From assembly GCF_017357865.1 (NCBI RefSeq), contig NZ_CP060096.1:310001-374000 (forward strand): DNA of 64,000 bases. The letters are read 5' to 3'. This document shows, piece after piece, positions 1 through 64,000 of the stretch (the first letter of the stretch is position 1; the number at the start of each line of letters is the position of its first letter). The notes under the pieces are model-generated. The model had not been told where the DNA came from. It saw nothing but the letters and a program-made list of their open reading frames with translations, and did not search any database. The position numbers and the translations under genes were made by a program. This stretch comes from Aceticella autotrophica. Lineage in GTDB: Bacteria > Bacillota > Thermoanaerobacteria > Thermoanaerobacterales > Thermoanaerobacteraceae.

Positions 1-2
1 TA

Positions 3-233
3 ATAAAAGCTATTGGGGATAAATTAATGGAGAATATTAAAATTAAATTAATATATTTTAAGGTACAATTAAGAAACAAATCCATTTTTGCACATGGTTT
101 TAAGATTTTGCAGGACAAGGACTTTAATAACTTTCATGAAATAGTAAAAAGAATTTTAACTTCTTTTTGTGAAATAAATGATATAGATTTTGAAAATACG
201 TATAAGAATTATGAATTTATAGAGTTATGTTAA
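3..233 (+). CDS. C-terminal end of a CARF/HEPN-type CRISPR ancillary ribonuclease (partial)
   Basis: The frame is open to the left window edge, so only about the last 76 residues are seen. They contain R-N-K-S-I-F-A-H, which fits the RX4-6H active-site motif of HEPN ribonucleases, followed by G-F-K as in the C-terminus of the Cas_Cas02710 (TIGR02710) family. Such proteins bind cyclic oligoadenylates through an N-terminal CARF domain, here outside the window, and then cut RNA. It ends 6 bp inside the longer possible start of cmr1, so it is the upstream member of the type III-B operon. The family call rests on a short motif plus context; the methionine at 27 is probably internal. Confidence 0.55.
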   Translation: MKAIGDKLMENIKIKLIYFKVQLRNKSIFAHGFKILQDKDFNNFHEIVKRILTSFCEINDIDFENTYKNYEFIELC

Positions 234-265
234 AGAAATTTAAGATAAAGGGTGAAAATAAAAAA

Positions 266-1096
266 ATGGATGAGTCAAGAATGGTTTGTGAAGTTATAAC
301 TCCTATGTTTATGTCAGGAGCAGATGTAAAGAATACGGAATTAAGAACATCAGAATTTAAGGGAATGATGCGGTTTTGGTGGAGAGCAATAAAGACAGAA
401 CAGGATATAAAGAAATTAAGAGAAGAGGAAGCAAAACTTTTTGGAGGGACTAATAAAGGTGAGGGGAAAAGTAAGGTTTGGATGAGGATTATTCCTCGGA
501 AAATAACTTGTAATAACGAGAACCCCTTGCCACACAAAGATGGAAGGTTTACACTTAGAGCTATAATACCACCTTCTGAATTTGAGTTGATTTTAACATC
601 TCAAGAACGTTCAAAAAAAGAGTTTTATGAAAATCTCTTTAAAATTTCAGCTATTCTTGGTGGATATGGTAAAAGGTCAAGAAGAGGCTTTGGGAGTATT
701 AAAGTTATAGAACAGAAAGAACAAAATATTGATTTAGAGTTTATTAACAACTTACTGAATAGGATAGAAAAGAATGGATATAAAATTGTTAATAATAAAA
801 TTATTAACAATAAAAAAGGCGGGAAATATCCATGGATAAAAGAAATTGCAATTGGGGGAAATTACGAAAAATATGAGAGTCTATTAAAAAAAATTGGTAA
901 TGCTACTCACAAATATTGTGATCCTTCTCTTGGCAGTGGCAAACCGAGGATGGCTTCTCCTGTTTATGTATCTATAATAAAAGAAAATGATGGATATAAA
1001 CCAATAGTAACTACCTTGGAGGGTTGTTTTCCTTCAGGATATCCGCAAGGGAATTCTAACAAGCAAAAATTTTTTATAGATGAGGTGATATCATAG
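266..1096 (+). CDS. cmr1: Type III-B CRISPR RAMP protein Cmr1
   Basis: Cmr1 caps the 3' end of the crRNA-bound Cmr complex and helps recruit target RNA. The N-terminus reads as a Cmr1 ferredoxin-like RAMP: CEVITPMFMSGAD, then RTSEFKGMMRFWWRA, then LFGG; a second glycine-rich stretch, GGYGKRSRRGFGSIKV, is typical of RAMPs. I start it at the ATG at 266 because AAGGGTGA lies about 10 nt upstream; an earlier ATG at 227 overlaps the upstream gene and has no clear ribosome site. At about 276 residues it is of usual to slightly short length. Its stop overlaps the GTG start of cas10 by one base, so the two are translationally coupled. Confidence 0.92.
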   Translation: MDESRMVCEVITPMFMSGADVKNTELRTSEFKGMMRFWWRAIKTEQDIKKLREEEAKLFGGTNKGEGKSKVWMRIIPRKITCNNENPLPHKDGRFTLRAIIPPSEFELILTSQERSKKEFYENLFKISAILGGYGKRSRRGFGSIKVIEQKEQNIDLEFINNLLNRIEKNGYKIVNNKIINNKKGGKYPWIKEIAIGGNYEKYESLLKKIGNATHKYCDPSLGSGKPRMASPVYVSIIKENDGYKPIVTTLEGCFPSGYPQGNSNKQKFFIDEVIS

Positions 1097-3378
1097 TGAC
1101 GGATTTTACGCAAAAATTAAGACAATTTCTACACGACCCCGTTGATAAGTGCATAGAGATTGAAAATTGTGTTAGCAGAGCGCAAATATATGAAAAATTA
1201 TTAGGTGTAACCGATATGGAAAAAGCAAAATATTCTGATGCTATTGCTTCTAACATGGAAGATTTTCAAAATAAGTCACTTTTTCTATTTACAATAGGAC
1301 CCGTCCAGCAATTTATTTCTCAGGCAAGGAAAACTCAAGATTTGTATATGGGGAGTTTTTTGCTTTCATATTTAACTTTTGTCGGCATGACTGAAATAAT
1401 TGATAAATACGGTCCGACAAATATAATTTATCCTGACTTGTCTGCTCAGCCTTTAATGGATTGGTATTTAAAAAAAAGATTTGAAAGAAAAGTAAAAAAT
1501 TCTACGTCCTTATTCATCGACCAACCAACAATCCCTAACAGATTTGTGGCACTAATTCAAGAAACAGGTGAAAAAGAGATAAAAGAATTAGCAGATAAGA
1601 TTAAAAAAAATGTTAGAAAGAAATGGAAAGATATAGTTGAGACAGTTTTAAAAGAATTTAATTTAAATTCAATAGTTGAAAAACAAACGGAAGATTTTCC
1701 TGAAATTTATTGGGTTGCTGTACCTTTTAGAAATAATGATAATGATGTAACCATTGAAGATTTTAAAGATTTCTTTAGCGATAATGTAATAGACGAATGG
1801 GAGAAGAATACTTCTGAAAATAATATCGGATTAATGTACCAACTTGCTTATTCTGCTCTTGAAAAATCTATTGGCATTAGAAAAAACTTAAGAAATTTCA
1901 AACAAACGGATGAGTATGGCAAAAAGTGCCATGTATGTGGCGGAAGAGAGGGAGTAATAAAAGCAGGAGTTGGCAACTTAAAAGTTGGCAAATATATAAG
2001 TAAAGGGGAAGGACTTTGTGTATCGTGTTTTATAAAAAGGGCACTTGATAAATTTTTGGAGAAAGAATTTGATGGCAAGTTTCAGGATTTTACCTTCCCG
2101 TCTACAGCAGAAGTAGCTTCTGCAAGTTTTAAAAAGAAAGCATTGAAGAATGCAGGGGATGAATTCAAATCATATATAGGAGAATTCAAAAAAATTGTTG
2201 GAGATAGCAATTTTAAACAGATAATAGTAAAATCTTTGCCATGTATAGAAAATGAGTTTGCTGATACTGTAAATATGGATGCAGAGTGGTTTTTTGAAGA
2301 TAATTTAACAACAAGATCTGTAAAAAAACAATTTGAGATTGAAAAAAATGAGAGTGAAGTGGCAGATTTAAAAAAATCACTTAAAAAAATAACAGATAAA
2401 ATAGAAAAACCTGATTCTTATTATGCAATTCTTTTGTTTGATGGTGACAATATGGGAAAATGGTTGGCTGGTGAATTATTGCCGGACATTGAATATGCTA
2501 ATAATTCAGAAATATGGAATAAATTACCTCAAGAATTTAAAAACAAGTTGGAGAAATGTAGGGAAAACAAATTTCTCACTCCTGAGAGACATTCATTCAT
2601 TTCTCATGCATTGAGAAATTACAGCATTGAATTTGTTAGGAAAATAATTGAGGAGGAACATCTTGGAAAACTCGTTTATTCAGGAGGAGATGATGTTCTT
2701 GCTTTTGTAAACACAGAAGATTTGTTTGATGTACTGATAAAATTAAGAGCTGCTTTTTCAGGCAATATTAGAATTGAAAATAATAAGATTAAAGTAGATT
2801 GGAGTAATGATACAGGTTTTGTTGAAAAAGATGGAAGATTGCTTTTATCTATGGGTAAAAATGCAACTGCTTCTTGCGGTGTAGTAATAGCACATTATAA
2901 AATGCCATTGGGGATGGTTATTAATAGGGTTAGAGAAACAGAGGAAAAAGCAAAAAACAATTTTGGGAAGGATAGTTTTGCAATATTATTATTGAAGCGT
3001 TCTGGGGAAGAAAGAATTGCGATAAGCAAGTGGAGGTATGAAGAAATAGATGTCTTAGAGAAGTTAAAGGAACTGTCATATGCTTTTAAAGAAAAGAAAG
3101 ATGAGTCGTGGGTTTCGGATAGAATTATTTATACTTTGGGGAAGGAATTTATTAGAATAAAAAATAAAGATGGCCATTATTCTTCAGAAGAAGGTATAAT
3201 TAATGCGGAAATAGAAAGAATTGTGAAAAGAGCAAGTCATGGTAATAATGGCACAGAAGGAAAAGAAACAAATAGAAAAGTATCAGAAATACTAAAAAGT
3301 ATATTCTGGAAAGTAGGGAATTTTGATCGCTTTTTGAATCTTATTGCAGTATCTGCTTTTATTGCGAAGGAGGAATGA
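1096..3378 (+). CDS. cmr2: Type III-B Cas10 (Cmr2), cyclic oligoadenylate synthase subunit
   Basis: Large subunit of the Cmr complex, 760 residues. Near the N-terminus FLHDPVDK carries the His-Asp pair (residues 13-14) of the HD nuclease region and is followed by SDAIASNMED, but the domain is short, so DNase activity is uncertain. A zinc finger has CHVC at residue 278 and CVSC about 30 residues on. The palm motif GGDD is intact at residues 530-533 (YSGGDDVLAF), so it should turn ATP into cyclic oligoadenylates when target RNA is bound. The GTG start follows GAGGTGAT by six bases. The stop overlaps the cmr3 start (ATGA). Confidence 0.95.
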   Translation: MTDFTQKLRQFLHDPVDKCIEIENCVSRAQIYEKLLGVTDMEKAKYSDAIASNMEDFQNKSLFLFTIGPVQQFISQARKTQDLYMGSFLLSYLTFVGMTEIIDKYGPTNIIYPDLSAQPLMDWYLKKRFERKVKNSTSLFIDQPTIPNRFVALIQETGEKEIKELADKIKKNVRKKWKDIVETVLKEFNLNSIVEKQTEDFPEIYWVAVPFRNNDNDVTIEDFKDFFSDNVIDEWEKNTSENNIGLMYQLAYSALEKSIGIRKNLRNFKQTDEYGKKCHVCGGREGVIKAGVGNLKVGKYISKGEGLCVSCFIKRALDKFLEKEFDGKFQDFTFPSTAEVASASFKKKALKNAGDEFKSYIGEFKKIVGDSNFKQIIVKSLPCIENEFADTVNMDAEWFFEDNLTTRSVKKQFEIEKNESEVADLKKSLKKITDKIEKPDSYYAILLFDGDNMGKWLAGELLPDIEYANNSEIWNKLPQEFKNKLEKCRENKFLTPERHSFISHALRNYSIEFVRKIIEEEHLGKLVYSGGDDVLAFVNTEDLFDVLIKLRAAFSGNIRIENNKIKVDWSNDTGFVEKDGRLLLSMGKNATASCGVVIAHYKMPLGMVINRVRETEEKAKNNFGKDSFAILLLKRSGEERIAISKWRYEEIDVLEKLKELSYAFKEKKDESWVSDRIIYTLGKEFIRIKNKDGHYSSEEGIINAEIERIVKRASHGNNGTEGKETNRKVSEILKSIFWKVGNFDRFLNLIAVSAFIAKEE

Positions 3379-4475
3379 GAATGTTTATTAAAATAAAACC
3401 TATTGACACATTGTTTTTTAGAACGGCAAGACCATTTTCAAAAGGAGAAGATACATGGGCAGATCTTGTTTTTCCTCCTTATCCATCAACGCTTTATGGT
3501 GCTATAAGAAGTTATTTGATTTTTAAAAACGGCACATTAAAAGATTTTTACAATGGCAAATTTAAGGATATTTTAGGAACACCAGAAGAAAAAGCAAAAT
3601 TTAGTATAAAAGGTCCTCTTTTAATTTCGGAGGAGAAACCTATTTTTAAGGTTCCAAACGATTTAATTAAAGTGAAAGGTAATGACAAGAAATTATATCC
3701 TTTGCAATTTTGCAAAAAGCCTTTTTTAATGGTTAGCAATTATAATTTTGATAATGCTATTGTATGGAAGGAAAAAGAAGTTATTGATGATGCGGAGGGA
3801 TGGCTTAGTTCATTGTATTTTAAAAACTATTTAACTGGTAAAAGTAAGGAATTTTACTATGGAAAAAATGATGACTATTTCCAAAGAGAAGAGAAAATTG
3901 GTATTACCCGTGACAAGGTTAGTAAAACTTCAAAAGATGAATGTTTGTATCGTATGTCAATGATAAGACTTAAAAAAAATGTTGGATTTGTTGCAGAAAT
4001 TGAGAATATAAATAATCTTGGAAAGAATGGAGTTTTGCAATTAGGAGGTGAAAGTAAAGCAGTTGCTTTTGAAGAATGTGATGATATATTTAAGGATTTA
4101 AAAGATATAGAGTTTAAATTTAATGAAAATTTGTTTAAAATTTATTTAGCAACACCTGCGATATTCAAAAAGGGTTGGTTGCCGGGTTGGATAGAAGAAA
4201 GCAGCTTAAAGGGAAATTATAATGGCATAGAAGTAAAACTTCTTGCATGTGCAATTGGCAAACCCATTCCTATTGGCGGATGGAAGTTGAATGCAGGAGG
4301 TGGCAAACCAAAGCCGTTAAAAAAAGCAGTTCCATCAGGAAGCATATATTATTTTAAAGTTCTAAATGATGCAGATGCAAATAAAATAAAAGATGTTTTT
4401 CACTTTAAAAATATTTCGGATATAAATCCTGAAGAAGGATTTGGATTATCGATTGTAGGGGTGGTAATGATATGA
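3375..4475 (+). CDS. cmr3: Type III-B CRISPR RAMP protein Cmr3
   Basis: Cmr3 (Cas5-like) grips the 5' handle of the crRNA and binds Cmr2. The N-terminus IDTLFFRTARPFSKGED, then FPPYPSTLYGAIRS, is diagnostic of Cmr3, and near the C-terminus GGGKPKPLKKAVPSGSIYYF forms the usual RAMP glycine-rich loop. It is 366 residues, normal length. The start overlaps the cas10 stop (ATGA) behind GGAGGA; a second ATG lies two codons later. Its own stop overlaps the next gene in the same way, so it belongs to one tightly coupled operon. Confidence 0.93.
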   Translation: MRMFIKIKPIDTLFFRTARPFSKGEDTWADLVFPPYPSTLYGAIRSYLIFKNGTLKDFYNGKFKDILGTPEEKAKFSIKGPLLISEEKPIFKVPNDLIKVKGNDKKLYPLQFCKKPFLMVSNYNFDNAIVWKEKEVIDDAEGWLSSLYFKNYLTGKSKEFYYGKNDDYFQREEKIGITRDKVSKTSKDECLYRMSMIRLKKNVGFVAEIENINNLGKNGVLQLGGESKAVAFEECDDIFKDLKDIEFKFNENLFKIYLATPAIFKKGWLPGWIEESSLKGNYNGIEVKLLACAIGKPIPIGGWKLNAGGGKPKPLKKAVPSGSIYYFKVLNDADANKIKDVFHFKNISDINPEEGFGLSIVGVVMI

Positions 4476-5698
4476 AAAAAATAATAACAATGGTTGGAAC
4501 TTCAATATTCGACAATTATAAAGAAAAAAATAATGATAATAAAAATTTTTCTAACAATGTAGAATATTTAAAAGATAAGGGGGCTTCTGAATATGATAAA
4601 AATAAAGAGATGATAGAGGCAATAATAAAAGACCTAAAAGATTGGATCAAAAAAGAAAAAGATAAAGAAAATATTTCAGCAGAAATAAAGAGTCTTGTAA
4701 AGTTAAAAAAAGAATTAAATGATGATAATGATGATTTAGATATATATCTTCTTTATTCTGATACAATTTTAGGCAAAATAGCAGGAGAGGTGGTAAAAGA
4801 ATTTATTATTGCTGATAAAGAAATGTTTGGTAATATTCAAAGTAATGGTATTAAATGTTACATGATCAAAAATTTGCAGGTTAAAGATAGGAAAAAATTT
4901 GAAGAAGGTATGAATAATCTTATTTATAAAGTTTACGATTTAACACAGGAAGATTGGAACAATGTTGCAATAAATATTACCGGAGGTTTTAAAGCAACCA
5001 TACCATATTTGACTGTTCTTGGACAAGTAAATAAATGCCCTATTTATTATATTTTTGAGAAGACAGATGTATTAATAAAAATTCCATATATTCCTCTTGA
5101 TATAAAGTGGAATGTTTTCGAAGAAAATGAAGAATTTTTTGTGGATCTTGAAAGAAAGGATATATCAGAATTACCGAATAATCTTACTTTCCGTAATGAT
5201 ATAGAAAGTTTGATTGAAAAGGCGGATAATCTTTTGTGTATTAATTCACTTGGCATAACACTATGGGAAAAATATAAAGAACGATTTGAATTATTTTATA
5301 TCTCAATAAAAGTAAAAGATTATATTGATGGTACAAAAGATAAAAAACAAATTATAGATAGTTCATTTTTGGAACTTAAAAGAAGACTAAAAGAAAATCC
5401 CCAGGATCCTGATCTTGATCATAAATTAGAAGAGGTAAACTTGCAGGGTTTTAAATGTTTTAAGCATAAAGAAAAAAAATTGCAGGTTAGGATACTTTAT
5501 AAAACTGAAGAGCGGAAAACACGTTATGGAAGCAAAGAATTAGACATTTTTATTGAGGATATTGAAATAGGTAGTGGGGTACATAATGCAAATAACGAAT
5601 ATGTAAAACAATTTAAAAAAATTCTAAGTGAAATTAGTGATTTGGATAAATATAAATGTTATCGCATTGAAAAAGCACAATTAAATAAAAACTTATAA
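4472..5698 (+). CDS. CARF-domain CRISPR effector with a RelE-like C-terminal region
   Basis: 408 residues. The N-terminal half is a CARF sensor: MKKIITMVGTSIFDNY opens the Rossmann fold, and NITGGFKATIPYLTVLGQ (around residue 170) is the typical CARF ligand-binding signature of the APE2256/TIGR02619 group. A helical linker (about 215-310) leads to a C-terminal domain of about 90 residues whose layout resembles RelE-type ribosome-dependent ribonucleases: FLELKRRLKENPQDP helix, then GFKCF, then LQVRILYKTEE strands, then a basic/aromatic tail. CARF-RelE proteins (Cami1) are known type III effectors. CARF is clear; RelE is my inference from pattern. It sits inside the cmr operon with ATGA coupling to cmr3, and a 103-bp gap follows. 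Confidence 0.7.
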   Translation: MKKIITMVGTSIFDNYKEKNNDNKNFSNNVEYLKDKGASEYDKNKEMIEAIIKDLKDWIKKEKDKENISAEIKSLVKLKKELNDDNDDLDIYLLYSDTILGKIAGEVVKEFIIADKEMFGNIQSNGIKCYMIKNLQVKDRKKFEEGMNNLIYKVYDLTQEDWNNVAINITGGFKATIPYLTVLGQVNKCPIYYIFEKTDVLIKIPYIPLDIKWNVFEENEEFFVDLERKDISELPNNLTFRNDIESLIEKADNLLCINSLGITLWEKYKERFELFYISIKVKDYIDGTKDKKQIIDSSFLELKRRLKENPQDPDLDHKLEEVNLQGFKCFKHKEKKLQVRILYKTEERKTRYGSKELDIFIEDIEIGSGVHNANNEYVKQFKKILSEISDLDKYKCYRIEKAQLNKNL

Positions 5699-5801
5699 AA
5701 GAGTGCTGAAAAGGCTTTGTAATATTGAAATAATCAAATAAATTTAAAAAAAGGAATTGATAGAGGTTTAATAAAATTAATTTTATGAGGAGGTACTAAT
5801 A

Positions 5802-6755
5802 ATGTTTAGTAAATTTAAACCATTTTTCTTAATTGCAGAAACTCCACTTCATCCGGGAAGCGGAAGCGAGGTTGGAATTGTAGATTTGCCAATTCAGAGA
5901 GAAAGACATACTAATTTTCCTAAGATTGAAGCTTCAGGATTAAAGGGATCTATAAGAGAGGTTTTTTGTAACTTAGAAAAAGAAATTGATATAGGCTCTG
6001 ATAAAAAAGTAAAAATCAAGGACTATGTAAACTTGATTTTTGGTCCTGAAAAAGGAAATACTCATGCAGGTTCTCTTGCTTTTACTGATGCACGAATTCT
6101 ATTTTTACCTGTAAAATCATTAAAAAATGTTTTTGCATGGATTACTTGTCCGCAAGTGATACAGAGATTTGAAGAAGATATGAGGATTGCAGGAGTGGAA
6201 CTCAAGAATTTTCCTAAAGATGTTAAAAGTGATACATTGCCTGAGGGTTCAAATATTGTGATTTCTTCAAAGATTGTGTTGGAAGAGTTTACATTTGATA
6301 TTAAACCAGATTTGGAAACCAAAAAACTTTCCGAGTGGTTTGCACAAAAAATTTTTCCAATGAGAGAAACAATAGACCCTTATAAATATTGGAGAGATAA
6401 ATTTCAAAAGGACCTTGTCATTCTTGAAGATGATGAATTTGCTGAGTTTGTTTCAACATCAACGGAGGTTATTGCAAGGACAATTATTAATAATAAAACT
6501 GGTACTGCCGATAATCTTTGGTACGAAGAATATTTGCCGCAAGATACAATTTTATATTCAATTGCTATGGGAACGCCAATCAGAATTCTTGATGATAAAG
6601 AAAAGGGTCTATTTAGAAGTGATTCTTCAGAAAAAGAGGCTGAAAAAGTAATCAATTATTTTAAAGACGGTGTTCCTGATGTTATTCAAATTGGAGGCAA
6701 CCAAACTATTGGAAAAGGAATAACGAGGATTCAGATTCTGGAGGAGGAAGAATAA
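5802..6755 (+). CDS. cmr4: Type III-B CRISPR RAMP protein Cmr4 (target-RNA slicer)
   Basis: Cmr4 is the repeated backbone (Cas7) subunit whose aspartate cuts target RNA every six nucleotides. The N-terminus has the family signature LHPGSGSEVGIVDLPIQRER, then HTNFPKIEASGLKGSIRE. Asp28 in IVDLPIQRE matches the catalytic aspartate of known Cmr4 proteins, so slicing should be intact. The C-terminus IQIGGNQTIGKGITRI is the RAMP G-loop. It is 317 residues, with a good GGAGGT site 9 bp upstream. It restarts the operon after the only sizeable gap in the cmr cluster. Confidence 0.95.
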   Translation: MFSKFKPFFLIAETPLHPGSGSEVGIVDLPIQRERHTNFPKIEASGLKGSIREVFCNLEKEIDIGSDKKVKIKDYVNLIFGPEKGNTHAGSLAFTDARILFLPVKSLKNVFAWITCPQVIQRFEEDMRIAGVELKNFPKDVKSDTLPEGSNIVISSKIVLEEFTFDIKPDLETKKLSEWFAQKIFPMRETIDPYKYWRDKFQKDLVILEDDEFAEFVSTSTEVIARTIINNKTGTADNLWYEEYLPQDTILYSIAMGTPIRILDDKEKGLFRSDSSEKEAEKVINYFKDGVPDVIQIGGNQTIGKGITRIQILEEEE

Positions 6756-6756
6756 A

Positions 6757-7362
6757 ATGTTTCAGGATACAATAATCAATAAGCTTGAAAAAGGGAGAGC
6801 AGAGTTTGCTTATAAATCTGTTGATGAAATAATTGAATTGTACAGCAATAATGAGAATATAAAAAAAGGTTTAGATAATTTTATTAATAATGTTAAAAAT
6901 AACATTAATAAGATTGATAATGACAATCAGAGAAAAAATCTATTGAAACGACTTGAAGAAATTTTTAAAAAGCCGGAAGTCTATTTAGAAAAAGAGGGGT
7001 ACAATAAATTAGATGAAGAAGAAAAAGCGAGAATTGTTGATAAGTATAAAAATTTTATTGAAAATTATCGAGCGTATTCCCGTAAAATTCCTACAATGAT
7101 ATTTACGAACGGGCTTGGGCAGACCCTTGCTTTTATTAAAGCTAAAGCTGAAAAGGGTAATGCTTATGAATTGCTTTATTTGCAGATCTCCGAGTATATG
7201 AAAAGCCCTCATACCATTAGAATTAAAATGCCTGAAGATGCAAATGATTTATTAAAATGGGTTATTTCTTGTGATTCTCCAGAATATCGTTATATTACAC
7301 AAGAAGTTCTTGCTTTTTTAAACTGGCTTAAAAAATTTGCGGAAGGAAGGATTGAAGAATGA
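6757..7362 (+). CDS. cmr5: Type III-B CRISPR small subunit Cmr5
   Basis: Helical small subunit that forms the inner belly filament of the Cmr complex alongside Cmr4. Recognised by RAEFAYKSVDEII near the N-terminus, RAYSRKIPTMIFTNGLGQTLAFIKAKA in the middle and VLAFLNWLKKFAEGR at the end, all typical of Cmr5. At 201 residues it is somewhat longer than many family members because of a charged, asparagine/lysine-rich insert (about residues 40-105). It begins one base after the cmr4 stop and overlaps cmr6 by four bases. Confidence 0.9.
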   Translation: MFQDTIINKLEKGRAEFAYKSVDEIIELYSNNENIKKGLDNFINNVKNNINKIDNDNQRKNLLKRLEEIFKKPEVYLEKEGYNKLDEEEKARIVDKYKNFIENYRAYSRKIPTMIFTNGLGQTLAFIKAKAEKGNAYELLYLQISEYMKSPHTIRIKMPEDANDLLKWVISCDSPEYRYITQEVLAFLNWLKKFAEGRIEE

Positions 7363-8243
7363 CTATTCGGAAAGAAACGAATTATAAGTTTTACAATCCT
7401 AAAGATACAGGCTTAATTATGTTTAAAGAGATTGAAAAATATGCTGAGTATGAATGGAATAAAAGAAAAAATAGAGAAAAAGAGAAATGTTTTAATTACA
7501 AATCATCAGAATTTCTTAAAAACCCGGCACTTATTTTTGGAAGACTGATTCCATACCCTGATGACTCTGATGGAAAAGATTCACCAGATAATAAGCAGGA
7601 ATGTTTAGAATTAGTAGTTGGTGAAATGGAAAAATTGAATGAAGAAATTAACAATAGGGGTTTTTCAATAGCTGCTCGTTATGGATATGCAGTTAAAGGT
7701 TTAGAAACCTATGGGTTTAAAACAAGAAATTTACAATTATCACTTTTATGGCGTATCATTGTTGGACTTGGAGCTTCTCATCCTCAAGAAACATCGATGA
7801 CGCTGCATCACATTTATGGAATTCCTTATATACCTGGGAGTGCAGTTAAGGGTATTACAAGGCATTGGGTAATTTTAAATAAATTTAATAATGATGAGCA
7901 GAAAGCCTTAAAAAACGAAGAGTTTAAAGAAATTTTCGGCACACAAGAAAAAGAAGGAGAGGTTATATTTTTTGATGCCTATACTTGTGGTAAAATCAAA
8001 TTAGTCATTGATATAATGAATCCGCATTATTCTAAGTATTATTCCGGATTAGAATCTCCTACCGACTATCAATCACCTAACCCTATTAAATTTTTGGCAT
8101 TAGAAAAAACTAAGTTTAATTTTTACGTGGCGAGCAAGAACAAAAAATTACTTTCAATAGCTTTAGATTACCTTAAAGAAGCTTTATTACAACATGGAAT
8201 TGGTGCTAAAACCTCTATTGGATATGGATTTTTTAAGGTTTAA
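7359..8243 (+). CDS. cmr6: Type III-B CRISPR RAMP protein Cmr6
   Basis: Cas7-like subunit at the head of the Cmr complex, next to Cmr1. The core LLWRIIVGLGASHPQETSMT, then LHHIYGIPYIPGSAVKGITRHW, is the Cmr6 signature, and the C-terminus HGIGAKTSIGYGFFKV is the conserved glycine-rich loop. 294 residues, normal length. The start overlaps the cmr5 stop by ATGA, behind GGAAGGA. It is the last recognisable cmr gene; no cas6, cas1 or cas2 follows. Confidence 0.93.
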   Translation: MTIRKETNYKFYNPKDTGLIMFKEIEKYAEYEWNKRKNREKEKCFNYKSSEFLKNPALIFGRLIPYPDDSDGKDSPDNKQECLELVVGEMEKLNEEINNRGFSIAARYGYAVKGLETYGFKTRNLQLSLLWRIIVGLGASHPQETSMTLHHIYGIPYIPGSAVKGITRHWVILNKFNNDEQKALKNEEFKEIFGTQEKEGEVIFFDAYTCGKIKLVIDIMNPHYSKYYSGLESPTDYQSPNPIKFLALEKTKFNFYVASKNKKLLSIALDYLKEALLQHGIGAKTSIGYGFFKV

Positions 8244-8315
8244 ATGGAGTTATATCTTGAAATTGTATGGCTAATTTTGTTTTAGATTATTTTTTGTAAG
8301 AGAGGAGAAATTAGG

Positions 8316-8885
8316 ATGGTAAATGATCTAATAGCAATGCTTTTCTTTTCATTAGCAATATGTTATATAATATGTTTAATATGGAACTTGGTCGTAAAAT
8401 TTATAAAAGATGAGAAATATAAATTTATTAAAGATAATAGATTTTATGAATTACAATTTAAAAAGAATTATCATATTAAATTAGATTTTAAATCAAGGAT
8501 AGAAGAAATAAAAGATTTAAAGAGTAATTTTAAGAATTTGCAGCTTCATGAGTTAAAACTTTTAAAAGCAGATGTTGAAAGTAAATTGGAAAGTAGTTAT
8601 AGTTTTACTTTATTACCACCATTTATAGCTTTATCAGTTACTTTAATAACGTATATAATTAAAGACCCTACAATTCAAGGGATTCCAGCAGTTTTTTTAT
8701 TAATATTTTTATTTATTAGTATTATTATACCAGTTTATTCAGTAATAAATGAAAGATGTAGAATTATGTTCATTAAAAATATAATTGACATTTGTATAGA
8801 AGAGAAGAAAAAACCTAATGTTATATATACTGTGATGCCGTCAAAACCAAATTCAAACAGAAGAAAAAAAATTAGGAGGAAATGA
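8316..8885 (+). CDS. Small three-segment membrane protein downstream of cmr6
   Basis: 189 residues, not recognised as a named family. One hydrophobic segment at the N-terminus (residues 5-28), a charged helical stretch (about 30-95, likely cytoplasmic), a pair of hydrophobic segments (about 97-115 and 122-145) and a very basic tail ending RRKKIRRK. It has a good AGAGGAG site and lies 72 bp after cmr6 on the same strand, so it may be co-transcribed. Type III systems often carry membrane effectors, so a role in the CRISPR response is possible, but there is no CARF domain and position is the only evidence. Confidence 0.6.
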   Translation: MVNDLIAMLFFSLAICYIICLIWNLVVKFIKDEKYKFIKDNRFYELQFKKNYHIKLDFKSRIEEIKDLKSNFKNLQLHELKLLKADVESKLESSYSFTLLPPFIALSVTLITYIIKDPTIQGIPAVFLLIFLFISIIIPVYSVINERCRIMFIKNIIDICIEEKKKPNVIYTVMPSKPNSNRRKKIRRK

Positions 8886-8889
8886 TTCT

Positions 8890-9198
8890 ATGAAAACAAT
8901 TTAAGAGAAAAATAGGACTTGGTTCAATTTCGGTTTTGTTAGTTTTAATAGGAATTATTTGGGGATTTTCTACATCCAACGGTTTTTGCATAGGAGATAC
9001 AGTTCTGAATACTATTGGATTGAAAACATGGTCAAATGGCAGTAACGGTGTTCATTTTACAGTATTTTACTCACTTATATTTATAATCCTGCTTTTTTAT
9101 TGGGATGTAAATATAAAGATGATTTCGGCGTAAAAGTTGGAAAGATTGTATCTCTTGTAATCGGTCTGCTTATCATTCTTTCTATATTTGCTGTATAA
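8890..9198 (+). pseudogene. Frameshifted small membrane protein gene
   Basis: Behind AGGAGGA an ATG at 8890 stops after four codons, but the next frame continues KQFKRKIGLGSISVL and then hydrophobic residues up to about 9095. A second frame shift near 9100 restores FLLGCKYKDDFGVKVGK and a final membrane segment ending IILSIFAV with TAA at 9196-9198. The undamaged product would be about 100 residues with three membrane segments. Two frame changes make this a decayed gene unless there is a sequencing error. It follows the membrane protein gene by a few bases and probably belonged to the same transcript. Confidence 0.6.
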
Positions 9199-9276
9199 CA
9201 CCATATGAAGCGAAAGTTCTACGTACGGTTTGGAGTGAGGAAAAGGTGGAGATAACATCAAAACCTTACCTATCAC
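9197..9276 (+). mobile_element. Group II intron 3' remnant (domains V and VI)
   Basis: CACCATATGAAGCGAAAG, then TTCTACGTACGGTTTGG, can fold as a domain V: ACCATATG pairs with CGTACGGT with one A-C mismatch around a GAAA-capped tip. The next hairpin (GTGAGG, AAGGT, then ACCTT-A-CCT and CAC) has the bulged adenosine expected in domain VI about eight bases from the 3' end. No reverse transcriptase or upstream domains are present; the sequence before it is the decayed membrane gene. I place the intron end near 9276 from the hairpin base. Confidence 0.55.
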
Positions 9277-9416
9277 AATAAGGTTATACTACAAGACCGA
9301 AGATCAGAATAATTGAAACAAAAGAGATATTGGAATTAAGAAATATCAATAACATAACAATAACAGGAATTGCAGAAATCTAAGCAATACATTAAAAATA
9401 CTGGATTATTTTAAAG

Positions 9417-9473
9417 AAATTTACGGGGTTTTTTGTTGGAAAGGTATGGGTTAAAAAAATTAATGATTTGTAA
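9417..9473 (+). pseudogene. Last codons of a VirD4-like coupling protein gene (remnant)
   Basis: One frame reads KFTGFFVGKVWVKKINDL then stop. The intact coupling ATPase of this window (31163-32830) ends KFPEFFVEKLWVKKINDYIC, and the DNA matches closely over about 50 bp. Nothing upstream of it keeps the frame, so only the tail survives. It marks a second, deleted copy of the plasmid-like backbone to the left of the Tad locus. Confidence 0.6.
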
Positions 9474-9780
9474 AAAATTTTTGATAAAAAGAAGGATTTT
9501 TCACTTTTATGTCGAATATATATAATGAAAATGTATAATAATATTTTAAAGGTTCCTGATTTTTGTTGTTAAACAGCAATATATTACATCCTAAAAAATA
9601 GAGATTAAACAAGCTGACTTATCATAAAAAAGTATAAAGATTAAACAATCACTAAATATTATTTTTACTCAAAAATTCACATTATACAATCTACAAGATC
9701 CTATTATTCTAAAATTATAGTCCTATTGTTTTAAGGATATTCATTTTTGGGTTTTACGCTTTTTGGGAAAATGCCATCTT

Positions 9781-9901
9781 GAATGTATCTTCTCCCCCGG
9801 ATTGAACCGGGAGAAAGTTATTTTATGGCACCAACCCTCTCCGAAGTGCTCAGGTTGCACCCCTGCAGAGCCCTATTCCCTCCGGAGAAGAAGATACATT
9901 C
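9781..9901 (-). ncRNA. 121-nt structured RNA of the transposon right end (copy 1)
   Basis: Exactly the same length as the copy at 44737-44857. Read on the minus strand it opens GAATGTATCTTC and closes GAAGATACATTC, a perfect 12-bp terminal stem, with an internal hairpin carrying a C(UUCG)G cap and a 3' hairpin TCTCCCGG-TTCAAT-CCGGGGGA stacked on the terminal stem. See the intact copy for the comparison. No product is known. Confidence 0.6.
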
Positions 9902-9911
9902 ATATATAAAA

Positions 9912-10328
9912 TTATTCTGTAATATTTATATCGCTTTGAGCTCTAAATACTAACTCACCATTTATAGTTTTTTGACTTTCTTTAGCTCCTAATATCATCG
10001 ACATTTCTGCAAGTAAATTTATTTTTCTTAAATATCCATTTGCGCTTGAATATATTAATTCAATTGCATCATCAGTAAATATTGTCTCATTGCAGCCTGC
10101 ACATTTTAATCTGGTTTTTATATATTCTTTTGTTTCATCTTTGTTTAAGCCCCTAAATGAATAATTTAAAACTATTCGCTGTCTTAATGCTTCATGTGCT
10201 TGTCTATTCTACTGTATAATTAATTGTGTCTGTCCTGATAATATAAGTAATGCATAATTTTTTGTGTCCATGTCAAAATTGAATATAATGCGTAAATCAT
10301 CAAGGATTGAGTTGCTTATGAACTGAGC
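9912..10328 (-). pseudogene. Truncated AAA ATPase of the DDE/ATPase transposon
   Basis: The minus strand encodes the C-terminal half of the ATPase at 43923-44726 (from QFISNSILDDLRIIF to the end). It lacks the Walker motifs, and a leucine codon TTG of the intact copy has become TAG (10209-10211), so it is dead in two ways. It ends at the junction with the IS21-type left end at 10329. Confidence 0.85.
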
Positions 10329-10536
10329 TGTTAGTGGTAAAATAAAATTACCCGAAAAAGGGAAAGATTTTTCCCCAGTGAAATTGAGAAAATACCCTCT
10401 GTAGTTTAAAATAAAAATAAAACTGCAGAGGAGGAAATTACAATATTGGGGGTAGATATGCATACAACAATAGAAACACTTTTTAAAAGAGGGTATAACA
10501 AAACACAAATTGCCCAGATATTAAAAATTAGACGTG
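10329..10536 (+). mobile_element. IS21-family left-end fragment with start of istA
   Basis: Begins TGTTAGTGGTAAAAT, the usual TGTTA start of an IS21-type end, with repeated AAAAT-ACCC motifs behind it (candidate transposase sites). After GGAGG a frame reads MHTTIETLFKRGYNKTQIA, then QILKI, the helix-turn-helix start of IstA. At about 10530 the frame is lost and the sequence turns into the tail of tadA. The rest of istA and all of istB are gone, so the element suffered an adjacent deletion. Confidence 0.65.
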
Positions 10537-10683
10537 GAAGGATTTAAAGAAACAGGCGAACCTATAGGGAGTTTAAAACCTACGGGGAATATCCCGTCTT
10601 TCTTGCAGAAAAGAAAAATATCTCAATTCCTCAGCAGAGAGGAATACAATTCTTTGAATAATTTTTTTGGAAAGAAGGGTTAA
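10537..10683 (+). pseudogene. tadA: C-terminal remnant of TadA/CpaF secretion ATPase
   Basis: One open frame reads EGFKETGEPIGSLKPTGNIP, then SFLQKRKISQF and SREEYNSLNNFFGKKG, then stop. The TGxIPxF pattern close to the C-terminus is typical of CpaF/TadA (VirB11-like) ATPases, and it sits directly before tadB, as in complete Tad loci. All catalytic parts (Walker A, Asp box, His box) are missing because the IS21-type fragment replaces them. TAA at 10681-10683 is three bases before the tadB start. Confidence 0.7.
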
Positions 10684-10686
10684 AAA

Positions 10687-11565
10687 TTGATTATTCTTTT
10701 TTCTGCCTTAGTTTTCTTACTGGTATTGTTCGCATCCTTTTTCTTTATCGGTTTTAAAAATAAAAATCCTGTAGAAGAAAGATACGACAAGCCTGTAAAA
10801 AGAAGTTTTTCATTTAATCTTAAAAAGCTTTGGAACTGGAGTGATATATGTCCGGTTTCGTTTGATACGATTTTTACTATAGATATCTTTATAACCGGTT
10901 TGTTTTTTGCTTGTATTATGTTTTTTCTAAATAATATACTGATTTCAATTTTAGCGGCGATTACGGTATTTGCAACAGCGCCTACATTAATAATCAATAT
11001 TCTTGTTAAAAGAAAAATAAATAAATTTAAGAAAAAATTAGAATTTGCGATTAGTATTGTTATCTCAAGTCTTGAAGTCGGAATGCCTCTTTTTAAAGCA
11101 TTAAAAGAATCTTCACAGTTTGCGGAAGAACCTTTAAAAAGCGAGTTTTCACGCATGAGTGTTGAAATAGAAGGCGGTATACCTGCAACAAAAGCGTTTC
11201 AAGGCTTATATGAACGTTTTCCTTGCAGGGAATCAAGCGATATCAATGATGCCATGGAATTGTATGAGACAGTGGGCGGTGCAAAATCCGTCGATCTTTT
11301 GAGAACGCTTCTTGTTAATCTGCAAGAAACGATGACTGTTAACTCACAGGTTCAGCAGTATACAAAAGGTGCAAAAACGTCTGTTGTTATGATGGCTTGC
11401 GTTCCTGTCGCTTTTTCAATAATAATGATTTTGGTAGCCCCCGACTTATATTCGGTTTTATGGACAACTACATCAGGAAAGATTACGCTTGCTTTTTGTA
11501 TTGGCCTTTTTATTTTTGGTGTATGGGTTATCTGGAGTATTATCAGCAACATCGAAGAATTATAG
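10687..11565 (+). CDS. tadB: Tad pilus inner-membrane platform protein TadB
   Basis: 292 residues with the type II secretion F (GspF/TadB) domain between membrane segments: two N-terminal segments (about 3-22 and 60-105), the cytoplasmic F domain (KFKKKLEFAISIVISSLEVG, then MPLFKALKESSQFAEEP) and two C-terminal segments. TadB and TadC form the platform that the TadA motor acts on. The start is TTG at 10687, behind AGAAGGG and four bases after the tadA stop. It has no motor partner left in the window apart from a tail fragment, so it is probably non-functional as a machine. Confidence 0.8.
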   Translation: MIILFSALVFLLVLFASFFFIGFKNKNPVEERYDKPVKRSFSFNLKKLWNWSDICPVSFDTIFTIDIFITGLFFACIMFFLNNILISILAAITVFATAPTLIINILVKRKINKFKKKLEFAISIVISSLEVGMPLFKALKESSQFAEEPLKSEFSRMSVEIEGGIPATKAFQGLYERFPCRESSDINDAMELYETVGGAKSVDLLRTLLVNLQETMTVNSQVQQYTKGAKTSVVMMACVPVAFSIIMILVAPDLYSVLWTTTSGKITLAFCIGLFIFGVWVIWSIISNIEEL

Positions 11566-11568
11566 GAG

Positions 11569-12474
11569 GTGTTTTTTATGAAAATTTTGTTTTATATTCC
11601 TGTTTTTGCCGGTTTAAGCGTTCTTTTTCTTATGACTGCTATTAAGATGCGATTTTCACATTCCAGATTTGAGAATGAAAAGACTTTGTATGAGTTGATA
11701 AACAGCAATGAAACACTTAAAAAATTTTTTCATGGGGAAACAGATGAAGAAAAACTTATTAAAGCAGGTTTGGACATCAGCCCCGAGGATTTTGCTTTTT
11801 ACCGTTTTATCGCAACAGGTATCGCTTTGCTAAGTCTTGTAATATTTGTTCTGACTTTTAACCTGTTATTTTTGCTTCCTTGTACGCTGATTGCCGTACC
11901 CGATATTTATCTTTCCAGCAGGATAAAAAGCAGAAAGAAAAAGATGAGAAAGGAATTTATGTCTGTTGCATCAAAGCAATTCGAGTTCTATCTGTGAGAA
12001 CGTGATGTTCTAAGAAAGGAATTTATGTCTGTTGCATCAAAGCTCGTTGTTGCAATGTCCGGTGGATTATCTTTCTATGAAGCCCTTGAATGGGCATCAA
12101 AAGACAATGCTTACACAAAAACAGAACTCGGCAAGGAACTTAAAAGGGCAGTGGAGAAAACAAAAATGGGCTTGGATTTTGGAGATGTTATGAAAGAATT
12201 CTCGATCAGAACAGGTGTTGTCGACATTCAAAGGCTTTCAATTGCCGTTATTCAGGCACAAAAATACGGTACTTCGATTGCCGAAACTTTAAGCAGGGAA
12301 GTCACGGACTGCCGTGAACGCTATAAAGCCGAAATAATAGGGCAGGCTATTACCTCGGAAAAGAAAACCGATGCGTCACTTATTATTCTTGCATTGCCTA
12401 CAATGATTATGACAGTAGCACCAATGGCTATATCCTTCATGCAGATGGGCGGTATGGGCGTGATTGGAAAATGA
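11569..12474 (+). pseudogene. tadC: Tad platform protein gene tadC, interrupted by a 66-bp repeat-plus-insert
   Basis: Two frames belong to one gene. 11569-11997 encodes the N-terminal half (membrane segments and the start of the F domain, to RKEFMSVASK); 12025-12474 encodes the rest (MSVASKLVVAMSGGLSFYEA, then two C-terminal membrane stretches). Removing bases 11977-12042 restores an uninterrupted frame of about 280 residues. The extra 66 bp are a 30-bp duplication of the gene plus 36 bp of unrelated DNA carrying a TGA in frame. A truncated C-terminal half could restart at ATG 12025 behind AAGAAAGGA. The gene overlaps the next one by four bases. Confidence 0.8.
11947..12042 (+). repeat. 30-bp direct repeat flanking a 36-bp insert inside tadC
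   Basis: Repeat copies at 11947-11976 and 12013-12042 are identical (start AGAAAGGAATTTATG, end TTGCATCAAAG); a following C is also shared. The DNA between them, 11977-12012, is exactly 36 bp (starts CAATTCGAG, ends GATGTTCTA). The CRISPR array of this window has 30-bp repeats and mostly 36-bp spacers, so the arrangement equals one repeat-spacer unit. Confidence 0.9.
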
Positions 12475-13103
12475 TAAAAGATAATCGGGGAAATGCTGTT
12501 CTTATGGTTATAATATTTATGATGTTTGCCACGGTAGGTATTGTAGGTTTTGATTATGTCAGGGCGCATGCGGTAAGAGCAAGGCTTCAGACAGCGTGCG
12601 ATGCTGCTTCACTTGCTGCCTGCAAGCAGGCTGTTATTATGCCGATGTATAAAACGAAAATGTATGATTCAAATAACAATGAAACCACTGACCCAAGTCA
12701 GGCAGCAAAAATTCAAGATGTAATCATCGGTTATCATGCCGATCTTAAACCTGTTCCTCCCAGCCAGCTTAAAAGCGTAGCCGACAGTGTTTTTAACAAA
12801 AACATGCAGGGTATTAACGTGCCTGTAAAGTCTGCTCTTGTACCTGTCGGCACAGGCGGGAATTCCAGCAATGATACCTTTGAATCATCCAAGATGAATA
12901 TCAATGAAGGTATTGATTTCAACAAGCCTTATGTATGCAATGCAAACGGGCAGTATTATTATGAGGCTAATGCCGGTGTACGTTCTTTCCTGTATAACGG
13001 CATTTTAGGAAAATGGATCACCAATATTCAGCATGATTCCAATATGCCGAATTATATCCCAATTAAAACATATTCCGAATCTCAGGCGCTTTCGCCCAAA
13101 TAG
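12471..13103 (+). CDS. TadE/TadG-like pilus-locus protein
   Basis: 210 residues. A short positive N-terminus (MIKDNRGNAVLM) is followed by one hydrophobic helix (VIIFMMFATVGIVGFDYVR) and then RAHAVRARLQTACDAASLA, the Tad minor-pilin (TadE/TadF/TadG) pattern of one transmembrane helix followed by an amphipathic A-rich helix. The remaining part is a soluble, extracytoplasmic domain rich in S, N and P. The start overlaps the tadC stop, so it is coupled to it. Confidence 0.6.
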   Translation: MIKDNRGNAVLMVIIFMMFATVGIVGFDYVRAHAVRARLQTACDAASLAACKQAVIMPMYKTKMYDSNNNETTDPSQAAKIQDVIIGYHADLKPVPPSQLKSVADSVFNKNMQGINVPVKSALVPVGTGGNSSNDTFESSKMNINEGIDFNKPYVCNANGQYYYEANAGVRSFLYNGILGKWITNIQHDSNMPNYIPIKTYSESQALSPK

Positions 13104-13135
13104 CCGCAGAATTTTTCTGCGACTATTTTTTATTA
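13104..13135 (+). terminator. Weak hairpin after the TadE-like gene
   Basis: CGCAGAA-TTT-TTCTGCG followed by ACTATTTTTTATT. The stem is 7 bp and the T run is interrupted, so it may only weaken transcription into the pilin genes, or act as a processing site that sets pilin level. Confidence 0.4.
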
Positions 13136-13150
13136 GGAGGTGAGATAACT

Positions 13151-13339
13151 ATGCTGAAAGAATTTATAAAAGGCGAGGAAGGTGTAGCCCTTCAAACTGT
13201 TCTCATACTTGTCATGGCTGCGGTAGTTGCTGTTGTTCTTTTTCTGGGTTTCAAAAATGCAGGCAAATCAATAGGAGGAAGTGTAAGCAATTCGGCTGAC
13301 AAAGCCGGCAGTTCATTGGAAAATGCTGTAAGTCAATAA
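13151..13339 (+). CDS. Small Flp-like pilin candidate
   Basis: 62 residues: MLKEFIKGEEGVALQ, then a 20-residue hydrophobic helix (TVLILVMAAVVAVVLFLGF), then a small polar tail rich in G, S, N and A. The glutamate pair just before the hydrophobic helix (GEEGVAL) resembles the cleavage region of Flp-type prepilins (G/XXXXEY), although the tyrosine is missing. It stands behind GGAGGTG, next to a second tiny pilin-like gene and a prepilin peptidase, which supports a pilin role. Confidence 0.6.
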   Translation: MLKEFIKGEEGVALQTVLILVMAAVVAVVLFLGFKNAGKSIGGSVSNSADKAGSSLENAVSQ

Positions 13340-13355
13340 AAAAGGAGGTTTTTTA

Positions 13356-13511
13356 ATGAAAGATTTTTTGATAGATGAAGATGGCAATATACTTCAGGGC
13401 GTGATCTGGACTATTGTGGGTGTAATAGTGGCAGCTGTCTTTTTACAATATATACTTCCCGGGTTAAGAAGCGGTGTACAGAAAATGGGCAATGCTTTAA
13501 GCGGGAATTAG
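13356..13511 (+). CDS. Tiny pilin-like protein of 51 residues
   Basis: A short gene with an excellent AAAGGAGG site seven bases before its ATG. The product starts MKDFLIDEDGNILQG, has one hydrophobic helix (VIWTIVGVIVAAVFLQYIL) and a short glycine/serine tail ending ALSGN. It has the same build as the gene just upstream, so the two are probably paralogous pilins or pilin-assembly factors of the Tad locus. It stops 14 bp before the prepilin peptidase gene. Confidence 0.65.
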   Translation: MKDFLIDEDGNILQGVIWTIVGVIVAAVFLQYILPGLRSGVQKMGNALSGN

Positions 13512-13525
13512 AAAGGACTGGTCAA

Positions 13526-14002
13526 ATGCTTAATCTAATAGTCTGTGCAGTTTTTCTGCTGATTGCAGCAGTTTTCGATTTTGAAACAAGGAAAATACCG
13601 AATGTTTTAAACGGCGCTGCATTTATAACAGCATTTGCTTTAAATTTTTATCATTTGAATCTTTTTATTCCTTCCTTTGCGTATGGTTTTCTGTTAGGTT
13701 TTATTCTGTTTCTTTTAGGTATAATGGGCGCAGGTGATGGAAAGATGATTGCAGTTACGGGACTTTTAATAAATACAGATATGCTTTTTAAAACCTTACT
13801 GCTTGCATTTTTGTTTTTTGGAATTTATGCTGCTTACAGTGCAATTGTGAAAAAAGGATTTAAGAACTTTATTGCACAAGAGAAAAACAATCTTACCTTA
13901 TTTTTTGCAAAATCAAAACCTGATGGTGAACGTTCTGCTTTTGCCCCATTCTTTTTTGCGGGATTTTTAACTTGTCAGGTATTGGGGGTGATTAAGATTT
14001 GA
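13526..14002 (+). CDS. Prepilin peptidase (A24 family, TadV/CpaA type)
   Basis: Integral membrane aspartic peptidase that would cut the leader from the Flp-like pilins. 158 residues with five to six hydrophobic segments. The two catalytic aspartates are visible: FDFETRKIPN near residue 20, and the GxGD box GAGDGKM near residue 72. It lacks the N-methyltransferase half, as in TadV/CpaA. Its stop overlaps the TTG start of the next gene (TTGA) behind GGGGGTGA, so the two are coupled. Confidence 0.85.
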   Translation: MLNLIVCAVFLLIAAVFDFETRKIPNVLNGAAFITAFALNFYHLNLFIPSFAYGFLLGFILFLLGIMGAGDGKMIAVTGLLINTDMLFKTLLLAFLFFGIYAAYSAIVKKGFKNFIAQEKNNLTLFFAKSKPDGERSAFAPFFFAGFLTCQVLGVIKI

Positions 14003-16503
14003 GTTTCTTTAAAAATGAAAAAGGCGCATCTAATATTATATCACTCGTTGTGCTGCTACCCGTTTTATTAACGCTTATATATGGGATTTCTATGTTCGGA
14101 CACCTAAGCAATGTTAAAAGCGTAACAGAAGAAGCATCACGCGCGGGCGCAAGATGGCTTGCATCACATCCAGGTGACATAACAGGTGCTAAAATTAAAG
14201 CCGCTGAGGTTATAGGTGAAAGTTTTACCGTAACGCAGAATATTAACAATATCAACACTACAAATAAATTTATAGGATATCTGACATATCCAAACAACAA
14301 GTTTTATATTGACAATGTTTATTCCAAACCTGCCAACAGTTCAATAAAACAGTCAATGCAGTCTTTGATAAATCAATATATTATGGCTGACGGGCATTAT
14401 ATTACGCCTGATGTGTTTCAAGTCAATACGGCAACAACAGATCCGCCTGAAATACAGACTTATACAGAAACAGCATCTTTGCAGAATAACCAAACACAAC
14501 CAGTTAATCAGACTGGGCACAGCGAAAAATATCCTGCTGCTGTAATAGGACAGTATGGATGTGCACCTTGGGGTACGTGGTGGTTGCCGTCAAGGTATAC
14601 CGTAGTTTCAACCAACTACAGTCTTTATGTTCAGCTTTCCGGAAAAGAAAGTAATAAATCTTCTAATCTGTGGGTACCTCCCGGTAAAGTATCTAAATTT
14701 CATGTGAAGTATAACATGGCTTGGGGAAATAGCGACAACGGACAAGTAAATGCAAAAGTACCGTATAATGGTCAATATGCCACTTGCTATGTAATTTTTT
14801 CAGATAATCCTTGTTCAAGTAATTATTCTTTGTCAGGTGACACGTGGGTAGACATGCCTTCAAATATTCCCCAAGATAATATGGGTTTATTTACAGGATT
14901 ATTTTCTTCTGGTCCTGCTTCGGTATCGTGTCAAACACCGTCGTGGATTGATGTGCCTGAGGTTATGATAGATTCCAATCCGCAGGGCTGGTCTGATACA
15001 AGTGCATACTGGATATGGGGCGGAAATCAGAATTATACTGTATCGGCTGTCAATGGACAGGAAGTAACATTAACAAGATATTTTTGGGCTGACAATACAA
15101 ACTATACGGTATCAGCTGCTGCTGATGATCATTTCTCCGCTTATATTGATGCAACCAACATATTAAACGGTGACGGACCTGCGGTTCAAAGATGGCATTG
15201 GACTACCGGCGGTGCAGGATGGCATACAGTAACAATACATGCACGCAATGATTATGGACCTGCCGGTGTTTTATTCAGTATCCAAAGAGACGATAATTCA
15301 TCAATACTGCTTCATACTGATTCAAGCTGGTCATATCAGCCTGTTGACGGTATAAAATATGGTTCTGTTACACTTCCGAAGAATGCAGCGCCTAATTCGG
15401 ATTTTACTGTTAATGTGCCTGTAACTAATCTAACTAAAGCTACATGGAATTCCAATTCAACTTATATATCATATCATTGGTATGACAGCAACGGGAATCC
15501 TGTGGTAACAAACGGAAATATAGCACGTTTTCATAATAACCTTGCAGGCGGTGCAAGCGATACGGTATCCCTTGTTGTACACACGCCTTCAACGCCCGGC
15601 AAATACAGATTGCAAATCGACGGATGTCAGCAAAACGCAGCATGGTTCGGACCTATAAACGGTGTTAACTGGCCAACTGTAGATGCATGGATAAATGTCG
15701 GTTCTTCTTATAGTGTTGATTACAGCCCTGTTGATATACCAAAGTACATGGAAAAAGGAAAAACATACAATATAAGCGTTACCGCTAAAAATACGGGCAC
15801 GACAACATGGATACCAAATGTTACAGGTTTATCATACCACTTATACAATGCTTCAGGAAATCAATGCATTCAATGGGACGGTACGCGAAACTATGTTGCA
15901 CAACCGGTAGCACCGGGACAATCATATACGTTTACCTTGCCTTTTACCGCACCAAATACAGCAGGTACGTATCAAATTCAGCTTGATATGGTACAAGAAG
16001 GTGTTACATGGTTCAGTTGGCAGGGTTCGCCGACTGTATGGGGTACAATACAGGTTCCTGACGGCGATGTGTTGAAAGGTCAGCTGACATATGACGGTTC
16101 CGATTATTATGTTAACAATTATATACTGCAAACACAGATAGATTTGTCAGGATATGCAGGCAAGAACGTAATTCTATGGGGCAAAAACAACGGACAGCAG
16201 AAAATATATGTAGTAACAGATATACAGCCGTATAATCCTAATAACAACGCTGTAAAAACCTTTGATCCGATACTTGATGTGTACTGCAACGATCCGAACG
16301 CAAGCGATCCGAATCATCCATACGACAGCACAGTCAACTACAAAAGAACAGACGGATACGCATATTGCAGGGTAACATATCATTTCCCGACACCGTTGAC
16401 GAATTTCTGGAAATACGCATTTAACAGGCATATGTGGTATAGGGCAGAACCTTTATTCATAAATGAATCCGGCGAATCGTTCTTCAGATCTAACGAGGAA
16501 TAG
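13999..16503 (+). CDS. Large TadE-anchored surface protein with PA14-like and Ig-like domains
   Basis: 834 residues. It starts like a Tad minor pilin (MSFFKNEKGASNIISLVVLL membrane helix, then VKSVTEEASRAGARWLAS). A long extracellular part follows: a region of about 330-450 (YFWADNTNYTVSAAADDHFS) that looks like a PA14/carbohydrate-binding fold, then two Ig-like domains of the NBR1-related bacterial adhesin type (about 455-565 and 570-690, each with a GTYQIQLDM-like end strand). It may be a tip adhesin. Start is TTG at 13999, overlapping the peptidase stop. Domain names are from pattern only. Confidence 0.65.
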   Translation: MSFFKNEKGASNIISLVVLLPVLLTLIYGISMFGHLSNVKSVTEEASRAGARWLASHPGDITGAKIKAAEVIGESFTVTQNINNINTTNKFIGYLTYPNNKFYIDNVYSKPANSSIKQSMQSLINQYIMADGHYITPDVFQVNTATTDPPEIQTYTETASLQNNQTQPVNQTGHSEKYPAAVIGQYGCAPWGTWWLPSRYTVVSTNYSLYVQLSGKESNKSSNLWVPPGKVSKFHVKYNMAWGNSDNGQVNAKVPYNGQYATCYVIFSDNPCSSNYSLSGDTWVDMPSNIPQDNMGLFTGLFSSGPASVSCQTPSWIDVPEVMIDSNPQGWSDTSAYWIWGGNQNYTVSAVNGQEVTLTRYFWADNTNYTVSAAADDHFSAYIDATNILNGDGPAVQRWHWTTGGAGWHTVTIHARNDYGPAGVLFSIQRDDNSSILLHTDSSWSYQPVDGIKYGSVTLPKNAAPNSDFTVNVPVTNLTKATWNSNSTYISYHWYDSNGNPVVTNGNIARFHNNLAGGASDTVSLVVHTPSTPGKYRLQIDGCQQNAAWFGPINGVNWPTVDAWINVGSSYSVDYSPVDIPKYMEKGKTYNISVTAKNTGTTTWIPNVTGLSYHLYNASGNQCIQWDGTRNYVAQPVAPGQSYTFTLPFTAPNTAGTYQIQLDMVQEGVTWFSWQGSPTVWGTIQVPDGDVLKGQLTYDGSDYYVNNYILQTQIDLSGYAGKNVILWGKNNGQQKIYVVTDIQPYNPNNNAVKTFDPILDVYCNDPNASDPNHPYDSTVNYKRTDGYAYCRVTYHFPTPLTNFWKYAFNRHMWYRAEPLFINESGESFFRSNEE

Positions 16504-16506
16504 GGG

Positions 16507-16995
16507 GTGATGGCTATTTTCTTTAAAGACAAAAGAGGCGATATATTAACGGGTGTTATTACCTTCCCTATTATTGCTTTTATTGTTATTTTCGGTTTCT
16601 TGTATATACATGCCGAACAGGTCAGGGCAGGCGTATCTATGGCGTCACGTGAGGCAGCGAGGGAATACGGCATACAATTAGGACAGGCAAATAATGATCC
16701 CAGTCTTATAGCAACGGCACAGTTCAGGGCAAGGGAAAAAGCGAGGGATGTTTTACACACTGAGGGATTATTCGATCAAAATCAGGACTTTAATAACGGA
16801 CAGCCTGACGGAAGTCAGCGTGATGCCACTATATCCTTCACCAATAACGGTGTATGGACAACATGCACAATAACATATTATCTTCCGAATTTATTTTCGG
16901 GTTCTGAACGCCTGATAAGCCATAATACATGGATGTCAAAATTCTTTAAAATACAGGTAACAAGTGCATCTAAATATGAAGAAACGGAAAAATAA
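16507..16995 (+). CDS. TadE-like minor pilin
   Basis: 162 residues: MMAIFFKDKRGDILTGVITF, a hydrophobic helix (PIIAFIVIFGFLYIH), then AEQVRAGVSMASREAAREYG, the typical TadE pattern. The C-terminal part is a small soluble domain. Start is GTG at 16507 or the adjacent ATG at 16510, preceded by GAGGAATAGGGG. It follows the large adhesin-like gene by three bases and is probably co-transcribed. Confidence 0.65.
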   Translation: MMAIFFKDKRGDILTGVITFPIIAFIVIFGFLYIHAEQVRAGVSMASREAAREYGIQLGQANNDPSLIATAQFRAREKARDVLHTEGLFDQNQDFNNGQPDGSQRDATISFTNNGVWTTCTITYYLPNLFSGSERLISHNTWMSKFFKIQVTSASKYEETEK

Positions 16996-17068
16996 GCAGA
17001 ATATTATATTCTGTTTATTTTTTTTGGATACTTTTTTAAAAGAAAATTTTAAAAGGAGTGATTTTACA

Positions 17069-17524
17069 ATGAATAAAGGTATCTTTGCAGCAATTTTAAT
17101 TATTGTCTTTGGTTTAGGTTTTGGAGGAGGTTTTTATACGAGCTATTATAAGTACGTTAAAAAGCCTCAGATGGCAGTGCAGGAACAGGCTAAAAAGCAA
17201 CAGGAAGAACTGAACAAGATGGTTCGCCATGGCAAGATCGTTTCCGTTGCGCCTGACAGAATGGAAATGAAGGTTGAAAAAGGAGGCGGAGACATAGGAA
17301 AAACGATTAAAGCCGAAACAACACAGTTTACCTCAATACAAGTTGGGACAGGTTTTGTCAATAAACCTAATGAGAAAACCGATTTAACAAAATGGTTTAA
17401 AGAAGGCGATACCGTAGATATGCTTTATAAGGATGGTCAGGCATTAGCATTGCACAGGGATCCACGCGCTGACGAAGCACAACAGCAAACACAACCGCCG
17501 GCACAACAGCAAACGCAAAAATAA
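17069..17524 (+). CDS. Membrane-anchored small protein with Q/P-rich tail
   Basis: 151 residues, family not recognised. One N-terminal membrane helix (AAILIIVFGLGFGGGFY), a helical charged linker (KKPQMAVQEQAKKQQEEL), a small beta-rich domain (GKIVSVAPDRMEMKVEKG) that resembles an OB- or DUF5666-like fold, and a low-complexity tail of Q, P and T. I start at the ATG at 17069 behind AAAAGGAGTG; the frame is open further upstream without a good ribosome site. Confidence 0.6.
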   Translation: MNKGIFAAILIIVFGLGFGGGFYTSYYKYVKKPQMAVQEQAKKQQEELNKMVRHGKIVSVAPDRMEMKVEKGGGDIGKTIKAETTQFTSIQVGTGFVNKPNEKTDLTKWFKEGDTVDMLYKDGQALALHRDPRADEAQQQTQPPAQQQTQK

Positions 17525-17532
17525 TTTTTCAA

Positions 17533-17560
17533 TTGACTTTTTCTGTAATCATAATATACT
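17533..17560 (+). promoter_or_regulatory. Sigma-70-type promoter for the stalk-domain gene
   Basis: TTGACT (17533-17538) and TATACT (17555-17560) are separated by 16 bases and lie 37 bases before the GTAATTTTTC-ATG start region of the next gene, which has AAAGGAGG. A separate promoter here fits the lack of coupling to the preceding gene. Confidence 0.55.
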
Positions 17561-17596
17561 GTAAGTGTAACAATATATGAAAGGAGGTAATTTTTC

Positions 17597-18787
17597 ATGC
17601 TAAAACAGAAAACAGCAAAGGCATTGATCGGGGTTATGCTTTGTTCCGCTGCTCTTTCAATGCCTATATCAGGATTGGCAAAACCCACGCATAAAGCAAT
17701 ATTTACGGTTAATCAAACAGTATATAACGTTGACGATAATAATCAGACAATGGACGTAAAAACATTGTTTATAAACAATCGCAGCTATGTGCCTATACGT
17801 TATCTTGCATATGCCTTAGGCGTAAAACCTGATGACATATCATGGAGTGAGGCAACGCAAACTGCAACTTTAACATTAAGGGATGATACTGTAATAACAT
17901 TAAAATTTACAATAGGAAGTTACACATATTATGTCAACAACCAGCCCAAACAAATGGATGTTGCGCCTATAATGGCAAATAACCGAACTTATCTGCCCGC
18001 AAGATTTGTAGCTGAAGCATTCGGTTATAAAGTGGATTGGAATGAGTCAAATCAGGAGGTACTGGTTTATCCGCCGAATACCCCGCAACCAACGCCGCAG
18101 CCTAATCCAACACCACAGCCAATATACAATATAAATGCGGTCAAAAGCGGAAACATACAACCACCTGCCAATGCTATAGCACCGGCTGATGTATGGGGCT
18201 TCCCGCTAAAAGCAACAAGGGCTGAAATGCATATCGGAAGCCGGTATGCCAAAATAACTGACATAAACGGCAATACGTACAATCTTGATTTAGGTGCACC
18301 TTGTTATTTTTGCACAACAAAAGATGTTTATAGCGAAATTCAGAAAAACTATCCCGGGGTATATAACGACAGCAATACACTCCTTACACAATCAATTGGG
18401 ACTGATTCCGCATTCTATATGCCAGTTATACCGGTCATGAAGGCGTTTGGCGTTCCTGAAGGAAACATCGCATGGGACGGAAAGACCTTAATCGTATTTG
18501 GCTGGGATGGCAAAAAAGAAGGATATTTATCATTCTTCGCAAACAGCAAGGCTTCATATGCCAAATGGCATGACGGCGAAACATTAGGAAAGGACAATAT
18601 ATTAAATTATCCACTTCTTGTTATAAATGGCATCCCTTATATCGGTGTATGTTCATGCGATGATTTAGAAGGAACTATATATGCGACTATAGGCAGTTAT
18701 TGCTCTATAATTAACGGAAGGATAGACGGTGGTGGTTATCATGATGAAAATGGCACATTTATAAGAACTCTTAAACCAGGGCATTAA
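17597..18787 (+). CDS. Secreted copper-amine-oxidase-N-type stalk-domain protein
   Basis: 396 residues with a signal peptide (MLKQKTAKALIGVMLCSAAL, cut near SGLAKP). Residues about 30-165 hold two halves of a PF07833-type stalk domain: TLFINNRSYVPIRYLAYALG and PIMANNRTYLPARFVAEAFG. These are common in surface proteins of thermophilic clostridia and are not enzymes themselves. A proline/threonine hinge (TPQPTPQPNPTPQP) leads to a C-terminal domain of about 210 residues that looks like a diverged further stalk repeat (FYMPVIPVMKAFGVPEGNIA). Has its own promoter and terminator. Confidence 0.8.
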   Translation: MLKQKTAKALIGVMLCSAALSMPISGLAKPTHKAIFTVNQTVYNVDDNNQTMDVKTLFINNRSYVPIRYLAYALGVKPDDISWSEATQTATLTLRDDTVITLKFTIGSYTYYVNNQPKQMDVAPIMANNRTYLPARFVAEAFGYKVDWNESNQEVLVYPPNTPQPTPQPNPTPQPIYNINAVKSGNIQPPANAIAPADVWGFPLKATRAEMHIGSRYAKITDINGNTYNLDLGAPCYFCTTKDVYSEIQKNYPGVYNDSNTLLTQSIGTDSAFYMPVIPVMKAFGVPEGNIAWDGKTLIVFGWDGKKEGYLSFFANSKASYAKWHDGETLGKDNILNYPLLVINGIPYIGVCSCDDLEGTIYATIGSYCSIINGRIDGGGYHDENGTFIRTLKPGH

Positions 18788-18811
18788 TTGATATTATTAA
18801 GAGTATTTTTC

Positions 18812-18850
18812 AGGAGTACCGGCGTCAACCGGCGCTCCTTTATTTTTTTT
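18812..18850 (+). terminator. Rho-independent terminator after the stalk-domain gene
   Basis: AGGAGTACCGG and CCGGCGCTCCT form a stem of about 11 bp with one mismatch around CGTCAA-type loop bases, followed by TTTATTTTTTTT. Ends the stalk-domain gene transcript. Confidence 0.8.
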
Positions 18851-18864
18851 GGAGGTGAAAATTG

Positions 18865-20685
18865 ATGAAAAAAAGAATATTTTTATTAACAGTATTTGTG
18901 CTGATGCTGCTTACAAATATGTCATATGCTGATACACTGCTAAACTGGACTGATCCTACAGGCTATCCAACGCCTTTGCATTACAGCGGTCGTGAATATA
19001 CACGTTCACACTATACAGAATATTACTTAAGCGAAGGTGCAGGTTATCAATTTATAGGCAGTGATTATTCGCCTGTATTTGAGCCACCATTTGATATTTT
19101 AGGTAAATCGGCGGGAGGATATACAGCTTATGAAGCCAAAGAAAATTGCGATGATCGTTTAGGAAGCATATTCGATTCATTAGGCGTTATTTATGACAAC
19201 GGATATTGGATTGTAAGTCCTGCTTATTGGAACAGTCAAGGATGGAATGAAATATTTAAACCTACCACACCCGACAGCAACAGCGAATGCATCTTTGATG
19301 TGCCTGTAACCACCGGAATAGATACATCCGGAATAAGTAAAGGACTTTATACAATAAACAATCCGAAATGTTTTATCAACGGTCCGGGTTTTGAAGCGGG
19401 CGGATATGATGGAAATACCGGATACCACTGGAAAGCATCAGGACAAAACGCGCCTATACAATTAACAAAATCTTATGCAAGTGGACTGTTTAAACAAAGC
19501 ACTACCACTGAGGCAAAAATATACTTTAATTATTTATATAATATAGCGGTAACAAGATTAGACGACAACGGCAATGGCAATTGGACGGCGTATGTCTTTA
19601 ATTACACACCGTATAATGCAAAAGATGTCCATTTAAGGGCTTATATTGTACAAGACGGAGAATATACATTAGCAGCTGAAACAACAACTGATATAGGCCC
19701 TTATGCGGTAGGTGACGGCAGCGGCGGCTTCTTACAACCGGCTTATCGACCTCATTTCGGTGAAGGCGTTTCTTCTGCACAAGAAGGTTTAACAGAAATG
19801 ATTAAGTGGAACTTTAATGCACGTGCAGCCGCCGGCAGTTCAAGCTATAAAATTCTTGTAACAGCTGATATTTCACTTGACCAAAACGGAAACCCAACCG
19901 GTGAACCGTTGAAAACAGATGCTGCTTATGGCGGTCATTCTTATCCGAGCGGGTATTTTGCGCCAAACGGAAAGTCAGAAGTTGCACCAGACACACAGTA
20001 CGTACGCAGTGGACTGAACGTATCTGATGGTTTGTCAGATAATTATATATTCAGCGATCAGAAACAGCCACCGTCAAGCACGCCTGCATCTAACGATATA
20101 CCAATCCCGCCTAAAGACCTTGCTGTTACAGACGTCAGCGTAACTGATGAAGGAAACAATGTCGCAAACGTAAAATCAACATTTAAATCAACGTTTAATG
20201 TAGGTGGATATGCCAATATTACCTTATATGAAGTAAATACAGATTTAAATTATCCGCCTACAGTGATAAAAAGCGATAATATTTTTCTTCCGCCCAACGG
20301 AACGGTTGTAAAAGATTGGGGCGATATTGGAATGGGTGAAGATTCATATAAACTTATAGTATCAATAGATTATGACTATAATGGATCAGGTGATTGGAAG
20401 AACGATAGCAACTGGTATCCTGAACAGTTTGCAGGCAATGACGGAAAGATGTATACAGAAGCAACATATACCAACAACAAAGCCGAGGGAAGTTTTAAAG
20501 GACAGTTTATCAGACCCACTTATATCACTAATTCAGAAATCCAATCTGCGTATTATCCACCTGTAAAGTATACGGAAACACCAATATATAAAACCGAAAC
20601 CGAGGATGTCTACGGCTGGAAGAAAGTACCTTATATAAAAGAACAGGCTGTAGATAAAAAACCGCGTATTAGATTAATCCAATAA
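18865..20685 (+). CDS. Secreted protein of unknown function with CARDB-like region
   Basis: 606 residues; signal peptide MKKRIFLLTVFVLMLLTNMS with cleavage near SYADT. The body is rich in Y, G, N and T, typical of a cell-surface beta-protein. Residues about 415-530 (DLAVTDVSVTDEGNNVANVK, then a beta pattern and PPNGTVVKDWG) look like a CARDB/bacterial adhesion repeat. The start is ATG at 18865, seven bases after GGAGGTG. It is followed closely by another secreted protein gene. Function unknown; the Tad context suggests a surface appendage or adhesin. Confidence 0.6.
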   Translation: MKKRIFLLTVFVLMLLTNMSYADTLLNWTDPTGYPTPLHYSGREYTRSHYTEYYLSEGAGYQFIGSDYSPVFEPPFDILGKSAGGYTAYEAKENCDDRLGSIFDSLGVIYDNGYWIVSPAYWNSQGWNEIFKPTTPDSNSECIFDVPVTTGIDTSGISKGLYTINNPKCFINGPGFEAGGYDGNTGYHWKASGQNAPIQLTKSYASGLFKQSTTTEAKIYFNYLYNIAVTRLDDNGNGNWTAYVFNYTPYNAKDVHLRAYIVQDGEYTLAAETTTDIGPYAVGDGSGGFLQPAYRPHFGEGVSSAQEGLTEMIKWNFNARAAAGSSSYKILVTADISLDQNGNPTGEPLKTDAAYGGHSYPSGYFAPNGKSEVAPDTQYVRSGLNVSDGLSDNYIFSDQKQPPSSTPASNDIPIPPKDLAVTDVSVTDEGNNVANVKSTFKSTFNVGGYANITLYEVNTDLNYPPTVIKSDNIFLPPNGTVVKDWGDIGMGEDSYKLIVSIDYDYNGSGDWKNDSNWYPEQFAGNDGKMYTEATYTNNKAEGSFKGQFIRPTYITNSEIQSAYYPPVKYTETPIYKTETEDVYGWKKVPYIKEQAVDKKPRIRLIQ

Positions 20686-20701
20686 AAAGGGGGTGATAAT
20701 T

Positions 20702-22150
20702 TTGAAAAAAGTTTGTTTGATTTTATTATTGTTTTTTTGTTTAAATACTGTAACAGTAGTTTCGGCAGACAGCACGCAAAAACAATGGACAACATTGGCA
20801 ACATCTGTAAATCAAGACGGTACAACAGTTAATACAAATGTTTTTGGATATTATGAAAATGTAGATAATTTCGGACAGGTATTTATTGAATGCGACCCTA
20901 ACACAGGGCAAGAAACAGGAAATGCTTATATTCCAAATGTTAAAATAGGCACTAAAACAATCCAAAAACAAATAGGCTTTGATAAAAAGCAAGAAGTAGA
21001 TTTAACCACTGTTAAGGAAGTAAAACCTGCACAGGTACAAATAATATATCCTAATGTTCCTACCAGTATAAATTGGGACAATGAATTAGGTGCATACGTA
21101 ATAGGAAGCACATTGACATTGCCTTATAGTCCCGTTTTGAAATATATATTGCAGGGGAATTTGCCTGATTACGACCTTTGCATAGTGCAAATCAGCAATC
21201 CCAATAATTTTCCCATAAAAGCAAATTTTGTGTATCACGAAAATTCGTATTCTGTTTCATTAGGTGCAAATGAAACCAAATATGTTAAAGTAGATTCTTA
21301 TACAAATGATTTTTTCTTCGGTTATTCTTGTTCAACACAGCTTGATAGCAATAATTTACCGGCTGATTATCCAAGTGATTATTTAAACAATCTTATTTTC
21401 AAAGCAGTACCTGCTGATGGTATTTTAAATCCTTCGCCTGATGAATATGGACCGTCACTTCCATTTGGGATTTGTTTTAAAATCCATGGATATGCTAATG
21501 CTGGGCAATTTAATTATCAAATAGACATGAAAATAGTATATGACTTTAATGCCAAAAAATTTGTAAAATATAGCAGTATTGTATCTGAATATGACTATTA
21601 TTTACGCAAAGATGTGTTGCTTCCCGAGAACAATGCATCAATTGCCTTTGAAAACAGTGTAATAGATCACTTTAATAATGTATGGGGATTTTATCCACCA
21701 ATCTTTGATAGCAATACTGATATGTATCAAGTAATATATCTTCCGTCTTTTACATCTGATTATACGAATTCTTGGACTGGAATGATACGATCTATTTGTT
21801 ATTGCCAATATCCGGGAAGCACCGTATATTCTTCTTCACCATATACAGCAAGATCTACTGCATGGGTACCTTCACCTGCAACTTTATTCTATGCAACAGA
21901 TGATCCTTCCAACATATATGGTGATATTGGATATAACGGTGATTTAAAACATAAACTTGACACCTGCAAAATGCACTTAGATCAGTATCGTTTTATACCA
22001 ACTGACGGAAACGTAGGATATTTGCAAAAATATTCAGTTGACGGAATTTTTACCCTTTATGAGGAACAAGAATGGAATTGCAACTTGCCCGGTGGCAGTC
22101 CTAATAATCAGGGATATTATTGTACTTATTTTATATATAAACAAGAATAA
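20702..22150 (+). CDS. Secreted protein of unknown function
   Basis: 482 residues starting at TTG 20702 six bases behind GGGGGTG. Signal peptide MKKVCLILLLFFCLNTVTVV, cleaved near SADS. The mature part has no motif I recognise; it is aromatic- and asparagine-rich, with Cys pairs (CYCQYPGS, CKMHLD), and probably beta-structured. It shares style with the preceding gene and ends at a strong terminator, closing the surface-protein unit of the Tad locus. Confidence 0.6.
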   Translation: MKKVCLILLLFFCLNTVTVVSADSTQKQWTTLATSVNQDGTTVNTNVFGYYENVDNFGQVFIECDPNTGQETGNAYIPNVKIGTKTIQKQIGFDKKQEVDLTTVKEVKPAQVQIIYPNVPTSINWDNELGAYVIGSTLTLPYSPVLKYILQGNLPDYDLCIVQISNPNNFPIKANFVYHENSYSVSLGANETKYVKVDSYTNDFFFGYSCSTQLDSNNLPADYPSDYLNNLIFKAVPADGILNPSPDEYGPSLPFGICFKIHGYANAGQFNYQIDMKIVYDFNAKKFVKYSSIVSEYDYYLRKDVLLPENNASIAFENSVIDHFNNVWGFYPPIFDSNTDMYQVIYLPSFTSDYTNSWTGMIRSICYCQYPGSTVYSSSPYTARSTAWVPSPATLFYATDDPSNIYGDIGYNGDLKHKLDTCKMHLDQYRFIPTDGNVGYLQKYSVDGIFTLYEEQEWNCNLPGGSPNNQGYYCTYFIYKQE

Positions 22151-22193
22151 GGTAACAAAACCGCAGATTGTCAAAGTCAATGTAATTATCTTT

Positions 22194-22230
22194 AAGACAA
22201 GTGAAATAATCATTTCCTTGTCTTTTTTTT
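22194..22230 (+). terminator. Strong Rho-independent terminator
   Basis: AAGACAAG-T-GAAAT-AATC-ATTTC-CTTGTCTT followed by T8. Perfect 8-bp and 5-bp stems; ends the secreted-protein operon. Confidence 0.9.
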
Positions 22231-22267
22231 ATGCAAGGCAAAAAAAACAATTCAAGGAGTGATCAGA

Positions 22268-23833
22268 TTGATAATTTCAATTTTTTCGCCAAAAGGCGGG
22301 GTAGGAAAAACAACAATAACATTAGCACTTGCAGATTCTTTATCAAAGGACAAAAAGGTGTGTGTGGTGGAATTTGATTTTTCACCCGGCGATTTTGCAT
22401 CAACGCTTAATGTAGACAAAAACAAAAACATTCTGCGTGCTATTAAATATGGCATTAAAAAAACAGCACAAAAACCGCAGAATAAAAACTTTGACGTTAT
22501 AACAGGCGGATATCCTGATACACATGAAAAAATAAGCACTGATGACCTTGACAGGCTTATGGATGAACTTTCATCGGTTTATGATATGATTTTATTCGAT
22601 ATCCAGCCAGGCTTAATAGAAAATGCCGTAGTAATTCTTGAAAGATGTGATTATGCTTTTGCGATAGCAGAAGATACAGAAGCAATAAAGGTCAGAATGG
22701 CACGTATTTTACAATGGCTGAAAATTGATTTTAATAAGATTAAAATTATTTTAAACAAAGCCAAAGGCAATCTTAAAAACATAGGAGAAATAGCAAGCTA
22801 TACAATACCTTATTTTGGCGAAAACATAACATATGAAAACAGGGGTATGCGAAAAAGTATTCAAACAATAGCAGATATGCTCGAAGGCAAAAAGCCCGGT
22901 TTTTTTGCAAAACCGCTTAAAGAAGTTTCTCCTGAACAAATCGAGTATTTTATAAAGGAAAGTTTAAAGAATTTTCCTCAAGATTCACCGGAAGACCCTA
23001 ATAAAAACAATACAATTAATCAAACAATTTTTAACGAAAACAAGGAGGGCAAATCAATGGTATATATTAAAACAAATCTTAATACGTTAAATAATTTTTT
23101 ACAAGAAGAATTGTGCAATATAAATGATATAAAAATAGATTTAACTGATAATTTTGATGAATGTGATACAGCTGTTGTTTCGGCTTTAAGCAAAGAAGAA
23201 ATTGACAGATACGCTCTTTCTAACAAAAAAATTATTCTTTTAACTTTAGAACAATACAAGGAATATGCTCAAAGCAAAGGTATAAAAATTATTTTCAGCG
23301 ATAAATGTTCAGATGCTGACTTGATTAATGCAATAAGAAAAAACATAGAAGAAAAAACTAATGTTACAGATTCTGCTGTTGAGTCAAAAGATATACCTAT
23401 TAGTGAAGGTGATATTCTAAAAGATACACCCGTTATAGCGCAAAATGAAAATACAATAAATATTTCAGAACCACAGATGAGTGATGATATTATTAAAGAG
23501 AATGATAATATTGTTAAAGAAGAGGAAATTATCAGAGAAGAATCTGTTAACCATGAAGAAACAAACAATAAAGAAATATCCGATAAAACAGATATTGAAA
23601 ATATCAGTGCTTTATCGGATGAGATTAATGCTGTTTTAAATAAGTATATCAGTTCTTTAAAAGAAAAGATAGAAGAAAAATATATCGACGAAATCAAAAA
23701 ATTAAAAGAAAGCAACCGCAGTCTTTTACAAGAAATAAAAGAAAAAAACAATACTCTAACAAGGGTAGAAAAAGAGCTTAAGGAACGCAGAGAAACAGCG
23801 GAACAGCTAAAGAAACTGCTTTTAAGCATGTGA
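22268..23833 (+). CDS. CpaE/MinD-like P-loop ATPase with C-terminal coiled coil
   Basis: About 521 residues. Deviant Walker A SPKGGVGKTTITLALADSLS at the N-terminus and EFDFSPGDFAS and LFDIQPGL strands identify a ParA/MinD family ATPase; in Tad loci this is the CpaE/TadZ role, placing the pilus machinery in the cell. Residues about 250-400 are acidic and weakly conserved, and the last 90 residues form a coiled coil (EKIEEKYIDEIKKLKESNRS). Start is TTG at 22268, six bases after AAGGAGTG; the GTG at 22259 is too close to that site. Confidence 0.75.
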   Translation: MIISIFSPKGGVGKTTITLALADSLSKDKKVCVVEFDFSPGDFASTLNVDKNKNILRAIKYGIKKTAQKPQNKNFDVITGGYPDTHEKISTDDLDRLMDELSSVYDMILFDIQPGLIENAVVILERCDYAFAIAEDTEAIKVRMARILQWLKIDFNKIKIILNKAKGNLKNIGEIASYTIPYFGENITYENRGMRKSIQTIADMLEGKKPGFFAKPLKEVSPEQIEYFIKESLKNFPQDSPEDPNKNNTINQTIFNENKEGKSMVYIKTNLNTLNNFLQEELCNINDIKIDLTDNFDECDTAVVSALSKEEIDRYALSNKKIILLTLEQYKEYAQSKGIKIIFSDKCSDADLINAIRKNIEEKTNVTDSAVESKDIPISEGDILKDTPVIAQNENTINISEPQMSDDIIKENDNIVKEEEIIREESVNHEETNNKEISDKTDIENISALSDEINAVLNKYISSLKEKIEEKYIDEIKKLKESNRSLLQEIKEKNNTLTRVEKELKERRETAEQLKKLLLSM

Positions 23834-23851
23834 AAGGAGTGAGAGAAAATA

Positions 23852-24280
23852 ATGTGGTATTTATATATTCCCGCCTTATTGTTAACGGCTTATGCAGCTT
23901 ATACCGACGTCAAAAGAAAAGAAATAGACAATTGGGTATCTATCGCAATATTATCATATGGCATTCTTATAGACGGTATACTATACCGTCAAAAATTCGT
24001 GGAAAGTTTTGTTTTTATGATTTTGATTTTTGCTGTATTAATAACCATATACTATATAACACCTGAAAGCCTTGGCGGTGGTGATATTAAAATACTTACC
24101 GCATTGGCTTTTGTATATGGACATAATATAATCCCTTTGATATTTATAGCAGGTATGATTAATCTTGTTTATGGACTTATCAAAGGCATTAAAGAAAAAA
24201 CGTATTTAAAAACAAAAACAATCTTTGCACCTGCTATCTTTGCAGGAACAATTGCCACAACATTTATAGGACGCTTTTAG
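23852..24280 (+). CDS. Second prepilin peptidase (A24 family, short form)
   Basis: 142 residues, several membrane segments. Catalytic aspartates in YTDVKRKEIDNW (about residue 20) and in the GxGD-type box LGGGDIK (about residue 76). Same build as the peptidase at 13526-14002 but only distantly alike, so the locus has two enzymes, perhaps for different pilins. The start ATG lies behind AAAGGAGTGAG and 18 bp after the CpaE-like gene. The last codons overlap a terminator hairpin. Confidence 0.8.
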   Translation: MWYLYIPALLLTAYAAYTDVKRKEIDNWVSIAILSYGILIDGILYRQKFVESFVFMILIFAVLITIYYITPESLGGGDIKILTALAFVYGHNIIPLIFIAGMINLVYGLIKGIKEKTYLKTKTIFAPAIFAGTIATTFIGRF

Positions 24281-24291
24281 CGTCTTTTTTT
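24270..24291 (+). terminator. Terminator overlapping the end of the prepilin peptidase gene
   Basis: GACGCT-TTT-AGCGTC followed by T7; the left arm lies in the last codons of the gene. Ends the CpaE-peptidase unit. Confidence 0.8.
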
Positions 24292-24317
24292 AAAACTCGG
24301 CAGAAAGGGTGGTTTTT

Positions 24318-24575
24318 GTGGAAATAACAGACATAAAAGTTTCTAATGTTAAAAAGGAAGGAAAGGTGAAAGCTTATTTATCAGTTGTTTTCGACAATGC
24401 CTTTGTGGTTAATGGGATTAGGTTGATGGAAGGAAAGAATGGGCTTTTCGCTGCTATGCCTCATGTTAAAAATAAAAAAGGAGAGTTCAAGGATATCGCC
24501 CATCCTATACACAACAGCATGAGAAAAAAACTAACAGAAACAATTATTGAAGAGTATAAAAAGAAGGCAAGATAA
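24318..24575 (+). CDS. spoVG: SpoVG-family regulator
   Basis: 85 residues beginning MEITDIKVSNVKKEGKVKAY, with the SpoVG core DNAFVVNGIRLMEGKNGLFA, then AMPHVKNKKGEFKDIAHPI. SpoVG is a small nucleic-acid-binding regulator of septation, sporulation and surface traits in Firmicutes. I prefer the GTG at 24318 because the product then starts exactly as SpoVG does and GAAAGGG stands 9 bases upstream. It abuts the HD-GYP gene with no gap, an unusual partner. In this context it is probably an element-borne paralogue, not the housekeeping copy. Confidence 0.85.
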   Translation: MEITDIKVSNVKKEGKVKAYLSVVFDNAFVVNGIRLMEGKNGLFAAMPHVKNKKGEFKDIAHPIHNSMRKKLTETIIEEYKKKAR

Positions 24576-25094
24576 ATGTTTGCCGATCTTGAGAGGCATC
24601 TTAACAACACAGCAGCGTATGCAGAGATTATTGGAGAAAAACTGGATTTTTCGCACAGCAGTTTGTATAACTTGGTATTGTCAGCAAGATTGCACGATAT
24701 CGGAAAATCCATTTTGAAAGAAAGTATTTTGTTAAAGCCCGGCTCTTTAACAGAGGAAGAGTGGGCAGAGATAAAAAAGCATCCGGAGATCGGATGTCGT
24801 ATTGTACAAGCAATGCCGGGATTATCCCCTATTGCTGAATATATCCTGTACCATCATGAACGTTGGGATGGCAAAGGTTATCCACGAGGGCTTAAAGGAG
24901 AAAAAATACCTTTGATTTCGAGAATAATATCCATTGCTGACAGTTTCGATGCTATGACAAGCAACAGGATATACAGAAAAGCAATGAGCAGAGAAGAAGC
25001 AATAGCTGAAATTAAAAGAAATGCAGGAACACAGTTTGATCCTGCTCTTGTAGAAATATGTCAAGAGATATTAATAAACAAAATTTTAATTTAA
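24576..25094 (+). CDS. HD-GYP-type phosphohydrolase domain protein
   Basis: 172 residues, essentially a lone HD-GYP domain. LERHLNNTAAYAEI gives the first His; ARLHDIGKSIL holds the HD pair; HPEIG and HHERWDGKGYPRGLKGEKIP give the GYP signature; SRIISIADSFDAMTSNRIYR is the conserved end. HD-GYP proteins break down cyclic di-GMP or related nucleotides; no sensor domain is attached. The ATG directly follows the spoVG stop, with AGAAGG inside the spoVG end, so it is coupled. A role in switching surface structures such as the pilus is plausible but not shown. Confidence 0.85.
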   Translation: MFADLERHLNNTAAYAEIIGEKLDFSHSSLYNLVLSARLHDIGKSILKESILLKPGSLTEEEWAEIKKHPEIGCRIVQAMPGLSPIAEYILYHHERWDGKGYPRGLKGEKIPLISRIISIADSFDAMTSNRIYRKAMSREEAIAEIKRNAGTQFDPALVEICQEILINKILI

Positions 25095-25173
25095 ATTTAT
25101 TGGTTTAAACACAATTAAAATAAATTAAAAGTTATATCTATTAGAGTTTTTAGGTGTATATTTCTGTAAGTAA

Positions 25174-25923
25174 TTGAGATTCAATTTGAACAAAAAGACA
25201 GTTAAATTAAACAAGACACCGCTTAAAGACAGAACAATAATATCCGTTGATTTAGGTTTAACTAATTCTGCTGTATGCAGTACAATGAAGCATGATGGAA
25301 CTGTCATAGGAAGGTTATTCATAAACCAGCCTATAGAAAAAGACCGTTTGCTTCATGCAATCAACAAATTAGCAAAAACACAAGGAATATCGGGTATCGG
25401 AAGAAAACCCAATCTGTGGAGAAAGATAAACAATCTAAGCAAACAAATCATCAATGATACGGTGCATCAGATAATTAAATTTGCATTAGATTATAATGCT
25501 GATGTCATAGTGTTTGAGTATCTTGGAAAATTAAAATCAAAAGGCAATTATGCTCGGAAAATGAGGATAAAACTTCAATATTGGGCAAAGCAAAAGATAC
25601 AAAACAAGGTTCACGATATGGCACACAGCTATGGGATACGTTTATCATGGGTTAACCCAAAGAACACATCAGCATTAGCGTTTGATGGCACAGGAAAGGT
25701 AACAAGAAACGGCAAAAAAGATTTATGCGAATTTTCCACAGGCAAGAAATATCATGCAGATTTAAATGCATCATACAATATAGGCGCAAGATATTTTATG
25801 CGTGAAATCTTAAACCCTCTTTCTGAAAAGGAGAGGTTGCAGTATCAGGCAAAAGTTCCTGATATTGCAGCGAGAAGCCAGCAGACCCTGTCTTCATTAA
25901 TTAGTCTTGTTAAAGCTACGTAA
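25174..25923 (+). CDS. tnpB: Truncated TnpB-family protein (RuvC half only)
   Basis: 249 residues, against roughly 370-420 for full TnpB. The N-terminal recognition and wedge domains are absent; the protein starts just before the RuvC core. All three RuvC acidic residues appear: Asp in ISVDLGLTNSA, Glu in VIVFEYLGKL, Asp in YHADLNASYNIGA. The usual two CxxC zinc knuckles are lost (NTSALAFDGTGKV, then KKDLCEF), as in one clostridial TnpB branch. Start TTG at 25174 is uncertain. No tnpA is near. Without the N-terminal half it should not bind its RNA normally. Confidence 0.8.
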   Translation: MRFNLNKKTVKLNKTPLKDRTIISVDLGLTNSAVCSTMKHDGTVIGRLFINQPIEKDRLLHAINKLAKTQGISGIGRKPNLWRKINNLSKQIINDTVHQIIKFALDYNADVIVFEYLGKLKSKGNYARKMRIKLQYWAKQKIQNKVHDMAHSYGIRLSWVNPKNTSALAFDGTGKVTRNGKKDLCEFSTGKKYHADLNASYNIGARYFMREILNPLSEKERLQYQAKVPDIAARSQQTLSSLISLVKAT

Positions 25924-26036
25924 TCATAATTGTGGTTATATTGCGTGACACAGACTGTATTTATGACAGGCAGTCCTATCTGTTAATGCAGTAGGAAGCA
26001 CCATCTATAACATTTTATGTTTAGATGGTGAGGCTT
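25924..26036 (+). ncRNA. TnpB right-end RNA (omega-RNA-like) scaffold
   Basis: Directly after tnpB the DNA can fold into hairpins ending in CACCATCTA-(14 nt)-TAGATGGTG, then GAGGCTTCAC, the usual style of an IS200/IS605 right end that doubles as the 3' part of the guide RNA. The element would end after TTCAC at about 26036, so the guide would be the following bases CATTTTATAGAACAAG, which lie in the hsdR remnant. Boundaries are estimates. Confidence 0.6.
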
Positions 26037-26338
26037 CACCATTTTATAGAACAAGTTAATGTTTCAACTAAAGTGGATGAGGATTGGCGCAAATTTATAA
26101 ATGAGCGCAAGGAAGCAGATATTTCAGCTATTATAGAAGAAGAAAAATTAAAGCCTGAAGAAACTAAACGTCTAATTAATAATGCCTTTAGAGATGGAAT
26201 CCTGAAAACAACAGGAACATCTATTGATAGAATTATGCCACCTATTTCACGTTTTAGTAGTGAAAATAGAGCTATAAAAAAACAGACTATAATAAAAAAC
26301 TTTTTAACTTTTTTGATAAATATTCCGGTCTTGTATAG
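26034..26338 (+). pseudogene. 3' end of a type I restriction hsdR gene (remnant)
   Basis: The frame reads FIEQVNVSTKVDEDWRKFIN, then AIIEEEKLKPEETKRLINNA, then FRDGILKTTGTSIDRIMPPI and SRFSSENRAIKKQ, which is the conserved C-terminal tail of many HsdR proteins. After a T run at about 26305 the frame slips; the other frame gives the expected end FFDKYSGLV with stop at 26336-26338. The rest of hsdR is missing, cut off by the TnpB element. It is a different HsdR family from the complete type I system at 55123-58305. Confidence 0.8.
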
Positions 26339-26398
26339 AATAATTAAAGTTTTCACAAGGGTGATACAAATGCGTGAATTAACAATAGTTTTATCTAT

Positions 26399-26430
26399 AA
26401 GGTATACATGTGTATGCCTTTTTTATTTTA
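26399..26430 (+). terminator. Terminator after the hsdR remnant
   Basis: AAGGTATAC-ATG-TGTATGCCTT hairpin with G-T pairs, followed by TTTTATTTTA. Confidence 0.75.
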
Positions 26431-26495
26431 TATATATGTTTATATTATATTGGCAAATATGTTTTAAGATAAAATAATTGAAAGGAGTTTTTTTT

Positions 26496-26930
26496 ATGGA
26501 ATATGCAGGCTTTTGGCGTAGATTTGTGGCTTTTATAATAGACTATATAATAGTATTAATACCACTTAAGATTATTCAGGCGGTTTTTTTCCCAATAAAT
26601 AATTTACCGTCAAATGATCAGATGTTGGCAACAGGTGCAATTTTTCATTCTATTGCTATGATCAACATAATAGGAACAATAATCAATTGGTTGTATTTTG
26701 CGCTGATGGAATCAAGCAATAAACAAGCGACATTAGGGAAAATGGTAATGGGAATATACGTAACAGACTTGGAAGGCAACAGAATAGGTTTCGCAAGGGC
26801 AACAGGCAGATATTTTGCAAAGCTTATATCAGCACTTATTTTATGCATTGGCTTTATGATGGCTGGCTGGACAAAAAAGAAACAAGCTTTGCACGATATG
26901 ATAGCGGGCACATTGGTTTTGCGGAAATAA
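26496..26930 (+). CDS. RDD-family membrane protein
   Basis: 144 residues beginning MEYAGFWRRFVAFIIDYIIV, the RDD signature (R-x(n)-D-x-x-D type motif in the first helix), with three to four membrane segments, the loop ATLGKMVMGIYVTDLEGNRI, and the end KKKQALHDMIAGTLVLRK. RDD proteins are small membrane proteins, some linked to transport; the function here is unknown. I start at ATG 26496 behind AAAGGAG. Two terminators follow. Confidence 0.85.
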   Translation: MEYAGFWRRFVAFIIDYIIVLIPLKIIQAVFFPINNLPSNDQMLATGAIFHSIAMINIIGTIINWLYFALMESSNKQATLGKMVMGIYVTDLEGNRIGFARATGRYFAKLISALILCIGFMMAGWTKKKQALHDMIAGTLVLRK

Positions 26931-26988
26931 TTATATTAACATATTTGCCAACTTATTATATTAAGGTATGCAATTACCATAAAATGTT

Positions 26989-27009
26989 AGGTATGCGCAT
27001 ACCTTTTTT
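26989..27009 (+). terminator. Terminator after the RDD gene
   Basis: AGGTATGC-GCATACCT near-perfect palindrome followed by TTTTTA. A T-rich tail supports termination. Confidence 0.65.
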
Positions 27010-27049
27010 ATTGCACACATATTCTTCCCCCGTATTTATATGTGGCAAG

Positions 27050-27073
27050 GCAGGTTTTAGCCTGCTTTTTTTT
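27050..27073 (+). terminator. Second terminator upstream of parM
   Basis: GCAGG-TTTTAG-CCTGC followed by T8. It insulates the parM operon from upstream transcription. Confidence 0.75.
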
Positions 27074-27137
27074 ACGGAGTATACAAAAATTTCAGAAGCA
27101 AGTATTTTTATTAAAATGATGAAGGAGGAAAAAGCTT

Positions 27138-28166
27138 ATGTTTAAAACAGCTTTGGATTTGGGATATGGTTATGTAAAAGGAATTAATGAGAAAGGGAAG
27201 CAAATTCTTTTTCCTTCTTTGGTCGGTAATGCGTACCAGAGGAATTTTACAGGATTGTTCGGACAAAGGTTTAATCACATTATTGATAACATGCATGTTG
27301 TTTTGAATAATGGCAGAGAAAAGCAAGAAGAATATTTTATTGGAGAACTGGCAAGGAGAGAAGGAAGAAATGTTAGTTATGTTTTTGATGAGGATAAGGT
27401 TAATCATCCTAACACAAAAGCATTACTTGCAAGTGCTTCAGCATTGTTATTTCCCGAGGATGAGCAACCAATACATCTGGTGTCAGGTCTTCCGTTGGAG
27501 CAATACGTTCACCAAAGAAATGAGTTTAAGGATATGATAAAGAATTTCAGTGCCATAGTGGAATTTAAAGGATATGATTTTCTGAAAGCAATAAAGTTTG
27601 ATAAAGTGACGATCTTTCCACAGGCAGCCGGTGCTGTATATTATGCTATAATGGATAATTTACAGAAATATTTTATAAAAGGAAGCTATATTGGATTAAT
27701 TGATATAGGATATAAGACTACAGACTATATTGTTTTTGTAGTAGATGAAAAGCTTTCATTAAGAGAAGACCTTTCAGGTACTTTTAATATAGGAATGTTT
27801 GTTTTAAATAATGCTGCGGACAAATTATTCACACAAAAAACTGGTTCAAAGCTTGATATATCTGAACTTATGCAACTTGTTAGTGAAGGCAGTATATTTT
27901 ATAAAGGAAAGGTTTTAAATTTTGAAGAAGAGCTGAATGAAGTAAAATCGGAAATATCACGTGTAATTCAAGATAGGATAAAGGCAGTATGGGGTAATAA
28001 ACTGGATTTCTTTAATACAATTTTTTTTGCAGGAGGCGGAGGATTAAGATTGTTTGAAAGTTTAAAAGATGTATATGAAAATACTGTTTTGGTTAAAAAT
28101 TCGCAGTTTGCAAATGCTAAAGGATTCCTAAAGGTTGCAGAAATAGAGGAGAAAAAAGGAAATTAA
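27138..28166 (+). CDS. parM: ParM-like actin-type plasmid segregation ATPase
   Basis: 342 residues with the actin-fold nucleotide-binding pattern: phosphate-1 loop TALDLGYGYVKGI at the N-terminus, phosphate-2 IGLIDIGYKTTDYIVF near residue 190, and the adenosine motif TIFFAGGGGLRLFESL near residue 295. This is the StbA/ParM/Alp family that polymerises to push plasmid copies apart. It stands behind GAAGGAGG, followed by a small gene, a cluster of GTCGGACA repeats and a ParR-like gene, making a complete type II partition locus and strong evidence of plasmid origin. Confidence 0.85.
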   Translation: MFKTALDLGYGYVKGINEKGKQILFPSLVGNAYQRNFTGLFGQRFNHIIDNMHVVLNNGREKQEEYFIGELARREGRNVSYVFDEDKVNHPNTKALLASASALLFPEDEQPIHLVSGLPLEQYVHQRNEFKDMIKNFSAIVEFKGYDFLKAIKFDKVTIFPQAAGAVYYAIMDNLQKYFIKGSYIGLIDIGYKTTDYIVFVVDEKLSLREDLSGTFNIGMFVLNNAADKLFTQKTGSKLDISELMQLVSEGSIFYKGKVLNFEEELNEVKSEISRVIQDRIKAVWGNKLDFFNTIFFAGGGGLRLFESLKDVYENTVLVKNSQFANAKGFLKVAEIEEKKGN

Positions 28167-28189
28167 TATATTGTAAAAGAGGGAAATTT

Positions 28190-28369
28190 ATGATCGAAAA
28201 AATAGTTAAAGAAAAAGAATTGGATTATAAAAATTTATGGGAACTTATGAAGCAAATGGTGGATTATTATACGAAAGAGAAGAAATATTTAACGAGAAGA
28301 GAGATTAAGTATATAATCAGGGTATGTGAGAATAAAAACCCTTCCATTCCCATTAAACAGGACGTATAA
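28190..28369 (+). CDS. Small charged protein of 59 residues between parM and the iterons
   Basis: ATG at 28190 behind AAAAGAGGG. The product (MIEKIVKEKELDYKNLWELM, then KQMVDYYTKEKKYLTRREIK) is helical and basic, with no recognised domain. It lies 23 bp after parM and ends just before the first GTCGGACA repeat, so it is likely a plasmid-maintenance accessory gene. Confidence is limited by its size. Confidence 0.5.
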   Translation: MIEKIVKEKELDYKNLWELMKQMVDYYTKEKKYLTRREIKYIIRVCENKNPSIPIKQDV

Positions 28370-28374
28370 ACTTT

Positions 28375-28545
28375 GTCGGACATAGCAGAGTAAGAATAAT
28401 TAATATTTGTCGGACAAAATTATATTTTTATATGCTTTAACACTTTAAAATCAAGGGATTTGAACGTCAGACAAGGTGTGTCGGACAAAATGATTATTTA
28501 ATGGCTATAAATATAGGTAGGATGAGGGTTTGATTGTGTCGGACA
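28375..28545 (+). repeat. GTCGGACA iteron cluster (candidate parC centromere/operator)
   Basis: Four exact GTCGGACA copies on the plus strand at 28375-28382, 28409-28416, 28480-28487 and 28538-28545, plus one imperfect copy GTCAGACA at 28466-28473. Copies are extended by T/G before and AAAAT or ATG after. They lie between parM and the ParR-like gene. In ParMRC systems ParR binds direct repeats of this kind to link DNA to ParM and to control the operon. Confidence 0.8.
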
Positions 28546-28564
28546 TGTTTTTGAGGTGGTAATA

Positions 28565-28873
28565 ATGAAAGATGAAAAATATAGTTTTAGGATAAGAGAG
28601 GGTGACAAAGATATAAAAGAGATACTTTTTAAACTTAACACTAATGAACGTTCTGATTTTATCAGAAATGCGATACGTTTTTATGCAAATTATCAAGACA
28701 AGATTAATAATATTGATAATAAATTAGAAAAAATATTAAAAAGATTAGAAATAAAATTGGAGAATTTGTCAGTCAGTCCATCAGTCAGTCAATCAAATGA
28801 TGAAGAAAATCAGAAAACTGATGAAACAGAAAAATTGCTTGCAGAAAGCGTAATGGATATATTATCTCTATAA
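28565..28873 (+). CDS. parR: ParR-like DNA-binding protein (ribbon-helix-helix type)
   Basis: 102 residues from the ATG at 28565, seven bases after GAGGTGG. KYSFRIREGDKDIKEILFKL, then NERSDFIRNAIRFYANY, is a ribbon-helix-helix pattern (beta strand, then two helices); the middle is coiled coil (NNIDNKLEKILKRLEIKLEN), and the acidic C-terminal tail would contact ParM filaments. Located directly after the GTCGGACA repeats. The ParR name is inferred from build and position. Confidence 0.65.
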   Translation: MKDEKYSFRIREGDKDIKEILFKLNTNERSDFIRNAIRFYANYQDKINNIDNKLEKILKRLEIKLENLSVSPSVSQSNDEENQKTDETEKLLAESVMDILSL

Positions 28874-28996
28874 ATTATAACTTTACAAAACAAAAGATAA
28901 GATAAGAAAATCATAAAAAAAAGTTTAAATTTATGCAGGAAATTAATGAAAGATGTCGAAGTTTATTAATGATAGTTTGGAAGGAGTGTATTTTAA

Positions 28997-29161
28997 ATGG
29001 ATAAAACAATGAGAAAAACTTTGTTATATAAAACTGGTGTCGAATATGGCGATTATACTATAAATCACGTAGAAGGATGTGCTCATGGCTGTAATTTTCC
29101 TTGCTATGCGTTTATGCTATCCAAACGATTTGGAAGACTGACTGCTCTTCGCCACAAGTAA
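28997..29161 (+). pseudogene. 5' fragment of a radical SAM gene cut by a 259-bp element
   Basis: Good AAGGAGTG site and ATG at 28997. The product MDKTMRKTLLYKTGVEYGDY, then TINHVEGCAHGCNFPCYAFM, carries the three-cysteine iron-sulfur motif (C-AHG-C-NFP-C) of a radical SAM enzyme, then LSKRFGRLTA. At 29147 the sequence becomes the 3' hairpin of the structured repeat element and the frame ends at TAA 29159-29161. More than 80% of the gene is missing. Confidence 0.7.
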
Positions 29162-29405
29162 TGAAGGTTCTGTTTACTTGCAGGTTTCTTCTGCACTCTC
29201 AAGATGCGTTGTAGGATTAATCTGTCTATTGCATCTTCTACAACATACAGGCACTAACCTGTTTCAACAGACTTTACTATCTATACCTCTTACGAGATAT
29301 TAGCGATAGCATAAGGCAATGAGTCTAATTCCCTGGGATTAACTTTATATCACCATAATGCTTATCAATTTCTTTGTTTTCTTTAATATTATTATATCAT
29401 TATAA
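29147..29405 (-). repeat. 259-bp structured element, copy 1 (minus orientation)
   Basis: About 90% identical to 32832-33090 in opposite orientation, and the same length. Read on the minus strand it ends in the hairpin CTTCATTAC-TTG-TGGCGAAG, inserted into the radical SAM gene. Inside, GTTGTA and TACAAC interleave with AGATGC and GCATCT, which makes an H-type pseudoknot. There is no coding capacity. It may be a TnpA/TnpB- or IscB-mobilised non-coding element. A further free copy of the 3' hairpin lies at 29440-29459. Confidence 0.75.
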
Positions 29406-29439
29406 CTTGTGAAAATCAAATGCTAATATAAGCATTCAT

Positions 29440-29459
29440 CCCCGTCACAAGTGGCGAGG
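29440..29459 (-). repeat. Solo terminal hairpin of the 259-bp element type
   Basis: CCCCGTCAC-AA-GTGGCGAGG. On the minus strand it is nearly the same as the terminal hairpin of the 259-bp element (CCCTCGTCAC-TT-GTGGCGGGG) and stands 34 bp before copy 1, suggesting an older neighbouring insertion. The next 270 bp (to 29730) are AT-rich with no gene I can support. Confidence 0.5.
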
Positions 29460-29730
29460 CTTTCTGCTAAGCTATTGGTAAAAAAGATACACAAGATTTA
29501 TTTTTTAAGTGTACAAAGACAGCAGTGAAATAAGGAATAATATAAGCAAAACATCGTATTGACCTGAAAAACGAAAAAGTAGTAGTTCGTAAGTGTATAT
29601 AAAAATTTTAAAAGCAAGAATTAATATTGTAAGAGCTTTAACAGATAAGGCTCCCTTTTTTTATGTTTTTTGTTAAGAAATACTTATAGAATAAGATAAG
29701 AATAGGATTCTATATGTATTTCTATATGGT

Positions 29731-29911
29731 ACGCCGCCGCCCTTTGTTTTAAAACGTGCCTCACCCCTGGCTTTCATGGCTTTGCCAGAAAGCCAGCACT
29801 AACGTGTTCCGTCAGAAGCCCACCCCCTCTCATCATAGATGTATTAATGGGTATGAGGGGGTGGGCTTCTGACTCCAGGGTTCGGCACTAATTTTTGAAG
29901 GGCGGCGACGT
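29731..29911. other. GC-rich nested palindrome upstream of the replication-relaxation gene
   Basis: Outer arms ACGCCGCCGCCCTT (29731-29744) and AAGGGCGGCGACGT (29898-29911) pair over 14 bp with one mismatch. Inside are a 13-bp hairpin with one bulged A (29767-29796: CTGGCTTTC-A-TGGC-TTT-GCCA-GAAAGCCAG, given in parts) and a perfect 19-bp hairpin (29811-29829 with 29855-29873; GTCAGAAGCC start, GGGCTTCTGAC end). This makes a three-way or four-way cruciform in otherwise AT-rich DNA. Candidate origin, transfer site or structured RNA. Confidence 0.7.
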
Positions 29912-30015
29912 ATTTGTTGCAGTTGCAAGCTATGGAATCTATAAATGTTTACGTATTTCTTTATAGTTTTATATGACAAGAATTCTTGTGAGCATTTCTT
30001 ATGGAGGTGAGGTTT

Positions 30016-30663
30016 TTGCAGATTACAGACAGGGATATAGAGATTTTGTTGTGGATAAATAGAATGAGATTTGTCACTGCTAAACAGGTAAGCAAAAAAT
30101 TTAAAATAGGCATTAAATCAGCATACAGGGTTTTAAAAAGATTATGCGATGATAGATTTCTATATCACTCAAGAAGTTATATGTTTGAGCCAGGAGTTTA
30201 TCTATGTACAAAAAGAGGAAAAAGAATTTCAGGTTCAACTTTATGGGTACCCGAAAGACCAAGTGAATATCTGGATAAAGCATTATATAAGCATACATTA
30301 GCAGTAGTAGATTTAAGTATTGAACTTGAGAAGTTGGGTGGATGGATAAGTGAGCGGGAATTAAGAAAAGGTCATAAATTTAATGAAATGGTTCCCGACG
30401 GTGTATTAGTTAAGGATAATAAAAAAGTAGCAATTGAAGTAGAACTGACACTTAAATCCAATAAAAGGCTTGATAAAAAGATAGAATATTACAAAGGATG
30501 TATTGATTATTATGAGGTATGGTATTTTGTTGAATCGGAGGCAATTTTTGAGGCAGTAAAGAAAAGGGTTTATAATCTTTTATTTGTTAAGATTTATTAT
30601 TTAAAAGAAGCAAAAGGAACGGATTTTACATTTTCGCTTTGCTTAAATCAAAAATCCGAATAA
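30016..30663 (+). CDS. Replication-relaxation family protein
   Basis: About 215 residues. The N-terminal winged helix ITDRDIEILLWINRMRFVTA, then KQVSKKFKIGIKSAYRVLKR, is followed by PDGVLVKDNKKVAIEVELTL, then KSNKRLDKKIEYYKG, the layout of PF13814 proteins, which are needed for replication or relaxation of some Gram-positive plasmids. I choose TTG at 30016, seven bases after GGAGGTG; an ATG at 30001 lies inside that site. It sits between two large nested palindromes and before a VirD4-like gene, which supports a plasmid/conjugation role. Confidence 0.75.
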   Translation: MQITDRDIEILLWINRMRFVTAKQVSKKFKIGIKSAYRVLKRLCDDRFLYHSRSYMFEPGVYLCTKRGKRISGSTLWVPERPSEYLDKALYKHTLAVVDLSIELEKLGGWISERELRKGHKFNEMVPDGVLVKDNKKVAIEVELTLKSNKRLDKKIEYYKGCIDYYEVWYFVESEAIFEAVKKRVYNLLFVKIYYLKEAKGTDFTFSLCLNQKSE

Positions 30664-30703
30664 ATAAAGCACATCTGCTTCGCAGAAGTGCTCTTTATTT
30701 TTT
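30664..30703 (+). terminator. Terminator after the replication-relaxation gene
   Basis: AGCAC-AT-CTGC-TTC-GCAG-AA-GTGCT flanked by AATAA and CTTTATTTTTT. Strong stem and T tract. Confidence 0.85.
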
Positions 30704-30730
30704 CTGAATTTCTTCTTGGTCCTTATATGG

Positions 30731-30756
30731 AAAGTACTCGTAAGAGTACTTTTTTA
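30731..30756 (+). terminator. Second hairpin terminator
   Basis: AAGTACTC-GTAA-GAGTACTT followed by TTTT. Immediately precedes the second nested palindrome. Confidence 0.75.
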
Positions 30757-30757
30757 A

Positions 30758-30914
30758 AACTGCCTCCCGTTCTTTAGATTATACGCCTGCTCGGTTTACA
30801 GTCAAGGTGCCTTCAAGCATATCCTCCCTCGCTTACACTCGGTCCGGTATCCCTCGACTCCACCTTGACTTCCAATTCGCAGGCTCTGCTTTCTTTTCCT
30901 GCCGGGAGGCAGTT
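30758..30914. other. Second long nested palindrome
   Basis: Three successive arm pairs on a common axis: AACTGCCTCCCG (30758-30769) with CGGGAGGCAGTT (30903-30914), 12 bp perfect; GCCTGC (30785-30790) with GCAGGC (30879-30884); AGTCAAGGTG (30800-30809) with CACCTTGACT (30861-30870), 10 bp perfect; the apical loop is about 50 nt. No convincing gene. Together with 29731-29911 it brackets the replication-relaxation gene. Confidence 0.65.
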
Positions 30915-30953
30915 CTGATTTTTGATTTTTTAAGGAGGTGCTTAAAAGTAAGC

Positions 30954-31142
30954 ATGAAAGAGATGAGAGATAAGGTTATGGAGTTTTTAAAGGAACATCT
31001 GGAACTTGATAAGTTTGTTTTAGAAGATTGTAATTTTATGCCGGGAGGTGTTTTTGTGAAAGATAATGAGGGCAAATGTATGCTGTTTTTTTACGATTTT
31101 ATGAAAGATAAAGTAGATTATTGGCTTGAAGATGAAAAATAA
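30954..31142 (+). CDS. Small hypothetical protein of 62 residues
   Basis: MKEMRDKVMEFLKEHLELDK, then FVLEDCNFMPGGVFVKDNEG and KCMLFFYDFMKDKVDYWLED. Mixed helix and strand, acidic, no domain recognised. AAGGAGG lies about 15 bases upstream, further than usual. It is 20 bp before the coupling-protein gene, so likely in its operon. Confidence 0.5.
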   Translation: MKEMRDKVMEFLKEHLELDKFVLEDCNFMPGGVFVKDNEGKCMLFFYDFMKDKVDYWLEDEK

Positions 31143-31162
31143 TTTATGTGAGGTGTTATATA

Positions 31163-32830
31163 ATGTTTAACAACCAGTCTGATGAAATAATTTTGTTTAT
31201 ATTTATTTTGTTACTTGCTGCAGTTTTTTTGCCCGGGTTTGTTTTCTTTGCTTTAATTTACGGAATAATACTGGTTTTTAAAAAGAAACTGCCTGTATAT
31301 ATATTTTTTAGTATTTTAACGCTGGCTGATATATTTTGTATAAAAAACTTTCAGGAGTTTTTTTTAAAATACTTTACAGATATATGGCTTATTTATAAAG
31401 GAATTTATTACGGCAAACTGCCGGAAATTGATATAACGACAATGATTAGGGTTGGGCTGCCCACAGGACTTTTTTTGTGTTTGATGCTTGAGGGATATTT
31501 ATTGACAATACCTGAATGGGCTAAAAAAACAAACAAAGCAAAGAATGATGTAAAGCCGGATATGAAGAAATTAAAAAATATAAAGCATTATATAAAGCAT
31601 TCAAGTGACAGTACAATTATAGGTCTTGATAGCAGGGCTAATATTATCGAGATTGCTGATGAAGAGTTAAATGGACACTGTCTTATACTTGGGGCTACAG
31701 GTGCAGGAAAAACTACTACTTTGATGAATTTTATTGAAAGTGCTGCTGCAAGGGGGATTCCAGTAATAATTGTTGATGGTAAAGGAGAAAAGGATTTTCC
31801 TGACAAGGTGAAAATACTTTCTGAAAGATATAAAAGGAAGTTTTATTTGTTTTCTATGAGCAATCCAAACATGCATTATAATCCGCTAAGACATGGCAAT
31901 TTTACTGAGCTTAAGGATAAGCTTATAAGTATTACAGAATGGTCAGAACAGCATTATAAGCTGATGGCGGAGAGGTACCTTCAATCGGCGATAAGAATGC
32001 TTTTAATAGGGTCTAATGATATAGACCTTGTGAATGTTGCGAATAAGCTTGATGCTAATGACCTTGTTCTTATGGCGAGAGATTACGGTATTAAAGGTAA
32101 AATTGATCAGCACGAGCTGACAAGGTTTAAAGATATGATAGACAATTCTAAGAAAGATATTGGCGGACTAATTAACCGCCTTGCAGTGTTTTCAGAGAGC
32201 GAGATAGGTGAATTATTAGCAGATACAAAAGATGAGAATACAATTGATTTAATAAATGCCGTGGAAGAAAATGCTGTTGTATTTTTCAGTTTTGATAGTT
32301 TAAGGTTTGCAGAATACTCAAGGCTATTGGGAAGATTAACGGTAATCGATTTAAAAACAACTGCGGCAAGAATGTTCGGAAATAACAAAAAGATATTTGT
32401 GATTTTTGATGAGTTTGGGGTTTTTGCCGGTCCTCAGGTTACAGATTTTATAAACAAGTCGAGGGCAGCAGGTTTTCATGTTATTCTGTCTACTCAGGAG
32501 CTTGCAGATTTAAGAATAAAAGGTAAGACAGAGCTTATGGAGCAGATATTGGGCAATACAAACGTCAAAATCATACACAGACAGGATGTACCGACTTCGG
32601 CAGAATTATTGTCATCACTTATTGGCACAGAGAATGATATGATGATTACGCATCAAGTAAACGGTGTTGAGACGACAGGAATGGGTACTATTAAAGAAGA
32701 GAAAAGTTTTATTGTGCATCCTGATGAGATAAAGAGATTAAAAAGAGGGGAGGCTTTTATTGTTAAGAAGTTTCCGGAGTTTTTTGTTGAAAAGTTGTGG
32801 GTTAAAAAAATTAATGATTATATTTGTTAA
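31163..32830 (+). CDS. VirD4/TraG-like type IV coupling ATPase
   Basis: 555 residues. Three N-terminal membrane segments (about 5-45, 50-70, 105-120) precede a hexameric ATPase: Walker A LILGATGAGKTTTLMNF near residue 175 and Walker B IFVIFDEFGVFAGPQ near residue 411, followed by SRAAGFHVILSTQELADLRI, typical of conjugative coupling proteins. These dock relaxase-DNA complexes to a type IV channel. No relaxase or channel genes remain in the window. Start is ATG at 31163 behind GTGAGGTG. The 259-bp element is inserted two bases after its stop. Confidence 0.8.
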   Translation: MFNNQSDEIILFIFILLLAAVFLPGFVFFALIYGIILVFKKKLPVYIFFSILTLADIFCIKNFQEFFLKYFTDIWLIYKGIYYGKLPEIDITTMIRVGLPTGLFLCLMLEGYLLTIPEWAKKTNKAKNDVKPDMKKLKNIKHYIKHSSDSTIIGLDSRANIIEIADEELNGHCLILGATGAGKTTTLMNFIESAAARGIPVIIVDGKGEKDFPDKVKILSERYKRKFYLFSMSNPNMHYNPLRHGNFTELKDKLISITEWSEQHYKLMAERYLQSAIRMLLIGSNDIDLVNVANKLDANDLVLMARDYGIKGKIDQHELTRFKDMIDNSKKDIGGLINRLAVFSESEIGELLADTKDENTIDLINAVEENAVVFFSFDSLRFAEYSRLLGRLTVIDLKTTAARMFGNNKKIFVIFDEFGVFAGPQVTDFINKSRAAGFHVILSTQELADLRIKGKTELMEQILGNTNVKIIHRQDVPTSAELLSSLIGTENDMMITHQVNGVETTGMGTIKEEKSFIVHPDEIKRLKRGEAFIVKKFPEFFVEKLWVKKINDYIC

Positions 32831-32831
32831 T

Positions 32832-33090
32832 TTATAATGATATAATAATATTAAAGAAAACAAAGAAATTGATAAGCAGTATGGGGATATAAAGTTAATC
32901 CCAGGGAATTAGACTCATTGCCCTATGCTATCGCTAATATCTCGTAAGAGGTATAGATAATAAAGTCTGTTGAAACAGGTCAGTGCCTGTATGTTGTAGA
33001 AGATGCAATATGCAGATTAATTGTACAACGCATCTTGAGAGTACGAGAGAAACCTTCAAATAAACAGAACCCTCGTCACTTGTGGCGGGG
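32832..33090 (+). repeat. 259-bp structured element, copy 2 (plus orientation)
   Basis: Inverted relative to copy 1 (29147-29405). It begins just after the coupling-protein stop and ends with the 9-bp hairpin CCTCGTCAC-TT-GTGGCGGGG. Internal conserved segments include GGGAATTAGACTCATTGCC, CTCGTAAGAGGTATAGATA and the pseudoknot arms GTTGTA/TACAAC and AGATGC/GCATCT. Sequence changes between copies in the end hairpin keep pairing at most positions. Function unknown; no protein is encoded. Confidence 0.75.
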
Positions 33091-33092
33091 AG

Positions 33093-33639
33093 TATGTCAG
33101 TGGGTTCAGAGGTGGGTAGTTGATGTTCCCGGACATTATGAGACGAGACAGGTATGGGTCGACACTTCACACTGGGAGACATATAAAGAGTGGGTTAAAA
33201 GCGGGTATTGGGATGAAGTGCACGGCACTATTTCAGTCTCAAAAACACCTCAGTATGTGTTTACGAACAAGCACACCCCCCCGGACGGGTCTGCGATATG
33301 ACTTTGAATATTTCTTATGCGCTTAATAAGAAAGTCACTAACATTAGAGCAATACATGTTGTGAACAGGTATCAAAACAAAGGCGTGCTTTATGTTGAGC
33401 CCTATTCTGCTGTAAAGAACTTTGGAGGCACTTCAGGAAGTGCTGTGCTGAAGTTCCAGTATGAAAAGCCGGGCGATGAAAACTCAACCCTCCATGTCTA
33501 CTTTGACCTTGAAGGCGGAGGCTCATTTGAAATACAGATGAACATCCCTATAAACGGAATTTACGCAGATTCAAAGTTCAACATTCCTGACTCTGTGTTC
33601 AAGAAGTCAGTCAAGGATTCAGAGGTGATAACATTTTGA
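33093..33639 (+). pseudogene. Frameshifted secreted/surface protein fragment
   Basis: From the end of the 259-bp element one frame reads CQWVQRWVVDVPGHYETRQV, then WVDTSHWETYKEWVKSGYWD and so on to TNKHTPP at a run of seven to eight C (about 33277-33284), then stops soon after. The other frame continues GRVCDMTLNISYAL, then NKKVTNIRAIHVVNRYQNKG and SVFKKSVKDSEVITF with TGA at 33637-33639. One tryptophan-rich beta protein was probably split by slippage in the C run, and its 5' end was removed by the element. Family not recognised. Confidence 0.55.
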
Positions 33640-34037
33640 TGATTAAGATTTTGATTTTAATTATCCTCTTTTTTGCTGCTGTAGAAGACATAAAAAAGAT
33701 GGAGGCAGGGTAGATGTATCCCACCTCCATCTTTGTTCTTTCTTTTGCCAATTTCTTTTTGAAGTCCTATATAAACTTGAAGTTTTATCTGCTTAATTCC
33801 TTTTTAGTATTTGCTGTCCTTTTTCTTTTCTGGCTTCTTGGAGGAATAGGCGGAGGAGACGTAAAAGTATTAACTGCGCTGTCTTTCTACGCTGGCTTTA
33901 AAATATGGGATATTCTTTTATTTTCATCTGTGGTTTTTCTCCTCTACTCTCTCATTCTGCGAAAGTTTAAAACGAAACTTCCTTTTATGCCTGCACTTTT
34001 TGTTGGAACACTAGTAGGTTTATTTATAGATTTTTGA
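33639..34037 (+). pseudogene. Prepilin peptidase gene with an in-frame stop
   Basis: ATG at 33639 overlaps the previous stop and starts MIKILILIILFFAAVEDIKK, holding the first catalytic Asp. TAG at 33711-33713 interrupts the frame, which then continues in phase MYPTSIFVLSFANFFLKSYI with the second aspartate box GGIGGGDVKVLTALSFYAG. Thus both catalytic parts exist but on two pieces. This is the third A24 peptidase of the window, decayed. The region after it (34038-34409) has a short adhesin-like tail frame ending IYDNSKSQIIGPKF at about 34177 and a GCCCTGCA/TGCAGGGC hairpin at 34184-34221, and no supported gene. Confidence 0.7.
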
Positions 34038-34515
34038 AAGAAACCAGGCTGTCTTCCCTTTATAAGAAGCAGCTGGCAGGTGGAGGAGTAAAAACAGCTA
34101 CAGATACTATCATCGTCAGGGTGAAAGGTTCAATATACGACAACTCAAAATCACAAATCATTGGTCCTAAATTTTGATATAACGGCCCTGCATGGAGAAA
34201 CTGCTCTGTGCAGGGCATAATTGGCATAATTATTTATTTATTATCCATTAATTTTTTATAGTATTTACTGTTTGCATTTTATAGAGTTTATAGGAAGGAA
34301 AGTTAAAATAAATAATTAAAAAGATTCTAGAGATGTTAAAAATGGAATATATAATTTAGTTTATTGTTTTTTTATTTTATTTTATAATTGCTGCTTTTTC
34401 GCAGCAAAAGGTAAGTTGTAAAATAAAGTGACGGAACAAGCAAAAATTGGACTCATGGTAAATCCGATGTATAATATTAAGTGAGAAAACAAAACAATAC
34501 AAAGGAGATTATACC

Positions 34516-35571
34516 ATGAGTCAATATGATAATATCATAGAATTGAGAAAATATAAACACCTTACAGCAAAAGAAAGATACAAAATAGAGATATTGCTGA
34601 AGGAAGGACTAAAACCTTATGAAATTGCACAACGAATGGGAAGAGGGACCAGGACAATTGAAAGAGAAGTAAATAGAGGGAAGGTAAGACTTCTAAATTC
34701 TGATTTAACATATAGAGAAGAGTACTGTGCAGATGCAGGACAGCGCATATATAATGAAAATGCAAAGAATAAAGGACCTGGTCTAAAGATAGGGAAAGAC
34801 CATAAACTGGTTAAATATATAGAAAACAAGATAATCAAAGAAAATTACTCACCTGATGCAGTAATTGGAGAGATAAAAAAAAAGAAAATAAAATTTAAAG
34901 CCCAAATATGTACAAAGACATTATATAACTATATAGATCGGGGTGATGTATTTCTAAAACTTACAAATAAAGATCTTCCCGTAAAAAAAGAAGGAAAAAA
35001 GAGAGACTATAAGAAAATAAAAATACCACATAAAAATCTTAAAGGAACAAGCATTGAAGAAAGACAACCAGAGGTAGATAACAGAAAAGAATATGGGCAC
35101 TGGGAAATGGATTGTGTTGTAGGAAAACGAGAAGGGAAAGGTGCGGTATTACTGGTATTAAGCGAAAGAAGCATACGAGAAGAAATCATTATTAAAATGC
35201 CGGCAAAGACGCAAGAATCAGTTATTGCATCACTTGACAGATTAGAAAGAAAATATGGAAAAGCATTTAAAGAGAAATTCAAAACAATAACGGTTGATAA
35301 TGGCAGTGAATTCTTGGATTATGAAGGAATAGAAAGGTCTATAAAGTATAAAGAAGAGAAAAGAGTCAAATTGTATTATGCACATCCTTATAGCTCATGG
35401 GAGCGAGGGACAAACGAAAATATCAACAAACTAATAAGGCGGTTTATACCAAAAGGGATGGATATAAGCAAGATAAGCAATGCGAGGATAAAATACATAG
35501 AAAATTGGATAAACAGCTATCCAAGGAGGATATTTGGATATAAATCAGCAAAAGATATGATGACTGCATAA
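34516..35571 (+). CDS. IS30-family transposase
   Basis: 351 residues, full length. N-terminal helix-turn-helix YKHLTAKERYKIEILLKEGL, then KPYEIAQRMGRGTRTIEREV. The DDE core is intact: Asp in YGHWEMDCVVGKREG, Asp in TVDNGSEFLDYEG, and Glu in PYSSWERGTNENINKLIRRF. It catalyses cut-and-join of the element. Start ATG behind AAAGGAG. Nearly identical to the interrupted copy at 40801, so the two arose recently. Confidence 0.95.
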   Translation: MSQYDNIIELRKYKHLTAKERYKIEILLKEGLKPYEIAQRMGRGTRTIEREVNRGKVRLLNSDLTYREEYCADAGQRIYNENAKNKGPGLKIGKDHKLVKYIENKIIKENYSPDAVIGEIKKKKIKFKAQICTKTLYNYIDRGDVFLKLTNKDLPVKKEGKKRDYKKIKIPHKNLKGTSIEERQPEVDNRKEYGHWEMDCVVGKREGKGAVLLVLSERSIREEIIIKMPAKTQESVIASLDRLERKYGKAFKEKFKTITVDNGSEFLDYEGIERSIKYKEEKRVKLYYAHPYSSWERGTNENINKLIRRFIPKGMDISKISNARIKYIENWINSYPRRIFGYKSAKDMMTA

Positions 35572-35589
35572 AAGGCAAAAACTATTTTA

Positions 35590-35740
35590 AGAATCCAGTT
35601 GACAACGAGCCTCTCCTATATGATGACCAGCCAGCGAGCCATCCCTCCATGCCCCCGAAGCATGTACAAGGAGAAAGGCTATGGGGCATAAATGGCTGGC
35701 TATCCAGTAAGGCTATCATACAGGAACCTCTCATTATAAA
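35590..35740 (+). other. Structured non-coding tail of IS30 copy 1
   Basis: Between the transposase stop and the right end, arms TCCTATATGAT/ATCATACAGGA (10 of 11 pairs), AGCCAT/ATGGCT and ATGCCCC/GGGGCAT nest along one axis. The same sequence occurs after the 3' part of copy 2 (45274-45424). No gene. It may be a terminator-like barrier or a regulatory RNA of the element. Confidence 0.5.
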
Positions 35741-35936
35741 CCGCACTTAAAAAACTTTTTGATTAGCTTTGCAATAAACCATATTGAAATGAAATAAGTA
35801 ATCAATTAACATTATACATATTTACCAAATATTTCACGTCACTTAAACTTGCAATTTTTATTTTTCGCAGCAATTATAAAATAATCTTGTATTATTGATA
35901 TGAATATGCTATATTATTTTATGTGGAGGTATGTGT

Positions 35937-36266
35937 ATGGATACTATCGGCATATATTTAAGAAAATTACGGATACAGCAAAATCTAAGCCTTAATGATG
36001 TGTTTGACCTTACCGGCATTACAACCACTCGTTTAAACCGGATTGAACGGGGTCAGGTAAAAGAACCTTCACCTATAGTATTAAAGAAATTATCAGATCT
36101 CTACAATGCTGATCTTATTAATTTATACAAAATGGCGGGTTATTTGGAAGTCAAAAATATTAATGAACGGGTATTTCCATTTCAGAATTATGAAGTTCTT
36201 GATAATGAAGAATGTGCATATATTCAGCAGACAATTGATTTTTTTGTGAAAAAAAATCACAGATAG
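35937..36266 (+). CDS. Xre-type helix-turn-helix regulator (R-M controller candidate)
   Basis: 109 residues. MDTIGIYLRKLRIQQNLSLN, then DVFDLTGITTTRLNRIERGQ, is a standard Xre/Cro DNA-binding domain; a short C-terminal part follows. ATG at 35937 is six bases after GTGGAGG. It lies 14 bp before a DNA methyltransferase gene, the position of controller proteins that delay restriction until methylation is established. Control of the following genes is inferred from position. Confidence 0.75.
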   Translation: MDTIGIYLRKLRIQQNLSLNDVFDLTGITTTRLNRIERGQVKEPSPIVLKKLSDLYNADLINLYKMAGYLEVKNINERVFPFQNYEVLDNEECAYIQQTIDFFVKKNHR

Positions 36267-36280
36267 AAAGGGGTGCTATT

Positions 36281-37333
36281 ATGAAATACAGGTTAGGCGA
36301 GCTTTTTTGCGGTCCCGGAGGGATTGCATGCGGAGCATTAAAAGCACGCAGTTCTGATAATGAACATGTTATTGTTCATGAATGGGCAACTGATTATGAT
36401 AAAGATACTTGTGAAACATACCGTTACAACATCTGTCCCGATCGTCCGGAAACAGTTTTCCATGAAGATATACGCAAATTAAATATGGATAAATTATCAC
36501 ATATTGATGCTTTAGCATTTGGATTTCCCTGCAATGATTTCAGTGTAGTAGGCGAACAAAAAGGAATGAACGGTGTCTATGGGCCCTTGTATTCCTATGG
36601 CGTAAAAGCTTTAAAAAAATTTAAACCAATATGGTTTTTTGCAGAAAATGTCGGGGGTCTTCGCAATGCAAATGATGGGAAAGCTTTTACTAAAATATTG
36701 GATGAACTAAGGGGAGTTGGATATACTATTACTCCGCATTTATATAAATTTGAACAGTATGGGATACCGCAGTCACGCCATCGAATTATTATTGTTGGAA
36801 TACGTAATGATATAGATGTAACTTTTAGAGTGCCGTCGCCTGCTCCATATTCATATATTGACAATACTTGCCGTACTGCACTTGAAATTCCACCAATATC
36901 TGAAAATGCACCTAATAATGAAAAAACTAAGCAATCTAAAACTGTAATAGAGAGACTTATGCATATTAGGCCTGGAGAAAATGCTTTTACTGCAAATTTG
37001 CCTCCGGAACTTCGGCTCAATGTAACAGGAGCAAAGATAAGTCAGATTTACAAACGATTAGATCCTGACAGACCTGCATATACTGTCACTGGAAGCGGTG
37101 GAGGCGGAACACATATTTATCACTGGTCAGAACCGAGAGCATTGACTAACAGGGAAAGGGCAAGACTACAAACTTTTCCTGATTCATACGTTTTTATAGG
37201 ATCAAAAGAGAGTGTACGCAAGCAGATTGGAATGGCTGTTCCTTGTCAAGGTGCTAAAATCATTTTTGAAGCAATTCTTAACTCATTTGCTGAAATTGAG
37301 TATGAAAGCATAGAGCCGAATATTAATGAATAA
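36281..37333 (+). CDS. DNA (cytosine-5)-methyltransferase
   Basis: 350 residues. Motif I LGELFCGPGGIACGAL near the N-terminus, catalytic motif IV AFGFPCNDFSVVGEQ (Cys near residue 84), motif VI FFAENVGGLRN, motif VIII QSRHRIIIVGIR and the C-terminal PAYTVTGSGGGGTHIYHW with RARLQTFPD, all in m5C-methylase order. It protects the host sites against the nucleases encoded next to it. Good AGAAAGGGG site. A nearby vsr gene fits a cytosine-methylating system. Confidence 0.93.
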   Translation: MKYRLGELFCGPGGIACGALKARSSDNEHVIVHEWATDYDKDTCETYRYNICPDRPETVFHEDIRKLNMDKLSHIDALAFGFPCNDFSVVGEQKGMNGVYGPLYSYGVKALKKFKPIWFFAENVGGLRNANDGKAFTKILDELRGVGYTITPHLYKFEQYGIPQSRHRIIIVGIRNDIDVTFRVPSPAPYSYIDNTCRTALEIPPISENAPNNEKTKQSKTVIERLMHIRPGENAFTANLPPELRLNVTGAKISQIYKRLDPDRPAYTVTGSGGGGTHIYHWSEPRALTNRERARLQTFPDSYVFIGSKESVRKQIGMAVPCQGAKIIFEAILNSFAEIEYESIEPNINE

Positions 37334-37348
37334 GCAGGTGATTTATTA

Positions 37349-38305
37349 ATGCTTAATTTACCCTTAATAGAACAAACATTAATTAGACCTATTTTAAGCG
37401 GAGCGCAGGAACTTTTGATTATTTCTGGTTATGCAACGCCTACTATGGCATCATGGCATATGACAAAAATAAGAGAACTTAATCTGCCGCCGGTCAGAAT
37501 AAAGCTGATAGTAGGCATGACAAATTTTGACGGATTAACAATTGATGTTCATGAAGGATTTAAACAATTGGCAACTGCAGAGTTAAAGAGCGGCTTATCT
37601 GAATTTCAGTGCCAGTATATATTCCAAGGAGCTCCTGTACACAGCAAATTATATATTTGGATGAGAAACGACGAGCCTGCTGAAGCATATACAGGCTCTG
37701 CAAATTATACACAGGCTGGATTCAGTTTAGGAAGACGTGAATATATTGTACCGTGTGATGCGCATAATGCTTTTGAATACTTCATTGAAGCAGAGCACGA
37801 CTCTATTTACTGCACGCATTCAGAAGTTGAGGAAAACATTATATTGAAACAAAGAAGTTCAGTACTTGAGGCAGAAAATGGAAATATTCAGATTTTAAGC
37901 GGCCATGGTATTAAAAGTGTTAAACTATCTTTGCTGGCCAGAGACGGTGAGACAGGGAGAAGGTCAGGTCTTAATTGGGGGCAACGTAAAGACCGGGAAC
38001 CCAATCAGGCATATATACCATTGCCTGCAAGAATTGCCCGTTCAGGTTTTTTCCCTTTGCAGAGGCAACATTTTTCCGTAATAACCGATGATAACAAGCA
38101 CTTGATTCTCAGGGTTGAACAGCAGAATGACAAAGCAATTACTACACCAATGAACAATTCGCTTTTAGGAGAATATTTCAGAAGCAGAATAGGAGTTGTA
38201 AACGGCGGATATATAAATCGTTCTGATTTAGAACGTTATGGAAGAACAGATGTGGATTTTTATAAACTTGATGATGAACATTTTTACATGGATTTTTCGG
38301 TATAA
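37349..38305 (+). CDS. NgoFVII-family restriction endonuclease (PLD fold)
   Basis: 318 residues. The N-terminal half is a phospholipase-D-type nuclease domain with APVHSKLYIWMRNDEPAEAY, then TGSANYTQAG, giving the HxK and downstream SxN residues. This layout is that of NgoFVII-type type II restriction enzymes that work with an m5C methylase. The C-terminal half (about 190-318) would recognise DNA. It starts 15 bp after the methylase gene and is presumably in the same operon. Confidence 0.8.
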   Translation: MLNLPLIEQTLIRPILSGAQELLIISGYATPTMASWHMTKIRELNLPPVRIKLIVGMTNFDGLTIDVHEGFKQLATAELKSGLSEFQCQYIFQGAPVHSKLYIWMRNDEPAEAYTGSANYTQAGFSLGRREYIVPCDAHNAFEYFIEAEHDSIYCTHSEVEENIILKQRSSVLEAENGNIQILSGHGIKSVKLSLLARDGETGRRSGLNWGQRKDREPNQAYIPLPARIARSGFFPLQRQHFSVITDDNKHLILRVEQQNDKAITTPMNNSLLGEYFRSRIGVVNGGYINRSDLERYGRTDVDFYKLDDEHFYMDFSV

Positions 38306-38361
38306 TAAATAATTATCAGATTACATATATACATTAGTAAAATAATTTTTAGGTGATGATT

Positions 38362-39924
38362 ATGATAAATTATTGGTGGGTGACACGTCCCAAGAGGAGA
38401 TTGAATTCAATACCCGAAATATTAGCGGCATTTTCAGAAATATCTTTAGATCAGGAGTGGCATGGCCAGCGTAATGTTCATTTGACTCTGGAAGATGCTT
38501 TGGAAGATACAGGACTTAAACGAAAGGGAGAACGTCGTGATCAAACTGGAGGAGGAGCACGTACATATAAGGCATGGCTTGTTAGTCTCGGCCTTATTTT
38601 TATACAGGAATCAACCCATAGAATAAAGTTAACTCTTGCCGGAGAAGCAATAATGGCAGGTGAATCTCCTGTAGAAATTTTAAAAAAACAGATTTTGAGA
38701 TATCAATTTCCTTCTTCTTTTTCTATCAGCAGAGGAGTTAATGTTGCCCCGCGTTTTAAAATTCGTCCGTTCAGGTTTATGCTTCGTCTTTTAAGTGACC
38801 CTGCTGTTGAAAGTTTATCAGAAGAAGAAATTGCTAAAGTTGTTATTGTTGAAGCCGAAAATGAAACAGATGCCTGCTATAAGCATGTTGTGGAACAACT
38901 GCATAAATTCAGATGTAATGGAGATAAGAGTTTGTCTTCTGACTTTTTTGACAAATATTCACCAGGCAGCGGTAAGGTTAATCCCAACCATCCTTTCAGT
39001 CACTTGCTTGATATAGCCAATACTTTTATTAACTGGATTGAATATACACAGATAGCAAAGAGGGATGAGGATGATAAAAGAGTCCGCATAATAGAAGATA
39101 AACAGAATGAAGTCTCAAGTATTCTTTCTGATGTTCCGCCATTTATAGACAGACCGCATCAGCATGAATATTTTCAGCGCAAATATGGTCTTGACCTTAA
39201 ACGTAAAAAAGACACACGCAACCTGACGGAGTCAAAAACTATAACTGCAGAAATAATTGCTGAGCAGAAAATAAAACAGGCTTTTATAAGCGAATCTTTA
39301 AAATCTCCGATTGGAAAAATTACTTCAAGTCTTGTAGAAACAATTTCTCTTCAAACTGGAATAGATGAGAAATTAGTAGAAGAAGTTTTATTGAGGCTGT
39401 ATCCACACGGAGCAATTGGCTCGTTTATGACTGAATATTTTGAAATGTCATTTAAAGGACGTGATGAAGCGACAGAATTTGAAAATGTGACAGCTGAATT
39501 ATTTAAAATTGTTTTTGGATTTGATGCAAAGCATATAGGTTCAATAGGATTAACCCCAGATGTTCTTCTGCTTTCTGATGTTGAGGGTTATGCAGGCATA
39601 ATTGACAACAAGGCATACAGCAAATATACCATAAGTAACGATCATCATAACCGAATGGTACATAACTACATTCGTAATATAAAAAATTATTACAGCGGTT
39701 CATACCCTCTTGCTTTTTTTTCTTACATTGCAGGAGGTTTTGGTAGAAATATAAACACGCAAATTCGTAATATTGCAAAAGAAACGTCTGTACATGGCAG
39801 TGCAATGAGTGTATCAAATATGATTAAGCTTGTTGAATTTCATTCCAGGACTCCTTTTAGTCACAAGCATCTTAGAGATATATTTTCAGTTGACAGGCTA
39901 ATTTTAATTTCTGATTTGGAGTAA
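38362..39924 (+). CDS. AlwI/FokI-like restriction endonuclease
   Basis: 520 residues from ATG 38362 (ATG 38353 possible). N-terminal winged-helix-like recognition region (YWWVTRPKRRLNSIPEILAA). The C-terminal nuclease has a PD-(D/E)xK core: FENVTAELFKIVFGFDAKHI, then GLTPDVLLL and AGIIDNKAYSKYTIS, resembling the cleavage domains of AlwI- and FokI-type enzymes. Two unrelated nucleases for one methylase is unusual; this one may cut a related site, or its own methylase may be lost. Family assignment is by pattern. Confidence 0.65.
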   Translation: MINYWWVTRPKRRLNSIPEILAAFSEISLDQEWHGQRNVHLTLEDALEDTGLKRKGERRDQTGGGARTYKAWLVSLGLIFIQESTHRIKLTLAGEAIMAGESPVEILKKQILRYQFPSSFSISRGVNVAPRFKIRPFRFMLRLLSDPAVESLSEEEIAKVVIVEAENETDACYKHVVEQLHKFRCNGDKSLSSDFFDKYSPGSGKVNPNHPFSHLLDIANTFINWIEYTQIAKRDEDDKRVRIIEDKQNEVSSILSDVPPFIDRPHQHEYFQRKYGLDLKRKKDTRNLTESKTITAEIIAEQKIKQAFISESLKSPIGKITSSLVETISLQTGIDEKLVEEVLLRLYPHGAIGSFMTEYFEMSFKGRDEATEFENVTAELFKIVFGFDAKHIGSIGLTPDVLLLSDVEGYAGIIDNKAYSKYTISNDHHNRMVHNYIRNIKNYYSGSYPLAFFSYIAGGFGRNINTQIRNIAKETSVHGSAMSVSNMIKLVEFHSRTPFSHKHLRDIFSVDRLILISDLE

Positions 39925-39937
39925 GCGGTGATAAAAT

Positions 39938-40372
39938 ATGGACAATCATTCAAAAGAAATAAGAAGCTATAATATGTCACAAATAAAAAGCAAGGATAAT
40001 AAGCTTGAATTGCTTGTAAGAAAATATTTGTTCAGCAAAGGATTTCGATATAGGAAGAATGCAAAAAATCTTCCAGGATCACCGGATATAGTTCTGCCAA
40101 AATACAAAACTGTAATTTTTATTAATGGCTGTTTTTGGCATATGCATGAAGGATGTCAGTATTCTGTTAAGCCAAAATCAAATGAAGAATATTGGTCTGA
40201 AAAACTGCTTAGAAATAAGGAAAGGGACAATAAAAATCAAGAACTGCTTAGACGGATGGGATGGAATGTAATAATTGTATGGGAGTGTGAATTGAAAAGG
40301 GATAAAAAAGATATACGTTTAAATATGCTATATAATCAAATAAAAGAAGGTGTTATAAAAAATAACTATTGA
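39938..40372 (+). CDS. vsr: Vsr DNA mismatch endonuclease
   Basis: 144 residues. RSYNMSQIKSKDNKLELLVR, then KGFRYRKNAKNLPGSPDIVL and PKYKTVIFINGCFWHMHEGC, are hallmarks of very-short-patch-repair nicking enzymes, which cut at T:G mismatches made when 5-methylcytosine deaminates. Catalytic Asp in SPDIVL and the zinc/His region CFWHMHEGC are intact. It sits in the R-M island with an m5C methylase, its usual partner. Starts 13 bp after the preceding stop. Confidence 0.93.
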   Translation: MDNHSKEIRSYNMSQIKSKDNKLELLVRKYLFSKGFRYRKNAKNLPGSPDIVLPKYKTVIFINGCFWHMHEGCQYSVKPKSNEEYWSEKLLRNKERDNKNQELLRRMGWNVIIVWECELKRDKKDIRLNMLYNQIKEGVIKNNY

Positions 40373-40383
40373 AAGGAGTTTTA

Positions 40384-40605
40384 ATGATGTCTGTTAAACC
40401 TTGCTGTATTATAGACCGATTTGAAGGTGACTGGGCAGTGATTGAGTACGGAGAAAAATTCTTTAACTTTCCAAAAGAACTTCTTCCTAAAGACGCAAAA
40501 GAAGGCGATGTGCTTTCATTCTATGTCCAAATAGACAAAAAAGAAACAGAAAAGCGCAAAAAGATAATTGAAGACCTTGCAAGAGATTTATTTGTAGATG
40601 AATAA
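40384..40605 (+). CDS. DUF3006-family small protein
   Basis: 73 residues: MMSVKPCCIIDRFEGDWAVI, then EYGEKFFNFPKELLPKDAKE and GDVLSFYVQID, a short beta-barrel-like pattern of DUF3006. Function unknown. Good AAAGGAG site. It ends the R-M island. The next 90 bp up to the second IS30 hold no gene. Confidence 0.75.
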   Translation: MMSVKPCCIIDRFEGDWAVIEYGEKFFNFPKELLPKDAKEGDVLSFYVQIDKKETEKRKKIIEDLARDLFVDE

Positions 40606-40800
40606 AAGATAAGAGTTTTATTGTTGTAATTTATTGTAATATTAACAATTTCTTTTTTTTATATTATTTTTTATATTACTCTGTGATTTAGAATGGTAAG
40701 TTGTAAAATAAAGTGACGGAACAAGCAAAAATTGGACTCATGGTAAATCCGATGTATAATATTAAGTGAGAAAACAAAACAATACAAAGGAGATTATACC

Positions 40801-41678
40801 ATGAGTCAATATGATAATATCATAAAATTGAGAAAATATAAACACCTTACAGCAAAAGAAAGATACAAAATAGAGATATTGCTGAAGGAAGGACTAAAAC
40901 CTTATGAAATTGCACAACGAATGGGAAGAGGGACCAGGACAATTGAAAGAGAAGTAAATAGAGGGAAGGTAAGACTTCTAAATTCTGATTTAACATATAG
41001 AGAAGAGTACTGTGCAGATGCAGGACAGCGCATATATAATGAAAATGCAAAGAATAAAGGACCTGGTCTAAAGATAGGGAAAGACCATAAACTGGTTAAA
41101 TATATAGAAAACAAGATAATCAAAGAAAATTACTCACCTGATGCAGTAATTGGAGAGATAAAAAAAAAGAAAATAAAATTTAAAGCCCAAATATGTACAA
41201 AGACATTATATAACTATATAGATCGGGGTGATGTATTTCTAAAACTTACAAATAAAGATCTTCCCGTAAAAAAAGAAGGAAAAAAGAGAGACTATAAGAA
41301 AATAAAAATACCACATAAAAATCTTAAAGGAACAAGCATTGAAGAAAGACAACCAGAGGTAGATAACAGAAAAGAATATGGGCACTGGGAAATGGATTGT
41401 GTTGTAGGAAAACGAGAAGGGAAAGGTGCGGTATTACTGGTATTAAGCGAAAGAAGCATACGAGAAGAAATCATTATTAAAATGCCGGCAAAGACGCAAG
41501 AATCAGTTATTGCATCACTTGACAGATTAGAAAGAAAATATGGAAAAGCATTTAAAGAGAAATTCAAAACAATAACGGTTGATAATGGCAGTGAATTCTT
41601 GGATTATGAAGGAATAGAAAGGTCTATAAAGTATAAAGAAGAGAAAAGAGTAAAATTGTATTATGCACATCCTTATAG
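40801..41678 (+). pseudogene. IS30 transposase, 5' part (interrupted)
   Basis: Identical to the intact transposase except for about one residue (Lys for Glu near residue 10) through YYAHPYS. The frame then runs eight codons into the transposon end and stops at 41706. It lacks the catalytic Glu, which lies in the right-hand fragment at 45078-45255, so it is inactive unless the transposon leaves precisely. Confidence 0.92.
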
Positions 41679-41859
41679 TGTTATACAGCAAATTATTTCA
41701 ATATAAAAAATGATATAAAAAGCAAAATAATTTAACCTTATCCATTATGTAAAGTTAATTAATTTTCATATCCATGTATAAGATTGGTTAATCTTGCCTA
41801 CAATTATAGAAAAAAATAATGGGGCGGTAAAATTAATTACCTCCCCAAGAAAGGTCACA

Positions 41860-42432
41860 ATGATAATTATAGCCTTTCCAATTAAAAATATACATGAATA
41901 TATCGAAAATAAATCATATTTGTACATAGATACACCATCTGGATGCCCTAATTGCAATTACAACGGTAAATTGCACAGGCATGGCTATTACTGCAGGGGT
42001 GTCTTTATCGACAATAATTGCATAGATATTACCATAGCAAGAGTTATTTGTCCTGTATGCCATAAAACACATGCTTTAATACCGGACTTTTTAGTGCCAT
42101 ATTTCATCTATCCTTTATCTGTTATTCTAACTTCCTTGAAAAAAATATTTATCGATGGACATGGCACTACATATGTTGCTGATGAGATCATTAAAGAGTT
42201 TAATTTGTCTTTTGTGAAACAGCAAAATATCAGTTATTTCAAAATGAGATTTCTCTCGATTATGAATTATATTCACAGCTTTTTTGCTAATTTTCAAGAA
42301 TACATTGAAACAATGAACAGTTTATCACCTAAAACTTTGATAAGCAATATTTATAAATATACAAAAGAAAAGGTAAAGTTTAATTTACACTATTTTGATT
42401 TGATGAAAGTACATTTTTTCAAAAAAGTTTAG
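41860..42432 (+). CDS. DUF6431-like zinc-binding transposon protein
   Basis: About 190 residues from ATG 41860 (AAAGG five bases upstream; a TTG at 41794 is possible). CPNCNYNGKLHRHGYYCRG and ICPVCHKTHALIPDFLVPYF give two CxxC pairs with histidines, a zinc ribbon, followed by a helical part with a helix-turn-helix look (IIKEFNLSFVKQQNISYFKM). Proteins of this kind accompany similar DDE/ATPase transposons. A role in target choice, like TniQ, is only a guess. The next 230 bp up to the transposase are AT-rich and empty. Confidence 0.6.
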   Translation: MIIIAFPIKNIHEYIENKSYLYIDTPSGCPNCNYNGKLHRHGYYCRGVFIDNNCIDITIARVICPVCHKTHALIPDFLVPYFIYPLSVILTSLKKIFIDGHGTTYVADEIIKEFNLSFVKQQNISYFKMRFLSIMNYIHSFFANFQEYIETMNSLSPKTLISNIYKYTKEKVKFNLHYFDLMKVHFFKKV

Positions 42433-42662
42433 ACTTAATTCTTGGTAGATTTTTTTTGCTTTTTTGCAAAAGTCATATTTTATCATAATTTAATCGCTAT
42501 TTTTGACTGTATAATTATTTTAATTCGATTAAAAATGTTTAATCTGAATTTGTCTATGTAAATTTATCTAATTCGCATTTTATTTCTCCACATAACATTT
42601 GTGAATGCACCATCATTATCCAGTTAATAATACTTTCAAAGATAATTGAGGAGGCTTTTAGA

Positions 42663-43901
42663 ATGGATAATGATGTTAAACAAAAAATTGCTTATTTTAA
42701 ATTTTCTTTGATAGCACCGCTTATCAATGAAAATTACACTCAGGAAACAGCAAAAGAATATATGGAGGTTATTACTTCTAAGGTTTATGATGTGCCTTCG
42801 TTAGGTAAAAGAGAATTTTCTCCTAATACAATTAAGACATGGCTTTACTGTTACAGAAAATATGGATTTGAAGGTCTATATCCTAAAAGCAGATGCGACA
42901 AAGGTGCTTCAAGAGTTTTAACTGATGACATTAAAGCCTATATTAAGAATCTAAAAGTTGATAATCCAAGAAGATCAGCTAAGTCAATCTATCAGGAACT
43001 TTTAGTTAAAAAGTTTATTGACCTTGATAAGGTATCCTTATCTACAATCCAAAGATATCTTCGAAAAACTAAAATATCTACATCAGCATTGAATACAAAA
43101 GACAGGAGAGCTTTTGAAATGGAGTATCCTAATGACTGCTGGCAATCTGATATATCTATGGGTCCATACTTAGTTATTAACGGCAAGAAGATTAAGACAT
43201 ACCTTATTGCTTTTCTGGATGATTCATCAAGGTTAATAACACATGCAGAATTTTATGAGACAGATAATGTCATATCACTTATTGATGCATACAAAAAAGC
43301 TGTTTCAAAAAGAGGTGTTCCTAAAAAACTATTTGTTGATAACGGCAAGGTATTCCAAAGCGAACAATTGCATTTAATATGTGCATCATTAGGAACGTCT
43401 TTATGTTATGCTGAACCGTATTCGCCAGAATCGAAAGGAAAAATTGAAAGGTTTTTCAGAACATTAAAAGACCAATGGATGTATGGATTTGATTGGCAGA
43501 AAATATCTTCCATAGACGAATTGAATGAGAACTTGAATAAATATATTGAAGGAATATACCATCAAACAGTACATTCATCAATAAATATGAAGCCCATAGA
43601 GAAATTCATTAAATATACTGACACGATGAAATTCATAGATTCTAAAGAAGAGATTGATAACATATTTCTCTATAGAGTCAAAAGGCGTGTAATTAAAGAT
43701 GCCACAGTATCAATAGAAAAAGTCAAATTTGAAGTGCCAATGCAGTATATCGGTGATTATGTAAATATACGATATTATCCAAAATCACTTGATAAAGCAT
43801 ATATTTTTAGTGAAGACGGCAAACTCTTGCAAACAATACATCCCGTAAACAAAATTGATAATTCTAAGATAAGAAGAAAAGAAATAGACTTTTCTTTGTA
43901 A
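42663..43901 (+). CDS. DDE transposase (rve/Mu-like fold)
   Basis: 412 residues. N-terminal helix-turn-helix domains (FSPNTIKTWLYCYRKYGFEG) and an IS481-like second domain are followed by an RNase-H-fold core with Asp in CWQSDISMGPYLVING (near 161), Asp in KKLFVDNGKVFQSEQ (near 225) and Glu in SPESKGKIERFFRTLKD (near 261). A C-terminal beta-barrel domain (RVIKDATVSIEKVKFEVPMQ) resembles Mu_C. It would cut and join the transposon ends with the ATPase encoded next. Start ATG behind GAGGAGG. Confidence 0.9.
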   Translation: MDNDVKQKIAYFKFSLIAPLINENYTQETAKEYMEVITSKVYDVPSLGKREFSPNTIKTWLYCYRKYGFEGLYPKSRCDKGASRVLTDDIKAYIKNLKVDNPRRSAKSIYQELLVKKFIDLDKVSLSTIQRYLRKTKISTSALNTKDRRAFEMEYPNDCWQSDISMGPYLVINGKKIKTYLIAFLDDSSRLITHAEFYETDNVISLIDAYKKAVSKRGVPKKLFVDNGKVFQSEQLHLICASLGTSLCYAEPYSPESKGKIERFFRTLKDQWMYGFDWQKISSIDELNENLNKYIEGIYHQTVHSSINMKPIEKFIKYTDTMKFIDSKEEIDNIFLYRVKRRVIKDATVSIEKVKFEVPMQYIGDYVNIRYYPKSLDKAYIFSEDGKLLQTIHPVNKIDNSKIRRKEIDFSL

Positions 43902-43922
43902 ATGAAGAAAGAAGGAAAAACA

Positions 43923-44726
43923 ATGTTCAATGTATATTATGGATTAACTTTTAATCCATTTTCTAAAGAATGTGATGTAAAATATCACTACAAATCACAG
44001 GATTATATACAAGCAATGAGCAGATTAGAATTTTTAAAAGACAAAAAAGGATTTGGGCTAATAACAGGAGATCCTGGATCTGGTAAGTCATATACACTAA
44101 AATGCTTTGTAAATTCTTTAAATCCTAATATGTACAAGGTTGTATACATACCGATATCAACGCTTACAGTTATGGATTTTTACAAGTATTTGTCCGACGG
44201 CTTCGGATTAATACCGAAGCATAGAAAATGCGATATGTTTCGCCAGATACAGGATGTAATATTAAGCTATCATTCAAAAAACATAACTCCCGTTATCATC
44301 GTTGATGAGGCTCAGTTCATAAGCAACTCAATCCTTGATGATTTACGCATTATATTTAATTTTGACATGGACACAAAAAATTATGCATTACTTATATTAT
44401 CAGGACAGACACAATTAATTATACAGTTGAATAGACAAGCACATGAAGCATTAAGGCAGCGAATAGTTTTAAATTATTCATTTAAGGGTTTAAACAAAGA
44501 TGAAACAAAAGAATATATAACATCCAGATTAAAATGTGCAAACTGCAATGAAACAATATTTACTGATGACGCAATTGAATTAATATATTCAAGCACAAAT
44601 GGATATTTAAGAAAAATTAATTTACTTGCAGAAATGTCAATGATATTAGGAGCTAAAGAAAGTCAAAAAACTATAAATGGCGAGCTAGTATTTAGAGCTC
44701 AAAGCGATATAAATATTACAGAGTAA
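43923..44726 (+). CDS. ExeA/TniB-like AAA ATPase of the transposon
   Basis: 267 residues from ATG 43923, six bases after AGAAGGAA; the ATG at 43902 directly after the transposase stop is less likely. MFNVYYGLTFNPFSKECDVK is the ExeA-type start. Walker A GLITGDPGSGKSYTL (near 48) and Walker B VIIVDEAQFISN (near 125), with sensor LLILSGQTQL, are complete, followed by a winged-helix end. Such ATPases select targets and activate the DDE enzyme, as TnsC, TniB or IstB do. Confidence 0.88.
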   Translation: MFNVYYGLTFNPFSKECDVKYHYKSQDYIQAMSRLEFLKDKKGFGLITGDPGSGKSYTLKCFVNSLNPNMYKVVYIPISTLTVMDFYKYLSDGFGLIPKHRKCDMFRQIQDVILSYHSKNITPVIIVDEAQFISNSILDDLRIIFNFDMDTKNYALLILSGQTQLIIQLNRQAHEALRQRIVLNYSFKGLNKDETKEYITSRLKCANCNETIFTDDAIELIYSSTNGYLRKINLLAEMSMILGAKESQKTINGELVFRAQSDINITE

Positions 44727-44736
44727 TTGTATGTAT

Positions 44737-44857
44737 GAGTGTATCTTCTTCTCCGGAGGGGATAGGGAAATGCAGGGGTGCAACCTGAGCACTTCGGAGA
44801 GGGTTGGTGCCATAAAACAACTTTCTCCCGGTTCAATCCGGGGGAGAAGGTACATTC
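44737..44857 (+). ncRNA. 121-nt structured RNA of the transposon right end (copy 2)
   Basis: Starts 10 bases after the ATPase stop. Terminal stem GAGTGTATCTTC with GAAGGTACATTC pairs at all 12 positions, two of them G-U. In copy 1 (9781-9901) both G-U pairs are A-U, so the changes keep the stem. Inside are a hairpin of GGTGCAACC with GGTTGGTGCC around a C(UUCG)G loop and a 3' hairpin TCTCCCGG-TTCAAT-CCGGGGGA that abuts the stem. Other differences between copies fall in presumed loops. 44858-45071 is the AT-rich transposon end. Confidence 0.65.
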
Positions 44858-45077
44858 AAGATGGCATTTACCCAAAAAGCGTAAAACCCCAAAATGAATA
44901 TTCTTAAAACAATAGGACTATGATTTTAGAATAATATGTTCTTATAGATTGTATAATGTGAATTTTTGAATAAAAATAATATTTAGTGATTGTTTAATCT
45001 TTATACTTTTTTATGATAAGTCAGCTTGTTTAATCTCTATTTTTTAGGATGTGATATCTTGCTGTTTAACATTATAG

Positions 45078-45255
45078 CTCATGGGAGCGAGGGACAAACG
45101 AAAATATCAACAAACTAATAAGGCGGTTTATACCAAAAGGGATGGATATAAGCAAGATAAGCAATGCGAGGATAAAATACATAGAAAATTGGATAAACAG
45201 CTATCCAAGGAGGATATTTGGATATAAATCAGCAAAAGATATGATGACTGCATAA
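45078..45255 (+). pseudogene. IS30 transposase, 3' part (interrupted)
   Basis: Continues the frame after the target duplication: SSWERGTNENINKLIRRFIP, then KGMDISKISNARIKYIENWI and GYKSAKDMMTA, stop at 45253-45255. Same as the end of the intact copy. It holds the catalytic Glu but has no start. The following 290 bp are the structured IS30 tail and right end. Confidence 0.9.
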
Positions 45256-45545
45256 AAGGCAAAAACTATTTTAAGAATCCAGTTGACAACGAGCCTCTCC
45301 TATATGATGACCAGCCAGCGAGCCATCCCTCCATGCCCCCGAAGCATGTACAAGGAGAAAGGCTATGGGGCATAAATGGCTGGCTATCCAGTAAGGCTAT
45401 CATACAGGAACCTCTCATTATAAACCGCACTTAAAAAACTTTTTGATTAGCTTTGCAATAAACCATATTGAAATGAAATAAGTAATCAATTAACATTATA
45501 CATATTTACCAAATATTTCACGTCACTTAAACTTGCAATTTTTAT

Positions 45546-45630
45546 GTTTGCATATAATTAAGCTATAAGCTTGACATGGACAGGGAATATGTAATACTGG
45601 GAATATTTCATAATGTATGCTTAAATGTGT
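45546..45630 (+). promoter_or_regulatory. CRISPR leader (short) with candidate promoter
   Basis: 85 bp of AT-rich DNA between the IS30 right end and the first repeat. TTGACA at 45571-45576 and TAATAC at 45592-45597 (15-bp spacing, a little short) point into the array. Most leaders are longer, so IS30 probably truncated it; transcription could also come from the IS. Confidence 0.55.
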
Positions 45631-47851
45631 GTTTTTAGCCTACCTATAAGGAATTGAAACAAAAATTTTTTAAAAAGGTATTGACACATTGACTCAAGTT
45701 TTTAGCCTACCTATAAGGAATTGAAACAAGTTTAGAGAAAAAATAAGTCCTCAGGCATTAGAAAGTTTTTAGCCTACCTATAAGGAATTGAAACTTTGAA
45801 CAATGAAAAAAATACTAAAAATTTTCTGATAGTTTTTAGCCTACCTATAAGGAATTGAAACTTTCTCCTTTTTAATATAATTTTCATTGCTCAAATAGTT
45901 TTTAGCCTACCTATAAGGAATTGAAACATAAATTAGTAAGCACTGATATAGCAACATTGAATGGTTTTTAGCCTACCTATAAGGAATTGAAACTCGCAGA
46001 AGATACATTATCATACGATATTTTGGAAAAGTTTTTAGCCTACCTATAAGGAATTGAAACCTGTAAGCGGAAGGACGATAACGTGGATTTCGGCTAAGTT
46101 TTTAGCCTACCTATAAGGAATTGAAACAGTTTCTTGTAATATTCAGCTATCACGTTATTATACGTTTTTAGCCTACCTATAAGGAATTGAAACTATTTTT
46201 TATTTATACAAGTTTGACTTAGATAGAAGTTTTTAGCCTACCTATAAGGAATTGAAACATGCAAGGGATTGGCAAATACGGGGTAGTGAACGTGTTTTTA
46301 GCCTACCTATAAGGAATTGAAACTTGGATAGGTGGACAAGGTTGGATAAATGCTGTTAAGTTTTTAGCCTACCTATAAGGAATTGAAACACAATCTGACG
46401 GGATATATACCTTCTAATTATGAAGGGTTTTTAGCCTACCTATAAGGAATTGAAACATTTCATATACCTTGCTCACTGCTTCGTCTGGCAAATGTTTTTA
46501 GCCTACCTATAAGGAATTGAAACTATCTATTTTTTTTGCTGATTCCATAACAGCTTTCCAGGTTTTTAGCCTACCTATAAGGAATTGAAACATCATGGCA
46601 GTGCAAGTTCTGAGGTGACAGTATCAGTTTTTAGCCTACCTATAAGGAATTGAAACTTGCCTGTCCATGTCATGTTCATCCTTCTCACCTCGTTTTTAGC
46701 CTACCTATAAGGAATTGAAACCGGTGATAAAATGGCAGTAAAAATATTTCCTACTGTAAAGTTTTTAGCCTACCTATAAGGAATTGAAACGGCAATGCAT
46801 TGACTGACGATGAAATAAATGTATTTGTTTTTAGCCTACCTATAAGGAATTGAAACTTTTAGCAATAGTTGCAGTTTTTGTTGCTGCTGCACTGTTTTTA
46901 GCCTACCTATAAGGAATTGAAACCTGGAGCAAGGGAGAAAAGGAAATAACCCAAACTGAGTTTTTAGCCTACCTATAAGGAATTGAAACCACAAATTGAG
47001 TATCGGAATAATCTTGAAGCAGCTGTGTTTTTAGCCTACCTATAAGGAATTGAAACTTGCTACTTCGTTACCTTCCACAGTCAAGGTTGGCAAGTTTTTA
47101 GCCTACCTATAAGGAATTGAAACTGCTCCTGCGCTAATACAAAGCTTTCTGTCTGCACTGTTTTTAGCCTACCTATAAGGAATTGAAACAAGGAAATTCT
47201 TAAAAGTGTAGTGAACAGAAAAATCGTTTTTAGCCTACCTATAAGGAATTGAAACTGCCATCTCTGCTAGTGTTGTAACTATTTAAGCCTCGTTTTTAGC
47301 CTACCTATAAGGAATTGAAACCTGGAGCAAGGGAGAAAAGGAAATAACCCAAACTGAGTTTTTAGCCTACCTATAAGGAATTGAAACCACAAATTGAGTA
47401 TCGGAATAATCTTGAAGCAGCTGTGTTTTTAGCCTACCTATAAGGAATTGAAACTTGCTACTTCGTTACCTTCCACAGTCAAGGTTGGCAAGTTTTTAGC
47501 CTACCTATAAGGAATTGAAACTGCTCCTGCGCTAATACAAAGCTTTCTGTCTGCAAGGTTTTTAGCCTACCTATAAGGAATTGAAACCTTTTTGATTTCT
47601 TCAAATATGTTCATTATTCTTCAGTTTTTAGCCTACCTATAAGGAATTGAAACTGCCTTAAAACTCCTTTTAAATATAATACCCATAAAGTTTTTAGCCT
47701 ACCTATAAGGAATTGAAACCAATAACTGGCTTATTTAAACTCATATGATGTATAAGTTTTTAGCCTACCTATAAGGAATTGAAACATGAATATGCTACAA
47801 AAAGGGATACAACAGAATATTGTTTTTAGTCTACCTATAGAAAGTGGAAGT
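45631..47851 (+). CRISPR. CRISPR array, 34 repeats and 33 spacers
   Basis: The 30-bp repeat starts GTTTTTAGCCTACC and ends AAGGAATTGAAAC; the last eight bases ATTGAAAC are the usual 5' handle of type I-B/III crRNAs, giving plus-strand transcription from the leader. First repeat 45631-45660. 33 repeats are exact; the 34th (47822-47851) is degenerate (GTTTTTAGTCTACC, then AGAAAGTGGAAGT), marking the old end. Spacers are 35-39 nt, mostly 36-37. Spacers 20-23 are repeated as 26-29. No cas1, cas2 or cas6 lies in the window; the Cmr operon 37 kb away could use these crRNAs. Confidence 0.99.
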
Positions 47852-48065
47852 CAGAAAAAAAGAGGTGAGAGGTCAGAAATTTAATTTTTTGATAGAAATT
47901 GAAATAAGTTCTGACATTTGACATCCGATTTCCGACTTTTGTTTAGTTTTTAAAATGTGATGTTTAAACATAAAGAATGAATTTTTGGGGGAAATCTTGT
48001 CTCCTGAAATTCAGATATATAAGGCAATACTAATTGCCAAAAATTAAAATAAGAGGAGGAAGAAT
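47852..48065. other. Array-distal spacer DNA
   Basis: AT-rich region between the last degenerate repeat and the SLH gene; only the AGAGGAGGAAG ribosome site of the next gene is recognisable. No gene or terminator seen. Confidence 0.5.
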
Positions 48066-50987
48066 ATGATTGAGATGCTTGTAGGTACAAAAAAGCGGTT
48101 TTCAAAGATATCAGCATTAATCATTGCGATATTAATGCTCATATCAAGTATTTCAGCAACCGCTTTGGCTGCTCCGACAGACACAACAACAGCCAAGCAA
48201 TTTACAGACATCAAAGGGCATTGGGCAGAAAAAGAAATAAATGACTGGATATCGAAAGGTCTAATTGCAGGGTATGAAGATAACACCTTTAGACCCGACA
48301 ATCCTGTAACAAGAGCAGAATTTGTAACATTTACAAACAGAAGCAACAACCTAACAAAAACAGCAGACATAAACTTCAAAGACGTAAAATCGACAGACTG
48401 GTTTTACAATGAAATACAAAAAGCAAAAGCTGCAAATATTGTTTCAGGTTATGATGATAATACATTTAGACCAAACAACTCCATAACAAGAGAAGAAGCA
48501 GCAGCAATACTGACAAGGCTTTTAAAACTTCAGCCTGTCACACAAGATGCATTAAAAGGCTTTAAAGATGCATCACAGGTTTCAGACTGGGCTAAAGATG
48601 CTGTCAATACAGCCGTATACTATGGCTTAATAAAAGGCTATCCGGACAATACAGTAGGACCGGATAACCCAATAACAAGAGCAGAAACGGTTGTTATACT
48701 TAACAGGGCATTAAACTTGGAACAAACACCAGCACCAACATCAACGATCTATGATAAAGCAGGCACTTATGGTCCACAAACAGGCATGAATACCATTAAT
48801 GGAGATGTAACTATCAGCGCAGCCGATGTAACATTACAAAACACAACAATAAAAGGCAATCTGCTTATAAGCAAGGCTGTCGGGGATGGAAATGTAACAC
48901 TTAAAAACGTCATCATAGAAGGGACAACAACAATCAATGGCGGTGGCGAACACAGCATAGTATTAGAAGATTGCACATTAGCGCAAATAATAGTAAACAA
49001 AGATGACGGAAAGATAAGGCTTGTTGCGAAAGGTGCAACAAAAGCAGATTCGGTAACATTACAATCGGGAGCAAAACTTGAAGAAGACAATATAACAGGC
49101 AAAGGATTTGCAAATATAAGCATAGAAGGGACAATTCCCGCAAATGTACAAATAACACTAACGGGCAATTATGACAATGTAAAAGTCAATGCACCGGGAG
49201 TATCAGTAGAAATAGCAAGCGGTACAGTCAATAACTTAACTGTAAGCGATACTGCCAAAGATTCAAAAATAAATATTGCAGACGGTGCAAAAGTCAGCAC
49301 TCTTACAGCAAATGCAGCCGCAGCAATAACAGGAAAAGGTACGATAGAAACGGCAAGCATCAATGCAAATAATGTTACAATAGAGCAAAAACCAATTAAT
49401 ACTAATATAGCATCAGGTATAACAGCAGTAATAGGCGGACAGGCAACTACAAGTTCGACATCATCAAATACAGTAGGAGGAGGTGGTGGTGGAAGCAGTT
49501 CAACATCAGCACCAACATCGACTATTACACCAGGGGTAGATTACAATGAAGCTTATATTCTTGCAAACAAAACAAGAGATTTTACATTTAATATAAAACC
49601 GTCAGATGCAATATTAACAGCAATTTCAGACAATACAAATATTGCAACATTGACAGTTAATGGGAATATAGTAACAGTTAAAGGTATAACAGAGGGAACT
49701 GCTAATATTACAGTTGTAGCACACAAAGACGGTTATACAGATGCAAAATATACATTTAAGGTTATTGTAGGTAATCCAATATATGCGAAAAATTTAACAT
49801 ATCTAACATTTCTTTTTAAAAATCTTGGTGTAAATCAACATATTTATCATATGATATTACCAAAGGGTTCAAGTGCACCAAGTATATCTGATGTGATAAA
49901 AACAGGTTCATATAATATAATAGATGTTAGCAAGGGTTATAATTATGAAATGGTTACTACATGGTGGGAGAAACCATTACTACAACCGGGTACAGAATAT
50001 GATGTATATTTTGTAATAACCGATTTTAATGGGAATGTTAAGTCGGAATTAATATCTTTTAATGCAAAAACACTTGATTATCAATGGCAACCTATAAATA
50101 CAGGGCTACCAACGGGAATAGAAGTTAATTATCTTGCAGTTAATCCTAATACAGGGACAGTATATGCAGCAGTATATGATAGTGTATACCAGACAACAGA
50201 TGGTGCTACATGGAGTAGTGTAGGTACAGGGCTACCAACGGGAGAAGGGATTAATTATCTTGCAGTTAATTCTAATACAGGGACAGTATATGCAGCAGTA
50301 TATGATAGCGTATACCAGAAGACAACAGACGGTACTACATGGAGTAGTGTAGGTACAGGGCTACCAACGGGAATAGAAGTTAATTATCTTGCAGTTAATT
50401 CTAATACAGGAACAGTATATGCAGCAGTATATGATAGTGTATACCAGATAACAAATGGTGGTACTACATGGAGTAGTGTAGGTACAGGGCTACCAACAGG
50501 ACAAGGAGTTAATTGTCTTGCAGTTAATCCTAATACAGGGACAGTATATGCAGCTGTATATGATAGTGTATATCAGACAACAAACGGTACTACATGGATT
50601 AATATAAATGTCGATGGATATCCATCAATCCCACCAGGTTTAAAAATTAGTTCTCTTGCAGTAGAGCCTATTGATGAAATAGATGTTATAGCAAATAATA
50701 CTCTTTATTGTTTACTTAAAAATACTAATTGTATAGAGCCTATATTACCTAATGGAGTAAATAGTTATTCTCTTGCTATTAATCCTTTCGGAGGAGGATA
50801 TTATGAAATAATACTTGGAACAAGTGATGGTGTATATGTATTAAGTGACCCAGTTTGGGATTACGCTAAAATAACAAATAATGGAGCACCAACGGGAACA
50901 GTTTCTTATCTTGTAATTAATCCTAAAACAGGAACAGTATATGCTATAGTAAGTGGTAATATTTACAAAGCAGTACCTATTTATTAA
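48066..50987 (+). CDS. SLH-domain surface protein with tandem beta-propeller-like repeats
   Basis: 973 residues. Signal peptide (ISALIIAILMLISSISATAL, cut near ALAAP). Three SLH domains (about 45-90, 100-155, 165-220; GYEDNTFRPDNPVTRAEF, GYDDNTFRPNNSITREEA, GYPDNTVGPDNPITRAET) anchor it to the cell wall polymer. Residues about 230-460 look like a beta-helix; a GGGGGGSSS hinge follows, then a Big2-type Ig domain (about 515-575). The C-terminus has four near-identical 42-43-residue repeats (TWSSVGTGLPTGIEVNYLAV type) and weaker ones, like BNR/YVTN propeller blades. Role: surface adhesion or cover; own terminator. Confidence 0.88.
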   Translation: MIEMLVGTKKRFSKISALIIAILMLISSISATALAAPTDTTTAKQFTDIKGHWAEKEINDWISKGLIAGYEDNTFRPDNPVTRAEFVTFTNRSNNLTKTADINFKDVKSTDWFYNEIQKAKAANIVSGYDDNTFRPNNSITREEAAAILTRLLKLQPVTQDALKGFKDASQVSDWAKDAVNTAVYYGLIKGYPDNTVGPDNPITRAETVVILNRALNLEQTPAPTSTIYDKAGTYGPQTGMNTINGDVTISAADVTLQNTTIKGNLLISKAVGDGNVTLKNVIIEGTTTINGGGEHSIVLEDCTLAQIIVNKDDGKIRLVAKGATKADSVTLQSGAKLEEDNITGKGFANISIEGTIPANVQITLTGNYDNVKVNAPGVSVEIASGTVNNLTVSDTAKDSKINIADGAKVSTLTANAAAAITGKGTIETASINANNVTIEQKPINTNIASGITAVIGGQATTSSTSSNTVGGGGGGSSSTSAPTSTITPGVDYNEAYILANKTRDFTFNIKPSDAILTAISDNTNIATLTVNGNIVTVKGITEGTANITVVAHKDGYTDAKYTFKVIVGNPIYAKNLTYLTFLFKNLGVNQHIYHMILPKGSSAPSISDVIKTGSYNIIDVSKGYNYEMVTTWWEKPLLQPGTEYDVYFVITDFNGNVKSELISFNAKTLDYQWQPINTGLPTGIEVNYLAVNPNTGTVYAAVYDSVYQTTDGATWSSVGTGLPTGEGINYLAVNSNTGTVYAAVYDSVYQKTTDGTTWSSVGTGLPTGIEVNYLAVNSNTGTVYAAVYDSVYQITNGGTTWSSVGTGLPTGQGVNCLAVNPNTGTVYAAVYDSVYQTTNGTTWININVDGYPSIPPGLKISSLAVEPIDEIDVIANNTLYCLLKNTNCIEPILPNGVNSYSLAINPFGGGYYEIILGTSDGVYVLSDPVWDYAKITNNGAPTGTVSYLVINPKTGTVYAIVSGNIYKAVPIY
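50100..50600 (+). repeat. Four tandem 126-129-bp repeats in the SLH gene
   Basis: Copies start with ACAGGGCTACCAAC at 50100, 50226, 50355 and 50484. They are over 90% identical by eye, including silent positions, and differ by one codon in length. Recent expansion or conversion is likely. Confidence 0.9.
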
Positions 50988-51018
50988 TCGATTTATTTAA
51001 ATTAATCAATTTAATTTA

Positions 51019-51060
51019 AGGGAGGTATTCTTCTTTAATGAAAAATACCTCCCATTTTTA
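51019..51060 (+). terminator. Terminator after the SLH gene
   Basis: GGGAGGTATT-(14 nt)-AATACCTCCC followed by ATTTTTA. Perfect 10-bp stem. Confidence 0.88.
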
Positions 51061-51082
51061 GTGTACAAACCTTGACATTTTG

Positions 51083-51249
51083 TGGACGTACCCGGATTGT
51101 CACTTTTACAAGCAAATTGAAAATTTATTTTATAAAGTTAGTAATAAAATCAAAAAGAAATAAAATTATTAAGCATTAAAAGCAAGAGGTTTTCAATTTG
51201 AGAGATTGAAAAAAGTTGTAGTGTGATAAAGTGACAAATAAGGTACGTC
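51083..51249. mobile_element. MITE-like element of about 167 bp
   Basis: GGACGTACC-cggatt-GTCACTTT at the left and AAAGTGAC-aaataa-GGTACGTCC at the right are inverted repeats of 23 bp with about three mismatches; the middle is AT-rich and non-coding. It lies in the 340-bp gap between the SLH terminator and hsdM; the rest of the gap has only the hsdM ribosome site (AGGAGG). Confidence 0.5.
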
Positions 51250-51403
51250 CCCCTTTTTTGTTTGATTGCTTATTTTTATCCTTATGAAACTATCTTGACA
51301 TTGGAGGATAATAAAAATTTGAAGGATTAAATGAAATCATGTAGAATATATAAAGAAATATTTTTAAAAGAACAAAATATTATTTGCTTTAGGAGGTATA
51401 CTG

Positions 51404-53845
51404 ATGAATGACAGTAAAATAACTTTAAGACAGCTTGAGACCCATTTATTTAAAGCAGCGGATATATTAAGGGGTAAAATGGATGCCTCCGAATATAAGG
51501 AATATATATTTGGTATGCTTTTTTTAAAGTATACTTCTGATGTTTTTGAAAATAAGAGAAAAGATTTAATGAATAAATTTACACAAATGAGTTTTTCAAA
51601 TGAACAAATTCAAGAGTTAATGGAAGACCCAAGTTCTTATGGTGATACTTTTTTTGTACCTGAGAGAGCAAGATGGGAAAATATATTAAAATTTAAAGAA
51701 GATGTTGGAAACCAGCTAAATAAAGCTTTAAGTGCTTTAGAGGAAGCAAATTTTGAACTTGATGGTGTTTTAAAACATATAGATTTTAATGCTGTAAAGG
51801 GGAGATCACGTCTTAAAGGCCAACAGCTTATAGACCTAATAAATCACTTTAATAAATACGAGTTACTGCCTTCAAACTTTGAATTCCCTGACCTTCTTGG
51901 AGCCGCTTATGAATATTTGTTAAAAGAATTTGCAGATTCGGCGGGCAAAAAAGGGGGAGAATTTTATACGCCGTCTCATGTGAAAAAATTGATGGTGAGA
52001 CTGGTAAAGCCAGAGGAGGGAATGTTAATCTATGACCCGACGGTAGGCTCCGGCGGTTTTTTGATCGAAGCTTTTCATTATGTTGAAGAGCGTGGACAGA
52101 ATACAAATAATTTAGCCCTGTATGGGCAGGAAAACAATGGACTGACATGGTCTATCTGTAAAATGAATATGATTTTACACGGGATTAACGATGCCCACAT
52201 AGAAAATGAAGATGTCCTTACAAGCCCTATGTTTTTAGAAAATGGATACATAAAAAGATTTGATAAGCTGCTTGCAAATCCGCCCTTTTCAGAAAACTAC
52301 AGCAGAACAAATATGCTGTTTCAAGAGAGATTTAAATATGGATTTACACCTGAAAACGGCAAAAAAGCCGACCTTATGTTTTTACAGCATATGATTGCGA
52401 GCCTTAAAGACGATGGAATTATGGCAACGGTCATGCCTCATGGAGTTTTATTCAGAGGCGGGCAGGAAAAAGTAATTAGAGAAGAAATTGTTAAAGTTGG
52501 CATTATAGAAGCAATAATAGGTTTACCTCCTAAACTTTTTTACAATACCGGCATACCTGCGTGTGTTATTGTAATAAACAAAAACAAACCAGAACATTTA
52601 AAAGATAAGATTTTGTTTATAAATGCAGATAGAGAATATGGCGAAGGCAGGAATCAAAACTTCCTAAGACCGGAAGACATAGAAAAAATAGTTAATGTAT
52701 TTGACAGTAAAAAAGATATACCCAAATATTCAAGATTGGTTGATATCAAAGAGATTGAAGAAAATGACTTTAACCTCAATATAAGAAGGTATGTAGATAA
52801 TTCTCCCGATTCAGAAATCAATGACGTTCATGCACATCTTTTTGGCGGTGTACCCAAAAAGGAAGTGTCAATTTATGAAGAGCGGCTTAAAAAGTTTCAT
52901 ATCAATCATGAAATTTTGCTTGATGAAAAAAACATGGATTATTTGGAATTCAAAAAAGAAATAAAAGAAAAAAATCAAATTAGAGAATTCATTGAAAACT
53001 CTTCTGATATGAAAAATGTTGTTTTGACTCACGAAGAAGCTTTAAAAAATTGGTGGGAAGATATTAAATCAGGAATTGAGCAGTTTTATGGGAGAAACAA
53101 TCTCTGGAAGTTTAGAAATGATGCCTTAGCAAAATTAAAAAGTGCTTTGCTGCCAATCGCAACTTTTGATGAATTTAAAATCTCAGGCATATTTGCAAAC
53201 TGGTGGGAAGAGCTTGTTTATGACTTTAAAAGTATAATAAATAATGGATGGAATAAAAATTTGGTTGAAAGAGAAAGGATTAAAGAGAAATATTTTAAAA
53301 AAGATTTAGAGAAAATCGAAGATTTAGAGGGGGTTCTTTCTGAGTTTGAGGGAGATTTGAGTGAGATTTTGGAAGAAGTGGATGACTGGGATGAAGAAGA
53401 ACAAGGGGATAAAACTGCAAATAAAGTAAAGGAATTTTCAAAGGATATGATAAAAGACTTAAGCAAACAAAATAATGAAATCTCAAGAAAAGAAGTCATA
53501 AAATGGAGTAATTTGTTAGAAAAAATCGAGCAAAAAGAAAAGGAAATTAAAAAATTGAGAAAAGCTATAAGTGATAAAGAAAAAGAAGTTGAGAAAAAGA
53601 CAGATGAAAAAATTGAGATTTTAACAGAAGAGGAAGTAAAGGAGCTTTTACTTGAAAAATTTTTTGAACTTATACAAAATCAACTTGAAAAATATTTAAA
53701 TGACGAAAAGAAAGAAATAATAAAGATTTTTGAGAATTTGTGGGATAAATATAAAGTGCCCTTAAATGAATTGAAAGATGAAAGAGATGGAGAAGTAAAG
53801 AAATTGGATGAATTTTTAAAAAGGCTGGGATATAGTTATGAATGA
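51404..53845 (+). CDS. hsdM: Type I restriction-modification methyltransferase subunit HsdM
   Basis: 813 residues. The N-terminal HsdM_N helical domain ([20 protein letters not shown], then [13 protein letters not shown]) precedes an N6-adenine methylase: AdoMet motif [16 protein letters not shown] near residue 210 and catalytic NPPF ([12 protein letters not shown]) near 292. The C-terminal 300 residues are unusually long and charged, with a coiled coil (about 660-750; [20 protein letters not shown]). It methylates the recognition site with HsdS and forms the restriction complex with HsdR. Overlaps hsdS by eight bases. Confidence 0.95.
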
Positions 53846-55136
53846 GAATATAAAAGTGCCTGAAGGGTGGAAAGTTGTAAGGTTGGGAGAGGTTGTAGAG
53901 GAAGTAAAAGAGAGAAATATATATAATAAAAAATCTTTACCTATATTAACTTCTTCACGAAGCGGTATTTATTTTCAAGAAGAATATTTCAATCGTATAG
54001 TGGCTAGTGAAAGTTTATTCAATTACAAGATTATAAAGAAATTTGAATTTACATATCGTTCTATGAGCGATGATCAAACATTTGTTTTTAACAGGCTTGA
54101 AATAACCGATATTGGTTTAGTAAGCCCAGCTTATTATGTTTTCAAGACAAGAAATGTTTCATGTATATTTTTTAAATATTTACTAAATAACAGCAATTAC
54201 TTAAAATTCCAGATTTATAGAGTAATTGAAGGTACGACAAGGACTGCTTTAAAACTTAATCGATTATTAAAATTTACGATAATGCTTCCCCCTCTTCCTG
54301 AACAACACAAAATTGCTGAAATACTTGAAACAGTTGATAATACAATAGAAAAGACAGATAAAATAATAGAAAAATATAATCTTATAAAACAGGGGCTAAT
54401 GCAAGATTTACTAACAAAGGGCATAGATGAAAACTGGCAGATAAGGAATGAAAAAACTCACAAATTTAAGGATTCTTACCTTGGGAAGATACCAGAAGAG
54501 TGGGAAGTTGTGAGGTTGGGGGATATTGCAGATATCAAGTTGAGTAACGTAGATAAGAAAATTGATTTAAAAGAAAAAATTATACGATTGTGTAATTATT
54601 TAGAAGTTTATCAAAATGATTATATAACTAAAGGAATGAATTTTATGTACGCTTCTGCAACTAATAATGAAATTAAGAAATTCAAAATTTCAAAAGGTGA
54701 TGTTATTATAACAAAAGATTCAGAAGAATATAATGATATCGCAAAACCAGCTTATGTTAGAGATGAAATTGAAAATTTAGTTTGTGGCTATCATTTAGCT
54801 TTAGTTAAACCTCTAAATAATATTAATGGTTTGTTTCTAACAAAAATCTTGAGTTTTAAAAATGTTAATATATATTTTCAAAAAAGAGCTAATGGAATAA
54901 CACGTTTTGGATTGACTAAAGGAATTATTACTGGTGCTATTATCCCCCTACCCCCCATTCCCGAACAAGAACGTATATCCACAGTTTTATCCCAAATAGA
55001 TGAAGTTATAGAAAAAGAAAAATCCTATAAAGAAAAGCTTGAAGGTATTAAAAAGGGACTAATGGAGGATCTGCTCACAGGCAAAGTCAGGGTTAATCAT
55101 CTTATTGAGGAGGAAAGCAAAGATGAAATTGGATGA
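53838..55136 (+). CDS. hsdS: Type I restriction-modification specificity subunit HsdS
   Basis: 432 residues with two target-recognition domains, each starting with an [11 protein letters not shown]- or [11 protein letters not shown]-type segment (near 8 and 218) and closed by conserved helices ([40 protein letters not shown]). The two halves read the two parts of a split DNA site. ATG at 53838 lies within the hsdM end and its own end overlaps hsdR, so the three genes form one operon. Confidence 0.95.
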
Positions 55137-58100
55137 GGAGCATTATGTTGAAAATAAATTTCTCTCACAGCTTCAAAGACTTGGTTGGAAAATCTACAGA
55201 CAGAATAAAGATAATCCAGAAGAAGCTATAGAAATATTGTCTTTTAACTCTTCTTTAGAGCCTTTATATAGAGAAAGCATTAAATTTAGAGAAAGCTTTA
55301 GAGATGTAATTCTTGAAAATATTTTGAAAGAATCTTTAATGAAAACAAATCCATGGATAGAAGAAGACCAGATAAATGAAGTAATAAGAAAGATTACAAC
55401 TCCTCTTTCTAATTCTTTATTAGAGGCAAATAAGGAAATTCATGACTTATTTTTAGAAAATACCTCTGTATCAGAAAACAGAAAAACTGGTGAAAAAAGT
55501 CCAACGGTTAGATTGATTGACTTTAAAAATATAGATAATAATTCCTTTATTGCAATATCCCAATTTAAAGTAAATATAACAGGAACTGAAAAGCACATTA
55601 TTCCTGATATAGTCCTTTTTGTAAATGGTATGCCTCTTATTGTAGTTGAGTGCAAATCACCAGCTATTGCTGACCCGATTTCTGAAGCTATACTCCAGCT
55701 TATGCGCTACAGCAACAGACGTGGAGCAATTGAAGGTAATGAAAGACTTTTCTGGTACAATATTTTTAATGTTGCCACATCAATTCAGGTTGCGAAGTAT
55801 GGAACAATAACATCAGAGTATGAGCATTTTGTTGAGTGGAAAGACCCTTATCCTTATTCATTGTCAGAAATAGGAGAAGGAAATATTACAAGCCAGCAGG
55901 TTTTAGTACAGGGTATGCTATCAAAAGAAAACCTACTTGACATACTTCATACATATACCATTTTTAAGGAAGATTCAAAAGGTAAAGTTGTTAAAATTGT
56001 TGCAAGATACCAGCAATTTAGAGCTGCAAAGAAGATAATAAAAAGTTTGAAAGAAGGTAAAACGCCAGAAGATAGAGGAGGCATAATTTGGCATACTCAG
56101 GGTTCTGGTAAATCTTTGACAATGATGTTTGTTGTGAGGGAATTATATCATAATCCTGAACTTGGAAATTACAAAGTTGTTTTTGTTACAGACAGAAAAG
56201 ACCTTGAAAAGCAATTAAATGATACATCTAAAAGTGTAGGATTTACCGTTAGAGTAGCAGGGAGTATACATGAACTAAAAGAAATTTTAAAAACCAACAC
56301 TCCCGAGCTTATAATGGGAATGGTACACAAATTTCAAGAAAGAGAGCTTGAAAGTAATTTTCCCATTCTTAATGAATCCGAAAAAATTTTAGTAATGATA
56401 GATGAAGCCCATAGGACTCAATATAAATATTTAGGCGCAAATTTAAGAAAATCCCTGCCAAATGCTACAAAGATTGCTTTTACAGGTACGCCAATAGATA
56501 AAACTGAAATGACTTTTGGAGATTATATAGATAAGTACAGTATAAGACAATCTGTAGAAGATGGTGTAACTGTAAGTATAGTTTATGAAGGGCGAGTACA
56601 CAGTGCAGAACTATCAGATGAAGAGGCAGCAAATGCAAAATTTGAAGATGTTTTTAAAGATGCAGATGAAGATGTAAAAAGAATGATAATGGGAAGATTT
56701 ACATGGAGAGGATACCTTGAAGCTGAAGAGGTAATACGTGATAAAGCAAAGGATATGATAGAACATTATATCACTCATGTATTTCCGAATGGATTTAAGG
56801 CACAGGTTGTAGCAGTTTCACGTCTTGCAGCGATAAAATATAAAGAAGCTCTTGAAAAAGCTCTTAAAGAAAAAATAGATGAGCTAATGAAGAAAAATTC
56901 AAAAATTGATTTAGAAACATTAAAAAGATTAGAAGTAGGTGTTGTTATATCAGGGGCTTTAAATGACCCGCCTGAATACAAACCATATATTGATGTAAAT
57001 GAACATGAGAGAATAATTAAAAGTTTTAGGCTGCCTTTTAACAAAGAGGGAAATGTAGGAATATTAGTTGTTCAAAGTATGTTGATAACCGGTTTTGATG
57101 CTCCAATAGAACAGGTTATGTATCTTGATAATGTGATTAAAGGGCATAATTTGCTGCAGGCTATAGCAAGGGTTAATAGGGCTTACAATAATAAATCCTG
57201 CGGTTTTGTGGTTGATTATGTTGGAGTTTTAAAACATTTAAGAGAAGCACTTTCCATATATGCTGATGAGGACATAGAAGAAATATCTGAGGTTGTGATA
57301 AATAAAGCAAAAAGTGTAGATGCTCTTAGGTTTTATCACAATTCAATAGAAGAGTTTTTTAATAAAAATGGTATAAAAAATTGGCGTCAGAATATTGAAG
57401 AATGTATTGATATTTTAGTTGATGAGAAAGTTAGAAATGAGTTTATAGATATTGTCCGAAAGTTCAATCGGGCTATGGATGAAGTTTTGCCAGACCCTGA
57501 GGGCTTAAAATATCTTGCTGATTTAAAAATAATTTCTTTTATAAAAGAGTCTGCAAGAAATAGGTATAGAGACAGCAAATTAAGCGTAAAAGACGCAAGC
57601 AATAAAGTAAGAGAAATAATTGAAGAGTATTTGATATCAAAAGGAGTAGACCCTAAAATACCACCCACACCATTGCTTGAGAATAAATTTATTGATAATC
57701 TTAATAAAAAATCAAGTAAGGTAAAAGTTAAAGAATTAGAGATTGCAATTGATGAATATATTGATGAACATTTTGATGAAGACCCGGAATTATATGAAAG
57801 GTTTTCTGAAAGGTTGAAAAAACTTCTTGAAGGATATAAAGAAAAATGGGATGAACTATATATAGAACTAAACAAAATGAGAGAAGAATTAAAGAAAGGA
57901 AGAGCAAATGAGGATACTTTTGGCTTTGACCCTAAAAAAGAAATGCCGTTTTTTGGCATATTAAAGGATAAAATATTTGGCAAAAAATCAATCAATGACC
58001 TGTCAGACAAAGATATAGATTTTCTTGTTGATTTAACAAAAGATGTAGTAGAGTTAATTAAAAGAGAAATGCAAACAGTTGATTTTTGGGATAATCCAAC

Positions 58101-58305
58101 CAAGCAAAAACTACTCAAGAGTTATATATTTTCACATTTACTTGAAAAAATTTCTTCTGCTGCATCGCAAAGTAATATTGAAAATATTAAGGAAGATGAA
58201 GAAGTATATATTACAAGCAATTTAGACCCAGATATTATATACAGCAAAAGAAACGAAATAGCACAAAAATTGTTGGAAGTTGCTTATCATAATTATAGGA
58301 AGTGA
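55123..58305 (+). CDS. hsdR: Type I restriction endonuclease subunit HsdR
   Basis: 1060 residues from ATG 55123 behind GAGGAGG, overlapping hsdS by 14 bases. N-terminal PD-(D/E)xK nuclease: PDIVLFVNGMPLIVVECKSP near residue 160. SF2 translocase: Walker A WHTQGSGKSLTMMF near 325, DEAH box VMIDEAHRTQYKY near 426, motif III AFTGTP, motif VI QAIARVNRAY. A long helical C-terminal region binds HsdM. It pumps DNA and cuts unmodified DNA far from the site. No damage seen. Confidence 0.95.
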   Translation: MKLDEEHYVENKFLSQLQRLGWKIYRQNKDNPEEAIEILSFNSSLEPLYRESIKFRESFRDVILENILKESLMKTNPWIEEDQINEVIRKITTPLSNSLLEANKEIHDLFLENTSVSENRKTGEKSPTVRLIDFKNIDNNSFIAISQFKVNITGTEKHIIPDIVLFVNGMPLIVVECKSPAIADPISEAILQLMRYSNRRGAIEGNERLFWYNIFNVATSIQVAKYGTITSEYEHFVEWKDPYPYSLSEIGEGNITSQQVLVQGMLSKENLLDILHTYTIFKEDSKGKVVKIVARYQQFRAAKKIIKSLKEGKTPEDRGGIIWHTQGSGKSLTMMFVVRELYHNPELGNYKVVFVTDRKDLEKQLNDTSKSVGFTVRVAGSIHELKEILKTNTPELIMGMVHKFQERELESNFPILNESEKILVMIDEAHRTQYKYLGANLRKSLPNATKIAFTGTPIDKTEMTFGDYIDKYSIRQSVEDGVTVSIVYEGRVHSAELSDEEAANAKFEDVFKDADEDVKRMIMGRFTWRGYLEAEEVIRDKAKDMIEHYITHVFPNGFKAQVVAVSRLAAIKYKEALEKALKEKIDELMKKNSKIDLETLKRLEVGVVISGALNDPPEYKPYIDVNEHERIIKSFRLPFNKEGNVGILVVQSMLITGFDAPIEQVMYLDNVIKGHNLLQAIARVNRAYNNKSCGFVVDYVGVLKHLREALSIYADEDIEEISEVVINKAKSVDALRFYHNSIEEFFNKNGIKNWRQNIEECIDILVDEKVRNEFIDIVRKFNRAMDEVLPDPEGLKYLADLKIISFIKESARNRYRDSKLSVKDASNKVREIIEEYLISKGVDPKIPPTPLLENKFIDNLNKKSSKVKVKELEIAIDEYIDEHFDEDPELYERFSERLKKLLEGYKEKWDELYIELNKMREELKKGRANEDTFGFDPKKEMPFFGILKDKIFGKKSINDLSDKDIDFLVDLTKDVVELIKREMQTVDFWDNPTKQKLLKSYIFSHLLEKISSAASQSNIENIKEDEEVYITSNLDPDIIYSKRNEIAQKLLEVAYHNYRK

Positions 58306-58309
58306 TATT

Positions 58310-58993
58310 ATGGAAGACATAAAGATTGAGAAAATAATGCGTTCAAAAAGAAAGACAATAGCACTGCAGATTACAGATAATGCTACGTTAATAGTCAGAG
58401 CACCTTTTGGTATAGACGAAAAGAGAATTTGGGAGGTTATTCAAAAACATTCAAATTGGATTGAGAAGAAAAAGAAGGAGATAAAGGCAAGAGATCCTAA
58501 AGTTTTAAAAAAGGAATTTGTTAATGGGGAAGGTTTTTTATATCTTGGAAGGTATTATAAATTGCACATAGTGGAGAATCAAGATGTTCCTCTTAAGTTT
58601 GACAATGGTTTTTATCTTTCAAGGGATTTTTTAGATAAAGCAAAAGAGGTTTTTATTGATTGGTACAAAAAAGCCGCATATGAGAAAATATCTGACAGGG
58701 TCAAGTGGTATGCGCAAAAAAGCAATTTAAAATATAGTAAAATTAATATCACAAATGCACAAAAAAGGTGGGGTTCTTGTTCTTCAAATGGAAACTTAAA
58801 CTTTTCCTTGAGACTTATAATGGCTCCGATTTCAGTAATAGACTATGTTGTTGTGCATGAGCTTGCACACCTTAAAGAGAAAAATCACGGTAAGAATTTC
58901 TGGATAAAAGTAAGGATGCTAATGCCGGATTATAAAAAGCAGGAAGACTGGCTTAAGAAGAATGGGTATTTATTGAATTGCCCTTCCTCTTAA
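58310..58993 (+). CDS. YgjP/SprT-like zinc metallopeptidase (DUF45)
   Basis: 227 residues from ATG 58310 (AGGAAGTG upstream). Beta-rich N-terminal part (KIEKIMRSKRKTIALQITDN) and the metallopeptidase signature VVHELAHLKEKNHGKNFW with HExxH near residue 183, plus KRWGSCSSNGNLNFSLRLIM, as in COG1451/M48-like YgjP proteins, which often neighbour type I R-M operons. The function is not established. Its stop overlaps the stop of the opposite-strand gene by three bases. Confidence 0.88.
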   Translation: MEDIKIEKIMRSKRKTIALQITDNATLIVRAPFGIDEKRIWEVIQKHSNWIEKKKKEIKARDPKVLKKEFVNGEGFLYLGRYYKLHIVENQDVPLKFDNGFYLSRDFLDKAKEVFIDWYKKAAYEKISDRVKWYAQKSNLKYSKINITNAQKRWGSCSSNGNLNFSLRLIMAPISVIDYVVVHELAHLKEKNHGKNFWIKVRMLMPDYKKQEDWLKKNGYLLNCPSS

Positions 58994-60603
58994 GTTCTTG
59001 CTATTTCTCTCAGCTTATATTTTTGTATCTTTCCACTGGCAGTTGTAGGAAATTTATCTATTATACGTATATATCTCGGAACTTTGAAACGGGCAAGCCC
59101 CTGTCTCGCAAATGCTAAGATATCATCCTCTTTTATCATAGAACCTTCTTTTGGAATTATGTACGCCATTATCTCCTCACCATATTTCTCGTCAGGAACA
59201 CCTACGACTTGAACATCTTTTACATCAGGATGATGGTACAAATATTCTTCAATCTCGCTTGGAGAGATATTTTCTCCACCTCTTATAATTATGTCCTTGA
59301 GTCTTCCGGTAATCCTTAAATACCCCTTCTTATCGATCATGCCAAGGTCACCTGTGTGCAGCCAACCATCAGCTTCAATGGCTTTTCGTGTTTCATCCTC
59401 CATTTTATAATAGCCTTTCATTATATTGTACCCTTTAGCCATTATCTCACCATATACTCCATTTGGAACCTCTTCACCTGTATCAGGATTTACCACCTTC
59501 ATCTTTATCTCGGGAAGTACATATCCAACGGTAGAAACCCTGTCTTCAAGAGGGTCATCAACACTTGTCTGGGTTATTCCGGGGGATGCTTCTGTAAGTC
59601 CGTATACACTAGTTATTTCCCTCATATTCATCTTATCAACAACTGCTTTCATTATATTTACCGGGCATACAGAACCTGCCATTATTCCTGTTCGCAAATT
59701 CGAAAAATCATATTTTTCAAAATCAGGATGGTTAAGCATCGAAATAAACATTGTCGGAACCCCATGTACTGCCGTACACTTTTCCCTATCAAGAACATCC
59801 ATAACAACAAGAGGATTAAAATGGTCTACTAAAACCATTGTGGAGGCTTTAGAAAGGCAAGCCATAACTGCAAGGGTGTAACCAAAGCAATGAAAAAGAG
59901 GAACCGTTATACATAATTTATCCTTGATAGTAAATTTCATCCTTGAAGCTATTGCGTCACCATTATTAAGGACACCGTAATGTGTCAGCATTACCCCCTT
60001 AGGGAAACCTGTGGTACCTGACGTATACTGCATATCAATAACTTCTTGAGAATTTAAGGAATCCTGTATCTTATACAATTCATTATCATTTATAACGCTG
60101 CCCATCCCCATTATTTCTTCAAAATTGTACATTCCGGGATAAATATTTCTACCTATATTAATTACCGATTTTAAGTATGGAAGTCGATCTGAATGGAATT
60201 TTTTATCTTGATTTTTCTTTAATTCCGGTATTAATTTATAAATAGTTTCAACATAATTTATATCCTTAAATCCATCCATTAATATTACTGCCTTAGCATC
60301 CGATTGCTTGAGAATATACTCAACTTCTCGCTCTATATATTGTGTATTCATCGGAACTAAGGGCGCACCTATTTTAGCTGTTGCAAAAAGGGCAATGATC
60401 CACTCCGGTATGTTTGTAGCCCATATCGCTACATGGTCGCCCTTATTTATGCCGATTTTTAAGAGCCCCTTTGCAAATCTGTTTGTAATATTTCTTAAAT
60501 CTTTATAGGAAAACTTAACTTTTCCTGAGACAACAAGCGCCTCATGTTCGGGATATTTTGAGGCTATGTAATCAAGGTAATGCCCTATCGTCATATCAAT
60601 CAT
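58990..60603 (-). CDS. AMP-dependent acyl-CoA synthetase
   Basis: 537 residues. It activates a carboxylic acid with ATP and joins it to CoA. The P-loop signature MQYTSGTTGFPKGVMLTHYG, A5/A8 motifs SVYGLTEASPGITQ and DGWLHTGDLGMIDKKGYLRI, then TGRLKDIIIRGGENISPSEI, and the C-terminal lysine KFPTTASGKIQKYKL are intact. It is most like medium/long-chain fatty-acid or FadD-like enzymes; the substrate cannot be told. On the minus strand the ATG at 60603 follows GGGAGTGG; an upstream ATG at 60618 is less likely. Confidence 0.9.
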   Translation of the reverse strand: MIDMTIGHYLDYIASKYPEHEALVVSGKVKFSYKDLRNITNRFAKGLLKIGINKGDHVAIWATNIPEWIIALFATAKIGAPLVPMNTQYIEREVEYILKQSDAKAVILMDGFKDINYVETIYKLIPELKKNQDKKFHSDRLPYLKSVINIGRNIYPGMYNFEEIMGMGSVINDNELYKIQDSLNSQEVIDMQYTSGTTGFPKGVMLTHYGVLNNGDAIASRMKFTIKDKLCITVPLFHCFGYTLAVMACLSKASTMVLVDHFNPLVVMDVLDREKCTAVHGVPTMFISMLNHPDFEKYDFSNLRTGIMAGSVCPVNIMKAVVDKMNMREITSVYGLTEASPGITQTSVDDPLEDRVSTVGYVLPEIKMKVVNPDTGEEVPNGVYGEIMAKGYNIMKGYYKMEDETRKAIEADGWLHTGDLGMIDKKGYLRITGRLKDIIIRGGENISPSEIEEYLYHHPDVKDVQVVGVPDEKYGEEIMAYIIPKEGSMIKEDDILAFARQGLARFKVPRYIRIIDKFPTTASGKIQKYKLREIART

Positions 60604-60758
60604 GTATTCCACTCCCATTACTAATTTTAGTAGCTGCTGTTATAATTTTATTATAACACTATATCATAAAAAGAAAAAGTATAAATCTATTTATATATAA
60701 CTTTCTATATAAAATTACATATTATATTATAGGAATTTTTATAGAGGGAGGGAAACAA

Positions 60759-61424
60759 ATGCTTATAGCAATTGATCCAGGTCATGGAGGAAAAGACCCC
60801 GGAGCAGTCGGAGCACATTTGCTTGAAAAAGATATAAATCTTAATATATCTTTAAAATTAAGAGAAATTCTTGTTCAGAGAAATATTGATGTTATTATGA
60901 CAAGGGATAAGGATGTGACGCTTGAGTTGCAACCAAGATGTGATATAGCTAATAACAGTAAGGCTGATTATTTTATTTCAATTCATGCAAACAGTTTTAA
61001 GGATTCAGATGCAAAAGGAACAGAAACCTATGCCTTCTCAAAAAATTCTATAGGGAATAAACTCGCTGATCATGTTCAAAAAGCAATAGTATCAACATTA
61101 AATACCGTAGATAGAGGTGTTAAGTATGCAGATTTTTATGTTCTGCGTTATACGGATATGCCGGCTATATTGATTGAAACAGCTTTTATAACAAATAAAG
61201 ATGATGAGAATCTATTAATAACTAAGCCTGATTTATTTGCATTGGCAATATCAAACGGAATTATGAATTTTCTAAGTATTACTGATGCTAATTGGGCACA
61301 GCAAGACCTTATTAAGTTAAAAGAGCTTGGAATAATAGTTGATTATCATGACCCAGAGGTATGCGTAAAATGGGGTGAATTAGCTGCTGTAATAAATAGG
61401 GTATTGGAGGTGTTTAAGAAATGA
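60759..61424 (+). CDS. N-acetylmuramoyl-L-alanine amidase (amidase_3)
   Basis: 221 residues, no signal peptide. IAIDPGHGGKDPGAVG (zinc His), LLEKDINLNISLKLRE (zinc Glu), FISIHANSFKDSDAKGTETY (zinc His) and ILIETAFITNKDDE (catalytic Glu) are complete. The C-terminal 45 residues are a small helical domain. It cuts the peptide from peptidoglycan. The next gene is a holin-like protein that overlaps it by four bases, so the pair resembles a phage lysis cassette. Start behind GAGGGAGGG. Confidence 0.9.
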   Translation: MLIAIDPGHGGKDPGAVGAHLLEKDINLNISLKLREILVQRNIDVIMTRDKDVTLELQPRCDIANNSKADYFISIHANSFKDSDAKGTETYAFSKNSIGNKLADHVQKAIVSTLNTVDRGVKYADFYVLRYTDMPAILIETAFITNKDDENLLITKPDLFALAISNGIMNFLSITDANWAQQDLIKLKELGIIVDYHDPEVCVKWGELAAVINRVLEVFKK

Positions 61425-61738
61425 GGGAACTTATTATGACAATTCTTACCGCTGGTGTTCAGCTGATGATAATGGCTGCACTCGTATATGGAATAAATTT
61501 TCTTGATAAAAAGATTGGAAAAGATATGAGACAGAAGTATTTTGAATTGGCAAAAGTATTTGTTATGGCTGTAGAACAGGAATTTGGACCTGGTAATGGT
61601 GCTGATAAGAAAGCGGAAGTCATGAATCTTTTAAAAAGGTTAACAGGTAATAAGCTTACTGATGAAGAGCTGAGCAAATTGATAGAAGCGGCTGTATTTG
61701 AGATGAATTACATGCTTAAATTAAAAAATATTCAATAG
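61421..61738 (+). CDS. LLH-type phage holin-like protein
   Basis: 105 residues: one N-terminal membrane helix (MTILTAGVQLMIMAALVYGI), then an amphipathic helix (KYFELAKVFVMAVEQEFGPG) and a helical tail (KAEVMNLLKRLTGNKLTDEE), the pattern of phage holin LLH family proteins. ATGA overlap with the amidase gene. Holins let endolysin out of the cell; no other phage gene is near, so it may be a remnant or a domesticated lysis pair. Confidence 0.8.
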   Translation: MRELIMTILTAGVQLMIMAALVYGINFLDKKIGKDMRQKYFELAKVFVMAVEQEFGPGNGADKKAEVMNLLKRLTGNKLTDEELSKLIEAAVFEMNYMLKLKNIQ

Positions 61739-61783
61739 AATTAGGGAAAATAGTTTTTTACGTAAAAAGCTGCACAGGAAATT

Positions 61784-61810
61784 AAAAAAGGCGGATTTCC
61801 CGCCTTTTTT
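61784..61810. terminator. Bidirectional terminator
   Basis: AAAAAAGGCGG-ATTTC-CCGCCTTTTTT. A-run and T-run on both sides; serves the holin gene and the opposite-strand reductase gene. Confidence 0.9.
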
Positions 61811-61825
61811 TCAATATAATAAAAT

Positions 61826-62485
61826 TTATTTAAGTACTGCTTTTTTAAATTCTTCAATTCCTATTTCTTCTATGTAACGGCTTAGACGTTTGGATTTTGC
61901 ATTTGCTTTATAATATTCAATAACCTTAGCAATTAAAGCTTTAGCTTCTTCGGTAGTTAGGTTTTCTGCCAATACATCAGCAATTCTCGTATGAGCTCCG
62001 GTAGCACATCCTCCAACCAAAAGAGTCCATCCGTTAGCTTTACCAATTAGTCCGATGTCTTTAATAGTACTTTCTGCACAAGAATTAATGCATCCGCTTA
62101 CACCTATTTTCATTTTGCCCGGCATATCCATTCCGTGATAAAGCTTGTCAAGTTCCAAACCTAAACTGACGGAATCCTGTTTGCCTCTTTTACAAAAAGT
62201 GGTTCCGGGACAAAACTTAATGCTGCGAACACAAATACCGATAGCATGTCCGGGTTTCATGTCCAATTCTTTCCATATATTATCTAAATCCTTTTCTTGC
62301 AAACCTACTAAAGCAATTCTTTCGGCAGAGGTTAATTTAATTGCCTTAGCGCCGTATTTTTCAGCAATATCAGCAACTTTCCTTAGAATTTCAGGTGTTA
62401 CTAAACCACCGGGTGTATGTGGCGCAATTGCATAAGTTTCTCCGTCTCTTTGGATAATTGCCCCTTTTTCTAATAGATCCTTCAT
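61826..62485 (-). CDS. Siroheme-type nitrite/sulfite reductase domain protein
   Basis: 219 residues, about half of a normal assimilatory enzyme. The N-terminal ferredoxin-like half-domain (GGLVTPEILRKVADIAEKYG) is followed by the iron-sulfur/siroheme region with CVRSIKFCPGTTFCKRGKQD and then GVSGCINSCAESTIKDIGLI, which supply the four cysteines near the cofactor. Small single-unit proteins of this kind occur in anaerobes; the true substrate is unknown. The ATG follows GGAGGG on the minus strand. Confidence 0.85.
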   Translation of the reverse strand: MKDLLEKGAIIQRDGETYAIAPHTPGGLVTPEILRKVADIAEKYGAKAIKLTSAERIALVGLQEKDLDNIWKELDMKPGHAIGICVRSIKFCPGTTFCKRGKQDSVSLGLELDKLYHGMDMPGKMKIGVSGCINSCAESTIKDIGLIGKANGWTLLVGGCATGAHTRIADVLAENLTTEEAKALIAKVIEYYKANAKSKRLSRYIEEIGIEEFKKAVLK

Positions 62486-62601
62486 ATTTAACCCTCCTGA
62501 TAATATTATTTTTATTGTGTCAAGTACTACTGTCTATTATTATTATATTATCAAATTAATTAAGAGTCAATATTCTTTAAAATAAATTTTTTATTAGTAA
62601 T

Positions 62602-62760
62602 TTATTTTTGATTTTTTTCAACCCATTTTTTTGCTTCAATTACGGAAGATTCACTGGGAAGCTTTATATTTGCTTCCTTGCTCGTCTTTTTAATATTTTC
62701 TAATGAAGTATCATGTTTTTCTTTAGACCCTGTGTTAGATTTTTTACTTTTTCTTATCAT
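62602..62760 (-). CDS. Small spore-surface-type protein (52 residues)
   Basis: From ATG at 62760 behind GGAGTGAT: MIRKSKKSNTGSKEKHDTSL, then ENIKKTSKEANIKLPSESSV and IEAKKWVEKNQK. The KHDTSLENIKK, then LPSESSV-AKKWV, pattern resembles the short CDIF630_02480-type spore surface proteins of Clostridia. Lysine-rich and probably unstructured. The assignment is by memory of pattern; an upstream in-frame ATG at 62814 lacks a ribosome site. Confidence 0.6.
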   Translation of the reverse strand: MIRKSKKSNTGSKEKHDTSLENIKKTSKEANIKLPSESSVIEAKKWVEKNQK

Positions 62761-62845
62761 AAAAATCACTCCTTTAAAGGTATTATTATCAATGTGAATA
62801 AAAATATGAATCATAATTAAAAAAAAGAGGTTAAAATCCTCTTTG

Positions 62846-64000
62846 TTAGTTGTTTAAACTGTGAAGCGGCGCAGGTATTCTGCCTCCTCTTTTTACGAAT
62901 ATCTCAGAGGAAAAATTATTTACCTTCATAATCGGTGCATGTCCTAAAAGTCCTCCGAATTCGATATGGTCTCCTACTTTTTTGCCTGGCGCGGGTATTA
63001 CCCTGACGGCTGTTGTTTTTTTATTTATCATGCCTATTGCCATCTCATCGGCAATTATTGCTGATATTGTCTCTTCCGGTGTGTCACCCGGTATTGCAAT
63101 CATATCAAGACCGACTGAGCATACACATGTCATGGCTTCTAACTTTTCCAAGGAAATTGCTCCTGCTTCAACAGCACTTATCATTCCGGAATCTTCGCTT
63201 ACAGGTATAAAGGCTCCGCTTAAACCTCCCACGTATGATGATGCCATGACACCGCCTTTCTTGACGGCATCATTAAGCAATGCAAGCGCTGCTGTTGTAC
63301 CATGTGTTCCGCATTTTGAAAGCCCCATTGCTTCTAATATATTTGCGATACTGTCACCAATTTCTGGGGTTGGTGCCAGTGATAAATCAAGAATACCGAA
63401 AGAGGTATTAAGTCTCTTTGCTGCAAGTCTTCCTATAAGTTCTCCTGCCCGTGTTATCTTAAAAGAAGTTTTTTTGATCGTTTCGGATATCTGACCAAAA
63501 TCAGCCTGATTATCAAGCTTTGATAATGCTGCAAAGACAACCCCCGGTCCGCTTACTCCGACATTTATAACACATTCACCTTCACCGATACCATGAAAAG
63601 CCCCTGCCATAAAAGGATTGTCTTCTGGCGCATTACAGAAAACGACAAGTTTTGCCGCACCTATACCATCATTTTCTTTTGTAAGCATAGCTGTTTTTTT
63701 AACAATTTTCCCCATTATTGCAACAGCATCCATATTTATACCTGCTTTTGTTGTTGCTACATTAACAGATGAACATACGCGTTCGGTTGCTGCTAATGCT
63801 TCGGGAATAGAATCAATAAGATGCAGATCCCCATCAGTAAAGCCTTTATGAACCAAAGCAGAATATCCGCCGATAAAATTGACTCCAACAGCCTTTGCAG
63901 CAGCATCAAGAGTTTTTGCAACATTAACAAATTCTTCTTTGCTTTTAAGTTTATCTGCCACTATAGCTATTGGAGTAACGGAGATTCGCTTATTTACAAT
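62846..64000 (-). CDS. UPF0210 (PFL/DUF711) family protein, partial at the window edge
   Basis: On the minus strand the frame is open to base 64000, so the N-terminus (perhaps 65 residues) is outside. The visible part starts [20 protein letters not shown], the conserved [11 protein letters not shown] region of UPF0210 proteins, and continues [40 protein letters not shown] and [20 protein letters not shown] to the end [13 protein letters not shown]. Found as a partner of an ACT-domain protein in many Firmicutes; the function is unproven. The methionine at 63961 is not the real start. Confidence 0.88.

Follow-up and report, generated by a model that had tools for sequence, protein, structure and literature searches.

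Spacer-sized inserts between repeat-length duplications in the chromosome of Aceticella autotrophica: probable traces of natural off-target spacer integration

Introduction

Off-target spacer integration has mostly been studied with purified or overexpressed Cas1-Cas2. The inserts found in E. coli by Nivala, Shipman and Church in 2018 (Nat Microbiol 3:310-318) are said to be flanked by a duplication of repeat length, and the same work reportedly also lists candidate events of natural origin from Yersinia pestis and Sulfolobus islandicus. Purified type II-A Cas1-Cas2 of S. thermophilus integrates in vitro at non-CRISPR sites of plasmids and favours G at the joining point (PMC6895254), and integration outside arrays in vitro is also described in PMC10011333. 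For integration outside arrays in vivo, PMC11788318 and PMC9456107 cite Nivala et al. 2018; in E. coli, type I-E Cas1-Cas2 placed a spacer-sized insert at a chromosomal site outside the arrays, the same arrangement as in the genome analyzed here.

The E. coli events were obtained with overexpressed Cas1-Cas2, whereas the structures reported here are natural, occur in a thermophilic member of the Thermoanaerobacteraceae, carry 30-bp duplications and have empty sites in homologous copies. The S. thermophilus in vitro events were probably half-site integrations on plasmids; here, in contrast, both ends appear to have been joined and repaired. Since integration outside arrays is known in vitro and in E. 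coli, the scars are a natural example and not a new process, and as an example they are new and unusually well supported. In its available part, the published genome analysis (PMC10213532) makes no mention of the tadC scar.

Materials and Methods

The window, i.e. the whole stretch of 64,000 nucleotides that was analyzed, corresponds to G000:310001-374000, G000 being the chromosome of Aceticella autotrophica 3443-3Ac (2,267,618 bp, one contig). Positions without prefix refer to the window. For the detection of similar scars, closely spaced direct repeats were sought in the entire chromosome, which was covered by 115 overlapping stretches.

Results and Discussion

An interrupted tadC gene

The following features were assigned at the tadC locus:

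10687..11565, + strand: tadB, neighbour of tadC, intact (Pfam PF00482)
11578..11997, + strand: tadC upstream fragment, stopping at the TGA of the insert; the listed open reading frame starts with GTG at 11569
11947..11977, + strand: repeat copy 1 of the tadC target duplication, exact repeat (30 bp if the boundary base is assigned to the insert)
11978..12012, + strand: tadC insert of 35 bp (36 bp including the boundary base), spacer-sized, with the in-frame TGA
12013..12043, + strand: repeat copy 2 of the tadC target duplication, exact repeat; includes ATG 12025 and the AAGGAA before it
12025..12474, + strand: tadC downstream fragment, 149 aa, with T2SSF domain (Pfam PF00482, E 6.4e-12); possible re-initiation at ATG 12025

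Reading of the sequence and a script both identified AGAAAGGAATTTATGTCTGTTGCATCAAAGC as an exact 31-bp direct repeat in tadC with a period of 66 bp, the copies being separated by the 35 bp AATTCGAGTTCTATCTGTGAGAACGTGATGTTCTA. Because one boundary base is common to both parts, a 31-bp duplication with a 35-bp insert and a 30-bp duplication with a 36-bp insert describe the structure equally well, and the first-pass annotation, which had reported a 66-bp excess made up of 30 + 36 bp, holds in either form. Read as 11948-11977, the 30-mer has G as its first and C as its last base, like the CRISPR repeat. When the flanks were joined by script, one open frame of 277 codons including the stop was obtained, as had been expected from the removal of one unit. 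It is gapless at the scar against 14 homologues, and the 22 residues of the scar are absent from the TadC homologues (n = 14 aligned). The nearest of these is 49% identical, and a search for DNA relatives of tadC in the family and the class gave none; as the gene is absent from close relatives, its empty site is seen at the protein level only.

The in-frame TGA at 11995-11997 lies within the insert and splits tadC into two parts, the second of which retains the T2SSF domain. Reading of the sequence also revealed a Shine-Dalgarno-like AAGGAA upstream of ATG 12025, where translation of the domain-bearing half may restart. The claim that the insert inactivates tadC is therefore upheld with regard to the stop codon and weakened with regard to its certainty: inactivation is likely, but the domain and a plausible start that remain in the downstream half leave some doubt, and tadC function has presumably been lost or reduced. 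The scar could be lost again by slippage or recombination between the perfect 31-bp repeats. A search for RNA structure at the tadC scar found none (z -0.22).

CRISPR-Cas systems of the genome

The window contains one CRISPR array:

45631..47785, + strand: CRISPR array with 33 repeats of 30 bp and spacers of 35-39 bp, the array geometry with which the tadC scar is compared

Throughout the genome, the repeats measure 30 bp and the 262 spacers 34-39 bp with a mode of 36. Within the array, part of the sequence is duplicated (46924-47554), a four-spacer block being present twice with three spacers identical and the fourth differing at its end only. The Cas genes belong to types I-B and III-B and include two complete Cas4-Cas1-Cas2 modules (G000 about 153.9-155.7 kb and 249.9-251.6 kb), one of which adjoins type I-B interference genes and an array with the repeat ATTTTAATCTGACCATATTGGAATTGAAAC. 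According to PMC10213532, only one of five Cas operons, an I-B operon, was judged functional; from the locus-tag order published there, this is probably the operon beside the ATTTTAATCTGACCATATTGGAATTGAAAC array. Lone degenerate copies of a CRISPR repeat without an array are present at G000:876836 and 308663 (4 and 7 mismatches, respectively).

Scars of the same geometry elsewhere in the chromosome

Outside CRISPR arrays, the whole chromosome contains 13 isolated exact direct repeats of at least 24 bp with a period of 20-2000. Three of them have a period of 63-66, namely tadC (31 + 35), G000:1996645 (30 + 36) and G000:1251332 (29 + 34). If evenly spread periods are assumed, the binomial probability that three fall within a 10-bp window is about 4e-5, and it is 0.004 when only the five repeats with a period below 150 are considered; in both calculations the window was set after the first case had been seen. 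Chance is excluded as the source of the tadC structure. As a control, tadC loci (0.1 Mb) and part of the genome of the relative G009 (0.4 Mb) were inspected, and no structure of this kind was present in them. The genome-wide search for 30-bp duplications 34-40 bp apart, which had been proposed as a check, thus yielded two additional cases, both with clean empty sites:

G000:1996645-1996740 (L141:16645-16740): second scar, 30-bp duplication with 36 bp, in a degenerate ISL3-family transposase gene
G000:1251332-1251423 (L104:3932-4023): third scar, 29-bp duplication with 34 bp, upstream of a bacteriocin-like peptide gene

The duplications of 31 (or 30), 30 and 29 bp compare with a host CRISPR repeat of 30 bp, and the inserts of 35/36, 36 and 34 bp are all inside the spacer range of the genome, the peptide site with 29/34 being at its short end. 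The repeat copies are identical at all three scars, which suggests that the events are probably recent. A staggered break whose long overhangs were filled in, with a stray short foreign fragment ligated between them, would also leave duplicated ends with foreign DNA between them at unrelated sites, as can be expected from known end joining. Such capture of a stray fragment could make one scar of this kind, but not three with repeat and spacer lengths, since nothing in break repair sets the overhang to 29-31 bp and the filler to 34-36 bp three times in agreement with the repeats and spacers of the same genome; we consider it unlikely. Recurrence of the geometry also bears on an assembly or sequencing artefact, a possibility to be considered for scars that are known from the assembled sequence. 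Three different inserts share this geometry, however, and 66 bp are well within a short read, which makes an artefact extremely unlikely. The hybrid Illumina and Nanopore assembly into a single circular chromosome (PMC10213532) likewise speaks against an artefact.

Two further structures were set aside. At G000:1994832-1994928 (L141:14832-14928), near the scar in the insertion sequence (IS), two imperfect 29-bp copies (GTTTATATCCCATATAGTTCAGATGCAAC) with two mismatches enclose 36 bp, and a single sequence similar to GTTTATATCCCATATAGTTCAGATGCAAC is found in G019 (L207); the structure was not counted as a fourth scar, as it is possibly a CRISPR relic. A possible older scar at G000:2150917 (22 bp exact, 26/29 when extended, period 64) was too AT-rich.

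Uninterrupted copies of the second and third sites

Single-copy empty sites are available at the DNA level for the IS and the peptide site and at the protein level alone for tadC. Two copies of the IS site in G009, 96-98% identical to the flanks, contain both flanks and a single 30-mer, as do a third, more distant copy in G009 and one in G002; an additional G009 copy has a single 30-mer and the right flank. The two flank alignments overlap by exactly 30 bp in the three G009 copies that have both flanks. The third scar sits in a repeated element with a small peptide gene downstream that has a GG-type leader, and 11 paralogous copies in the same genome pass from one 29-mer directly into ACATAAATTTTACATT. 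In this comparison of sequences, the copies without an interruption are proof of an insertion event at both sites.

The empty sites are also decisive for slippage or template switching, by which one 31-bp unit would have been duplicated and the 35 bp would be diverged or copied local sequence. Such events do produce direct repeats, and a true tandem duplication with a period of 31 is present at G000:1355527. At the IS and peptide sites, however, the insert and one repeat arrived together, which refutes slippage there. In tadC, the repeated part amounts to just 31 of 66 bp, the 35-bp filler bears no relation to the 31-mer and is without a source in its neighbourhood or in the rest of the chromosome, and the identity of the two copies excludes gradual divergence. 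An ordinary tandem duplication with gradually diverging units, against which the first-pass annotation had weighed its own reading, is thus contradicted, and duplication by slippage or template switching is very unlikely.

Origin of the inserts

The three inserts show no relationship to one another, and no second copy of any of them is present in the genome. A self origin was rejected, as their best chromosomal matches are at the level of shuffled sequences. These properties also speak against a MITE or another tiny mobile element that would duplicate 30 bp of its target: duplications of such length at sites without similarity do resemble those of a transposon, but the inserts have no common sequence and each is present only once. 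We know of no DDE or other transposon that makes duplications of 29-31 bp, and we give this possibility hardly any credence.

Searches of phage and plasmid records (E 0.9 or worse), IMG/VR and genome contigs gave no protospacer for the tadC insert, and those of phages and IMG/VR gave none for the IS and peptide inserts. A comparison of all three with 398 genomes of the phylum gave nothing above chance level, the best match being that of the IS insert (24 of 36 bases) in one of the 398 genomes (E 2e-4). A PAM was not found for any insert. Four array spacers were likewise without a match in IMG/VR, so that the negative protospacer searches are weak evidence against spacer integration. The inserted DNA probably came from an invader.

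Sequence of the target sites

The 8-mer AAGGAATT is common to the tadC target and the CRISPR repeat and had been put forward as a hint to target choice. As the ungapped match between target and repeat is at most 13/30, which is about chance, this idea was dropped and AAGGAATT is not regarded as meaningful. All three targets resemble the repeats or the leader-repeat junction weakly at best; only the peptide site gets as far as 16/30, with the second repeat (uncorrected P 0.008, six comparisons having been made). In one orientation, the three targets and both repeats all have AC at repeat positions 12-13, with P 0.001 if the motif had been fixed beforehand; it was noticed post hoc, and a general column test gave 0.03. 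At the attacked positions, G is present on both strands of the tadC 30-mer, on one strand of the IS site and on neither at the peptide site.

Off-target integration as the likely origin

Off-target spacer integration by Cas1-Cas2 is very probably the origin of the tadC scar and explains it best. This reading, proposed from the tadC structure alone, has been strengthened by two more scars, by their empty sites, by inserts that are not chromosomal and by the two Cas4-Cas1-Cas2 modules of the host. Points that count against it are the negative searches for a protospacer or PAM, the weak resemblance of the targets to the repeat, the short dimensions of the peptide site, the empty site of tadC being at the protein level only, and the single Cas operon that was judged functional. 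The enzyme would be Cas1-Cas2, acting as follows. The Cas4-Cas1-Cas2 adaptation complex of the host would capture a prespacer of 36 bp (or 35 bp) and insert it by full-site integration at a non-CRISPR site within tadC. With its two 3' ends, the prespacer would attack opposite strands about 30 bp apart, a spacing presumably fixed by the integrase and suited to 30-bp repeats. Gap repair would then copy the 30-31 bp between the cuts, so that the insert ends up between two identical copies, and the same route may have been taken at the two other chromosomal sites.

Three stray integrations compare with 262 array spacers, i.e. about 1 per 90, and three such events in one genome are unusual. Tentatively, and as a possibility that falls short of a probable conclusion, the adaptation machinery may be a measurable natural insertional mutagen in this lineage, which uses stray sites with a weak repeat-like core (AC 12-13), disrupts genes of the host as well as mobile elements and can give rise to new arrays.

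Predicted "CRISPRs" with two repeats and one spacer have formally the same repeat-spacer-repeat layout as the scars, so an array finder could report the latter as minimal arrays. Their repeats are coding, IS or intergenic DNA that has a single-copy form elsewhere, which identifies them as insertion scars and not array remnants. With three scars, two of them with empty sites in DNA, in an unmanipulated genome, off-target integration is probably natural and can interrupt a gene. The signature left behind is a repeat-length duplication around spacer-length foreign DNA. It can be counted across cas1-bearing and cas1-less genomes, which opens to measurement both the mutational burden of CRISPR adaptation and the origin of new arrays.

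Surroundings of the tad locus

The interrupted gene is part of a tad-like locus (10687-23833) with tadB, tadC, TadE/G-like genes, a prepilin peptidase and a ParA-like gene; a secretion ATPase (PF00437) was not detected among the tested open reading frames of this locus. Array spacers at G000:212459 (29/37, the last 19 exact) and 157146 (24/37) show partial matches to tadB and the start of tadC, located at G000:320951 and 321544 (10951 and 11544 in the window). Genes for relaxase-like, coupling and ParM-like proteins lie close by and point to a mobile element that may be related to a CRISPR target. The tad-like locus also encodes an 834-aa TadE-like protein with an Ig-like domain.

Follow-up and report, generated by a model that had tools for sequence, protein, structure and literature searches.

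Within a 64-kb stretch of chromosomal DNA (the window), a GC-rich nested inverted repeat lies in AT-rich surroundings immediately upstream of a gene whose protein family is named for replication and relaxation, and the question raised by this locus is what such a structure does there; a preliminary description had offered four possibilities, namely a replication origin, a single-strand origin, a transfer origin or a large structured RNA. From sequence comparison, we consider it very probable that the element is the transfer origin (oriT) of a mobilizable MOBC-type element residing in the chromosome, and that it would be nicked inside its inner hairpin, P3.

The element and its neighbouring genes

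The nested repeat is built on several levels, P1, P2, P4 and P3 (Table 1). When folded with RNA parameters, the + strand gave -103.1 kcal/mol (z -11.5) and the - strand -108.5 kcal/mol (z -12.4), and none of 200 dinucleotide shuffles was as stable on either strand. In a scan of both strands of the window, the element took ranks 1 and 2 among 4,256 windows of 181 nt, the best-folding window outside it reaching -71.3. Its G+C content of 0.54, against 0.335 across the window, is the peak of the window; values at least as high occurred at 6 of 63,820 positions, those of the element being counted in. The nested GC-rich structure was thus present where it had been claimed, and the perfect 19-bp hairpin was confirmed; the outer arms, previously given as 14 bp, measured 15 bp with one mismatch, and the bulged second hairpin appeared in the predicted fold with the refinement of an extra middle stem, P2.

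Table 1. Positions of the element, its stems, the predicted nick core and adjoining genes in the window
Feature	Position	Strand	Basis or remark
Whole nested inverted repeat, proposed oriT	29730..29912	.	Fold and inverted-repeat detection; unique in genome
Outer stem P1, left arm	29730..29744	.	Pairs with 29898-29912, 15 bp, one mismatch
Outer stem P1, right arm	29898..29912	.	Pairs with 29730-29744
Middle stem P2, left side, 5 + 4 bp	29756..29766	.	Predicted fold
Middle stem P2, right side	29878..29888	.	Predicted fold, pairs with 29756-29766
Side hairpin P4, bulged	29767..29796 (about)	.	Predicted fold
Inner hairpin P3	29811..29873	.	Perfect 19-bp stem 29811-29829 / 29855-29873, 25-nt loop starting TCATCAT
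Predicted nick core GGGTGGGCTTC	29815..29825	-	Homology with the CloDF13 nick
MOBC-type relaxase gene, PF13814 Replic_Relax, TTG start	30016..30663	+	Profile matches
VirD4/TraG-type coupling-protein gene (T4CP)	31148..32830	+	T4CP domains
Actin-like ParM-type gene, associated partition module, outside oriT proper	27138..28166	+	Domain match
Small gene, kept beside relaxase gene in G004 and G010	28556..28873	+	

The element is single-copy in the 2.27-Mb genome, its sole second match being its own inverted arm, so it is not a member of a scattered repeat family, a prospect that the preliminary description had raised. Its DNA matched none of 72,556 plasmid and 50,697 phage records and none of 19 other family genomes. 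No Rfam family was found at gathering score, and a permissive Rfam scan returned two microRNA-family matches only, both far under gathering score. A miniature transposable element, or another repeat lying by chance before the gene, would explain the terminal inverted repeats and the lack of coding capacity, and a true repeat family of ~280 bp does lie nearby; this explanation has negligible likelihood, however, given the single copy, the lack of plasmid or phage DNA matches and the recurrence of the same architecture, in other sequence, at the same position on unrelated plasmids (see below).

The ~280-bp repeat has 9 matches in the genome, 82-100% identical, and two inverted copies (92%), at 29145-29408 and 32829-33092, stand on either side of the proposed oriT with its relaxase and T4CP genes; a radical-SAM gene, complete in the genome G004 (L180 11922-12770), is cut short by the left copy. 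A second nested GC-rich inverted repeat, single-copy, lies between the relaxase and T4CP genes at 30752-30916 (-54 kcal/mol, z -5.3).

The relaxase gene most likely starts at the TTG at 30016, behind GGAGGTGAGG and about 104 bp past the element. Its product matched PF13814 with 31.9 bits (cut-off 25.3) and the NCBI MobC model NF041423 with 47.6 bits (E 1.2e-12), a score under the subfamily cut-off of 200; the relaxases of two MOBC-typed loci, L131 and L128, scored similarly low against NF041423 (43.3 and 51.4). When 22 relaxase homologues were aligned, P127, D128, E141, E143, K147 and Y170 were invariant and R151 near-invariant, the motif PD...ExE...K consisting of PD-(D/E)XK-like active-site residues invariant over all 22; we take these residues to correspond to active-site residues of TraX. 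The residue after R151 is leucine in the window and several homologues and tyrosine in others. This position is presumably in register with Y181 of TraX, a tyrosine reportedly important in that protein; the Y181 equivalent appears to be leucine in the window subgroup and, if this register is right, Y181 would not be essential in all MOBC enzymes.

The N-terminal part of the relaxase alignment profile matched winged-helix and MarR-type DNA-binding proteins (E 1e-4 to 1e-3), the same search returning no nuclease-domain match, and a single-sequence structure model reached a pLDDT of 35.9, too low for use. By family, the relaxase probably combines a winged-helix N-terminus with a PD-(D/E)XK-type nuclease and is not an HUH enzyme; together with its own coupling protein it is, judged from sequence, a MOBC transfer module of the type of pAD1 TraX and CloDF13 MobC. 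Replication/relaxation is the name of the database family (PF13814); the MobC model and plasmid typing point to a relaxase. Relatives of the relaxase and close relatives of the T4CP were found in the same 3 of 20 family genomes; by tblastn at E 1e-3, relaxase relatives occurred in 43 plasmid records, 34 of them typed mobilizable, and none was found in viral_contigs.

No VirB4-type match (PF19044) was obtained in this genome, and a transfer channel would therefore need to come from a co-resident helper, the module being mobilizable at most, or a remnant. VirB4 matches were present in 12 of the 20 family genomes searched, and matches to the actin-like protein in 14; most of these genomes are without a relative of the window relaxase. 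A transfer origin that is no longer functional, its structure kept, is a sub-case counted inside the oriT reading. The missing VirB4, the repeat elements that interrupt the neighbourhood and a core base in P3 unlike that of 23 of 24 loci would fit such a remnant; against it, the relaxase and coupling-protein reading frames are open, P3 has no mismatch, and the deviating core base is matched by a change in the opposite arm, which keeps the pair intact. We hold this sub-case to be extremely improbable.

Several further features of the surroundings were recorded. Between the actin-like gene and the small gene that follows it, several copies of TTTGTCGGACA at 28367-28502 resemble a ParM-type centromere, and the small gene may encode a ParR-like partner of the ParM-type protein. 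Tad/type II secretion-like pilus genes (10687-24280) stand beside the ParM-relaxase-T4CP module in the window and in G004 (L180, L207), and some were also found on a short contig of the genome G010 (L182). In G004, L207 (G004:C1:44000-61999) encodes, within about 30 kb of the MOBC module, a MOBL relaxase and a second T4CP together with an M23 peptidase and two ATPases, one VirB4-type and one T2SSE, so that this genome would hold two kinds of transfer-start modules side by side. Downstream of the window's T4CP gene, fragments at 33035-34037 resemble a stretch of G004 (L180 5714-9366) that encodes the end of a large surface protein and a prepilin peptidase, which would suit a second but broken copy of the module. 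The window also holds two near-identical transposase genes (34516-35571 and, in a form shortened at its end, 40801-41706), a 33-repeat CRISPR array detected with Rfam (45631-47785) and, at its start, a Cmr-type Cas gene cluster (227-8243).

The same architecture beside transfer operons elsewhere

Recurrence of the structure was surveyed with a detector for an outer inverted repeat with a span of 80-240, enclosing a strong hairpin. With the hairpin loop limited to 45, a site was found in 7 of 8 loci and in 0 of 50 shuffles of each, L133 being missed; the limit was raised to 60 for all loci and controls. Plasmid loci were chosen for variety from the hit lists with their spacers unexamined, the first six by rank, and CloDF13 was added. 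The resulting 22 loci (219,586 bases) yielded 22 nested sites, exactly one each, and all of these lay in the spacers before the relaxase/coupling-protein operon (26,284 bases), with none in the other ~193 kb; counted as spacer here are L168, where a small annotated hypothetical gene overlaps the element, and L174, where two small genes separate it from the relaxase gene, and the sites of L173, L176 and L178, with outer arms of just 9-10 bp, may be spurious. Polarity and position of the element followed the transfer operon on all 22 plasmids. Plasmid typing assigned 14 of them to MOBC, 7 to the non-mobilizable class and 1 to MOBQ; CloDF13 is among the seven, which means that this typing misses some mobilizable plasmids. 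In the window, the detector returned one site in 64 kb, and in G004 and G010 a nested element occupies the same place.

As a random control, we used 117 loci from a 16-base exact pattern scan of genome_contigs, taken as chance matches. A nested site was present in 42 of these, 40 of them in G+C bins of at least 0.6; in bins below 0.6, 2 sites were found in about 186 kb. Because control sites cluster at high G+C, the detector is informative only at moderate G+C.

The structure does not accompany PF13814 genes at large, most of 32 loci checked from genomes of the phylum being without it. Six of the 32 have a coupling-protein match, and among these the element was found only in L222 (41% relaxase identity); L214, L216, L220 and L230 had none, and L209 is cut by a contig end. 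Five of the 26 loci without a coupling-protein match contained a nested site, in three cases at a G+C of 0.66-0.70 (L212, L217, L223), in one about 4 kb from the gene (L229) and in one downstream of it (L215). A search for the same structure next to PF13814 genes had been suggested as a check; it was present on the 22 plasmids and in G004, G010 and L222, and absent from most of the phylum loci. By these comparisons the element probably goes with the MOBC/VirD4 subset near the window relaxase and not with PF13814 as a whole. The L215 site (G187:C1, 9476-9701, on a contig of 60 kb) is a very strong nested repeat of another design than the MOBC elements, with a 27-bp hairpin and a 3-nt loop.

These results bear on the proposal of a replication origin, double- or single-strand and of rolling-circle type, left by an integrated plasmid. 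Hairpin-rich single-strand origins exist, and the family name of the adjoining gene speaks of replication; yet that gene is of relaxase type and accompanied by a coupling protein, primase-type genes are found separately on several of these plasmids, and it is the transfer operon that the element tracks in polarity and position. We found nothing in support of replication among the four functions first proposed and rate it highly improbable, whereas a transfer origin is strongly supported by the adjoining MOBC-type relaxase and T4CP genes and by the placement on 22 of 22 plasmids.

Pairing, the conserved core and the predicted nick

P3 hairpins from 24 loci were aligned on a conserved GAC core, giving 360 pair cells; L182 and L133, near-copies of L180 and L167, were excluded from the pairing counts. 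Watson-Crick pairs filled 93.3% of the cells, a percentage that is partly circular because the loci were picked up by complementarity, compared with 54% on average and 64% at most when the 3' arms were dealt among loci in 2,000 swaps. Cells altered on both sides numbered 113, against a maximum of 50 in the arm swaps. The arm sequences vary between plasmids yet stay complementary, so that both the structural conservation in homologues and the compensatory changes that had been suggested as checks were found; the independent part of the comparative evidence is the one-site-per-locus result.

Within the core, column +1 was C:G in 24 of 24 loci and column 0 was A:T in 23, the exception being the window, where an unbroken C:G pair takes its place. 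At column +6, the 5' arm carried C in 22 of 24 loci although its partner was unpaired in 10 of 24; retention of this C despite a lost partner suggests recognition of the 5' arm by its sequence.

The mismatches bear on the possibility of a large structured RNA, either a 5' leader or a small RNA controlling the relaxase gene, which would suit the very stable fold of both strands and the short distance to the relaxase start codon. On the gene strand, G-T occupied 2 of the 360 P3 cells and 3 of 25 mismatches over P1 and P3, and mismatches that are not rich in G-U argue against an RNA from the gene's strand. A-C mismatches, equivalent to G-T on the other strand, made up 9 of the 25, the cells being too few to weigh the excess over 3; an RNA from the opposite strand, where these nine would be G-U, is accordingly less well excluded. 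In addition to the lack of an Rfam family at gathering score, the element precedes the coupling-protein gene and not the relaxase gene in CloDF13-like plasmids, and at other loci 100-750 bp separate it from the next gene. A structured RNA is, in our estimate, very unlikely, and for the gene's strand the mismatch pattern speaks against it.

If the element is a transfer origin, a nick can be predicted by homology. The nick sequence of CloDF13, which we take to be GGGTG/GTCGGG (the slash marking the nick), occurs as an 11-mer once in that plasmid, at 9752-9762, inside its nested element, and the arm containing it is the counterpart of the left P3 arm of the window, read on the - strand. The window nick is therefore predicted between 29820 and 29821 on the - strand, GGGTG/GGCTTC; the letters of GGGTGGGCTTC are also present on the + strand at 29859-29869. 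The predicted nick core reads GGGTGGGC in the window against R/GTC in the others, with pairing intact, and by inference the putative consensus on the nicked strand is GNGNR/GTC. With this nick direction, the recipient would first receive DNA from the left of the element, the relaxase and coupling-protein genes arriving last.

The predicted direction also bears on a single-stranded promoter in the leading region. Frpo is a single-stranded promoter formed by the fold of the incoming strand, and here, too, folded DNA adjoins a transfer operon; leading regions are, moreover, the subject of PMC11541004. By the predicted nick direction, however, the relaxase operon would enter last, and conservation falls on the GAC core and loop and not on promoter hexamers. 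An Frpo-like function in place of a transfer origin is extremely unlikely, and such a promoter role could co-exist with oriT function.

In 22 of 24 loci, the predicted strand ends met flush across the nick on co-folding, 4 bases being paired to either side of it, and in the window the gain of co-folding over separate folding was -31.6 kcal/mol (DNA parameters). This outcome follows mostly from placing the nick inside a hairpin; it is geometry, not proof.

Known MOBC systems and a proposed mechanism of transfer

The MOBC prototype is the oriT2/TraX system of pAD1 from Enterococcus faecalis, which by description shares with the window a relaxase gene of PD-(D/E)XK type that adjoins a large inverted repeat and has a TraG-like gene nearby. 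The oriT2 repeat is said to contain the nick, and the suggestion that it helps to join the strand ends has reportedly been made already; a large inverted repeat at a MOBC oriT is thus already known from pAD1, and the window element would be a further member. The key papers here are Francia and Clewell 2002, Francia et al. 2013 and Nunez and de la Cruz 2001. Around the elements of our loci, exact 7-mer direct repeats were found in the right flank at 7 of 23 loci and in the left flank at 2 of 23, and none was detected at the window element, so that by this measure such repeats are no general feature of the set; at pAD1, by contrast, the available text of PMC12857230 gives five direct repeats bound by TraX, 70-120 bp from the nick. 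According to the same text, pAD1 TraX and CloDF13 MobC both belong to MOBC and are relatives of restriction endonucleases, TraX being of PD-(D/E)XK type (PMC12857230).

CloDF13 (MobB/MobC) has a 134-bp nested element with a GAC core on the same strand before its mob operon. Unlike the window, where the relaxase gene precedes the T4CP gene, its coupling-protein gene comes first; its P3 loop is long and holds a hairpin of its own, and beyond the core it has no sequence in common with the window. The CloDF13 record (L164, NC_002119) lacks annotation of both mobB and mobC, which were placed by tblastn with L167 proteins; PLSDB types this plasmid as non-mobilizable, yet tblastn finds both genes, in pieces.

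The closest plasmid relaxase (35% identity) is that of Carboxydocella thermautotrophica pCCELLA01, typed mobilizable, MOBC, in which relaxase-T4CP order and nested element are as in the window and the loop starts ATCATC; this is a free plasmid, whereas the window module is chromosomal, and GGGTCCT direct repeats, lacking in the window, follow its element on the right. The chromosomal module of G004 and G010 is closer (relaxase 56%, T4CP 63% identical), with the window's gene order and a nested element with a CATCAT loop; around the P4 region, CCTCACCCC...GGGTTCGG is, by eye, common to the window and both of these genomes. In G004 and G010, unlike in the window, the T4CP gene follows the relaxase gene without a spacer, and G004 also encodes VirB4 and a MOBL relaxase no more than about 30 kb away.

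As a transfer origin, the element would be bound by the relaxase, most likely through its putative winged-helix domain, and nicked in one strand within P3; the neighbouring VirD4-type coupling protein would then take this strand to a secretion channel supplied by a co-resident helper. The nested stems would present the nick and bring both strand ends together. We tentatively extend this scheme to a broader proposal, possible though doubtful as it stands: MOBC transfer origins may be one structural family, from enterobacterial plasmids to Clostridia, that works as self-splints. With the nick lying in the inner stem, the 3' end would fold back as a hairpin once transfer is over, while the free arm captures the 5' end, the outer stems draw the ends together, and a ligase or the relaxase seals them without a covalent protein-DNA link.

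In the literature searched, which left out most subscription papers, we found no description of a nested design shared across MOBC plasmids or of a nick core in the inner stem; nor did the available text of PMC12857230, PMC5704250, PMC7431656, PMC8152469, PMC9299015, PMC5714925, PMC5587640, PMC7117660, PMC11097999 and PMC7755788 contain a shared MOBC oriT structure. PMC5704250 notes that mobilizable plasmids known to encode a VirD4 of their own are few and that these also possess a MobC relaxase, a description that the window gene pair fits.

MOBC relaxases are among the least understood, and in the available text of PMC12857230 their rejoining of DNA and recruitment of the strand are open questions, no covalent DNA intermediate having been seen for TraX. 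If true, the self-splint would answer how MOBC systems rejoin DNA, the question left open there. The structure and the putative nick-core consensus are common to CloDF13, Paenibacillus, Bacillus, Lactobacillaceae, Staphylococcus and Clostridia; such a shared design would make MOBC transfer origins recognizable from their sequence, would give the direction of DNA entry and would make the rejoining question testable. In this genome, the element would mark a chromosomal region as a mobilizable element.
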